A stretch of DNA of 64,000 nucleotides. Source: Bryopsis sp. KO-2023 (taxonomy: Eukaryota; Chlorophyta; Ulvophyceae; Bryopsidales; Bryopsidaceae). The stretch covers positions 2,232,001-2,296,000 of the forward strand of contig BSYQ01000003.1 in assembly GCA_030272585.1 (NCBI GenBank), in the 5' to 3' direction. Positions 1 to 64,000 of the stretch are shown here, in pieces. A program made the position numbers and the translations under genes. Under the pieces are notes generated by a model. That model did no database searches, was not told the origin of the DNA, and saw only the letters and a program-made list of their open reading frames with translations. Each line of letters begins with the position of its first letter. The stretch's first letter is position 1.

Positions 1-133
1 GCTCCTTAGGCTGATGCACTGGAGGTCGAGCAGGATCCTTTTATGCAGAAGCTGGGCAAGATTGTGCGAACAGAGTAGCCGCCAAGGGACGTTTTTTATT
101 TGACATCGACATTATTCTGTCAAATCGATGGTG
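1..133 (+). pseudogene. Broken copy of an inverted duplicated segment (partner at 28305-28440)
   Basis: The first 133 bases are a diverged reverse-complement copy of 28305-28440. Read on the + strand, the block gives a peptide containing EQDPFMQKLGK that matches the minus-strand reading of the partner. Here a TGG (Trp) codon of the partner is TAG, and two extra bases just after the LGK codons shift the frame into another stop. Similarity continues past the coding-like part through a shared block containing cattattctgtcaaatcgat. The window edge cuts the copy, so its full length is unknown. I do not recognise the protein. Confidence 0.6.
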
Positions 134-847
134 CGGAAAGGGTCTCGAAGACGACTGGGTTGAGTCAATGGAACGTGGTGGCTAGGACGTACTGTTCAAA
201 GCTTCCCAGCATCTTAATATCATGTGTTTGTTTCAAGTTGAAAGCTTCCCAGCCCGACTGGAGGCTCCTCAACAATTCTCAGAGGAGCCCTTGGAGCCAC
301 AGGTGAGCACTAGTGCTCACCTGCACAAGTACTTTTTGTTTCAAGGCTGCTTGCTTGGGCCATAAATTGGCCAAGGTTTGAAGCTGAAAAAATGGGTTGC
401 CTCCCTTTGATGTTTTGCTTAGTTAGAAAAAGGACATCCTTTTTCCACCCGGAATAAAAGTGTTGGATGCTTCAATCAATTATTCGATGGAGAAATTACA
501 CCCTCCTTTTGTGAAGAGTTTTTTTTTAATTCTGATTTCCGTGTGCATCTGAACTTGCACGATAGATCGTGAGTATAGTCAGACAAAAAACGTATTATAT
601 AAAAAAAATAAAATAAAATACACACATACATGCATCCTGACAGCCAGGGTGCCTAAAAAAGCCAACAGACAGAGATAAAAAACAATAAAGAACATTTTAC
701 ATTAGCACAATTGACAAAAAGAAAACTACATTCTATTTCAAGCTACAAGATTTGTTTGCAGTCCACCACCAAGAAACCATTTTAAAAATATGAAATTTGA
801 CACCCCAGATCCCAGAATGAACCTCCTCTTCGATTTTCTCCTTTCGC
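134..847. other. Spacer downstream of the HAM-like gene
   Basis: I see no gene here. The stretch holds a 24-bp perfect palindrome at 300-323, an 8-bp stem (ggctcctc with gaggagcc) just before it, and AT-rich low-complexity DNA toward 600. The 3' untranslated region of the minus-strand acetyltransferase should lie at its right end. Confidence 0.5.
300..323. repeat. 24-bp perfect palindrome
   Basis: The half-site caggtgagcact is followed directly by its exact reverse complement, with no spacer. It could be a hairpin or cruciform or a dimer binding site. No coding sequence overlaps it. Confidence 0.8.
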
Positions 848-4292
<3,445 letters not shown>

Positions 4293-6109
4293 CTATTCAA
4301 AAAACACACACATACACACAGAGAAAGCATTCAAGCAGAATTAAGAAAATTCTGTCACAGAGAACTCGGATGCTTTTTTCCGTTCGAGCGGCGGACTCCC
4401 ATTGCTTTATGTTTGCCACGGTGGATGGGCTGCACGAAACTTTCTATGGTGACTGTATATTTGTGAACAGTTTTTGCCCCCCCCTGCTTTGCGGATATAA
4501 TTTATGATGGCAAAACCCCACAATCATCTTGTGAAAAGGAAAAAAAAAGCATCTCACTCTTTTTCCACATTTTTTCAGAGTGGATGGCAGATTCGAGCAA
4601 AGGAAGCCACTTTTTTCCAAAACTTCACCACAAGAAATCCACAGTGCACACAAAACAAAACACTGACATCCCAAGTTTGAGAAAAACTCCAACGTTCGCT
4701 AAAAATACTTTTGACATTAAGAAGACAGTCAGAGCCCCCACGTGCGCGGAAACAGAAGCCCGAAAAAAAGAGGAAAAACTCCTTCACAGGAACGACCACT
4801 AGTAAGAAACAACGTCGTGGCTCGCGGTTGAAAAACACTGATTATCGAAGAAGATAAAACAAGTACCCCGTTTTCTTGTGGGCATTCGTCCGAACAGGAC
4901 TTTCCCCCGACAAGACGGTAGTCCGTGGGCATTTTTCCACCTCGGCGCTTTTTCGAGGAACGATAACGCGACCTAGGATGTCGAAAACGAAAAGACACGG
5001 CTTCTAGAGCCCTTGTTTATCTCTCGAGAAGAAAACAGCCACCGTTCGCTCAGGTTTCTGGAGTCGCGCTCACAGACACGCAAGCAGCACAAAAACAGAC
5101 ACGTGATTTGTATGAGGTCATGCCAAACCACTTCTTGGGCTTGGGAATCTCATTTTCCTTTTTTGATGTTTTTTTCAACTTCCCCTTTCTTCTGTCACTC
5201 TTTTTCCGAAATGCAGAGGAAGGGGGGATTTGCCAGACTGACATACAAACAGGAGAGAGGCACACTCTCTTCCCCAGAGTTGCACAATGACCCCAAGAAA
5301 CTGGCAAATATGAGAATTTCAGACCATTTTTTTGTTGTTTTTCTCTGTGTTTCATTTCAACAAGCAACTTATTACATGCTCCAAAACCAACATGCACAAT
5401 TCATCCATTTCAGGCAGGAAAAAACACCATGAAAAAACACAACACCAAAAAAAGGAAGACAACTGAACTGACTAAAAACCTGATCTCTTTCAACGTCCTT
5501 CGAATCATACATACATGCAACACGATCATAGGATACAATTTGCTTTTCCTTTTTTTCGTTTTCCGTTGTTTTCCCTTTGTTTTTACTTATGGCCAAAGCA
5601 TTGGTCAAAAAAGAGGGGATGTCAAAAAAAAAGAAAGAAAAAAGAAAACGACGAGAAAACTTCAACAAGAAAATCGATCAACAAAAACGATCGATAAATC
5701 CACACACACACAGAGTACATTTCCTCCTGCCTTATCCTTATGTCTGTCTGTCTGACTCTCTTTTTTTCTCTCTCTATTGTTTCTTCGTTTTTTTTTTCTT
5801 TTCCCCACACAAACACACATACATATTTTTTCCTCCAAATAATTGTACATCATATCTTAGCACACTCCACCCTCTCGAAAAAAAAGTTCAGTCGAGGGGG
5901 ACCAAAAAAACACACAAACAAAAACACCCAACTGTTCGTTGGAAAATTCCACAGGTACCTTTTCTGAACCATTTTTCTTTTCTTGGTGTTTATACAAAAA
6001 TCTATTCTTTCATAAAAAGGAAAAAAAAAAGGTATCCTGAAGGAAACTGATACATAGGGTTTAAAAAAACAACAAAAGATATAGACGTACAAAAAACAAA
6101 GATATGAAT
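4293..6109. other. Spacer upstream of the HAM-like gene
   Basis: No convincing gene. The DNA is rich in T, A and pyrimidine tracts. Near 4340-4440 the minus strand has a short open stretch starting with ATG that could be a 5' exon of the acetyltransferase, but I could not find a donor with matching phase. The right end holds the 3' flank of the 111-aa gene. Confidence 0.4.
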
Positions 6110-7120
6110 TCACTTCTCCCGTTTGTGAGGAAAGCAGATTTTACACTTCCAAACGCCATGATCGCACATCGACCCCGAGTTTCTGCGCATTTCCCTTTTC
6201 GCTTTCTGCAGGGCAAACCACAACAAAAATGAATTTGACTTTATTAAAATAATTAAAGAATATATATCGTCATGTTCCGTTTCAAAGACAGAAATTTTTA
6301 CTCTATTTATTTGTTTGTTTATTTTTTCCCGATCAGTTGAAAAAAAATAGAAATAAAAATCCCAAACAAAAAATCATTTGGTGATTTTTCAAGGGAGTTC
6401 ATGCAAACACCAGAATTGATTTTCCATGACAAAGAGGTGGTGATTTTCTCCGTGGGGCACATGAAATGCCAAAAAAAAACCACTAAAAAGGGAAAAATAC
6501 ACAAACACACAAAAGCGTTGTGTCTATGTTTTTACCACTTTACAAAAGTTTTCACCTCTCTGGCTTCTTTCATGGCACGCCTGCTGTGACTGCCGTTCAC
6601 AGCCCTTTCCTCCCGGAAAGCAGCTCCCTCTGCCAGTTTCTCATTTCTGCGTTTCTCTTTTTCCTCTTCCCGTTGAACCTTGAATGCAGCCCTGATTTCT
6701 GCTTCACGTTTCTTGCTTTCCTGCAACTTGTCTGTGAAAAGCAGGAAGAGGGGAAAAACTCAGTAAAAAAAAACTCTTTTTTTTTAACTATTTCTTTCCT
6801 CAACAGAAGCACAGACCATCTTACAGCAAGGGAGTGCACACTTTTTCAACAGAAAAAAAAAATGTACGCCAGGTTTCTTGAGGAAACACAAGATATCCTA
6901 GAACAGGTATATAATACCCTGATACAGCTGACAGCAACTCGTTTCGTTATTTTTTTTTCCTTTTTTTCGGTTTTTTCCTGTGTGCGAATCAGGAAAGGCT
7001 TGAGGAGAAAAGAGTGACAAGGATCGACTGCTTGTGGATGGGCATCGTGCGCCTACCTCTTTTCTTGAAGCCGCTGATGTCTCCAGAGCGGTGCGAAACG
7101 AGCTGACGATACTGGTCCAT
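6110..7120 (-). CDS. Small Lys/Glu/Arg-rich protein with a C-terminal Cys-His motif (111 aa), unknown function
   Basis: Three exons, read from the high end: 7057-7120, 6556-6731 and 6110-6205. Phases fit and acceptors are good (cacag, ctgcag). Residues 1-21 start MDQYRQLVSHRSGD. Residues 22-90 are a highly charged, probably helical or coiled-coil region. The last 20 residues hold a compact motif, CDHGVWKCKICFPHK, with Cys-x-His-Gly, Cys-x2-Cys and a final His. That arrangement could bind one zinc ion; it resembles short C-x-HG-x5-C-x2-C knuckles seen in algal proteins (recalled, not searched). I do not recognise a named family. The 2.4-kb spacer upstream leads to HYDIN on the opposite strand. 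Confidence 0.7.
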
Positions 7121-9518
7121 GCTGAGACAGCAGCAAATCCCTTTCGCTGGTGAACACTTCGGATCTAGACAAACCCAGAAAAAAACCGGGCAATCAGTCT
7201 GCTATATATCAACTTCCTGGATTTGTAAACCTTGCGGCAAAGTCCGACGAAACACTCAAACCCTCCAAGATGGAATTCCTGGTGGCGAACAATTCCTAAA
7301 ACGAACCGAAAACAGAAAGGAAAGCCCGATGAACTCGGCGCGAGGGAAGCGCAAAAAAACACTCACCCAACAACTACGAGTAAAGAGTCTTTCTGAACGA
7401 CCAACTGTTATATTCTTTTCCCGACCTCACGAGCGAAAGGTTTTTTCTTCCATCAAGTAGGCATCCAATAAAGCTCCACGTCATAGCCACAAAATTTGGC
7501 GTCAATTCTGAAACATGACGAAAAATGTCAATCCTGACAGAAACTGTGAAACTGGCTTTGACCTGTATGGCTGGACGGTGCCGAGGTAGTCAGCTTGTTT
7601 TGCGACTGGTTGGGAAAATCAGCGTGGGGTAAGGCTTTTCGAGGGAGAGCTGAACCTCGTGGCTTCGAATATCGACTGTCCATCTATTTATCGAGAAAAC
7701 TGCGATTCTCATCAAAGGTATGGTTGATCTTTCTTCGTCAAAACGTCGTGAAAGCGGTGACGGCATGAGGGTCAAACACAAGTCACTTTATCCGCTTCGA
7801 AGTCAAACAACACACTTAATGGGGAAACCGAACGTATGCATAGTCTTCGTCGCAATCAGACGGCCTGTTATTCGACCTCTGGAGCGTTTCGAAAGCGGAT
7901 CTTTGAGAGAGACTGAAACTAGAGATGGAGTTTTACGGAGTTTCGATAGTGCTCCTAGAGTTAGCCTTATCCTTTTCAAGCAAGCACGCTTTTTTCGTCC
8001 CAGTCTGCACTCCTGCCTCTTTTGTTTTGTGCTTCGAAGAGCAAAACGGAACTGTGATGCGAAACTGAAAACTAACTCTCCGCCAAGACATCGTGCCTAA
8101 AGTCCTAGGTTGATTCCTCCCCCAGAAGCAAATACCTGTTTTCCCCATGGCTCAAAACTTTGAAAATTTAGCGTGCGCTGCACTCTTGCAGTCAAGTTTT
8201 TTTGTATGTGGGCATATTTTTGGCTTGACACTCTGATAATGTCTCGCAGGATAGTGCACAAGAAGAGGGTAAGTAGCTAAACACTGCTGCGGGGGTTTGA
8301 GAATGACGAAGACTCGCTCCCCAAAGCTGCAGCAGGGGAAGAAAGTAGCATGGGGTACCCAGGCTTTCGCAGAAAAGGTGAGCGCCCGTTGAGGAAAAGA
8401 TATGATGCACGTAGCAAAGCTGTTAGTGCTGGGAGCTCAGCCAAAAAAAACAAAATGAAATAGAAGTAAAAACAGATATTTCCTTAGTGGAATGCAGCCG
8501 AATCAGAAACGGTTTTGCCCATTAGCTTCACCAATTTTATGCCCACTTTTTGAGAACGCGCGAAAGAGGGACAGAAGGGCGTTGCTCCGCCCTTGTGCTT
8601 CCCCCCCCCCAAAAAAAAATTCCAAGGCTAGCGTCAATAATGGAACTCGTCGGGGAAATTTTTATATCAGCCCTTTTTTCAACCAACTTTTCATCCGTTC
8701 AGGCTTTGCGAAACACACGATCGATTCTGAATTCTGACCAACTCGAAGTTTCGCGCAGACAGTTTGGTTTTCGAGAAAACTTAGATTCAGGACACCGTCA
8801 CACAGAGCATGAAAGGGCCTGGCAGGATTGTTAATCAACAGCACCAAAGACAACACATTTGATATTGTGGAATGTATTTCCCAATCAAAATTCGAATTTA
8901 AGGTTAAAACCTGCCAGGTGCCGAGTAAGATATTAAATTATATACTAAGCTAGTCCCATTAACTGAATCCTGCCAGGCTCTTACAGTGCTCTTGTTGTGC
9001 AGGTTGACTGAATTCGATTTTTTTGCGGACGACTGATGATAATACCGAGTCTACGCTCGTCGCATTTTCAGTGGCGAAATTCTGAATTTCTTAGCATGAA
9101 AAAAACTTTTTTTTTTTGGGAGGGGGGGCAGTTTTGGGATTCACATTGTAAATTATATTGCAGCAAGTTTCCAGAGCAAGAATTTTTATATCAATGGGTT
9201 CCTGTTCCTCCAAAGAAATTTCCTTGGGGCAATATTCTGTGTCTCCTGTACCCTTGATACGCTTCAGGAAGGAATCTCAGAGCGTTATATTCGACCCGAC
9301 ACTTTCGCTAATTCAATGCTCCCATTAAATCTCCTAACTTTGGGACATAGCTGGGATAAAAAGCCACAAATCACAAAAAACAACGTCCAGACAACCTGCG
9401 AGCAGAGCCCGCACATTACACTGAGATGAACTTTACACCTTGCTATCCAAAAAATAGCAAAAACTCATCCCATTCAAAGTTTAAACAAACAAAAGTTAAA
9501 GTTAAAGTTTAGCAATTT
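7121..9518. other. Spacer between the 111-aa gene and HYDIN
   Basis: The two flanking genes are divergent, so both promoters should be here. Several open frames exist, none with recognisable protein or a splice chain. An N-terminal HYDIN exon may be hidden near the right end. Near 8816-8980 there is an imperfect inverted repeat around gcctggcaggatt. Confidence 0.4.
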
Positions 9519-12500
9519 TTGAAGAGCTTTGACGCTTTTCGAACATTTCTCCATTATTTCTCTTGGTTGAGATGCCATATTGTGTTGAGAGCACACATAA
9601 ACAAAACTGATGTATCCTACCAGAAAACCCCAAGTCGACAAATCAGCGAGCTTCTCCAGCCAGACACAACATTCTACGGCCGACAGGGTCCGCCAAAAAT
9701 CATTGAGTTGCTCAACATCGGTGACTACACACACCACACTGAGTGCGAGGTGGACATCGATACGCCTCTCTTTGAGCCTATCCCACAAGAAATCGTCTTC
9801 CACAAATACAAGCCTTTTCAGACATACTCAGCAACACTATGCCTTCGAAACGTGGACAAGGTGAGGCGAATCTGTAGCAGGTATTGGTGGACAGACTTAG
9901 CTATTCATCTGCATCATGCAGACATGATGTCCAGTACCGGTTGTGCAGGTATCCCGCCGATTGAAAGTTATCCCTCCAGACTCTCCATTTTTTTCTCTTT
10001 CGATGGCCGGCGGCGAAGTTCTGGAGAAATCGAGCAAGCTTGCTATGGGGATGAGCGTTGAGTACAAGATCACTTTCAAACCAGAGTCGTATGACGACTA
10101 TTTTTATGAGCTGGTCGTGTGCACGGAGCGAGAAAAGTTCATCGTTCCAATAACTGCTGTGGGGAGGCGGCCCGCTCTGGACTTCCCGGATAAAGTCGAT
10201 CTAGGATTGTCTCCAGTGAAAATATCCACAAAAAAATTCGTCCTTGTGACGAATGTTGGGGAAAAGGCGGGGAAGTTTGATTTGATCACGCAGCCGCCGT
10301 TTTTCATCAATCCCACACGTGGTGTTCTTGGTCCAAATGAGTCGCTGCAATGTATTGTGGGGTGTTGTCCGCATATTGTTGGAGTGCACGAATCGGAGTT
10401 GAGCATCACCTATGATTATGGTGAGGCCGTTTTCTCAAAACTGAGAGCTGTTGGGCGTGAAGTGGATGTGGATATTCCTGCACCAACTGTGGATCTTCTA
10501 CCAACTTACGTCACGAAGGCTTCCCTGAGAACCTTCAAGATTTCCAATGCGTCAGAAACGGTGGTCAAGTTCAGCGTCAGAGCAGCCGATGACCTGATGA
10601 AGGAAGTGGAAGGGACCTTGGCGAAGCTGAAAAAACTGAATTGTTTCGATGGAGATATCAACGAGATGTCGATACTGGAAAGAATGGACCTGACTGGGTT
10701 TCAGGGAGATGAGAACAACATCTACTCTGACAGTGCGTTACATTCCATCCGAGGAGAGTTTCTTGAAGCAAAAGATATCAAGTTGCAGTCGCAGCTTTTC
10801 CAGGCCCAGAACTTCACCATACATCCTTTGGAAGGCACGATTCCAGCACGTGGTGAAATAGAGATCACCGTCGAATTCCGGCCGACGTACGCCAAGGACT
10901 ACGAAACTGTGGCGTTCGTCGACATACAGGGTCGTGAAAATCGAATTCCAGTGACAATAAGAGCGAAAGGGCTTGGTCCCGAGGCAGTGTTTTCGTACGA
11001 TGCGCTGGATGTGGGGGACACCTTCATCAACACTTTGCATCAATACGAAGTCGAGCTCCAGAATCGAGGGAAAATTGATGCAAAGTTTCAGCTGCTGCCT
11101 CCAAATACAGAGTTTGGGTCAAAGTTCCGCTTCGAGCCTGATCATGGCTCCCTCGTGGCAGGCCAAGTGCAGATTATTAAGGTAGGATGATTTTCCTTTG
11201 CTGGGGATGCGTTTTTTTTCACTTTTTCATGCCCCCTTCTCAGTGTCGGAATTGTATGCTCCCCCAGGTCAATTTGATGTCCGATATTCTCGGCGCTTTC
11301 CACCAGACTTTTCGCTGGGAAATACTGAGCAGCTCGAAGCCCCTCATTTTGGAATTTATTGGTCGGGTGGTAGGCCCATCCTTTCAAGTGGATTCCAATG
11401 AACTGGATTTCGGCATTGTGTCCTATGGGTTTCGGTACACGAAGCAATTCAATCTGAAGAACACAAGCGAAATTCCGATGAGGTTCAATTGGCACATCCC
11501 CAACGACTCCAACGAGGCCCCTGAGTTCAATATCTGTCCCAAGAGCGGGATGATCTTGCCAATGGGGAAGCAAAACTTGAGCATCGACTTCACTTCCCAA
11601 ACTGTTCAGGTTTACACCAAAGATCTGGTTCTTGACATTCCTGGAGTTGGGGAAGGGCTGCACATCGTGCCAATTGTCGCTGAGTGCGCTGTGCCGAAGA
11701 TTAAGATTGAATCCGATGTATTGGAGTTTGGGCAATGCTATATTCGCCATCCGTGCAAAAAATCCTTCAGGCTGATCAACGAGTCTAAACTGCCAGCCAA
11801 ATTCGAGGTTTTGCAGCAAGATGCCCACAGCAGAAGTTTGGCAACGTTCACTGCGGAGCCATCCACAGGGGGAATCGCTGCACAGGTGCTGAGTGTTGCG
11901 CTGTATGCTAGTTTGTTTGTTTTTTTGCACCTAACTTTTTTCGAGAGTTGGTGAATTTGGATTTAGACATTAAACAAAAAAAAAGAGAGTTGTATGCCAG
12001 AGTACTAAGCTCAGGTCTGGTGCACCCAACAGGGGGAGCAAGTCGTCGAGTTTACTTTGTCAACTTCTCGGCTGGGAAGGATTCAACTACCCGTCTTGGT
12101 CAGGGTTATCGGCAGCAGTAGTCCCCCCTTGCACTTTGCCATTGAAGCTAGATCAATAGGTCCTCTAGTGACTGCAACTGTCGCTGGCGCAAGCCCAAGA
12201 GGCAAACTTCTTGTGGACTTTGGAAAAGTTGATGTGCTGGAAGAGCATTCAGTGACGCTGACTATCCACAACCCGTCACCAATCCCCGCTGAGTACAAGA
12301 CCTTCATAGAGGGAAAAGACTCCATTTTTGAGGTGAGATCTTTTTGCTTTTTATCGAGCTTTTGAGAAAGATCAATGCGGGTTATCACTTAGGATATATA
12401 CAATTCAAATACTTTTTCGAGTGAGTGCACTACGATACTCAACCATAAGGAGCTCCCAACAGCCAGTGTGCGTGTGTATTCAATACACTGTATTGAGCTT

Positions 12501-15500
12501 CTGTATGAGTTGCGACAGATCGACAAAAGGACTGGCGTTTTAAACCCTGCTGAAAGCGCAGAGTTCACCTTATCGACGTGTCTGGATGAAGCCAAGCGTT
12601 TCAAAGACACATTGCACATACTCGTGACTGAAGGGGCGGATATCGATATCCCTTTGATCGCCGTGGGGGTCGGTTGCACCGTGGTCTGTCCTGACCTAGC
12701 TTCTGGATTCATCGATTTTGGAGATCAATTTACTGGCCGTGCATTCACGAAGGAGGTCATGCTATACAATCTCGACAGGCGCCCCGTGAATTTACAATGG
12801 ATAAACGAAACTGCCGTGATGCTCAAGAAGGAATTGTCGAAGAGAAATGTCAAGCAAGCTCAGGATAAAGGGACAGAGCAAAATGCAGAAACAGAGCCAG
12901 TAAGACAAGAACAGGTATCAAAAAAGTAGCACTTATTGAGTCAGGCTTTTATGAGCCTATATCAGATATACCAGCTGCATCAATCTTTGGGAGAGTGGCT
13001 TACAACAACTGAAACCTGAAACCTGAAATTTGCAGGTGTACGCAGTTGCCCCTGAGCGTCTTACAATCGGCCCCAAGGAATCAGCTCCAGTAGTGATAAG
13101 CGGAATGAGTATGCACTGTGGCGCCATTTGCGAAAAACTGACATGCAAAGGTGGGATTGGGCCAGGGGCGAAAGCCTCCAGACTGATATTTGAAGTCTCT
13201 TTGAAATCCGAGGTAGCGGTGCCACTGCTGGAATTCTCTGAGCAGGAGGTCCGCTTCGCATACTATTACAAGAAAGGCTTCCCAATGAGCAAGATCACGA
13301 AGGATATCACCATCACGTACGTGCTATGGGAATAGAATTCAAATCTTTGCTCAGTTTGTTTGTTTGGAGCAGAATTCTGAGGAGCTATCTGTCTATCCAC
13401 TTGGTATGCACAAGACCAGATGATTTACAGCTGTTTTTCTTGCTCAGAAACGTCTCGAGGCTCCCGCTGACGTTTACTCTACGTGCGCCGCCACCTTTTC
13501 TCGTCACCCCTGATGCCACTGTTCTCAACCCTGGCGATCCTCTAACAGTTCAAACAGTTTTCGATCCTTCATTCCGCGGGGACTATGAAAGCGCTTTGAC
13601 AAGGAGCAGGATTACCATAGCGTATGCGGACAACAGCAAGAAGGATGGAGTTGATTTGGTCGGCGAAATCCATCGACCAAACTTGAAATTCGATAGCTCA
13701 AAAGTTGATTTTGGGTCCGTTCTCACCGATACCAACAGAAGAATTGTCATGAACGTGACAAACTGTAGCAGCCTCACCGTCGTTTACCATTGGACTCTGA
13801 GCGACGAAGAAAATGGTGAGTTTCCGTCGATAATTGCTCATGTCTGTATTTCATGAGCAGGATGTCCAATAGACCCTTCGAGCCGCAGTTTTGAAACAAA
13901 ACGACGAGCATGGTTTTTGTAGGTGGGGGTTCACCTCGAAGCGTGAAAACGAAGCCCAAGCTTGCAAATCAGATGTTCGACATCTTGCCAATCAAAGGTG
14001 TATTGGAACCGGGAGAAGTCGAAAGAATGGAGTTTTCTTACTTCGCTTATCCAGGGCAAAAGTCTTCAGCAATCGCTGTCTGTCACGTTGATGGCGGTCC
14101 AGACTACGAGGTCAGCCCAGCCCACAACATAGTTGCCCAAGTTGCCCAAGTTGCAGATACTTCTTTGGCATGTTTCTAAGATATTTATTCATAAACCAGA
14201 TGCCCCTGATCGCCGAGTCGAACAGTATAAAGTTCAGTGTGGAGCCCACACAACTGAACTTGGGGTGCCAACTTTTCGATCGCACCACCGACCGGGAAGT
14301 GGTGATTGCAAACCAAGGAAAAGTTCCTTTCGATTTCTGCGTCAACCTAAAGAGTCTCAGTCGCAAAGGCATCGTCGATTGTGTCCCAAGTATTGGGCGT
14401 GTCGGACCAGGGCACAAAGAAGCGGTCAGATTCAAGGTATGCTTCTTGGTGCGCTTTTTATTTCCAGTTCAAGGTGTCTGGTAGCTCAACAATATTGCAA
14501 CACAGGTGTGCCCTGGATTGCCTGTGAAACTGGATGAAACCGTTTATTTCGAGCTGGGCCACTTCGACCCGATACCGATCAAGGTTTCCGTCGAAGGTGT
14601 TTACCCGACTGGTGTGCTTACTCTGCCTCGTGCCAAGGATGACACCTATCAGGAATTCTTAGATGATGCTCAACAGAGGTGAATTTTACTAAATTTTGCT
14701 CAATCAACGCTGGCAAATGTAGTAACCACAGCATTCTTGTTTCTTCTTTCAAGAACCAGTGAAGGAAACGATTTCTTTGGTTTCAGATTGATACAGTTGG
14801 GACCGAAGATCAGGCTTCTCCCCAAATCACCCAAATCCATCGCCTCCCGAGCTTCTCCTTCCCAAAGATCTCCAAACGCTCGACGAGCGATGGACAAACC
14901 AACCTCGCCACCCTCAATGAGGCGAGAGTCTCGTTCTGTACATGGCGTCCCTGTTGCGCCTCAAAAAGCCTCCCCCAATCCTCTTTTCGATTTGGGATAT
15001 TCCAGAGCTGATCTGGAGGCTGAGGCCGATCGCCTGCGGTTTTGTGCCGAGCTCGTGACAAAAGTGACCAGTAAGGAAAGCAAGCAAAAACAATCTCGAG
15101 AATGCACCCCCCGAAGCGAGACCCGTTCAAACGACAGCAAGAGTGATCATGAAAAGTCCAAAAATGGGAAGGTACGTCAACAGCCGCAACAATATCGAGC
15201 CAAGCAACAGATGCTTTCGAGCAGAGTTTTATTGTTGAGATTTTGGGAGTTAACTTTGCAGCTCTCACAGTCGAGGGAATTTGTGCTGCTCGACAGGCTT
15301 CTCCAACAAAGAAGAAAGGACTTCTAATTCCAAAAGTTCCCTCCGTGCACATTGCACAATATGTTATCGACTTCGGATTCGTTATCAAAGGAACGAACAG
15401 AGTCAAGAAATTTCGCTTACAAAACACAAGCACACAACAGGTTTGCCCATTTCTCCGCAGTCTAGCATCCCACCACTCGCTCGAATTTCTCTAGAAAAAT

Positions 15501-18500
15501 GCAATACCTTGTCACGTCCATGTCGTAAGCACAGCCATCTTGCACAGATATCATTTCAACTGAACAAGCAAGTTTTGGAGGGCTACGGACTCAGCATCGA
15601 TCCCGAAAGTATTCCCAAGCTTCAAGGTGCCCCAGACTACGAATCTCTGGAAATGACGCTTTCGTTAAACACCAGCAAATCAAAAGTCCCCAACGGGACC
15701 CTGGATCTGGTGTTCCCCATCGAGATCAAGTTTGGGCCTGCTATTCTGCTGGCCATCAAAGCACAAATAATGATGCCTGAGATTAAGGTCTCAAGCAACG
15801 TCTTGGAGTTTGGAGAAGTGCAAGTTGGCCACTGCAAAACTATTCCAGTAATGTTTTCGAACCCGAAAGATGTTCCTTGTGAATGGTGCATAAAGAAACC
15901 GGTCGAGTCCACCAAAGCGAAGGACTGGCAGTTTTTCCAGTTCGACCCTCATGAAGGCTACCTTGAGCCTGGAGAATCGACACTTGTGAAGGTGGGGCAC
16001 CAAAGCCACTGTCAAAACAGCTGCACTTATCTGTGGCTCGTTCATGTGGATCCACTGAGATTCAATTATTGGTTTTCAGATCTCCTTCACGCCGGCACCA
16101 AACAGGGATGCTCCTTACGAGCAGGGGATACCAATCAAGGTTAACAACTCCAGCAAGAGTATCAGTATTGACGCCATTGGAAGGGGACACACGTTGCGAC
16201 TCTCATTCGACAAAAACTCTGTTGATCTTGGCGCAATAGTCCCTGCCTTTGAAGGGCAGGAGTCCAGAATGCAAGCCGTAAACATTATCAATCCAAATGC
16301 CTACCCCATTGAGGTGGTTTGTCTAAACTTCGATGAGCGCTACAGGAGCGATGATCAAGTCCTGCGAGATTACAAGCAGTAAGCCCCTGAACTTGAAAAA
16401 AAACACAACTGTTTGAGAAATACATTGAATCTGTTCCCTGTGACGTGTCTCACACGCGATAGCAAATTTATATGTGTTGCATTTCATATAACCCCTCCGT
16501 TGCGGGAAAGCGGCGAAGTGGGGGCCGGAGACTTAAAAACCATGTGTTTGTTCTTAAGCTTCGACGAAGAGGACAATGCATATTTCCCACCCCTCAATCC
16601 TGGCGTGGATCTGTGGAGTGATCTTGTCACCACCCCACAAGATATCGAAACCGGCGATGACGTTGCCACTGAAGATAATGTAAGCCGTGCACTCTCTCGG
16701 GCTTCACCATTCAAAGCCTCACAAAATGCTCAGGAATGGACCTGCTTTTTCTGTTTTCCTCCCAGTTTGTCTGTTTCCTGATGCCACGCTGTTGTTTATC
16801 CAGGGAAGTGATGGACAAAACCAAGGGGATACTGATCTCAAGGACGACTTCAGTGCAGAAGAGAAAAGCCTTGACAGCAGTAGAACAGCAAGTCAAGGAG
16901 AAAGTATGCCCCCAAAGAAAGATCGTGTGATCGTGATTGTGCAAGGGCCACCCCATTCTGGAAAAACCACGCAAGCCAAGAAAATGTCTTCACGGTACAA
17001 TATCCCCGTCACGACCTTTGATGGACTCATTGAGGTGAGGATCTCCGTTTAATGCCACACTCTTGCTCCCCGGGAGTTTTAAAGTTCCCGTTTAAATCTA
17101 TTTGGCCGGAATTGTGTTTGATAATATAGCCTGTGTTGCAGGATGCCCAAGAAATCGAAGCTACGGCCGACCTTGAAGATCTCAACGAAGAGGTTTCTGA
17201 AGCCTTGTCCCAATTCGATGTTGAGCTCACGGTGGCAGACATTGTGGTTGAGATGTTGACTGGCGGTGTTGATATCCACGAAGACGAACAAAGAGACAAT
17301 CTCCCAGAAGCATACTCAAACCTTTCCCCAGAGGCCCAAGCAGACCTGCTCCTCTTTGCGCTCCGAGCAGGAATGAAGACATCGAAACATGAGAATGGTT
17401 TTGTGATTGATGGGCTGGCTTCGCGCTTCCTTCAGCGAAAGGTATTTGACACCAAATGATGCGATTCTTTAACTCCCAGCCAAGAGATGCAACATCTGTG
17501 GTGATATGAAGGTTCAGTTTTGTTTGGATGCAACTGTTAGGACGTAGGAGAGCTTTTGCTGCTTTCGATGGGCCTCAGAAAGGAGGAGATCGAGCCGGAT
17601 GACAGCCAGGGAGACCAAGAAGATGATTATGAGGAAAACCTGGAGAGGTTTACATGGGCACCCTCTGAGGAGTTCGATGATAAGATCTTCGTGATCGATT
17701 TGAGCATGAGCTGGGAAACATATTCCAACAGATATCTCAAAATCCAGAAAGGCAAAGAGGATTCCAACAAAACTGAATCCGATGGCAATAAGTCAGAAAC
17801 TCATGAGGAATCCGATGGAACGAATGATGACAACCAGCAAGCGAAGGAAGTTGATTCCGAGATTGACGCAATCGAGAAGATGCCTTCTGAGGCTGGTTCA
17901 GCGATGATGGAGAGTGAGGTACCCAATCATTCCTGATGTCTCAATCATGAGCTCAAGAGTAAAATGACACTCAACACTTTTCCTATTCAGGACAAGGAAA
18001 CTGATGAGGAGGAAGGGGATTTGATACTGGACCCAGAAACTCAAGAACTCCACGATGCTTTTATCCGCGAAAGGGACGAGGTTGAAGAGATAGCCCCTGT
18101 CTGGGGAGATCAACTTCACTCCTCGAATTGTGTTCGCCTGAGAACCGTGGAAGTCGATGAGGAGGAAGAACAAGTGCACAAGAGAGTGTGTGGGATCCAA
18201 TTCAATTTGGGAACCATAACAACTGCCATGCCCCAAGTCGAGGCAGACAAGGAGATAATCCCTGACCCCTACACACTGCAGATTGTGCACAGGTTGGTTT
18301 CTGCTTTTACCGCTCAAGATCTTTATCGAAGAAATGCCAAAACTCATCGCTAACTACCGGTTCAATTCTTTTACAGACCAAAATCAAGGATAAAACGCCA
18401 GCCAATAAAGCGATTCAAAATAATAACTCCATGTGAGAACGAATCTCAAGCCAGTGGAAGCGATGCTTTGGTGGAGGAGGAGGAGGAGGAGGGGTCTGAC

Positions 18501-21500
18501 ATACAACCCAAGCGTTCAGAGCAGTCCCGATGGATAATTCAACCAAAAGAATCACAGCCCCTCGTTGTTGAGTTTTCATCTGAGGATGTCGGGAGCTTCC
18601 AGGAAACTCTGGCGTTCGAAATCGTGTGCCCAGGAGCCCCCACACGTCCAAGCTCGGGAAATGTATTTGTCTATGGTGTTTGTGACTATCCCAGAATAAG
18701 CGAAGATTATCGAAGCGTTTTTTATCGGAAGACAAGAGTCCGTCCAAGATCCCCTTTGGTATCTCGCCAATTCATCATATCTAGGGAGAGGTTTGAGTTT
18801 GGACCCCTGTTGGCTGGGAAAACTAATGGAGACAATGAAGACGATACAAACCTGGAGAATTGTGGAAAATTCCGAATTCTCAACAATGGTTTATTTGACC
18901 TTCATGTTGATTTCGTGTTGGAAAGCGCAAACTCTGTCGCAGACAAGGGTCCCCCTGCAAAAGGTGGAAAAGGGAAAACGGAAGCCGCTCCGACTACTCC
19001 ATTTTCTTTCGATCCAAAAGCAATGGACCTCGGTGTTGGTGAGATGAAAGACTTGCTGGTGTATGCCTTTCCTGGCGATGTGGGGGAATACGAGGATGTG
19101 ATCTTGTGCCAAGTTGAGGGAAATCCAAACCCTGTTACATTCCCCTTGTCGTGTGTGGGGTCGAAACCAGCTGTTGTTTTGAAAAGCAGCGAGGAGGAGC
19201 TTCCAGAAGGGGAGCAAGACGAGGTAATGGGCGTTGGGACTGATTTGGGAAAGTCTTTCGAGCCAATTTTGAGCTCCACCTGACCCTTATCTGTATATTG
19301 TGCAGATTTACTCCAGTGGCATTGTGTTCGATCGCCTCCTACTGGGACGCACTGAATTGAAGAAGTTCAAAATACACAATACGGGGCTGTTACCGTTCAA
19401 GTGGAATCTTGAAGGGGCTGATAAACTGGCAGAGGAGTTCTCCGTGTATCCTTCCAGTGGGGCAATCGAAGCTCGCAGTTACGTCGAAGTCACAGTCGAA
19501 CTCAACGCAATGGATACCATCAAGGAGCTGAAAGAGGTCATGAACGTCCAGGTAGTACTCTTTGTACAAGCAATGTCATGGAGGTGAAAGCGTCATAGTT
19601 CAATTCTTGTTTTTTTAAAACACTGTCTTGCCTTCACAAAGGTAATAGATTGTCAAGAGCTGCAAGGGATTGTCCACGACATCCCCATTCAACTGAAAGG
19701 AGAAACGTACAAAATCGAGGTGGACCTGTCCGACCCATCAGATCTTATCGACTTTGGGACGGTTCGTGTATGCGATGATGGCATGAAAAACATGACGATC
19801 ACCAATCGAGGAAAATATGCCGTCGACTACAGCTTCTTGCTAAAATCCCCTTTGGTGAAAGAGATATTCCGAGTGACCCCCGCAGAAGGAACCATTGAGC
19901 CAAGCAAAAATGCTGTCGTTGAGGTATACTTCGCATTTGAGAGAGAGGCTACCACCTGTGAATTTATTTACCTGGTCCGACAGCGCTACAACACTGTATT
20001 TGTGACATAGGTGCATTTTAACCCCGAGCACAAGCTTGGACATGAGATTTGCCTGGCTCTGGACCCGGAAGTCTTTCTGTCGATTTTTGAGCCGATGACT
20101 GGGATGAGAGAACTCCACTTTCCCATCCGACTGAGCGCGAATGCTGTGTTCAGCAAGTACGCTTTGACTCCAGCCAGAGGGATTAATTTTGGATCGATGC
20201 AGTATGACACCACATCTGAGCCTCGCACGTTCCAGATTTCAAATCTGGGAGAGTTTCCTTTTGACTTTACGCTCACGAACAACAGCAAAACGGACGATAC
20301 ATCCGCCTCGCCACCTGAAAAAGGTAACCATCGTGTGAAAACAATAGTGCTGAAAATATCCAAGTGGATTAAGATATGCTGAGGATGCTCGTGCGTGGTT
20401 CCAACTGTTGCAGGCAAGGGAAAGAGCGCGGCGGCAGACTCGATTGAGATTGGGGCGTTTACTATCGTTCCATCGAAGGGCACTATCGAACCGGGTAACG
20501 TAGCAGAAATCGCTGTGACATTCCAGGCCTCTGGGAGCCAGTACAATGGCGAAGCAATTAACATTGGGATCTCAGAGATGGATCCTTCAGACAGTCCCAG
20601 TGGAATCGTGTATGAGGTAGCCGGGGAGTCTTGCATCCCTGGAATAGATGCCCAAAATATTGATGCAATCTTTGAGGAGCATTTAATATCCCCTCAGCTG
20701 GATCCGTTCAATCCTGTGAACGGGGAGTTTGGGAGAAAAGAGAAAGCTTTCAACTTTGGTGCTGTCACTGCGAGGCTTTCTGGCGGAGAGTCGACAGATG
20801 AGGTCAGTTTGACAACTTACAGGCACCAGTGTGGCCACCCGAAACATCCAGCCAAGAAGTGTTTGAAGTTTTTTCCTTCCCACCTGGTATTGTTTCTGAG
20901 ATAACAAGTTGGGGTGTTGGTGGAATCCAGCAGGATGACGCGAATTGCGTGAAGGCGAATTTGAAATTCATCAACCCCGTCAAGATACCTTCCACAGTGC
21001 ATTTCTCGATAAAACCACAAGGAGAGTGGACATCCAGAAGTGGTGAAGCATATCCTTTTGTTGTCAAACCGGAGAGCGTTACAATACCACCTCATGAAAA
21101 CACGTACGTTAGCGTGTACTTCATGCCAAGAGCAATTCAGTCTTTCGTTGCTACCCTGGAGGCCACTGTTTCGATGGGTTGTGATCAAGACACAAAGGGG
21201 TTCTCCTGTCAAGTGCGGGGGGAAGGGATGCTTCCATCCCTTACTTTACAGGTGGGGCAGATACCCAGCTCCACATGCCTTTGTTTAAGTCTTCTTGGTA
21301 TATTCTCATGATGGTTGTGTATCTCAGGTGCCAACGGTTGACAGCGAAAACAAGCCAATTCTGAATTTCCCCAGAATGATGAAAGGCAGGAGCCAAACTC
21401 TCCCTATCCATGCCAAAAACAACGGGATATTGCCGGCGACGGGGCGAATCGATATGGAAGCGCAAGGAGCATTCCAGCTTGAGGGTGGATGTAGGACATT

Positions 21501-24500
21501 CACTCTGGAATCCAAAAAGTCGCTTGCTTTCAACGTGGAGTTTGCTCCTGAAGATACGGGTGTCTTTGAGCAGGAAGTCCAAATTAAGGTAAAAGGATCG
21601 CTGAACACATATTGTGGCTGCCTGCCTCCACACTCTTTTTCAATATTCAGTCCAGCATGTGTGCTGTATAATCCAGGTTCGAGAGAATCCATTCGAGTTG
21701 TATCGTGTGAAATTGATGGGGGAGTGTTTTGTGGAGAATATCGTGTTTGAGGGGCTGACTGACGACTCTGATGATCAACTGGATATTGGCGATGTGCGTG
21801 TTGGCGGCGAGAAAGAGGTGTTCTTTCGGCTGAGGAACAACTCCAGCGAGAATTACAGGTACTCAAGTCCCTTCTGAAAAAACAAAACAAAATATGAATT
21901 TGATGGTGCAATGTTTTCTCAAATATCTTTTTTTGATGCAGGTTTTCCTGGCCGTCAGCGCCGAATCTCGAATTTTCTCCCTCTGTTGGCCATATCCATA
22001 TTGGTGCAGCGAAAGAGATTAAAGCTATATTCAAGTCCGATGAGAAAATCAAGCTTGACCCAGCAGACATTCACCTTGAGGTTCAACAGATCTCCTATGT
22101 GGATGAGCCAATTGAGTGGGACAACGCACTCCAAAATTCCGACGCACACGAAGAACAGGAGTCATTGCCTGAGCCAGAGCACACCCCTATGGCAGGAACT
22201 GCGAGCGACCGTGTCCTAAAAGTAGGAATAATTGCTACCCAATCTGGGGACTTTAAAGTCATCTGGCATCTGATCATAGGGAGCAACCAGGTTCCCAAAT
22301 ATTTCTTTTTGTCACCAGGCAGCTGGAGTTCTATCAATTACGTTAAACCCCCCCCCCACACACACACACACACACGATAGCACATACGTTGCACTGTTTT
22401 TCGACAGCCAGAATCAATCGAGGCCAGTATCATCCACTCCCCCCCCCCCTCTCCCCCTTTCCCAAAACCAAATAAAAAAAAGGGAAAGTATTGATGTATG
22501 GATCAGTTTATTCTGGTCCCCGAGATCAAAACTGGTTCACGCCCATGCTTCTTAGAGTTCCTTGTGTTGCCCAGATATTTGCTGTCGCGGACGAAATCCT
22601 GTACGAGTGTGACTCTGCACCGATAAACTTCAGGCCAACCATGATGTTCCAGAGCAGGTCCTTCCCCTTCACATTCACAAATCCTAGCACTGCAAAAATG
22701 AACTTCAGGTGGGCTTTCACTAACATGGATGGCACACCCGACACGTCGGGCCTGTACACAGTAAGCCCTGAAGGGGGAATTGTCGACGGCGAGGGAAATG
22801 TCGAGGTAATTATTCCTGTTCTTGATCAAAAACAGCTGGACTATTACTTCAGCTTTCAAGTGTGCGCAATAAAATTCTTGTGTTTGCCAGATTGTGGTCA
22901 AGTTCAATCCTGAGGAGGTTCAAGATTGCCGTCGGACGTTAGTTTGCACGATACCCAACCTCTCTGATGATGCTACTCCCTTGTTTCGCCCCGTCAATGG
23001 AAGAGTGCTCCGACCATGGTGCCATTTCGACCTTCCAGAGTCGGACTACATATCCTCCGGAAGGAGAGTAGCGGAAATGCCCGGACCAAGCGGGGGTTTA
23101 GACCCACCTGATCCAGCAACCAAAGTGCTGGAGCTGGTTTCGCTGGGGGTGAAAGTGAGAAACACCAAGCGGTTTCATGTGCTCAACCCGACCAATATCG
23201 CCTACGAGTTTTTCTGGGAGCCTATCAAGGTGGGAAAAACGAAGTGGGCGCCAATGAGTTGAAGCTTAAGGTTTGGATGTTCTCACGATATGATATTTAA
23301 CTTTTGCCCTACGTTTGCCAATCCGCTTTACTTCTTTCAACAGGGTCCTGGTGCGCCGCCACCATCTTCTCCGTTCACGTGCATCACCCGCCACGGAGTC
23401 ATTTCGAGCGGGCGCAAATATGAGATGGCGTTCGATTTTACACCACTAACACACGATGTCCATGAAGCTTTCTGGGTGTTCAAGATTCCAGAGCACGGAA
23501 TAGAGGCCCCGTTTCTTTTGGTGGGGGAGGTCTCTGAGCCTCGGGTTTCCTTCGACCGTCCATCGATCAATTTTGGAAAACTGCTGATTGGTGCACGCAG
23601 CAGGGTCCCAGTATCGCTGGTGAACGACGAGCATCTACCTTTCACCTTCAAGCTGGTGAAAACCACCTTCGAGGCTAGTGATGATGTCATAAGAAGCACA
23701 GGTATAATTCCCCCTAGTGCTCAAATCATTGGCCCAGGAGCTTTCAGCAGCAGAATTTGAAAAGTTCTTTGTCTCTTGCCTTTTTTCAGGCAAACGACCA
23801 ATCGTTGAGTTCAATCCATCTTCCGGTATTGTTCCTCCAAACTCCCGGCTCGAGCTCATCGCATGCTTCCGACCGCGCCTGGAGGAGTCCATCAACTACA
23901 ATGTCACTTGTATTGTGGCGAAAAAGCCACAGCCACTGACGGTGAATGTCAAAGGGGAAGGTTATGTTATTCACTCCTCCGTGCAGATGGATGGACCTGA
24001 TGGATCGATCGTTGAGCTATCAGACGGTGTGATGAACAACATCAGTTTCGGCCAGGTAACCCCCCCAAAAAAACTTTAAATAAAGAAGGAAGGAATGGTC
24101 GATAGGTTTTGAAGCTGCCCATCCTTGGATAAAGCACGACCCCATGTTGTCTAAGTGAGTGATTGTGGTCGACCCGAAGGTCATCATCAACGAGAGGTGC
24201 ATCAAGCAAATAGCTTTGGTGAACTCAGGGAATATCAACTATGACTTCGTCTGGAGCATCGGCACCAATCCGAGAATCACAGTACACCCAGAAACAGGGT
24301 CTGTCGCACAAGGCGAACGCTTCGTGTGCGAGCTCTGTTACAACCCCCATGTTCCAGAAAAGCTTGATAACTACAAAGTGACTTGCTCGATTGTGAACGG
24401 CCGGCGATACACGATGAACTTGATGGGTGTCGGCCACAAGCCCCGACTGGATCTGAGCTTTTATCGCCATGATTTCGGCATGGTATTTATCAACGAAGAA

Positions 24501-27462
24501 GGCATGGCTCCTGTTACAAAGATTCTGAGGGCTCGAAACGACGACAACAGAGAAATCAGTTTCGATGTCCTTTTCGAGAACAACGAGAACCTACAGGTCA
24601 GTGATAAAGCAGACGAAAACCTTTAGCAGTCAAATCCTTAATGGTGCAAGAACGAACTCGTCGCATCAGAACGTGCTCGTTAAAGCCAGGATGCAAACTC
24701 AACAACATATCGCAAAAATCAAAACATATTGAAGTTCTCCAAATGTGAAGTGCAGAAGCTAAGTCATGAGAAATATGGTTGCTGTGCATCAACAGATCTC
24801 ATGCCCACCCACCGTACTGGGTCCAGGAGAGTACAAGGACATTATGATTTCGCTTTCTCCGAAAGCGGCTCAATTGTACCAGTTCACTGTACCTCTGGAG
24901 ATCAATGGACTGTACACGTTGAATGTGTTCATCCGTGGGGAAGGAACTCCTATGCGAATTGAGCTTCTAAAGCCATCCGACCGTGCTCTAAATCTGGGAG
25001 CTATAGGGCCTTACCACTCGTCCACAAAGGTGGTCAAAATCGCAAACAAGAGCAGAATTGCAGCGAACATTTCATTGCAACCATCGCTGGCGGCGCTCGA
25101 GGCCCTTGGAATCGACATATTGCCGAGTACAGACCTGTTCCTCCGTGGGCGTGAGTCTGGGGACGTTACGTTCTTCTTTCGACCACCAGGAAGATTGCCA
25201 CCGTTTGCCGAACCTTTCGAGATTGAAGTTTGTGGAGTGCGCATCCCAATTTTGACCCTATCCGGAGCGTGCTTGGGGACTGAAATAAGACTTGCTAGCA
25301 GCACTCTTCCTTTTGGAGCAGTCACTAGAGGATCAAGGTCGTGCAAGAGGCTGCAGCTCGAGAACACTGGAGATGTTGGAACACGATTTGTTTGGAACAC
25401 TGGTGGTCTTGGTCAAAACTTTAGCATCTTTCCCCAGGATGGATTTTTGCCCCCTGGTCGCGATGTGAAGCTCGAAATCGCATTCCATCCCGTCGCGGTA
25501 TCACCAGATATCCGAGTGGAAAGGGTTCGCTGCAAAGTTGATGGTAAGACAGCCACTCTTCAGCTCTACTTTGGTTCCCTTGCTCATTTGCTTTTCTTTT
25601 TCTCTCTTTGTTTTTCTTTTTGGGGGGGGGGGTTGGGGGTTTGTTGAGAAAACAAGTACCTTGCACAGCAGGTAGCATCTTCGTTTCACCATTATTCACA
25701 GATATTTTGCTTTCGTAGGTGGAGAGGATCAATTCCTGACGTTGACTGGAGCTTGTGCTGAAAGCCAGCCACAGTCGGAGGCGGTGGTGTTCTCGTGTGG
25801 TGTTCGCAGCACCACAGAAAAGAACATAACGATTGAGAACGCATCTGGCGGGACATGGCAGCTCAGGCCCGCAATACAGAACGATTACTGGAGCGGTCCC
25901 GAGTTCTTGACAGTTCCTGCGGGAGGAAAAGCGGATTACCACCTGACGTACAGCCCGTTAATGATGTCGTCACAAGACCAACCACACAAAGGATCCGTCT
26001 TTTTCCCTATCCCCGATGGCACAGGATTGCTGTATAGCCTCGAGGGAGTGGCAGATTCTCCTGTCGCTGAGGCCACTGTTGAGCAGACAGTTCCAGCCAA
26101 GTCGTTGCATATTGAAGCCCTCAGAGTCCACAATTGGCTACAGAAGCCCCAGAGGTTCCGCGTTGATATAGAGCGTGTCCAATGTGACGAATCGACATCT
26201 GCTCAGGTGCAGCAACCCTTCTTATAAAAATGAACTATCCAGGTTCTTGTTGCATTCTATGCTTTATTCATCTATTTTTTTTATTCTGATCTTTTCCGTT
26301 GGCATCTCATAGGGACCAGAGTATGTGGATGTTCCACCCTTGAGCAGCAAGATGTACAAGTTGTCCTTCTACTCCTACACTGAGAACGTCAGTATTTTAA
26401 AGGTCACTTTCACCAACGAAAGTACAGGGGAATTCGTTTTCTATGACGTGAAGCTGGTGGCTTCAACCCCACAATCCCAGGGTGACGTGCATCTTGAGTG
26501 CCCAGTGCGTACTCAAGCCACGCAGAACATCAGCATTAGGAATCCCTTGAGCAAAGATGTCGCTGCGACGGCTTCGTGCAATAATCGTCAGGTGGGCTCC
26601 GTCTGCTGCTGGGGTTAGTTTGGAATGGATTCATGGAAGAAACATCGCTCAACATGGAGTTGAGCAAACTCGAAGAGCCTAAGTCTGAAAAATGGACTCT
26701 GTGTGGCGTTGTTTTCAGGTTTCGGTGGCAGGAGACATTGTTCTGAAATCCAACTCGGCAACTTCGATTCCTGTGGCGTTCCGTCCACTGGTGGTTGGAG
26801 AGGCATCTGTGCCCCTCACTTTACGGTGCCCTGAACTGGGACAATACGAGTACAATCTTGAGCTGAAGGGCGTCCCCGCAGGACCTGAACGATCTCTGAC
26901 TTTCAACGTGCCCCTCGGAAGCCTGGAGACGCAAGTGTTCCGTTTCACCCACTGGCTACCAGATAAATGCGAATACAAATGTTATTTCAAACGCTCGGGC
27001 ACGACAGCTGCTCCCGATTCCCCCTTTTCTGTCGTTCCTACTGTGAAGGCTGAAGCTGCCGGGGCCAAGGGTACCGAGCTGGAGGTGGAGGTGTCGTTTG
27101 AGCCGATCATGATCGGAGAAAGCGCCAGGGACGTTCTTGTGCTGGGAGCACCAAACGCGGGAGAGTATGAGTGTCCCGTCGTCGGCAGCTGTGTGCAGCC
27201 TAAACCTCAAGGGCCGATCGACTTGTCGAAAGGCTCCTCTGGTGTACCGTTCAAAAATGTTTTCGGAACAGAGGTGGAGTTTTTCTATTCTGTGGAGAAC
27301 GCATGTTTTACGGTGAAGGCCTCGGAGAAGATCGCCGCCAAAAAAGCCGTTTCCATTCCAGTTTCGTACAAGGACAATGGATCAGGTGTATCCACTGGTC
27401 GATTGACTATCACTTGTCCAAACCAGAGCGACGCTCAATGGGTCTTCTATTTGAAAGCTTGA
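9519..27462 (+). CDS. HYDIN: HYDIN, axonemal central-pair (C2) protein
   Basis: Giant ciliary protein, a string of ASH/MSP-like beta domains on the C2 microtubule of the central pair. Exons: 9519-9860, 9949-11181, 11268-11885, 12033-12332, 12519-12914, 13036-13316, 13448-13815, 13923-14110, 14200-14436, 14506-14678, 14754-15171, 15297-15440, 15548-15991, 16080-16378, 16559-16679, 16804-17034, 17142-17441, 17541-17918, 17991-18292, 18377-19223, 19306-19551, 19642-19923, 20011-20323, 20414-20802, 20931-21251, 21328-21588, 21677-21858, 21942-22221, 22575-22805, 22891-23229, 23344-23701, 23790-24055, 24180-24596, 24796-25543, 25719-26206, 26313-26591, 26719-27462. All phases agree, giving about 4,590 aa against 5,121 in human. 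It is collinear with recalled human HYDIN from PLFEPIPQEIVF to the WVFYLK end. The true start is open: TACCAG before the KTPSRQ codons looks like an acceptor, so a 5' exon may exist. Confidence 0.95.
16804..17441 (+). other. P-loop (adenylate-kinase-like) segment inside HYDIN
   Basis: Two HYDIN exons encode an NTP-binding-like module. The Walker A loop is GPPHSGKT, preceded by the hydrophobic strand VIVIVQ. A later FVIDGL strand sits where NMP kinases have a Walker-B-like strand. Human HYDIN has the same insertion at the same place (GTPLSGKS). The acidic region that follows (17541-18292) is low complexity. Whether it binds nucleotide is unknown. Confidence 0.85.
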
Positions 27463-28287
27463 GCTTTTCAGGAGGCGTTTTTGTTGGGGAATAGTGGGGC
27501 TGCTTCTTTTTTGTTAGATGACTTCGGGTACGTGGGAAGGAAGTTCTTTTTGTAGGGAATAGTGGCCTTTTTATTTTTAATGATATTCTCAAAAGAACCT
27601 TAGTGGAGACGAACAACCTTTCAACAATTGAAACTTATTTTGATGGACTTCTAATGTTGCACTTCCAAGCCACACTGGACCTGAAACAATGCAAAGCATC
27701 ATTGAGGGCGTTCATCAATCAATCCATGGGCTTCCTAGAACGCACGGTTGGTACCTACTTTTGCTAATAAGCACGGAAGTCGCCATGGCTTCTCATGCAT
27801 ACAAAAGCACGCCAGAAAAATATATGGGTTATTATTCTTGGGAAGGTTTTACTTTCCGAAGATCCCACGACCAGAAGAGAATCCTGACTGGACTCACCAT
27901 CAACGCGCAAGTCGAGAAAGAAAGAAGTTTTCCTTCTCGAACTGAGTGGTGTTCCATTTTTTTTCTGTGTGATTGAAAGTGTCAAGCAAGCTGTGCGAAA
28001 TGGAAACGATGCATGCATTCTGTGCATTTCCAAGAAGTTTTTTTTTATTTTTTGGTTGCATTAGGGGTAACCAGAGAAAAACCGAGCTTAGCAGCAAAAT
28101 GACCTCAGTCATATCTATGTATGTCAATAAAATCTCACTTCTCTCTCCAAAAAATTTTGAAAGAGAGAGTTGTTTGTGGAGTTGAGGAATTAGTCCATGT
28201 CAGACTGATAGCAGCCCTCAATCCATCAATCAATCCACCAAGGATTACATGTCCCCAATGTTTCATCCTTGGTCTGTCGAAAAAATA
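27463..28287. other. Spacer downstream of HYDIN
   Basis: This stretch should hold the HYDIN 3' untranslated region. I see no further gene and no repeat worth naming. Confidence 0.5.
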
Positions 28288-28495
28288 TCACTCAAAACCA
28301 TCATGCCAAAAAATCGATTTGACAGAATAATGTCGATTTCGCATCAGAGGACGTCCCTTGGCGGCTACTCTGTACGCGATCTTGCCCAGCTTCTGCATAA
28401 AAGGATCCTGCTCGACCTTCAGTGTATCAGCCCAAGGAGCGTTGACGTTGCGATCTTTCCTGCCTGAAGAGTCTTGAACATATTTTTCACACCAC
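28288..28495 (-). CDS. Possible exon of an unidentified minus-strand gene (intact partner of the duplicated segment)
   Basis: Read on the minus strand after an ag acceptor at 28496-28497, this segment is open for 68 codons. It contains WCEKYVQDSSGRKD, then LKVEQDPFMQKLGKIAYRV. The part from 28305 to 28440 is duplicated at 1-133, where the same frame is broken. Both copies share gggac followed by gt, so a donor there is possible. A second open segment on the same strand, ending PKGLPNDVERW at 29162 before a gt, joins this exon in phase. If so, the 72-aa plus-strand gene lies inside the intron. I do not recognise the protein. Confidence 0.3.
28305..28440 (-). repeat. Inverted duplicate of window positions 1-133
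   Basis: About 90% of the first 90 bases match the reverse complement of 1-90, with lower similarity in between and another conserved block around tgacagaataatgtcgat. The duplicates are about 28 kb apart and point in opposite directions, flanking the HAM, 111-aa and HYDIN genes. Confidence 0.8.
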
Positions 28496-28518
28496 CTCTC
28501 AGAAAAACTCCAGCGACG

Positions 28519-28978
28519 ATGACGAAGGGAACGAATGCTGTCTTAGTTTCGATGTTTCTCGTGTTGCTCGTGTGTGCGGCAACCGTGTCCGCCGGCAAGA
28601 AAGGAGGTGAGGGTTCGCAGCCGATTGATTCTTTCGGAGGATCCTCCGCCGCCAGAGTGCTGTTACCTGACAGACTCTGTTATCGGTCGAACGCTTTGGA
28701 CTGGGGTCCCTCCTGCTGCTAGTGAGCGTCTATGCTGTTTGGCATTCACCAGGATACGACCCCGTAGTTTACGTCCGGCATGCCAAGAAGACCTATGTCG
28801 CACCAGCCACGACCAAGAAAGGCGGCGTGATTCTCTACCCCGCACCCAAGAAGGTAGCCAAACTGCAACCTATTCTCACTTCACATCGACAATGGCATGG
28901 CCGCCTGGCCGCGGAATCTTCATGAGTTTGACTCTTTGGTGATTGCAGGTGGTGGTGGTGTCCGGAAAGAAGGGTTGA
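28519..28978 (+). CDS. Small secreted Lys/Val/Tyr-rich protein (72 aa), unknown function
   Basis: Three exons: 28519-28606, 28753-28853, 28949-28978. Donors are gtgagg and gtagcc, acceptors caccag and ttgcag, and phases agree. Residues 1-25 form a clear signal peptide: MTKGTNAV, a hydrophobic core LVSMFLVLLVCAA, then TVSA before the likely cut. The mature part is about 47 residues, very basic, and made of Lys-Lys, Val and Tyr clusters (GKKGG, YDPVVYVRHAKKTY, TTKKGGVILYPAPKK, VVVVSGKKG). It has no Cys after the signal. The shape fits an extracellular matrix, wall or scale peptide, or an adhesive or antimicrobial peptide; that is inference. An in-frame ATG 45 bases upstream would only lengthen the N-terminus before the signal. 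Confidence 0.75.
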
Positions 28979-29395
28979 GCCTCTTGACCGATTGGGCTGC
29001 AGGTTTTTCGCCAGCGTTCCTTTGTCTTATACCCAGAGACGCTGTTCGATTATTATACGAGACAGAAGAGGAGTGTAGCTCACTCCGTTGTGTGTGCCTT
29101 ACCATAGTAAGGTCGCGATTTCTTTTTTGTTTGAAGATGTTTTTTTGACTTAATACGACACCAGCGCTCCACGTCGTTCGGAAGGCCTTTGGGTACCCAT
29201 GGGGTTTTCTTCGATTCGCAACAGTGCGGATTCCACATGTGTCGTGTCGTTATTTGTGATATTCCCACCGAATGACGTTGTAGAGGCGCTGATTTTGATG
29301 TCGTTAGGATTGCTGAACTGATTTGTGAGACTCTGGGTTGATTCTTCATCGTGAAGATTTGTTTTGTAAGGCTCTTTACAGGCATTTTCGACTCA

Positions 29396-29415
29396 GCTGG
29401 ACCAATTGGTCCAGC
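29396..29415. repeat. 20-bp perfect palindrome
   Basis: gctggaccaattggtccagc is its own reverse complement. It lies in or near the candidate minus-strand exon ending at 29162. Confidence 0.8.
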
Positions 29416-31046
29416 AACATTTAAAAAAAAGAAACAGATATGAGTAAGATGTTGGTGCTGGCAAGCAATTGGTCTAAGACCAGCCCAATCAATCAATATT
29501 GCCTGTCTTGAACGACAGAGTTCCTCTCCTTTTGGTATGTGTGTGTAAAAGGAATATATCAACATACCATCCAAGAAGTTGGGTCAGATACAAACAAGCA
29601 AGAGTACATACAAAGCACTGACAATCTGTTGCAAAAGAAAAGCTTTGATTTTTAGGACACCAAGAGTTTGGAATGTCGAGGACTGTGTTGTTTCTTCACA
29701 TCCTCCCCATGGGACGGGGGAGAATGCTAGTGAAGAACAGTCCTCTTTACTTTCCCCGTCATTGTAGGCGACTCCGGGAGACTGTGGAACGTCCCCCAGT
29801 GTCACCTCGACGGGGTTTTAAAGATAGCTAAAAGGTTCTGTGCGTCTCGGGGGATCCTTTGGCTCGTTCGTCTCGCTGGTCTTGGGTTTTCCCAAGAGAA
29901 TGCAATGCTTCGCGCTCCTTTAATTCTGTCGCATCTGTGGCGACAATCATTCTTTAGAGCACTAATATTGACGAGACCCACAGCGGAACTGTGAAGATGC
30001 GTGAATTTCACTCATGGATGCTGAGCGAAGTCTTGGTCTTGGTCTCTGATGCCAGTGGCTTTAGAAGACCTGCAGGTCAGTGGCCACCTGGCCACTTGTG
30101 GTCATCTTCGACTCCACAAAACGTGGGACTCGATGCACCTGAACGCGAGCATAGTCAGTCGGCTGAACGATATAATGCAAAGAAAAAGGGTCCACGTGCG
30201 AGATAACCTGATAGGCAACTTTTCCTTGCAGCCGCAGCAACACAACAAAACTAACCTCGAGCTAGCTCACGGCTCTAGAGCGTTTGTCGCTCGAGGGGTC
30301 CTTCTCGATTTGTCGCATGAAGCGGCGAAGGGCGTAGGGCTCGTGCTTGAGCTTGAGCTTTGAATGTGTCGCTTGGCAACAGGTATTTATGCTGCGCAAA
30401 CGCAGCAGGGCTGTACCTTTCCATGCTGACGTCCCTATGAATTGTACAAACGCCGACCTCACACGGGCAGTCCTTGCGTTCGCATTGTATCTCGTCTGTA
30501 CCTCGTCTGTTTCGGACAGCAGAACCACTGTCTTGCACCTCTGGCGCACCAGTTTTTGAGAGAAAGTCAGAAATGCAACGAGCACAGCATTGAACCATCT
30601 GATATGGACATCCATATCGCAGGAGACTTAAGAATGCAAACACACGGGCACACAAAACTTTCCCCTACAAGGAAAGCATGCCGGCCAGTTTAAGTCGCCT
30701 TTCGCGGTCGAGCTTCGTATTGTGGTTTGAGACGTCTGCACACTTGATATTAACCAAGGTCCACGCGCGACGTTGTCTAACGCGTTCGTGCACGTGTACA
30801 CGCGCTTGGAGAAAAGGCTTCATCGGACGTTGGAAGGCGTGTGTTGGCGTTTGCAGACATGCATGTGCATTTTTCTCCAGACCCACGCGACTAGACAGTT
30901 CCAGACGTAAGGGCGTATGGGGTTTCTTTCGTGATAGTTTGATTGCCTAGTCGGAATCTACGATTGATGGATGGAATTGTGTTTTCTCTTTCAACAAACA
31001 AAACTATGAATTTGAAACCCATGCTTTGTGAACGTGACGTTAACGT

Positions 31047-31072
31047 GGTCTCTCCCAACGTTGGGAGAGACC
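31047..31072. repeat. 26-bp perfect palindrome
   Basis: The half-site ggtctctcccaac is followed at once by its exact reverse complement. It is preceded by another short palindrome, acgttaacgt. No gene overlaps it. Confidence 0.85.
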
Positions 31073-31735
31073 CTGATTTTGTGATTAATCGATTTGGTTT
31101 TATATTGTATTGTGTTTCGTTCTGTCAAGGGTCAATATGCACAGGGGATGGTGTTTCACAAGTACGCATGTCCCAAACTGATAAAACTGGCTGAGTAGGT
31201 TGGTAAAACACGTATGAAGAAGACAGTCCCCTTTTCCTCCAGAAATCACCCGCAGTTCAAAACATCATTTGACAAATTATTTGTTTGTAGATACGGACTT
31301 GTGTAATAAAGTTCAAAACATCCCATGCAACAACTCCAATCGTTATTTTTACAACAGCGCCACCGTTCATTATTGTACAAACTCAGAAAAAAAAACGATT
31401 TCTTCATCAAAAAACTCAAATGGCCAGGGATACTGAATCCCAGAGCTGATATCCCCAACCGAAATTCATTTCATATTTCATAAAACTGTTGAGAAAAAAA
31501 AGTGCCAAAAAACGATCACAATATCATTCATCCCCCCCCCAATCAAAATCCAAGGTGCTCGGCAAAAAAAACCCACCCTGCACCCCAAATTAAATAAAGA
31601 AAAATAACTAAACAAAAAAAGCCTTATAAACAGATAAAATCACAGGTCCATCTCAAAAAATGTTAAATAACGTCAAGACAGTAAATCAAAAATCGTTCAA
31701 AAAAAAAATCACTGGTCAGTGGGATGAGTTCTTTT

Positions 31736-34700
31736 TCAGTCAAATCCTCCACCGAAGTCCACAGGATCAGGAGGGGCAAAGCCTCCACCACCACCAAAGT
31801 CCACTGGATCAGGAGGGGCAAAGCCTCCATCACCACCGAAATCCACAGGATCAGGAGCCCCATAGCCTCCACCACCACCGAAATCCACAGGATCAGGAGT
31901 TCCATAGTCTCCACCCCCCCCACCAAAGTCCACAGGATCGGGGGCATCAAAGGGGGGCGGCGGTGGTGGAGTCGGGGGTTCTTGCAAATCAGGTGTACCA
32001 AAATCTGAGGCGCCATCGTACCCAGGTTCTTCAACAGCACCAAAATCTGGTGCTGATTCATAACCAGCATCGGACGCACCACTATCGTATGCAGGTTCTT
32101 CAACAGCACCCAAATCCGGTGCTGATTCGTAACCAGTGTCTCCACCATAGTCCACCGAAGCCTCTTGAGCTCCATAATCATCAGTGGTGTCATCAGGGCT
32201 TGCATAATCGGTGTCCGCTTCATCAAAAACGGGGTCTTGGGCAGCCTCACTGGTTTCGAAAGGGGTTTCCTCAGGAGGAGCATAGTCATCAGTGGTGTCA
32301 TCGGGGCTTGCGTATTCTGTGTCCACCTCATCAAGCACAGGGTCTTGGGTTTCCTCAGGAGCATAGTCATCAGTGGTGTCATCGGGGCTGGCATAATCTG
32401 TGTTTTCCTCATCAAACACAGGGTCTTGGGTTTCCTCAGGAGGAGCATAGTCATCAGTGGTGTCATCGGGGCTGACATAATCTGTGTTTTCCTCATCAAA
32501 CACAGGGTCTTGGGTTTCCTCAGGAGGAGCATAGTCATCAGTGGTGTCATCGGGGCTGGCATAATCTGTGTTTTCCTCATCAAACACAGGGTCCTGGGCA
32601 CCCTCACCGGTTTCAAAAGGGGTTTCCTCAGGGGCATAGTCATCAGTGGTGTCATCGGGGCTTGCGTAATCTGTGTTCTCCTCATCAGACACGGGGTCCT
32701 GGGCCGCCTCACCAGTTTCCTCAGGAGCATAGTCATCGGTGGTATCATCGGAGCTTTCGTAATCTGTGTCCACTTCATCAAACTCAGCGTCTTGGACCTC
32801 CTGATCATCACTTGATTCAGATGCAATGTCCCCAAATGAGGTTTCCTCAGTGCCGAAATCTTCAGTGGAATCATCAGATCCAGTATCCACATCGCCTCCG
32901 ACATCCTGAACACCCTCCTCATCTGTTGATTCAGCTTCAGTGTCCTCTCCAGAACCAAACAAATCACCACCGGAATCCTCAGCTACACCATCTGTAGGAG
33001 TTCCAAAATCAGGCTCCGAATCGTCAACGGGATCCTGGACAGACTCGTCAGTGGAGAGATCTTCTGATGTCCCCCCTTCGTCGATGATGGGGTCTTGATC
33101 AACCTCAGCATCTGTTCCATCCACATCAGCTCCACCATCATCAGTCGCATCGCCATCGGTCCCCTCACCATCAACTGGATCAGTAACGTCATTGCTTTCG
33201 TTTCCTTCCTGGGTGTCATCCCCCTCTGTGTCGTCGGTGCCCTCATTGCCCCCATCCTCTGATCCAGCTTCTTCTTTGACGTTATCCACAAGAACATCAA
33301 AAAATCCCTTCCCACTGCTGTCCTCCTCCTCCCCCTCGAATTCTTGCTGGTCATCTTTGAGATCTGTCTGTCCTCCTGTGCTCGTATCCCCTGGGTCCCC
33401 CTCCTGATCTTTGGGAAGCCCCGGGTCTGCCTCCGGATCCTTGGTATTGTCACCATCCCCGGGGTCCCCCTCCTGATCTTTGGGAACCTCCGGGTCCGCC
33501 TCCGGATTCTTGGTATCGTCACCATCCCCTGGGTCCCCCTCCTGATCTTTGGGAAGCCCCGGGTCTGCCTCCGGATCCTTGGTATCGTCACCATCCCCGG
33601 GGTCCCCCTCCTGATCTTTGGGAACCTCTGGGTCCGCCTCCGGATCCTTGGTATCGTCACCATCCCCTGGGTCCCCCTCCTGATCTTTGGGAAGCCCCGG
33701 GTCCGCCTCCGGATCCTTGGTATCGTCACCATCCCCGGGGTCCCCCTCCTGATCTTTGGGAACCTCCGGGTCCGCCTCCGGATCCTTGGTATCGTCACCA
33801 TCCCCTGGGTCCCCCTCCTGATCTTTGGGAAGCCCCGGGTCTGCCTCCGGATCCTTGGTATCGTCACCATCCCCGGGGTCCCCCTCCTGATCTTTGGGAA
33901 GCCCCGGGTCTGCCTCCGGATCCTTGGTATCGTCACCATCCCCGGGGTCCCCCTCCTGATCTTTGGGAACCTCTGGGTCCGCCTCCGGATCCTTGGTATC
34001 GTCACCATCCCCCGGGTCCCCCTCCTGATCTTTGGGAAGCCCCGGGTCTGCCTCCGGATTCTTGGTATCGTCACCATCCCCCGGGTCCCCCTCCTGATCT
34101 TTGGGAACCCCCGGATCCGCCTCCGGATCCTTGGTACCGTCACCATCTCCTGGGTCCCCCTCCTGATCTTTGGGATTCGTCTCCGGATCCTTGGTACCGT
34201 CACCATCTCTTGGGTCCCCCTCCTGATCTTTGGGATCCGTGGTATCCCCAACATCAGATCTCTGCTTGGTGCGCTGGCCTGTAGCCCCATCACTGGGATC
34301 CTCATTTTCCTGTTGGTCAGTTGCCCCATTTTTAAAGCCTGCATCATCCTGGCCTGTGGCTTCCTCATCCCCTCCACCACCGCCGCCCCCGCCGCCCCCG
34401 CCGCCCCCGCTGCCACCACCACCGTCATTCGATCTCCGGTTAAAGAGTCCCTTTATTTGCTTTTTGCTCACATCCTTTGCCCCCTCGCTCTCCTCCACCT
34501 TCATGACCAAAAGTAAGACTCGGAAAAACGCGTGCTCATTGACAACAGGAGCAATTCTACCTACCGAAACATTTTTGATCTAAAAATTGTGCACTGGAAT
34601 TATGCACAAACAGCTTCAATTCGAAGATCCTCCAGACCACAGCGATTTAAAAATAAAGAAAAGAGTCCAATTATTTTTTCTTTTTTAGAGCCAAAAGATC

Positions 34701-37700
34701 CAAGATAGAGGAAAACCCAGAAAAGTTTGATGTGCTGGCTGGTGAGAATTTCTGGTGTGACAGAGCTTTTCAAAAAATTCTTCAAAAGAATCCCTGCTCC
34801 ATTGCTTACAATATTTTCAAAGCAATTCAAGGGCTGGTTTTTGCCTTCGCACTCCTGCACCAGAAAAATATAACACGTGAGGATTTATTTACTTTATTTT
34901 TATCGTGGATATTTTGATATCAACAATAACTCAACAATATCTGAAGTTATCATCATACCAGGCATAGTATCCTATAATTTCATCTACATAAATTTAATAT
35001 TGATGTTCCCTTGTGAAAATTCAAGGTTGTTTTTCGTCTTTTTGAAAGATATCTCTCTCTTTGATGTTGAAAACTTCCAGAAAAAAAAAAGAAAAAGAAA
35101 GGAAATGCACACACACACACACACTCACATTTTTGTAAATCTGAGACAGACAACCAAGCTGATCCCCGAGCTTTTCCTTGTCACAGTCCTACAACAAATA
35201 TAAAACAAAATAAAAACAAAGAGGAAAAAAAAAAATCTTTTGCTTGTACGCTGATATCCTTTTTCCCCCCAGTTCTTGGTGCGGGGATAAATGCCCACGA
35301 AAAATCAGCCAAAGCAAATTCATATGAAGATCCCCTCCCCCATTTCCAAAACAGCATGTGGTGGAATCAAGCATTCCACCCCCACCCCCACCCCAGCAAG
35401 AAAACCAGCTGCCTTTTGCATGTACTGTTGTTTCATAACAATAATAATATTAAACAGGGTGTTTCATATTGAAAAGAAAAACACAAACATGGATATGGAT
35501 AAATCCCCCCCAGAAATTGAAATTGAGAGTGAATGCGAATTCCAGTAATGATCAATCATCACCCATGTGATTCCGAGTGTCAGCATTTTGAACCATGCGT
35601 CATTACCTTGACTTTTTTTAGCGCTGGTACTTCGCTGAGATCCGCCCCTTTTCCCTTGCAGCAATCCAGCCTTTGCTGATTGGATCCTGTCAGACATCCC
35701 TACATACCACCTTTTCATCTTCATGTCATGGCCATTAGCTACACCAATCAGGATTCAGCTCTGTAACTTGTCAGCAATTTTTAGTTTTGAAAATCTGGCG
35801 GTCATCGCAAAACTGTAAAGAGTCACTTTGTTTGTTTCTGTTTCTGAATTTCCTTAACACAGATGATTCGAGAAAAATCATGCCGTCTGGTGAAAAAAAA
35901 ATTGGCATGTTGTTGAATTATGCATGCAAAAGATTACCTTGCATCCAGCCCTGAGCATAGTGCAAGACAGCCATTTGTCGAATGTGTCAGGTTTCCTGCA
36001 CGAACTCTGCTTTCCCAATTCCTGAATTCAAAAGCAAAAATATAAACAAATGGGCAAAACAAGAGTGCTCAAAAAACTGAAATAGACAAAAAAACCCCAA
36101 CAAAAAACGATGGTACAGGGACGGGGGAGGGGGGGTCGTTTTTTTGCAAGGTGGAAATAGCACCTGGCCAGGGAACAAATAACTATAGATGATAAATTCT
36201 TCACTTTCTTCTTAAATAGGTACATTAAAAGAGAAAAAAAAATAAAAGAAACGCAAAAATAGCACCGCAAAGAGGATATGAATTCTGAGCTCATGGATTA
36301 TGACTCACCCCGCTGTCAGCCCCTTGATTAGCAGAAGATCCTCCAGATCTTGAAGATCCTCCAGACCTTCCTCCACCTGGTTGAATAAAAATAATGGGTC
36401 CACTAGAGGAGCCTCGTGACTGTGGTGCCGGCCTCCCACCACTCGGCCTGGTGTTTCTCTGAGGTGGTTTTCTCTGAGGCGGTTTTCTTTGAGATGGCTT
36501 TTTCTGCTTGGACTTTCCTTGCTTCTCCTTATCAGCAGAGCCCTTATCATCATCGGAACCCTAACCAAACCCAGACAGACTTAATCTAGAATTTACAAAA
36601 AAAAAAGAAACAGAAACAGAAAAAACTGAAGCCCAACCACCCTAAATCTAAGATTCTTGTTCTTCCAAAAGCTTTATCTTTTTCGGGGGGGGGGGGGGGG
36701 GGGGATTGAAAAAAAAAGAGGAAAAAACAACACCACAAAAACGTATTTTAACAAAACTACAAGAAACAAAAACCACCATCAAGTCATTTCAGATCCAGAA
36801 TATATATATCAGCCTCAAACAAATCTTTTAACTACGTTCTTGTGAGGAACAAAAAAAACTGATAATGACAATAATACTTCCAAACCAGAATCAAATCACC
36901 TTTTGATTTTCTTTCTTCTTTTTGTTCTCGTCCTTTGTTTCGACGATCGATTCGCCTTCCCCCTTTTTGGCAATCCAAGCCGAAAAATCGCTTACACTCG
37001 TGTAGAACCCAGGTCCCTTACTGCCGTCGCAAGTCAGAGGCCCGAAAGAGGTGATCCCAGCAAGAGTATCTCCAAGGAGCAAAGGGCCCCCAGAATCACC
37101 TGCAAATTTTTTTTAAAAAGAAAATATCACCTCCCAAACACCATTAAATTCTGTGTAAACTGCACCAATCAATATCGGAGGGAAAAAAAAAAAAAAAAAA
37201 AAGAGAACCCATGTGACACAGGCAATTTGATCTTCACCTAGGTTTTGAATAGCCCATCCTCTTCTCAGCAGGGCTATAAATATTTAAGAGACATTAAAAA
37301 ACATAGATTGCAATTTCTGCCCCTATATATATATGTGTGTGTGTGTGTGTGCATCAGATCCACACAGGCACTGCATTAGACCCCCCCCCAAAAAAACCAA
37401 CCAATTGTTCGCCTATGTCAGTCATCGTACCAACACAGGTGTCTCCACCGTTCGGAGCCACAGCACAGATCACGGTGGTGGCAGGAAACTCAATTTTGCT
37501 GTCCTTTTTGCACTTTTCCAGGTCCACAAACTCCAGCGTCTTGAGCTCTTGCAGTTTTTCGGCAGATTTCCCCCCTTGGGTTCTACCCCACCCAATCGCT
37601 GTCATTTTCGTGCCTCCGCCGGACCTTTGAAAACTGAGTTGGACTTTTTGTTTGCTGGAGGCCTGATCCAGCTCCAGCAGAGCGATGTCATATCCATTCG

Positions 37701-38654
37701 TAGTCTGCCCATTCCATTTGTTGTGTATAATTCTCCGTCGGGTTTGCCGGACCTGAATATGAATGAATAATTTTTTTTTACATTAGTCAAACTTGCCCAA
37801 CGAAGGCCGTCGTACAACGAGGTGATTTAGCCCAAGACCTTGGGAAAAAATTCAGCTCAATATGATCAGTTCTAGAACACCCTCCACAGTTGTTGCATCT
37901 GAGATAAACACCTAGCACAAAAATTCCGTGAAAAACCTTCATCGGGGAATTATATAACCAGGATCTATATTCTACATGAGGCATTTCTTTCTAAGGTTAT
38001 TTGTTGGATCTCAATCCACCATCGGCTTATATTTGCATGAATTTTCTTTTTGTGAAACAAAAAATGAAAAAAAAAATGAAATGAGTTAACCCTTCAGCAT
38101 CATTTCAAAAATCTACTTTAAATCATGATAGTTATTTGCTCCGTGGCCTTGAATGACTCGATGCAGTTCTACTCTGATTACGAAATAAGTCGAGCCGGAG
38201 CCACGTCAGACGAAACCTTCACTTTGACCCAAGCGCTCTTTGCGTGCTTTGATCAGACTTCTTAAAACAAACGATAATCCACTCACATCAGCGCTAGGAT
38301 CTCCGCTGTTTTTATGTCCTCCGATTTGGACCTCAGGGAAACCGACGGTATGCTTGATATTGGGGTCGACGCAATGGGCGGCGGTCACCACATACTTGTC
38401 ATCCACAAGCGATGCCCCACAGAAAACGCCTCCATCGGCTTTTTGCAGCGACGCCATGAACGGATATTTCCCTCTGTCGGCTTCTCGACCACCCTAGACA
38501 TATTTTTTGGTCAAAAAAAGCTGCGTTAACAGCTATGCTGAAGGAGGGAACTACCACCGATCTCCCAAGAAAAGGGTCGGTTTTTTCGACCAGGGATGGA
38601 AGATATGTGCGCGCTTTTCCAACACATTCTTACCGCTATTTTATCGACCTTCTC
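31736..38654 (-). CDS. Trypsin-like serine protease with Cys-rich module and very long acidic repeat tail
   Basis: Predicted secreted S1 protease of at least 1,345 aa. Exons from the high end: 38634-38654, 38287-38493, 37431-37752, 36900-37099, 36309-36560, 35938-36021, 35607-35675, 35129-35188, 34810-34854, 34565-34579, 31736-34498; all phases agree. The mature N-terminus reads KIAGGREADRG. The triad is complete: His in TAAHC, Asp in YDIALLELD, Ser in GDSGGP. Asp lies six residues before that Ser (GGDTCVGDS), so Lys/Arg cleavage is expected. A basic Pro/Gln/Arg linker follows, then four small Cys-rich exons with nine Cys, a poly-Gly run (34375-34425), and three acidic repeat families ending in GGFD. 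The signal-peptide exon is unresolved: 38771 gives a hydrophobic start (MCLLKLLVLSG), 38820 a longer frame that splices better. It lies tandem behind IFT52. Confidence 0.8.
31739..31960 (-). repeat. C-terminal Asp-Pro-Val-Asp-Phe-Gly repeats of the protease-like protein
   Basis: Five units of PDPVDFGG plus a variable Gly-rich end (GGGF, GGGY or GDGGF with AP). They form the last 65 residues of the protein. Confidence 0.85.
32165..32800 (-). repeat. Second acidic repeat array (SPDDTTDDYAP units)
   Basis: Seven units with the core DTDYASPDDTTDDYAP followed by EET and a linker such as QDPVFDEEN; some carry an inserted PFETGEGA. The units are 23-30 codons long and lie in frame in the protease tail. 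They are rich in Asp, Thr and Tyr. Confidence 0.85.
33390..34233 (-). repeat. 69-bp tandem repeat array (23-aa acidic units)
   Basis: Thirteen copies of the block KDQEGDP, eleven of them in full 23-residue units. A unit is KDQEGDPGDGDDTK followed by DPEADPGLP or DPEADPEVP. From the N-terminal side the endings run GVP, GLP, EVP, GLP, GLP, EVP, GLP, EVP, GLP, EVP, GLP. Most neighbours alternate, so the recent expansion was probably in 138-bp dimers. The first unit is shorter and diverged. Confidence 0.9.
36684..36703. repeat. Poly-G run
   Basis: An uninterrupted run of about 18-19 G in an intron of the protease gene. It could form a G-quadruplex and is a likely spot for assembly length error. 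Confidence 0.8.
37780..37876 (+). repeat. Dispersed repeat, copy 1 (partner 46251-46346)
   Basis: About 97 bp begin acattagtcaaacttgccca and share the blocks cccaacgaagg, acaacgaggtgatttagccc and ttctag with the second copy, in the same orientation. This copy lies in the protease intron just upstream (in gene direction) of the exon 37431-37752. Confidence 0.8.
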
Positions 38655-39209
38655 CTGAAGGAGATTGCGTGGTCCGTGGTGGGTGACGCCTGTATCCCCC
38701 GTTCAAAATCAAGCGAAGTTAGCCCAAACGGAACGATACCCCGAAAGGACGAGCAGCTTCAGCAAACACATTTCGAGATGGTGCTACGAACCTCCACAGC
38801 CGCCGCTCCAAAAGACACATATTCCAAAAATACATATTAACAACCAGTAAGTCCTTCCATGAACGAGCCTCATTGTGTTGGGAGATATGGTGGGCAGGCC
38901 ACTCGTGTTTGGCGATCCTCGAGGTGGGGCAGGGTTTTTGACCGTGTGGGGAAGGGGGTCGTCCTATCATAGAGGTCCCATCACATTCAATACAAACAGG
39001 ACTTCGACAGGAGCCAGGTCGTCGTTGCTAGAACTCCCACACACAACTGTGAAAGAATTTTCTCGAACGATCACATCCACGGATTCATACAAATGCCCAA
39101 AAGCCAACGTTGTCCCCCTTCTACATCGGATCATCCCCACACCTCGTCCCTAACTCTGTATACTTGTACAAGTTTCAAACCCCAACCCTAATACGTCCCC
39201 CTCCCACGC
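38655..39209. other. Spacer between the protease gene and IFT52
   Basis: Holds the unresolved signal-peptide exon of the protease gene, somewhere in 38710-38820, its promoter, and the IFT52 3' flank. The flanking genes run in tandem on the minus strand. Confidence 0.5.
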
Positions 39210-40919
39210 TCAGTAGTCACCATGCATCATTTGCATCATTTGACCGGCATCGGACGGGACCATCTCTCTCGAACCCCCGCTCCCAAACGCAGCCCCGGCC
39301 ATCTTGTAATTGACGACTCTGGAGAACACTTCAGCCAGGATCGCTTTCCCTGACGCCTCCCCAGTCGCTTTGGTCCCGAGAATATGGGCACACTCTTGAA
39401 CGTAGTACTCCAGGTCCTGGGGTCCTTTGCACTTGTTCGTCAGAACGGCTAATCGCACGTGCTCGTCTGCGAAGTGCTCATCCAAATCGAACAGTTCCAG
39501 TGCAGGTGGCGGCGGCTCTCGAATTGCTGGCGGAAACACAGCCGGCTGAAGCGGGGGCAAAGGCGTCTCGAACTGCGGCGCGATAAGCGTCAGTGGTGCC
39601 TTCTTCACGCCCAATTTGTCGTATAAGTCCATAGCTTCCGGGACCAAGGAGACGTCGAACTGAAAGAGGCGGTCATCGAACAATTTCGTCCAGTCTTTGG
39701 GCAGCTCTTCACGTCCCTGCGATTTTCAGTATGCGTTTCAGCAAAAACTATGGGGAAGGTACAAAATAAAAAATAACGAGCACTGAAGGAAGGAAGGGGG
39801 TGTTCTTCTCAATATAAGTCACCTGCAGACAACATTTCGGGCGCTCCGCCAAGGCTTCCGTGTCCGGCAGATGTTTCACATCTCCAATATTTGGGTCCTC
39901 TGCGTCGTGTGGGTCGAGCTCGAGTTTCGAGTTGGGCCTCAGCCACTTGAAAAGAAAGTCCATCAGCTTCGAGTTTTCCTCCTTATCGATCCACTTGTCG
40001 TCGAACAGCTGAACGGACCCCAGCGCCGCGATTCTTCCGCTCCCCTCTTTGTGCCACACAGCGCCTGTGGAGGAGGTGAAAAGGTACCTGAGCCAGGCAT
40101 GCAGTAGATGGTGTAACATACACCAAATCCGAGAGTCCCCAGACCATTTTCCACATTTCTCAAGTCCAACAGACACGAACAGCTTCAGATATGCATACCA
40201 AGAGGCCTGTGCATTGGATACGCAATCCCTCCGCTCGACAAAATCGGTGTGGACGGTTTCTGAACGCTCAGGGTTGCTCCATATGGATACACGAAATCCA
40301 GCCCCTTTCCATCGAAATCGTCCCCACCAAGTTCCTTCGTGTCGTCCAGTTCGTTTGTGTCGAGTTCAGAAAGCACCCCACCCTTGGACTTAGCATCGCT
40401 TCCCCCCTTTCCAGCCCCGATTACCACCCCTCTGTTCACAATCCCATCAGAAACCAGCACCTCCTTTGGGTGCATGTATTTATGATGCACCATTCTCACC
40501 ACGAAATCGGGATTGACGGCGATGCCAAATTCCTCGAGCATATAGTTCAGATTGGTGCATGATTTCGTTTCCCCCCCTTCGGCCATCAACACCAGAAGCG
40601 CCCCTCCTTGAATGACGTAATCCCGAAGAGTTTCCAGCTCTGCTCGGGTGAATTTCTCGCAGGGACATCCAAAAACGATCAGGGCAGCATCTGCGAGGTT
40701 CTCTGGGTTGATGTCGTCTCGACTGTCGAGTTTCTCAGGGCGAAATATCGACCTCAGCCGTCGGAACAACTGCTTGAACCCTGTCTTGTGGGTGTGCGTT
40801 TCCTTCATGCAGCAACTGAACAGAATGCGATTCGACTCCCCTATCGACCCCTGCAAAATTAATGCCAAGTTCGTGAGTGGGATGCACACACAAGACGACC
40901 GCCCCGACGTCTCACTCAT
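39210..40919 (-). CDS. IFT52: Intraflagellar transport protein 52 (IFT-B core)
   Basis: Core subunit of the IFT-B complex, needed to assemble cilia; it bridges IFT-B1 and IFT-B2. Exons: 40199-40919, 39823-40064, 39210-39716, phases consistent, 489 aa (family usually 430-455). The N-terminal GIFT-like domain shows EKFTRAELETLRDYV, GGALLVLMAEGGE, MLEEFGIAVNPD, HHKYMHPKEVLVS and YPYGATLSV, all at family positions. The middle has DKWIDKEENSKLMD and the C-terminal part FETPLPPLQPAVFPPAIRE, then LELFDLDEHFADE. The first exon contains an in-frame stretch of 39 bases (gtgtgcatcc to ttttgcag) that looks like a tiny intron; removing it would give 476 aa. Head-to-head with PI synthase, 462 bp apart. Confidence 0.95.
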
Positions 40920-41381
40920 AGCGGCAATGGTGAACGTAGGGGGCGAGTTGTCGCTCTGAACTCATCCGCGAACAACAACGCTCAAAACGCATTGTTCCGA
41001 GCCACGTTTCATAATCTGAGGAGAAGGTCTCAGCATCGCGGCCTTCTCAGCGACGACCCTTGCTATGGATGCTCACCATCGTTAACGGACCAATAAAAAC
41101 TCCACTCGATCGACGCCTTTCCTCGAACGAAAGCTCGGCTTTCCGTTGCGCTTGTGCTGGAGGGAACAACCGACCAACGGAGAAACCACGACTGTGTGAA
41201 TGCAACTCACAGACGTCACAATCTGATGAGAAGTCGATTCTCTTTTGGAAAAAAAATGACTGTACGGCGTGAGGATTGTGCATGACACATTTAATCGAGA
41301 CGTTCCCCGAAAGAGTTGGGAGCTCGCGAGTGGAAAAGTTGCGACTTGGAAAAGTGCTTCGATACGCGCGTCGCACCAAAG
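40920..41381. promoter_or_regulatory. Shared upstream region of IFT52 and PI synthase
   Basis: The 462 bp between two divergent start codons must hold both 5' ends. It has higher G+C than the spacers and a small palindrome, cgttaacg, near 41079. I could not name any binding site. Confidence 0.5.
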
Positions 41382-44300
41382 ATGAAGGTTGCGACTGGGG
41401 GATTCTTATCCCGACACGACAATATCTACTTCTACGTTCCGAACCTGATCGGTGCGTTTCGCTGGCGCTAGCTCCGAAAGAAAAAAAAACATACATACGT
41501 GTTACTGGTACAGATTTTCTTTCCGCTGTTTCTATTTCGGGACGAGGTAAAAAGGGAAATCCTCTGTGAGTAGCTATTTATATATAGATATAGATATTTC
41601 GGGAAGAAGAAAAGTGGTGGTGTTTTTTTCCAACCAACCTGTTCTAATCATCAAAACTTCTGCCTTAGTTTTCTTCTTTCTTTTTGTTTGTTTTTCTGGG
41701 GAGGGTTGGTTCTGGCTGTTGTTTTATGCTATTGAAAGATGGTAATTATGGGTTTAGTCGATCAAACAAGATAATAAATAAAATGAACAAATGGTCAGCT
41801 AAAATGTCCTTATGATATATTCCATTAGAAATAGAGTCCACTCATTTTGATAAAAACTTTTGATTTGAAAGTATGTAATGTTTTTTTTTTTAATTTCTTC
41901 AAAAAATAATGTACCTTTTGATGGCTGGTGTATGGAATGAGGAAATCTGGTGTTGGAATCGTGTAGGATATTTTCGAATTGCCAGTGCTTTGTTTGCATT
42001 TGCTGTTGCGATGAAACATCCATTAAGTTGTGTAATATCCTATTCTGTTGGGTAAGTTGAAATTTGACCTCTCGTTTGTTTGTTTGCAAAATGTATTGAT
42101 ATAACCTTTTCGTTACCTCTTTCTGATTACGGTGGGGGTTTCCTGTTTGTATCGAATTGAAATGATGCTTGAAATTTTTGAGGGGACACTTTCAGTTTGG
42201 CGTTCAAGATTGGGTGTTCAAAAAAACTTTGAAAGCGCTTTTTACAGAATATTGTTTTTTTTTATACATTTTATATTTTTGAAATAATTGGAAGGAGCTC
42301 CAAGGAAATAATAACAGGCCCGAGAATATGACCAATTTTTTAATCTTCAGAAGGAAAAAAAAAACAAAAAACAGATATGCACACACACATAAAAACAAAT
42401 GATTGTTTCAGACAAACAACAGTGCTAATCAATGGCAAAGCAAATTAAAAAAGCATCAATTTGTTTTTTTTTAATGATTACCCCCTCAGGTTTGTTGGCG
42501 ATGAATTGGATGGGAGGTTTGCGAGAAAATACAATCAAACATCGCAATTTGGGGTGGTTCTGGACATGGTAACAGACAGGTAACATCCAAACATGCTATT
42601 AATTTGGCTAATTTGGCAATGTGTTTGACAAAAAAATGAGGGAATGAGAATGTGGCTGTAATGTGTTTTTCTTGGAAGATTTGCATTTTCTTTCATTTTC
42701 ACAGATTTTTGGTGTGGATTCAGTCAATCTTAAACAGATTCATTGATTCATTCACTCGTTCGTTCGTTTTTTTAGTTTTAATTAATTAATTTTAATTTTA
42801 GATAAACTAGAATAATGTGTCAATACGTCAATTAAATCTCGAAAGAATCGGTGAGAAAGCCTTCGACACAATTTTTTTTATCTAATTCGTTGACAACAGA
42901 AAACCCAGGTGGTCAAGAGATACTCCCCATTGACTTCTCCCCCCCCCCCAAAAAAAAAGAAAAAAAAAAAAAAAGAAAAAAATATTAATGACAAAATATG
43001 TTTATTGTTAAATAATCATGAAAAAGGTACATACATATATGTTCGAAACGAAAAAAAAACCAACAAAGTGAAAGCGTTTTTTGCTTTTTTTTTGCTCTGT
43101 TTTGTTAGGTTGTCGACGGCAGGATTGCTGGTGATTCTCTGCATGATGTATCAGGAATGCTATGTAATTTTTTTAGGTTTGCTGATGCTAGATATCTTCA
43201 GTCATTGGTCTCAAATGTACTACACTCTGACGACAGGAAACACATCCCACAAGGTACTTTGTCAATTCTTTTTTTTTTTACTTTTTTATTTATTTCATTT
43301 TACTTTTTTAATTCTTCTTTAGTTAATTAATTAATGGTTTTTTGTGTGCTAATGTCTTTTCTTCTTCTCAAAACCAGAAAAAAAAGTTATCGGTCGTGGT
43401 TAATTTCATTTTTTTCTTAAATATTTTTCCCCTCGTTTTTTTTTCCGATGTTTCCTGCATGTGTCCTTCAATGATTTTTTGTTCAGGGAATGTTTTTTAA
43501 CTTTCTTTTCAGGATGTTAGAAGCAAGAGTTTTCTGGTCCGGACGTATTACCAATATCGATGGTTTATGGGCTTTTGCTGCGTCAGTTGCGAGGTGTTAT
43601 ATTTAGCGGTGAGTGCCCTTCAAATAATCTGTAACCTGAAGAGGTTTCTCTTTTTCTTTTTCTTTTTCTTCTTCTTCTTCTTCTTTTTTTTTTGTTTTTC
43701 AAAGTGTTGAAAGGAGAGGAGGTAGATGTCTTTCCTGGATGCCCCCGCCCCCAAATGAAAAAAAGCAAGCAAAATAAACAATCGACGGCCCCCCCTTCCT
43801 CCCTTTGGGAGGATACTAAGACATGATCAATTAAGAAAAAACAGAAGAGAAAATTAAAAAAACACAAGCCGTCACCGATTAGATTTTACGATCCTTTTCA
43901 CAATTTGAAAATTGTGTTGCTTCAAGAGAAAAATATGTAAAAGGAAAAAAAAAAATCCTTTTTCGTATCTTCCCTTGATTAAAGGGAGTCTTCTAACACA
44001 TGTCTCTGTGTTTTTTTGTTTCTTTTTCCCAGCTGTATCTGCTCCATTGGCCTCAACCTCGATGGCTGACAATCAAAGTCAACTTTTTGCAATATCTGAA
44101 TGTCAATCTTCCAGGTCCGCTCAAGATATACTGGAAAAAAAAATTGAAAAAAAAGAAAGGAAAATAAAATAAAATAAAAAGGGGACAAATCGAAAATCAC
44201 CTGCGATCATAATTTATTTTTTGGGGGTTATGATTCGTTTTCAATAATATGTTCATCACATGATGGCTGAGCGCTTGGCTTTGTGAATGGGGGGTACAGC

Positions 44301-45414
44301 ACCCCTTCCCAAGCACATTTTGCTCCTCTGCAATAGATTTGGTTGAAGATATGGTAGTGATTTCCCAGAAGCCGTGCTTCACTTTTTGATTCTTGCTTAA
44401 ATTTATTAATTATCATTGTAGTATTTTTATTTTTATTATTTTTTTTTGGGGGGGGGGAGGAGGGGGTTAAATGAATGAATGAATGCTTGCAGTGAACTGT
44501 GACGGACTTTGTTCTTATTCTTGTAATTTTGTTTTCATTTTTTTTGCTTTGTCTTTTCAAATTTGTTACCAGAATAAAATTAAGATTTTTTTTTTTATTT
44601 ATTGCTTTCTTAAAATGTAGGTGTGGATGGTGGTGAAAATATTTCGCTAATTTGGGCTGTTGTGGCACTCTCTCTACCTGGTGTTGGTGCAAAGCAGGTA
44701 AAATCCCTTGAAAATCTGTTTGGGTAGCATCCATATTTTTTTCGGTCCTTTTTTAAACTAGAGAAACTTTTCATTTTGTTTATTTTGTTTATTTTGATAG
44801 GGGGGTAAAGAATGTTTTCCCCTGCCTACATATTATTATCTGCGTTCCTCGTTTATATTGTCCTTTCGTTTGAATGAATGTCAGGGTTTTTCTACTTGAT
44901 GCCTTTCACTTCTTTTTTGATTTTTAAACAATAATTCTTATTTTTCTTATGTTATGTATTTTTCTGACTATTCTGTTCTTATTAAACATGCATTTCGATT
45001 ATAAAACATAAAATATACCAAAAAAACTATTGAAAAAAAAACAAAATAGGATAAATATAAAAATACACAGTAGATACCTTTTACAGCCAAAATCGCCAGG
45101 AATTTTCACGGGGGAGAAAATGTATATATTTTTCATTATGAAAAATTTTCTTCAATGACAAAAGAAACATATAGCTAAATATATATATATATATATATAT
45201 GTATGTGTACGGGCTGCACTCGACCTTTTGGCCTTGAGTAACAAATTTCAATTTCAGAAAAATATAGGTAATGAACATTTTGTTTAATTTTATTTCTAGA
45301 GCGGTTTTTCTTTGTTTTTGTCAAATCTAGATCATCAACGTCTGCCAACTGTGGAATGCTCTTTCTGGCCTCGTCCATCAAGAATTGAAGGAAAGAGAAA
45401 AACACGCGGATTGA
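41382..45414 (+). CDS. PIS: Phosphatidylinositol synthase (CDP-diacylglycerol--inositol 3-phosphatidyltransferase)
   Basis: Makes phosphatidylinositol and CMP from CDP-diacylglycerol and myo-inositol, in the ER membrane. Eight exons with consistent phases: 41382-41451, 41967-42051, 42490-42579, 43109-43253, 43513-43608, 44033-44114, 44621-44697, 45331-45414; 242 aa (plant PIS about 227). The CDP-alcohol phosphatidyltransferase motif is complete: D56, D59-G60, A63-R64, G73, D77, D81 (DELDGRFARKYNQ then FGVVLDMVTD). The next exon, LSTAGLLVILCMMYQ to LLMLDIFSHWSQMY and SHK, matches plant PIS. The C-terminal helix ends QLWNALSGLVHQELK. Introns are 400-1,000 bp, much longer than in HYDIN. The start is the first ATG in frame with the YFYVPNLIG block. 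Confidence 0.94.
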
Positions 45415-47423
45415 TACAAAAAAATCATCTAAAAATAGATTCTTTTTCTTTTCCTTTTTCCCCCTCGACCGTTGTACTTTCCTTTCTTTCATTTGGAGAA
45501 CAAAAAAACTTGAAAAAAAAAACTTCGGAAAAAAAACAACAGAAGACAATTATTCAAATATTTGATTGATTGGGATTATGAATATCAATATATATATATA
45601 TAAAAAGACACATTTCCTTTTTTTTAATTATTAGTTTTTATGACAGCAGCAGCACTATTGCAGGTTGGTCTGGGAAGGCGGGTTGGGTCTTTTAGTTTTG
45701 CAAATAGACCATGATCTTTTTTTTTTTCCTTTTTTTTCGAACGCTCATGGTCTATTCACAGAGAAAGTCGCATTGGGAAAAAGGTAGTGGATTTGGGTTG
45801 TGTTTTGTTTTAAGGAGAATTTGGGAATGGGGTCTCGTTCGATGTTTAGTAGTGACTGGAATTAGCAAAAAAAGCAAGATTGGCTGTTGTGCTTTTTTTT
45901 TTCCTGACAATTCTCTATTGGGGAAGAGGCCTAATTCTTTTTGAAACAGCAGAAAGTGCGATTTTTCTTTCTTTAGAGTGTATCTACTCCATCTACCATT
46001 TGATTTTTACACGAAAATGGTGTTATTCTGGTATTATTAAGTGAAATCTGGTGAATCGGCTGCAAGGCATCTTGGTTTGGAAAATGTATGCTTCCCTAAC
46101 TCCCTGCAGTTCTGCGATACAAATTCTCGGAAGAAGAAGAAGAAGAAGAGATATGATTCCGCTATTTTGCAAAGCTATAACACTAACTTTACAACTCATC
46201 CACTCCCACCAAGATATATAAATGTATATCTATATATGAATGTTGAATCTACATTAGGCAAACTTGCCCAACGAAGGCCATCCACAACGAGGTGATTTAG
46301 CCCTGCCCTTGGTAAAATCCAGCTCAATAAAGTCAGCTCTAGAAAAGAACGAATATATATATGTATATACACACACACATATATATATATCATGCCCCCC
46401 CCCCAAAAAAACCAAACCAAAACAAACAAACAAATAACAGAGAGAGTATGTCACAACTCTCAACCAAAAATATATACACATGTACATATATATATTCCCT
46501 TTTCAATGTTACAATTTAGATTCAATCTAGTAATGCCAGAAGCACCCCCCAACATTCGCTGCACGAAGACTTGCCACTTTCATTTGAAATGAAAAAAAAA
46601 ACAAAAAAAAACCACGACGTTCAAAATCAGTCCATTTTCTAACACCAGAACATATATATAGATCTCTATTGAAGGTCGAATATCTCCAACAGCATCACCA
46701 CAAAGAAAAAAGACTCTCTTTTTCCCATTGCGTATACAAACCCCCCCACTTTCTGTTTTTCTTTTCTTTTTCCTTTTACCCTTTTTCCTTTAATAACGAG
46801 TGCGACTAATGGTATCCGATTTTTTTTTTCTCCTCCTTTTCGCCATATCAATGATCAACTCAATTACAAAGGCCTTGCCCCCCGGATCTAATCCCGTCTT
46901 TCAAAAGCCAAAAAAAAAAAGAAGCAAAAACAGAAGAAAACAAAAACTAACAATGGTGCTCAGATTATGCATCCACCAAAAAAAAAAGAATATCTTGTTC
47001 CTTGTTTTCCTTTTTTTTTCCCCTTTCGTCCCTCTCTCTCTCTTTTTATCGCTTTTTTATCTCTCTTTTTCTCTTCCTCTCTTTTTTTCTCCTTTCTTTT
47101 ATTCAGGACCAACAAACTAAAATTAGAACACAAAAAAAAGCAAAAAGCCAAAGAAAAAAAAAAGAAAAAGAAAATAACAAGACAAAATTAAAGCTGACGA
47201 GAAAAGTTTCTTTTCTTTCCTTCGGGGGCATCTTTCAAATCTTTTAAAATATATATATTTATATATATTTCCCTCGGAAACCCAAAAAGCACACACACAC
47301 ACACACTCCCACCAATCATTAATACTCATTCTTTTTTGTACAACATTCCCATTCCCCCTCCCTTTGCTTTTTTTGCTTTTTTTTTCCATTTTTTTTTTTT
47401 CCAAAGCCATTCGCTCATTTTTT
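45415..47423. other. Convergent spacer between PI synthase and ORP
   Basis: Both neighbours end here. It is low complexity: (TA)n near 45180-45200 and 46350-46390, poly-pyrimidine near 47020-47100, and (AC)n near 47290. The only distinct element is the dispersed repeat copy at 46251-46346. Confidence 0.6.
46251..46346 (+). repeat. Dispersed repeat, copy 2 (partner 37780-37876)
   Basis: Begins acattaggcaaacttgccca and runs to agctctaga. It is collinear with the copy at 37780-37876 with scattered substitutions and small indels, roughly 80-85% identical by eye. No open frame. I could not find clear tRNA-like promoter boxes in it. Confidence 0.8.
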
Positions 47424-50400
47424 TCAAGGACTCCAAACAGACTCGGAAAAAATATCAGGGCTGAGCTCCAACTCGTTCGCATCCTTCTTCCAATACTCGC
47501 TCCGGAAATCCCACGCCGACCGACCTTTCCACCCCATCGTCTTCACCAGCTCCTTGTCTGACTCATCCCTCAACCCAAACCACACAGGGCTGTACTTCAA
47601 CCCGGCCTCCTTTCTAACCCTGCGAGTGTGCCTTTGCTTTTCTTCCAATCTCAATTTCTCGCTGGTCGCCACTTCGAACTCCCCGTTCTCCAGAGCCCTC
47701 ACATCGGGTCGAAATCGCGCGTCCGTTCTAGCAAGCTGACTCATCCCCACCCTCCTGACATCATTCAATCCAATCGCGAATTTAGTCATGTTGTATTGCT
47801 CTTCGCTGTCCTCCGGCGGCTCGTTGCAACGAAACACTTCCCTGGCCTCCTCCCCGTCTGACGACCCGCTCCTCACATCGACCGCACTTATCACGCTTCT
47901 GAAATTCCCGGACACGGTGTGAGAAACCTCCCCGGCCGAATCCTTCACGGAGCCCTCCACTTTTCCCCGTCTATCCATGTACCCTCCGCACTTGGGGAGG
48001 TTTATTGTGGCACATGCTCCGCTGGTCCTGTTAGTCACCACCACCTCCCCATAGAAATCCAGCCAGAGCCGCCCGATTATGATGTTATGTATCGAGATGT
48101 TCGACTTATTCCAAACATACCATTCTTTCCTGGCCGACAGAAACAGCTCGCAGCGTCCCGTCGGGTAAACGTACAAACTTTTCCCCCAGAATTTGCTCCT
48201 CAATTCCAGCTCCCCATGCACCTCAAACGAGGGCTCCCCCCCATTAGCACTCACCCCCCTTGCATTGAAGCAAGACACCGGCGGGTGATGACTGACTTGC
48301 TCCGCCAGCAACCGAATCCCATCGTCTTGCCACTCGAAAGTTTCCCCCAACAGCGGGTTGAATGGCTTGTTATCACGGGGTAGCCCCGAAGCATAGGAGG
48401 ATAGGGCGAAAGCCACGACGTATACCAGCCTTTGCTGGGGATCGTCGCATTCGGCAGCTTTTTCCAACAAGGAGTAATATTCGAATTCTTCGGCCACTCT
48501 CTGCAGGGCAGACAGCGGCTCGTTGATGGTGGCTGGGAGGGTGATTCGGGTGAGGTCTCGCCCGATTGCGTTTTTGAGGATGCTCCAGATGCTGAACCCT
48601 CTTCTCAATGGCCGGGGACAAGGCAATCGACTTCTCACACTCCCCGTCGGCGAGGAAACCTCCGAGTCCTAAAAAAACCCACACAGAAAAATCGAAACAA
48701 TACTCAGCATCGAAACGCAAATTCCCCTGTCGGTCGCCCCCCCACTCCCTCAATCATTCTTTTTCACTTAATGGGTAGAGAAAATTCTGCCCAAAAAAAA
48801 CATAACACTTTGGTGTGGGAAAGCAAACCCACAAGGGTCCTCCTCTCCCAACTCAGGGTCAAGGTCAATGCATTTGACTTTTCGGTCGACTCGACAGGGC
48901 TGCCAATGTGCAAAAGCATGATGGATGAATCTGGTTTCGCTCAAATTTTCTACCGACCTCTCGTCCACCCGAGCCATTATCCTCATCTTCCGGATCGTCT
49001 TCCTCCATGCCGTCAGCCGGGGGCTCCTGCCCTTCACCCTCCTCTTCGAATTCAGCATTGGGTTTTCCCCGGGTGGCATACTCCACTCTCCTCACCACCT
49101 CCAGCGCTCTTATTAACTCATCATCCACCACAGCTCGGGTGGGGCTGTCCAACGGAGTGGCCCCTGATTTCCCGGAGCCGCTCGGCTGCGCCCCCAGCAA
49201 ATCCTCCCCGTCCTGATCCGATGTTTCTGAATTATCGTCATTGAATTCTGAGTCAGCCGTGGAGTAAGTCCCCGAGGTGGCCAGCGAGGTGCCTTGCACC
49301 GGGACGCCCCCCCTGGCCAAGCTGAGTTCATTTTCTTGGATCAACGTGTGGGGGATTTCCTTCAAGCTGCCCCCGTGTCGATTCGGCCCGGCTTGCCTGT
49401 CTCTGTCCCTGAGCAATTTCCTGAGTGCAGAGTTTTCGGCTTGGAGTTCCAGCACTTTCACCACCTCGTCTTTCAAGGCTTGGTCCACAGAATTGAGGAA
49501 ATTATTGTAAGAGGTCCACACGCTGGAGGTCAGCCCTGGATTTGTCGAGGTCAAGGTTTGCGAATGCTCCACTCCAGATGAAGGGTAAGACCCGCTGGCT
49601 CTGGGGCCGAAGGATTGCTGTGGACAGGCAAAAATCTCTCCAGCCTCTTCTGATTGACTTGGGTGTGGCTGGGAGCCGCTCAGCCGCGAATTGAGCGAGT
49701 TTTCTGGGTCGGGATTCTCCACCCCCAGCAACGTCGATATTTTCGACACAGTTTCGTTGAGTCCCCGCAAGTGCTGTTCGAGGACGTCCCTGGAGGGGCG
49801 CAGCAAGGTTGCTTTCGCATACATCCGCACCCACAGGTCCCGCTGGAAGCTCTGCATCTCGGGGTCGACCTCCAGAGAATAGGAGTGACGCTCCTCCAGC
49901 CCTTTGACTTGTTTGGCGAACCCCCGCGTTCTCTCCACCAGCTCGTCGTATTTGGAAATCGACCGGCGCAGGTAGCTGACCCACATCTCTCTGTCGCCTC
50001 GCGCCAAGGTCCGCAGATACACCACCCTGTTCGCCGTGACCAGACAAAATTGTCTGACGTTTCCCCGTCCCACCACCACCGACGCTGATTTCAGATTTAT
50101 GGTCCATTCCCCGCCCTTCATGTCCGGGCGCTTGGCGTACACGAAAACCCCCGGGGTCGTCAGAATGAAAAACCTGCGGTGCCATCTTTTGAAATGGCCC
50201 AGCCAGACCCAGAGGTACCCTCTGGGAGGCGAACCCATGGACGCGTAAACAGTCGACCGTCCGACGTAACGACGGGGGTCGTATTTTCGGCGTCGAGGCA
50301 ACACTCGAGCGGACGAGAACGCGCTTTCCGGGGAGGACTGCCGGTCGTCTTCGTTTTCCCTCGGCGAATCGGGTGCGTCCGTCAACCGCCCCCCACGCTT

Positions 50401-50556
50401 CATGATTTCGGTGTCGCTGAGATGCCCGGCGTCCGTGGAGCCCTCCTCCCCTTCAAGTCCGTAAAAAGCGTTTTTACGATTGCGTCGCCAGGGCTTATAA
50501 AATTTCCACAGCACGGAGGAGCTGTGCATTGACTCGGAGCCCTCTGGCCCGGCCAT
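47424..50556 (-). CDS. ORP: Oxysterol-binding protein-related protein with PH domain (plant ORP1/2-like)
   Basis: Lipid-transfer protein that carries a sterol or PI4P between membranes at contact sites. Two exons, 48958-50556 and 47424-48668, join in phase to 947 aa. A PH domain spans about residues 112-202 (GYLWVWLGHFKRWHRRFF to MWVSYLRR). The middle is a long low-complexity linker with an acidic stretch. The ORD begins around residue 555 (FSIWSILKNAIGRDLTRITL) and has the OSBP signature EQVSHHPP at 656-663, then KFWGKSLYVYPTGR and FYGEVVVTNRTSGACATI. I saw no FFAT motif and no transmembrane segment. Length and order fit the large plant ORP1 subgroup. Head-to-head with the CCCH gene. Confidence 0.94.
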
Positions 50557-51363
50557 GTTTTCGTAACAACGTATCCACTAAAGACAGGAGCCTGGTGACG
50601 CTTTTTCGAATCGTTTTTCGCCCCTCCCTTCCCCCGAAACGAAAAAAACTTCAGATGTTCGACACCAAAAAGTCGCAACCGCCAACCACCGCCTGTCACG
50701 ATTCCTCGGTTCCAAGAAGCGTCACACTAGCTTTCGCCAGTCTGGATTTCGTTTTTTTCGAAATGACCATGACAACCACCCGCCCACACCTTATGTACTG
50801 CGAGGTGTGCTCCGACAAGGGTTCGCATTTTTTTTCTCGTCAGGAAATCTAGCGAATCTGCCCCCAAAGCGTTGGTACCCTGGCGCCACTTTGGACGTCA
50901 TTGCTCCGTCGCGGGTGATTTTCCGCTGGCAAATCCGAGCCGACGCGTGCATTACTACCCCACCTTTATCGGAGGCCAAGATCCGCCGACAGCTCTTCCG
51001 CAAACCGCGATTTTCTCGTCGCTTTTCTCTCGACGTTGGGCGTGCCTTCGACGGCGCCCACGTGATACGCAATCGCAAACCTTAAACAAAACAGCTTCTT
51101 TTTTCACCTGCTTTTTTATATAATCGCGCGCTGGAACTGCGAGATTCTGTGGGGGGGGGTTTTGGCGAGGCCAGAAAGAACAGGAGGGTAGGTTAGTCAG
51201 CGAATCCCCTTGGAATCCTCTGAGTGGACCCTCCAGGAATTGGACTGAAGTGCCATGACAGCCAAGGAACGGGGGTGTCGTACGGTTTTCGGCGCTGTCC
51301 CAATGTAGCCACCCATCGCGCCAAAAAAACCCTCTTGCGTCAGAGCCAAAACGGATAGGCACA
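50557..51363. promoter_or_regulatory. Shared upstream region of ORP and the CCCH gene
   Basis: 807 bp between divergent start codons. G+C is higher than in the 3' spacers, and no gene is visible. Both promoters should be here; no binding site could be named. Confidence 0.45.
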
Positions 51364-51927
51364 ATGGACGCCCAGGGTCGTCGCCAGGCTTGCATATATT
51401 TCCGGGCGGGAAAATGTACTAAGGGAGACGCTTGTATTTTTGCCCACGACACCAACTCGGAGTCTCCCTGTTGCAAATTTTTCGCGAAAGGGATATGTCG
51501 ATACGGCGACGAATGTCTGTATTCTCACGATATGGAATCCTCGCAGCCAGGGGGTCCGTCCCGACCTGACAACGCCCCTCAATCTCCCGAACAGCCCAAT
51601 AGCCCCCAAGACGCTTATGACATGTCGAAGGTGGCGTCTTCCCTCGAGAAGGTATGATCACACGTCTATAGAGATCGCTTTCTCTCGCGCTTTGTTCTGG
51701 AGGTTCTGTTTCACTTGTTGAGATTCACTGCTCTTGTGGCTGGTCGTTGGGGCGGGAATGGGAGAGGGGGGGGGTCGACCGTACTGGCGACAACTTTTGG
51801 GATGTCGGCCTGTACGGCTGTGGGAGACTTGTGGTCTGAGTGAAGGGGGATTGTACGTTGCCTTCTCGGAGCTTGATTTTTCTTCGCTGTTTTGCACCAG
51901 GCCGCTCCTGTCGCTGCGGCCGAGTAG
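51364..51927 (+). CDS. Small CCCH zinc-finger protein (two fingers, 104 aa)
   Basis: Two exons, 51364-51651 and 51901-51927, phase 0; the second encodes only AAPVAAAE and the stop. Two C-x7-C-x5-C-x3-H fingers: C10, C18, C24, H28 and C37, C45, C51, H55. These are RNA-binding fingers in most families; this one is probably an RNA-binding or ubiquitin-ligase-adaptor type without other domains. After the fingers comes a Pro/Ser/Gln-rich tail. The protein is short compared with makorins or tandem-finger decay factors and has no RING. It could be a fragment of a longer gene, but the stop in exon 2 follows a good acceptor (tttgcaccag). Confidence 0.82.
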
Positions 51928-53747
51928 CTCCTCAGGGCTATCTCGAAAATCGTGCCACGAGGAAAGAAAGCTGCGATATAGAAGGAAAGGAAATCCGAAA
52001 AGTTGGCACGATCTGGAGTTCTCAACGTCCCTCGTTTCGGCGAGGGGAATGGGAGCCCACCGAGGGCAAGAGTGAAAGTTTTGATTGGCCCCCTGTTCAC
52101 TGAAGAGAGGTGTGTGTTTGGATACGATTTAAGATGATGTCGATTAACGAAAAAGATGCAAAAAAAAGAACTTTTGGGAAAAAAAAAGAAAAAAAAAGAA
52201 AGAAAGAAAGAAAAAAGCTTGTGTTCTGGTGAGGGCATTTTGTTGTCTGTGTGTTCTTGAGAAAGACGGGGTGAAGTGCAAAAAAAAAAAAAAAAACAAG
52301 GTGAAGGAGAGAGATATGAGAAAAAAAAATTATGAAGCTCTATGCAGTGTTGTTTTTTTCCGGTGCAAAAAAAAAAAAAAAATAGGAGAGGAATAGCAGG
52401 ACTTTCCAGGAAAGAAAATAGCAAATTAAAAAAAAGCAAAAAAAGAAAGCTATGAGCTCCTTTGTCTTTGTCAGGTTGTGTGTAAAAAGGGTTTTATCTG
52501 TTTTGAATACCAAGATTATGATGGAAGGTCGTTGCTGGTGGCTGAGGGGGATGGATGAGTGTGTGTTTTCTGGAGGAAAAAAAAAAAGGTGAAAAAGAGG
52601 GAGAGAGAAAGAGAGAGAGAGAGAGAAAAAAAAGTAAGAAAGAAAGAAAGGGGAGGAAAAAAAAATGCAGCGTATGTACCACATACATGGGATTTGAAAG
52701 TAGGAAATTACAATATTTTCTGAAAAAAAAAAAAACAGTTTCTGTGTTTGTTTTAGAAGGTGCATTTTTTTTGGAGTTTCTCTGTGATTTTATTTTTGGT
52801 AATCGTTTTTTTTTTTTTTTAAATGGTGCCTTATGTCGTTTTTTTTTGTTTTTTTTCCTCTTTTATTTTTCACTTTTCCTTTTTCTTCAACGAATCGGTG
52901 GTGGTGGTGAATAGAAATTTGAAAGAGGGTAATGGGGGAAAAAAAACAAAAATGGAGAGGTTACAAAAAAGGAAGGATGTCTGTCGGAGGGGTTTCTACA
53001 AAAAAAAAGAAGGTAAAAAAACGGAGAAGGAAGGATGAAACGAAAAAGAAGGAGAAAAAAAACACGGTTAAGAAGGAATGAACGGCCTTGCCATTTGTAT
53101 TCCATCCACGCAAGGGTAATTTTAGTTTGGTGGTGGTGTGGCTCTATTTTTTCGTTTGGATCTTTTTTTTTCCCTCTGGAAGAAAAAGAAGAGCAGAAGA
53201 ATCTCCAGCAATAAACAGGGAGGTGCAGTCATGCAGAACGCAGACCTCACGGGAATTTCTTCAGTAAAAATGCACTGAGGATTCAATTTCGATCAAATGT
53301 GGAAAGCAAGGAGGGGCAAGAAGAGGTGCTTGGTTTGCCCCCCTTTCTCTCTGTGCTGCCTGCCGGCAATATCGCACTAGGAAAATTAATATCTGTGACT
53401 CGTCAATAACCTGTCCAGCCAGGAGAAGAAATCCTCCCTTTTGCTTACTGTACCGAGTTCTGGCACACCACTGCCACTCTCTGTGGTAAAATATTTACAT
53501 AACAAAAAAATGCAAATCACTTCCCCCCACTGTGCTACCCTTCCAAACTTCAAACAGAGGCGATCAAACAAAAAAACTGTTCAACCAGAAAACTAACCCA
53601 GCACCACAGTTGTCCTGCCCAGTGATACAAATTCCGATTAAACATACGATATGCTGGCTGCCTACCACCGACCTAGACAGACCTGGAACCTAATTCGAAC
53701 CCTTCTCTAACTCCCCCCCAAAAAAAGAAAACTGAAACAAACATTTT
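51928..53747. other. Convergent low-complexity spacer
   Basis: 1.8 kb of A-, GA- and T-rich DNA between the 3' ends of the CCCH gene and GPC1. Purine runs such as gagagagagag near 52605-52625 and long A or T tracts dominate. I see no gene. Confidence 0.6.
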
Positions 53748-56032
53748 TCAGATCCTGATGTAGAATGCAGCCCCGTTCCACATTGAAACCCCAGTTACAA
53801 AGACAACCAACGCAGAATGTGCTGTGAAATTGCCCCACCACATCGGAACTGGGATGATGCTGAGGATTACCATACAGAAATGAAACACCATGAACATGGG
53901 TGGCTGCCATCGAAGAGGAAATCTGCAAAAAAAACACCATACCACCATAAAACAACGCACACACTCAATACAAACGCAAGCAGCCATGTCTTGTATTTTT
54001 GGGTTTCACCCCTAGCCAATTTGGAATTTATTTTATTCATTTTTATTATATATATATATATATATATTTCTATTATTTTTTTTTGGGGGGGGGAAATAAT
54101 ACTCCATTCGATTTTAAGTTTTCCAATTACCCTTCAAGCTTCTTCAGTGAGCACCCAACAATTTTTTTTTGCTGAACACAGCATACAAAGAGAAATATCC
54201 CTACCTCTTCACAACCCGACCGCACAGCTGGTCCCCGTCAGTCATGTATCCATAGATCGTCTCGTAGGACCTCGTTTTGATTTTTCCCGACGATACGATA
54301 AATATCTTCAAGTAGTAAAAAAACGCCCACCCCAAATAAGGCAACAGCGGCCACACCTGGAGCTCCAAGAAGTTTGCATTCTGAGCGATGCCGTTTGGAT
54401 CGATGGAACGCCCACACGAATCGTCCATTTTGCAATCGGGGTACCATCTTATTGTGTAAGTGACTAGCATCGGGTACCAATGGATGAAGAGCCCCGTGAG
54501 CTGGATGTCAGAAAAAATATTTTGATAAATGGATAAAATAATTTCAAGAAACTTGATGGAAAAACAACAACAACAATGGATCGAAGAAAAGAAAAAAAAA
54601 TAGATGTAACCTTGCATCCCGTCAAGGGAAAAGAAGGTTGAAATATGACGGCTCCATTCAAATTTTCTATAACAAGCGTATAAAGGTATCGTTGAAAATG
54701 GTAGATTTTCTGTACCAAAGCTGTGCAGCATTTTTTTTCTGATTTTTTTTCTTTCTTTCAAATGTTTTCGCAACATATGCAAGGAAATGTATCAGGGTTG
54801 GTGTGTTGCGATGATTTCCAGATAGCTGAGATTTAAAAAAAAATGAAAATGAAAAAAAAAATGAAAATGAAAATGAAAGCCTGGACAAGGTAAAGGAAGG
54901 GTGCTGCTGGGAGGATCACCTCATTCAAACTGTGATAAACCAAAGAATTCCCAAACACGGGCACCGAAAGAGCCAACGGCCCAGTATTATACGCAAAAAG
55001 CACCTGTGCAAAAAAGAAACATCAAGAACCCCTTCAACCTTCTTGGGTTTCTTTTTCTTCTTTTTTTTGCAGTGGATCGATCAATGCCCACCTCACCACT
55101 GCTGAAAAGCCCCCGGTTAATCTTCGCAGATCCAGTCTATTTTTGGAACGGTGAATGATTTGATGGAGCAGGATGGTGAGTAATTATGCTTCAACTTTTT
55201 CCATTCGACGCATCTTAATCTTAGGGAGCATATAAGAAAAAAAAAAGAGGGAAGTATGCATGGGAAGAGAATGCAAAAAAAAAGAAAAAGTGTAACGCAC
55301 TTTTTTTCGTTCAAGAATCACGTGAAATTCCGCACCTTTTTCAAGAAATTTGACTTTGGCCAAACCCAGACGTACGCCAGCAACAACACGTTCGCGGCGT
55401 AACAGAAATCGAACATGTAGTAATGCATTTTTTCGCTTTTGAAATACGCCCATCTCAGCCCCAACAACGCCACCGCTTGCACGCTGTAAAGCTTGTAGAA
55501 CGTGGAAGGACGAGAGCCCAACCAATACGCACTCAAACTGCAAGATGGCACAACGAATCAAGGAAGTAAAAAAACACGGCGTTTTTTTCATACAACTGGG
55601 CGTTTCCACGCATACTTCCTCGAGAACCCCCTTCCTCCCCAAGCAAAAAACTCGCAGTAAAAAACTGTCTTTTTTGCCCTCACCACAGATGCACCGAGCC
55701 CAGCAGGAAAGCGAACTTGAACCATTTGTCGTCTTTCTTCTTCGGGTCGACGACTTTCGACAACGTGCTGTTAGGCACCGCATCCTGTTCGCACCAGGCC
55801 AAAAAAACACCAAACCGATCGAGCACAGTCCCCCTGGGCGCGCGCACGCACACAACACCCACGAAACACCCTCACTGACCGCTGTCTCTCGTCGTCGGGC
55901 AGGGCGATGGGAGCCCCCTCGTTTCATCTCCAGTGACGTTCTCGCGAACTCATGCTCCACCAACAGCCTCCTCGGCTCGTTGCATTCGAAAGGTATCGTC
56001 CCTGGCGGAACTACGAGCGTTGCACCGGCCAT
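53748..56032 (-). CDS. GPC1: Glycerophosphocholine acyltransferase, GPC1 family (DUF2838)
   Basis: Integral ER-type membrane enzyme that acylates glycerophosphocholine to lysophosphatidylcholine, part of phosphatidylcholine turnover in yeast and plants. Six exons, read from the high end: 55880-56032, 55684-55784, 55336-55537, 54920-55003, 54205-54500, 53748-53922; phases agree, 336 aa (plant proteins about 380). Family landmarks: GSRPSTFYKLYSVQA, LRWAYFKSEKMHYYMFDFCY with the His-Tyr-Tyr block, NTGPLALSVPVFGNSLVYHS, FIHWYPMLVTYTIRWYPD, and the last exon FHFCMVILSIIPVPMWW. Several hydrophobic segments fit a polytopic protein. The N-terminal 50 residues are basic. Named from recalled family sequence, without a search. 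Confidence 0.85.
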
Positions 56033-56997
56033 ACCCCTTACGTCCCCAGCAAGACGCTATAGCACGCACGCGCGTTTCTTCCCGTTTTTTCACGCGATGC
56101 CGCCGAATGCTCTTTTCCCATCCATATAAGACGTCACTCGAGTACAATGCTTTTTTTGCACCCAACCTAGAATATTCGCATGACCGCAACGAATTCCAGG
56201 GAGCGACTACGACCTGAACGGGAGGAGGGGCGAATTCGAAGCACCACCACTACCCGCGACCCGATCGACGCAAACGCAAAATACGAAGAAATCAATTAGA
56301 GACTTTTCTATTTCTGCAAACGCCGCCTTGACACAGCGTGCCGCGGTCGACCTGCGTGTTGGGAAAACGATTTGACATTCATGACGAGAACAACTCAACC
56401 GTACGAGTCTGCAAAGCGCATCGCTCAGCATTAAGCGCCCCTAGACAGCTGTTTCAGCAGTCGAAAAGGCGACGTGTTGAATCGGAGGGGAAAAAAAAAC
56501 AAGAAATTGAGGAGGAGAACAAACGACAGGTTTCCAAAAACCTTCTCGTGGCATCATCGCGCGCAAATGGAGGTCGGTCATTACTCATCGAAAACTCAAG
56601 GTGGCTTTTTTTTTATTAGGTAGCACCCTTTCGTTCTTTTTTTTTTTTGCTCTTCGCCCCAACGCACGACACATGCATCGAGCAGCCCCTCGTACGAAAC
56701 ATGCGTCGTCTGTCATGATCGGAGTGTAAAACGCAAGTCGATCATGTCCGCCCGCCCGTCATGCTGATAGAAAAACAAACCCGCCGTCGATTGGCGTTCG
56801 CCCCACGTAGTTCTGTGGTCGTTGAGGATCGGGACGATGGGGTTCCAGTGGCTGCGAAAAAACGCTCACTATGAAATGAATGGTGAACTGTGGAGTCTGA
56901 CCCAGGAGTGGTTTTGTCAGACATACGTACCAAACCAGTAAATGCGATCACATCACCCTCCTGCATTCTTTTTGTGCTTTCTTTTTATTTGGTGTGA
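56033..56997. promoter_or_regulatory. Upstream region between GPC1 and the HAD gene
   Basis: Head-to-head genes flank 965 bp that should hold both promoters. It is moderately G+C rich on the GPC1 side. A candidate minus-strand exon is described separately at 56713-56851. Confidence 0.4.
56713..56851 (-). CDS. Orphan C-terminal exon candidate, unknown product
   Basis: After a strong acceptor (ttttttcgcag) the minus strand is open for 45 codons. It reads HWNPIVPILNDHRTTWGE, then STAGLFFYQHDGRADMIDLR and a stop. Third positions are strongly G/C, as in the nearby real exons. I found no upstream exon with matching phase: the nearest ATG segment (56966) would join in the wrong frame. It could be the end of a gene whose other exons lie elsewhere, a relic, or chance. 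Confidence 0.3.
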
Positions 56998-57998
56998 TTG
57001 GATTGGACCCTGGTCGGAAAATGTTCTCAGAGGCGACATGGGTGGATCTTGGCCATTCTGTTGATCGGTGCTGCATTGCCCGACCTTTCTTTGGCGGGCT
57101 GGACTGGAGTGGATCGTGATTCTGGCCGTGGTGTCGAGGGATCGTCCAAAAGGAGGTTGCTCGACGACGATGGAAAAGAAGATGAGTCCGGCCCGAGCTG
57201 CGTTTGCATTTTTGATGTGGATGGCACCGTGTGGTTGTCCGAAAATGGGGATGCAAGGAAAGGAAAGGTTGCTGGTGAAGCGGTTGGGGTGATCAACAAA
57301 TGCAAGGTAGAGAGAGAAGGAGAGTTAGCGGTGCCAGGGGATGAGATCTGAGATGAGATGAGATGAGATGCATGCATGCATGCACATGTGGTTCTGGATT
57401 GCCATGGCTTGATCGATATGTATTCGTGATTTTGAGTGCGTGCTGCTGCCGGCAATACCTTTCAGTCAGGGTGATCAGAAGGGTGGATCAGTCTGACTGA
57501 GGTTGGGGAGAATTCTTGAAAGAAATGGCTTTGCATTTGCCAGAAACTCAATCTTGATGATTTTGATATTGGGACCACCCGATATCTCAACTCAATTCAA
57601 TTCAATTCAATTCGATTTGTGTTTTTTTTTCGGTGTGCATCCAGGATAAGGGCTATGGCGTTGCGATCGCCTCAGGCTCCCCCGAGAATGATGTGAAGAA
57701 GGTATTGCAGAAGCAAGTGAATGGGGACATTTTTAATGAGGATTTTTTCCAGTCGGGGGCTTTTCGGGCTGGGAATCTGGTCAAGAGCACGGAGCTGAAC
57801 AGCATCCTCGATTTTTTCGACGTCGAAGATCCGGGTTGTGCGATGTTTTTCGACGACGAAGACATTAATGAAGTTTTCTCGATTCTGACGGGGGTTACTC
57901 ATCACAACGTCGACGAGAGCATCGGAGTTACCATGAAAGATTTGAAAAGGGCCTCGGAAAACGTTCCAAGCGGATGCGGTTGCCCAGAGTTTAAATGA
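56998..57998 (+). CDS. HAD-superfamily hydrolase with N-terminal signal or anchor
   Basis: Two exons, 56998-57306 and 57645-57998, joined in phase, about 220 aa. Motif I is FDVDGT (nucleophile D73, acid-base D75), motif II is the Ser of IASGSP, and motif IV is FFDDED. A Lys for motif III may be in NLVKST. Residues 15-33 are hydrophobic (GWILAILLIGAALPDLSLAG), so it is secreted or membrane-anchored, and the C-terminus has SGCGCPEF. Probably a phosphatase; the substrate is unknown. No ATG stands in frame before the hydrophobic stretch: the open frame begins at a TTG. The start is therefore probably in an unseen upstream exon, and gttctcag at 57021-57028 could be its acceptor. Confidence 0.75.
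57345..57369. repeat. GAGAT pentamer repeat
   Basis: About five units of gatga/gagat at the start of the HAD-gene intron, followed by a catgcatgcatgc run. Confidence 0.7.
57588..57613. repeat. CAATT pentamer repeat
   Basis: Five tandem units of caatt just before the acceptor of HAD exon 2. Confidence 0.8.
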
Positions 57999-60594
57999 TC
58001 GATGGGGGGGGGGGGAATGGAAAGGTGCTGGATTTGAAAAATGGGGGGAGTGGGGTTGGGGGGGGTAAGGGGAAGAAGAAAAAGGAAAGTGAATTAGAAA
58101 AAAGAAAAAGAGAAAGAAAACAAAAAAGGAAAAGTAGAGAATTTGTATACAATTTCATTCCCGAAATGTTGTGTGTGTGTATGCATGTGATGTTTTTTTT
58201 TAGTTGGCTTTTTTTACTTTTAGATGAGCAAATGTATCCCTGGTTGGTTTTATGGGTTTGTGTGTTTTTTTCTCTTCTTTCTTTTTGGGGGGGGAAAAGA
58301 AGGGGGGAAATGGAATCTTTTCGGAGGTGAAGCTTGAAAACTTTCTGATGGATGGTTTTGTTCATTGATTTGTTGTTTCGCTCATGTATGTTATTTTTTG
58401 GGGGTGGAAGGTTCATGGACCATTGAATGGTTGTTGAGAGAACACATTGAAAAAGGAAAAAAAAAGTAAGGTGTTTTTACAAATTGTTCGATGGCTTGTT
58501 GTTTTCTTTGTTTTTCTGTTTTTTGCTTTCTCTGGGTTTTTTTTCTTCAGATCTCTTTGGTTTCTTTTTCTTCCAACCCTTTTCGGTGCAAAATTCACTC
58601 AAAATTGGTGGTATACAAGAATTGTCAGGATCGAGAATAAATGAAAACTGAACGATAACTTTGGGTGAAAGGAGTTTCGGGGGGGGGGGGGGTTGTATGA
58701 ATTGTGTGTTTGGCAGCTTCAAGTGAACTCGCCCAGTAAAGTAAAGTCTGTGTAGTTTTAATTTGGGGGGGTGCAATCGTGGGGTTAGTGAATTGCCAGC
58801 ACCCAGCAGCTTCCAAGGAGCTTGTGATAGATTGTCGTCGAGATTTGGAAGGAAGGATATTGCTGGGGGTGGAAGTTGTATGAATTGCCTTGATGTAAAA
58901 AGGTCCCTAGAATTGAGAAAACACTTGTGTGGGAAGGGGTCTGTAGCTTTACTGCAATGGTAGCTTCACTCTCAACATTTGTTGGGAAAACGGCTGCCCA
59001 TTGACCCCCTCCTCTACCCCCCAACCCCCCAGCTGCTCCCAACCAAACACTGTAAATGGACCTTCCACATTTGATGCCAGCATGACTTCTCTCTAGTACA
59101 TGTTTTCGCTTTTTGCTACTTTGTTGATCTTGGATCAGTGATCAGTCCAACACTTGATATGACTAGGCTTGTCTGGCTTGTGAGTGTGAAGCAGTCAAAA
59201 CATGAAAAAAGGCAGCGGGTGGAACAGAGCTGAAAACACCCCATCTAAAGCGATCCCTCAAAATGTGAAGTCTACCAAGGAAAACCGAAAAGAGCACACT
59301 AACCCCTCTCTTGGGGGTTGAACAGCCCCCCCCCCCCAACCCTCCCTCAAAATACACTCATGAGATATACTCAAGACTTTACCACTCAAGGCGTGCACTT
59401 CACCAAAATAGCATTTCTAACATGCTGCACTACACCACACGTTCCTCCTCTAGTGTTGGAAACAGGTCCATCGGAAAAATTCATCATCCTGCCATCAATA
59501 CAGCACCAAGGCGCACTCCCCCAGATTTGTTGCAACAGTTACATATTGATCGATCGACCAGTCGATTCTGCGACATTTCCACAAAAGCTAAGAAGAAACT
59601 GTGAAGAAAATGCCCTTGCGACTGTTCGATTCTTCAGAACAAGTGCACATGCTAAATAGCTATTCCACAGCTACCCCGCACACTCGATACTTTAATAAGA
59701 AAAGAAAAAAAACACAGAACAAATGTTAAGAACCTGATTGATTTCCTGAAATGCTGCTATAATTTTCAACACCTAATCTCCAGAAAGATCCCCAAAAAAT
59801 TGCATCAGAAAATTGTTTTCAACATTTTTTTCTGCAGTCCTGACAAACCCAACCCCCAAGTCATAGGGAAATAAAGCCTTTTTTTCACACAAAAGGGAAA
59901 ACAAAACAAAAAAGCAAGCAAATATCCTGCCACTATTGTATCATATATTTTTGGACTTCACGCACCACTCCCCCCCCCCCTCCTCTCCTAAAAGAAAAGA
60001 AATATCTGAAACTTCTTCTTTTTGTTTTGTTTTTTCAAACCTCCTGGAAACGATCGACCCCCACCCGTCATCTTTTTCTTGAACAAGAATTTTTTCTTCT
60101 TCAACCTCTTTTCTAAGCCAAAAAAAAAAACTCGGGGTGAAAAACGAGCCCCCATGCAAGTGTATCGATACTTCATCGATCCCCTAATCCCAAGACCAAA
60201 AACCACTCTTTTACACTTTTTCTCACTTCTTTTTGCTGGACGGAAGAAAAATTGGTCACACTTTTCTTTCTGCTTGTGCATGTGGATACATCTATCCTTC
60301 TGCGTTGTACATATGATCCTGTTCTTCCCACCCCCTTGGTCCCCCCCCCCCTCATTGTTCTCTGAATAGTTAAAAACACACACACACGCATACAAGACTC
60401 CAAACTTGGTGTAACGCTCACTCAACGCTCCCCCCCCCCCCCTTTCCCCTTTCTTCTTTCTCACCACAAGAAAACACTCCACAATGCTAAAACCGAGCAT
60501 TGAAAACATATCCAACATGCGTTTTGGAATGCATGTTTAGAAACCAAGACGTTTGTTTTTGGGTTTTTTTCCTATTTCCTGTTCCGTCTCGATT
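57999..60594. other. Convergent spacer between HAD and bHLH genes
   Basis: 2.6 kb where two genes end. It holds G runs (near 58005, 58680), A/T tracts and C runs near 59330, 59970 and 60430. Several short open frames exist, none with splice support. I see no gene. Confidence 0.5.
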
Positions 60595-62456
60595 TCAAGC
60601 AGCCGGCGGCCTCAGCAAGTGATCTTGTGAATTGTCCAGCATGTTTTGCTGCACCCAGCCTCCGCTGTTCGGCACGTTGGGAACAGTGCCCAGAGGAAAA
60701 GAATGCTTTCTTTCTGGTCCAATCGGAACTCCCACAGCAGTGCCTCCTTGAACAGAATCCGCTCCAGGAGTGGGGGTGCTGTTCGGGGAAATGCCCAAGG
60801 CAGGTTGATGATGGACTCGAGGGACAGTCATATGGACTGGCATTTGAGTTTGTATAGATGTCCCAGGCATCATCCCTAAACGACCCCATGTCTCAATTTC
60901 AATTTCACCCTCCCCTCCATGCGTTTTCAGTTTTTCAAATCAACCCATTACCCACAACAATTCATGTTTCGGTTTTGCCCTCCTGAAGTTCCAGTTTTTT
61001 TCAGACATGATAAATCGGTACTCAGTCTGACATCAGATACATGGGGCTGTATGACAGACATTTGAACCCAACAAATAAATTTAAGATCAAATTCGATAAA
61101 ATAATCTAATGAACTACAAGTTAAGCTCCAACTTGAGAAAAAATGATTACTTATAAAATAGAGTGAAACGATTTTTTGGCTTTTTTTATTTTTTACCAGG
61201 AAGAGGTAGCCCGGATGCTAAGGCTCCTGCCTGCATGGAATTCTGCATTATCAAACTTTGATGATACAGAAGCTGGCCTCTTTCTTTTTCACAATGCCCT
61301 ACTCGTTCCTACCCAAAACACAATTCCCTGATTTAAAAAAAAAAAAGGTAACACACACATGCAATCTCAGGCAGGCACCGATCCGAAGCAAAACAAATTT
61401 TTGTTTGAAAAAAAAAAGACTGCAATGTTTTTGCTGAAAACGGCAAAGCCACGCAGCTCTGTTTTCAATTGACCAGGTTGAATTTGACTGTAAATCTGAA
61501 AAAAAATAAGAAAAAAAATACATATTTGACAATACGAAAATTAATGCCATTTGAAACACCAACAGCGAACCCCCCCCCCTCCTTTCCAAAAAGGAGTGGG
61601 ACCTAAAAACATAATCAGCTGTATTATAAATTCTAAAATTCTAAAAACAAGTTAATTGGTTATTAACTCAATTATATGAGTTAATCTTCAAGACATATTG
61701 CTTCTGATTTCTTTTGGATGGACTGAAACGCTTTTTTCTTCACCACCTCACCTCAAGAAATTTGTTCAACTGCTGGAGCTGACCGTTTTCTAGCCTCAGC
61801 TGTTTCATAATCTTTATCGCGTCCGCCAAAATGGACGACTTGTCAGTCTTGGGGTCCTCGGGGTCGCACAACTTCGCGAGTTCGCTGAACCTGAACCCCA
61901 AGCCCATCCCCCCAAAAAACACACACACTCAACAGCACCTCCAAAAGCAAAAAAAAACGCGACGTCTGTCTAATTTTCCGCCAACCCACCCCTCCTCGCC
62001 AAGAAAAAAAACCCAAAAAAAAACACGACGCGGAGTTCTGCACCATCCAAGAACCCCACTTCTGTCTTCCCCCCACCAGTCACCTCAAACCTCCCCCCCA
62101 TCCCCACCAAGGATGCCCCCGACCACGTCCCCTCACCGTTCGTTGATCCGCTCGCGCCGGGCCTTCTCTCGACAAGCTTTGTTGCGAGCTCCTTTCGGTT
62201 TCGCGGAACTCGCGCCCCCTTGCGCCCCTTCTCCCGAGACTCCGCACGAGACTCCGCAATTCGCCTCATCCCCTTCGCCGTCGGCCAATGCCTCGGCAAC
62301 GCACGACTCCTCGCGCGGGCGTTTGACCCCCGCGAAGCCGTCGCACGCCCTCCGACCGTCAGGCGCCCAAGAGTCATCCGCCAGCAAGTCCAAATAGTTG
62401 CTTCCGAGTTCGTCTTTCAGGTCCCCCAGGCTCGAAAACAGGCAGTCGTCGTTCAT
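60595..62456 (-). CDS. bHLH transcription factor, subgroup IVc (ILR3/bHLH34/104/115-like)
   Basis: Nuclear DNA-binding factor; land-plant IVc members activate iron-deficiency genes. Exons: 62137-62456, 61752-61890, about 61421-61495, 61197-61308, 60595-60875; about 308 aa. Exon 3 is the weakest: its phases fit but the sequence (QLKTEL) gives little support. The basic region is ARNKACREKARRERINER, close to land-plant ILR3. Helix 1-loop-helix 2 reads FSELAKLCDPEDP, then KTDKSSILADAIKIMKQLR and a leucine zipper. The C-terminus is DNSQDHLLRPPAA, almost identical to the IVc tail. The N-terminus begins MNDDCLFSSLGDLKDE. The family trait of ending in SQDH-x-LRPP makes the assignment firm. Confidence 0.92.
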
Positions 62457-63845
62457 CGTTGTCGAGGGGCGGGGCTGGACCTCTTAACAACGTGAGCGCG
62501 CTGGAGAGGGCGACTTTTTTTCAAGAAAATTGTCAATGAGGAGTGAGGATCTCTTTCCCTCCCTCGTAAGGAGTGAGTGTAAACAAGGAATCGTTCGCAG
62601 CGTCGGTGGGCGGAGCAAGAACGTCCGTCTGGATGTGGTGTTTACGAATGGAATGAAGGCACCTTCTTTGCAGTTCCCACGTAGGACTGGCCTGCAATCT
62701 GTTAATGCTCCTGTGCATTGGTTATGAAATCGCTGTCCCGAAAACTACTCGTGGCCTTCATGCTATGTTTCACAACACCCTTTTTTTTCGTGAGAGGGAT
62801 TTCTCGATTTGATGCTGTGTCTGGCTGGGCTCAGTTTCCAGCCCGGCTTCTTTTTCCTGGCAATGAACGCCAGACATTACTTGCAGTGTCGTAGAAGAAA
62901 AAAAACAACCAAACTTCTCCCCATTTCCAAGTCTACAATTAAGAAAATTCAACGCCCACTGGCAGTGTCGTCGTTCTCAAAACCAGTGTCAAACACCCAT
63001 CCCTCCAATGCCCAAGTTTTTAGTTTTAGCAACGAGTTTGTATCTTGCAGCTGGGGGAAAACTAAATGATTGGCAATTCAAGGGATTGACAGTGCAAAAC
63101 CAAGTCGAAAAAAGCACCAATGAATAAAAAAACGCATGATCACCAAGGCATAACACTGACAAGCTGAAGCCTCTTACACCTTGTTACTTTTCCAACCCCC
63201 CTCCCTTTCCCCCCACCCAACATTCAAAAAACACACAAGCAAGAACGAACATAAATCTCTGTCCTCGACAAAGACAATTTTTTGCTTCAAAAAGAAATAC
63301 GAGCAAAAAAAAAACTGTTTCCAAACGAATATGTAAAAAAAAAAAAAAACGCTCAGCGACCATCACGAACTGCAAACCTCATATCATTCCTGGGCAAAAT
63401 ATATACATTTTTTTTCAACCTCCCCCACCCCCTCTTGCTTGCAAAAACTAGAAACAAGCCTGTAGATATGTGTGTGTCTACGGATGTTTCGCCAGTCCAG
63501 TGCTTATTTCAAAAATATACGTACATAGTGCCATAATCCCCCACCCCACCCCACCCCACCCCACCCCACCCCAGAAAAACCTCATAACACATGTTTGTTG
63601 CTTGCACTAACATTAGTCAATAATATATTAATAATAATACATAACTGCATCTCCATGAACACATTCACCAAAATCGTTTATTACCACATATGAGTAGTAT
63701 TTATTAATATTGACCCCCCCTCCCCCAAATAAAAAAAAGAAAGAAAGATAACCTTCCCTCAATTCTTTTTTTCGGCTCTTTTTTTGTTTTGTTTCAAAGA
63801 TTCGTTTCTTTTTTTTTGTTTTTTTTTCTAATCCTGGCCAAGAGA
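62457..63845. other. Spacer upstream of the bHLH gene
   Basis: Holds the bHLH promoter and the 3' flank of the gene entering from the right. It includes the CCCCA repeat at 63540-63573 and no recognisable gene. Confidence 0.5.
63540..63573. repeat. CCCCA pentamer repeat
   Basis: About six to seven perfect units of ccacc/cccca. Its complement is G-rich and resembles a short telomere-like or quadruplex-forming tract, but the unit is a pentamer and does not match the plant TTTAGGG telomere. Confidence 0.85.
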
Positions 63846-64000
63846 GGTCAAGCATACCAGACTTTGAACATGTCCTCCATGTTACGCCTCCCCCCCTTTT
63901 TTTCCACCTCAGTTTTCACCTTTTTTTTAACTTTCGTTGTTTGAGCACTCGTTGGAGTGGTGGCCCCACTCGCAGCCTCGATCTCCCCGAACTCTCGGCC
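63846..64000 (-). CDS. Partial gene at the window edge, C-terminal part
   Basis: On the minus strand the last 155 bases are open and coding-like: REFGEIEAASGATTPTSAQ, then a Lys-rich run KVKKKVKTEVEKK. A second frame ends MEDMFKVWYA and a stop at 63846-63848, which looks like a genuine C-terminus. To join the two, an intron or an alternative acceptor near ctgag is needed. I do not recognise the protein. Confidence 0.45.

Follow-up and report, generated by a model that had tools for sequence, protein, structure and literature searches.

A candidate trypsin gene with a cysteine-rich block and a long acidic repeat tail in the green alga Bryopsis sp. KO-2023

A predicted gene on the minus strand (38873..31736) of the window, by which we mean the whole 64,000-nucleotide stretch analysed (contig BSYQ01000003.1, positions 2,232,001 to 2,296,000), joins eleven GT-AG exons, all in phase, into a protein of 1387 residues with a sole stop at its end (Table 1). 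The product is laid out as a leader and pro-segment (residues 1-44), a trypsin domain (45-268), a linker (269-373), a Cys-rich module (374-467), and a tail (468-1387). Judging from the sequence, protease and tail are likely to be parts of one gene, and it is with moderate confidence that we read the product of this gene as the secreted zymogen of an S1A trypsin, extended at the C-terminus by a part that packs or tethers the enzyme. This reading is based on features seen directly, namely the hydrophobic leader, the Lys that precedes IAGG, the trypsin catalytic residues, and exons that join in phase.

Gene model and reading frame

The exon ends of the 1387-residue model were picked by eye. The first-pass annotation of this DNA had all exons joining in phase, which the eleven junctions and the single terminal stop bear out. 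The arrangement that it described also stands but not its start at 38654, since the start can be moved upstream to the ATG at 38873, thereby adding the hydrophobic leader (by eye, a putative signal peptide). Another hydrophobic ATG start near 38771, likewise spotted by eye, lies inside intron 1 of the model and gave no better join, and exon 1 was weakly retained.

Table 1. Exons and repeat families of the trypsin-tail gene, in window coordinates.
Feature	Position	Strand	Content and support
Exon 1	38792..38873	-	Begins with the start codon and encodes the hydrophobic leader; weakest of the eleven exons, with donor gttcgt; negative codon score (p 0.16 against introns)
Exon 2	38634..38689	-	Pro-segment ending K/IA (activation site); p 0.0003 against introns
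Exon 3	38287..38493	-	N-terminal part of trypsin with catalytic His; gene model, Pfam, paralogue matches, codon score
Exon 4	37431..37752	-	Middle of trypsin with catalytic Asp and S1-base Asp; gene model, Pfam, paralogue matches, codon score
Exon 5	36900..37099	-	Catalytic Ser and protease end, running into basic linker; gene model, Pfam, paralogue matches, codon score
Exon 6	36309..36560	-	Basic Pro/Gly/Ser-rich linker; stop codon directly upstream; no in-frame ATG; another frame scores 17.1 against 10.3
Exon 7	35938..36021	-	Cys-rich module, 3 Cys; single internal ATG at 35958
Exon 8	35607..35699	-	Cys-rich module, 3 Cys
Exon 9	35129..35188	-	Cys-rich module, 2 Cys
Exon 10	34810..34854	-	Cys-rich module, 2 Cys; own coding score negative
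Exon 11	31736..34498	-	Poly-Gly and 920-residue acidic repeat tail up to stop codon
Repeat family 1	33386..34235	-	69-bp period, 12.4 copies, 23-residue unit PKDQEGDPGDGDDTKDPEADPGL
Repeat family 2	32165..32779	-	7 copies of DEENTDYASPDDTTDDY core; over part of its length, periods of 84 and 105 bp
Repeat family 3	31736..31948	-	42-bp period, about 5 copies (PDPVDFGGGGG)

Coding potential was scored with two codon models, both taking the introns of the trypsin-tail gene as background. The first was built from six single-exon trypsin loci and seven window frames (four of the ten loci, L003, L007, L022, and L031, were dropped as yielding no frame), and the second from six window frames, five of which (the same or nearly the same frames) carry an above-cut-off Pfam match, the frame at 26692-27459 having a below-cut-off match only. 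The predicted frame was the best of the three in all four of exons 7, 8, 9, and 10, and their joint score was reached by 0.06% of 5000 in-frame-open intron draws (p 0.0006); exons 1 and 10, taken singly, receive no support from their own codon scores. Exon 11 scores 13.2 in frame over its opening 29 codons, as against -1.5 and 0.0 in the other two frames.

The main repeat periods of the tail (69, 84, 105, and 42 bp) are multiples of three and other frames across the stretch are likewise long, so that open length alone is weak proof of the tail frame. Variation at third codon positions among the repeat copies supports that frame. When the copies were picked by protein pattern, 22 of the 33 variable sites were third positions (p 9e-5), a choice that is biased towards silent changes and that dropped one of the twelve family-1 copies. 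Copies picked on DNA alone gave 15 of 29 at an identity of at least 0.80 (p 0.03), 25 of 45 at a cut-off of 0.70 (p 0.002), and 28 of 49 at 0.65 (p 0.0005), with every copy found in one common phase; the statistic is weaker than with the protein pattern, its direction is unchanged, and the sites within homogenised repeats are not fully independent. Family 1, with five of its ten variable sites at third positions, is never significant alone.

That the trypsin and the tail form one gene is supported by the phase of the junctions and by the codon scores, and also by exons 6, 8, 9, and 10 offering no usable start: none of them has an in-frame ATG inside it or upstream ahead of a stop. A separate start near 34500 had been named by the first-pass annotation as a sign of two genes, and an in-frame ATG does lie at 34504, six bases before exon 11, within an open frame of 947 codons. 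A separate acidic-protein gene is thus conceivable, in which case a secreted trypsin, which might or might not include the Cys module, would be followed by an acidic repeat protein lacking a signal peptide and beginning MKVEESEG...; exon 10 can moreover be extended by 69 codons, its own frame being the best of the three there, before a stop is met near 34600. This division would, however, leave merely about 95 bases between the two reading frames, and the onward reading scores as intron (-24.0 over the 69 codons, GC 0.37), as does the stretch beyond it (-8.6, one stop). The donors of exons 9 and 10, gtgagt and gtaagc, also speak for splicing across both junctions in phase. On balance, phase and codon scores appear to favour one gene, and the division into two is considered unlikely. 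One gene giving two products, namely a plain trypsin ending ...NQKVI when intron 5 is kept and the tailed form when it is spliced, is less likely still: reading into intron 5 does meet a stop two codons past the complete trypsin domain, but retained introns usually reach a stop soon and no test result favours retention.

The gene is flanked by IFT52 pieces on one side and by HYDIN/CFAP65-like frames on the other, from which the cell probably makes flagella. The former (39213-40919, minus strand) comprise the GIFT, central, and C-terminal domains of this intraflagellar transport protein; the latter (9943-27459, plus strand) are Ig-domain frames, two of the three scanned scoring above the cut-off, and probably belong to one large flagellar gene. 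Further along the window, an Oxysterol-binding protein domain (47427-50556, minus strand; E 6.2e-115) has a PH-domain frame ahead of it.

The protease and its relatives in the genome

The protease matches the Pfam Trypsin profile over its full length (positions 1-220 of 220; E 2.4e-46, 158.8 bits against a cut-off of 20.6). A PDB search returned 534 sequences at E<=0.001, the best being enteropeptidase-1 (3w94; E 2.6e-29). Alignment with the solved proteases gives the catalytic triad as H86 (TAAHC), D137 (YDIALL), and S225 (GDSGGP), and the Asp at the base of the S1 pocket as D219, six residues ahead of S225 (GGDTCVGDS); the triad and this Asp align with those of 3w94. The zymogen site, K/IAGG, has Lys before Ile and spans the junction of exons 2 and 3, with IAGG split by intron 2. 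The full-length domain, the triad, the S1-base Asp, and a basic residue followed by Ile-x-Gly-Gly place the protease among the trypsin-type enzymes of peptidase family S1A, and it is predicted to be active. The complete triad, the Asp at the S1 base, and the IAGG mature N-terminus claimed in the first-pass annotation are all present, and its overall picture of a secreted trypsin to which a Cys block and an acidic tail are appended appears to be sound. By itself, the protease part is ordinary. Searched once against viral contigs, the protease gave three pattern matches and no relatives.

The genome encodes many trypsins, and the protease is one of this large family, in which the C-terminal end varies between genes. 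At least 198 trypsin matches were found in the 91.1 Mb genome (28 contigs), a figure that is not a gene count because a gene of several exons can give more than one match. Among the 150 matches listed, about 115 groups can be told apart at a spacing of more than 1.6 kb, and 69 of these 150 fall in a dense cluster on contig C4 (1.29-2.6 Mb) and 17 in another on C14 (1.11-1.39 Mb). Identity to the window protease reaches 39% over about 220 residues, and 60% over about 50 residues in single-exon matches. In many paralogues the match is interrupted close to residues 70 and 178, both of them intron positions in the window gene. At the loci examined, 15 distinct open frames follow an exact GDSGGP, including that of the window gene itself, and the other 14 end differently; GAGQS...PFCG follows the protease in three of these 14, and some frames run on into introns.

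Whether the fusion recurs was a question raised by the first-pass annotation. Within this genome, the Cys module matches only itself (E<=10), and it is the general plan of trypsin, linker, and Cys-rich end that reappears, in one paralogue spliced by eye. This paralogue, L047 (G000:C10:4024262-4025187), can be spliced in phase into a trypsin, a Pro/Ala-repeat linker, and a C-terminal exon with six Cys (L047:1130-1640); read unspliced, it meets a stop soon past the linker. It shares with the window gene a trypsin, a low-complexity linker, and a Cys-rich C-terminal end, and differs from it in having only 42% identity over residues 73-223, a linker of Pro/Ala, and no acidic tail. By eye, its six-Cys end is unlike the Cys module of the window gene, and it has no Pfam match. 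At another trypsin locus, L050 (G000:C4:519000-525500), open frames downstream of the trypsin end contain ankyrin repeats, which may belong to a fusion or perhaps to a neighbouring gene.

As to the organism itself, 107 LHC matches in the genome, the best of which are of the green type by eye, and rbcL on a contig of 91,672 bp mark the organism as a photosynthetic eukaryote and its plastid as green. Full polyubiquitin units, spaced exactly 228 bp apart without junction insertion, occur on contigs C1, C6, and C9, a pattern that speaks against a rhizarian origin, such as a chlorarachniophyte (Bigelowiella-like) one, and a cluster of divergent ubiquitin-like matches, mostly in open frames of about 280-355 residues, lies at G000:C17:134906-198226.

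The C-terminal extension

The basic linker, the poly-Gly, and the 920-residue tail described in the first-pass annotation were all recovered. The linker has 105 residues and a pI of 10.28. The Cys-rich module, of 94 residues, is indeed spread across four small exons (7-10), with ten Cys in place of the nine previously counted. The tail has a pI of 4.05, a charge of about -275, and 34% Asp+Glu in Gly-Asp-rich units, and is probably disordered. Three repeat families are present as claimed; the third is more Gly-rich than acidic, contrary to the description of all three as acidic.

Searches of Pfam and the genome, and for the Cys module also of the PDB, found no homologue of this module or of the tail that would support any function. 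The best Pfam match of the Cys module was DUF5131 (E 0.2, 11.5 bits, below the cut-off of 28.9), and its best PDB match, 2lf0 (E 0.56), was not convincing. Repeat families 2 and 3, used as the repeat query against the genome (E<=0.1), matched only themselves; this search and that with the Cys module were run exon by exon, a procedure that is weak on short or repetitive stretches.

Proposed working and comparison with known systems

In the working that we propose, cleavage of the pro-segment behind Lys44, for which trypsin itself may be responsible, would free Ile45 and so activate the enzyme. The Cys module would form a small disulfide-bonded block between enzyme and tail, the presumably unfolded linker would offer a possible hinge at which the two separate, and the polyanionic tail would most likely pack the enzyme in secretory vesicles or else hold it on the cell surface or in the matrix, surviving alongside the active trypsin.

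The distribution of trypsin-favoured sites (Lys or Arg not before Pro, Asp, or Glu) bears on this proposal. There are 25 such sites in the 224 residues of the protease (11.2 per 100), 15 in the 105 of the linker (14.3 per 100), and 13 in the 94 of the Cys module (13.8 per 100), compared with only seven in the 877 residues of the tail past the poly-Gly (0.8 per 100), where 25 of the 33 Lys and Arg stand directly before Asp. Sites being so rare there, the tail should survive beside active trypsin. A bolder reading can be built on this, namely a self-resistant tethered trypsin in which the active enzyme would release itself by cleavage at its basic hinge, leaving behind a trypsin-proof polyanionic tail, within a family of roughly a hundred trypsins that gained unrelated C-terminal modules. 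The clear contrast is nevertheless the site-poor tail and not any special richness of the linker, where sites are just a little denser than in the protease, so that the idea of a hinge depends on presumed disorder; the resistance of the tail may be a plain by-product of its acidity, and the Cys module may be shielded by its disulfides. We regard this bolder reading as doubtful.

The first-pass annotation had instead seen the tail as a calcium- or mineral-binding matrix protein, with the trypsin as its processing enzyme in cis, and had likened the GDGDD repeats to calcium-binding ones. The Asp+Glu content, the charge, and the Gly-Asp-rich units agree with such a role, but no Pfam family was matched at E<=1 over the 924-residue frame, calcium-binding repeats (EF-hand, RTX, thrombospondin-3) included. 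Membership in a calcium-binding repeat family is accordingly not supported by the sequence, bulk acidity is all that is left of the likeness, and acidity alone is common among disordered proteins; we consider this role improbable. The part in scale, wall, or flagellar-surface assembly that the first-pass annotation also suggested is conjectural.

The trypsin with its linker, Cys module, and acidic tail is a credible, if unusual, domain arrangement within an ordinary protease family. Among the titles and abstract openings searched, mostly of non-subscription papers, neither a trypsin expansion nor such a trypsin fusion was found in an alga. If the fusion is real, a photosynthetic alga would be diversifying a large family of secreted trypsins via C-terminal additions, and the labile hinge and protease-resistant tail would make a simple design for siting an active protease outside the cell.

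With regard to known systems, VesB, a bacterial serine protease with a GlyGly-CTERM, is reported to require its C-terminal extension (PMC6219818) and resembles the present case, as an analogy only, in that a protease carries such an extension. VesB differs in being bacterial, and the tail of the window gene lacks a hydrophobic stretch at its end. A further likeness is to S1A enzymes such as enteropeptidase-1 (3w94) and complement factor D: the triad, the S1-base Asp, and the pocket glycines are alike by alignment with 3w94 (by S1A family residue numbers), the Ile N-terminus follows a basic residue, and six Cys are positioned, by eye, as the three usual disulfides. The extra domains of modular S1A enzymes are mostly N-terminal, whereas the gene described here adds a linker, a Cys module, and an acidic tail of 920 residues at the C-terminal end.
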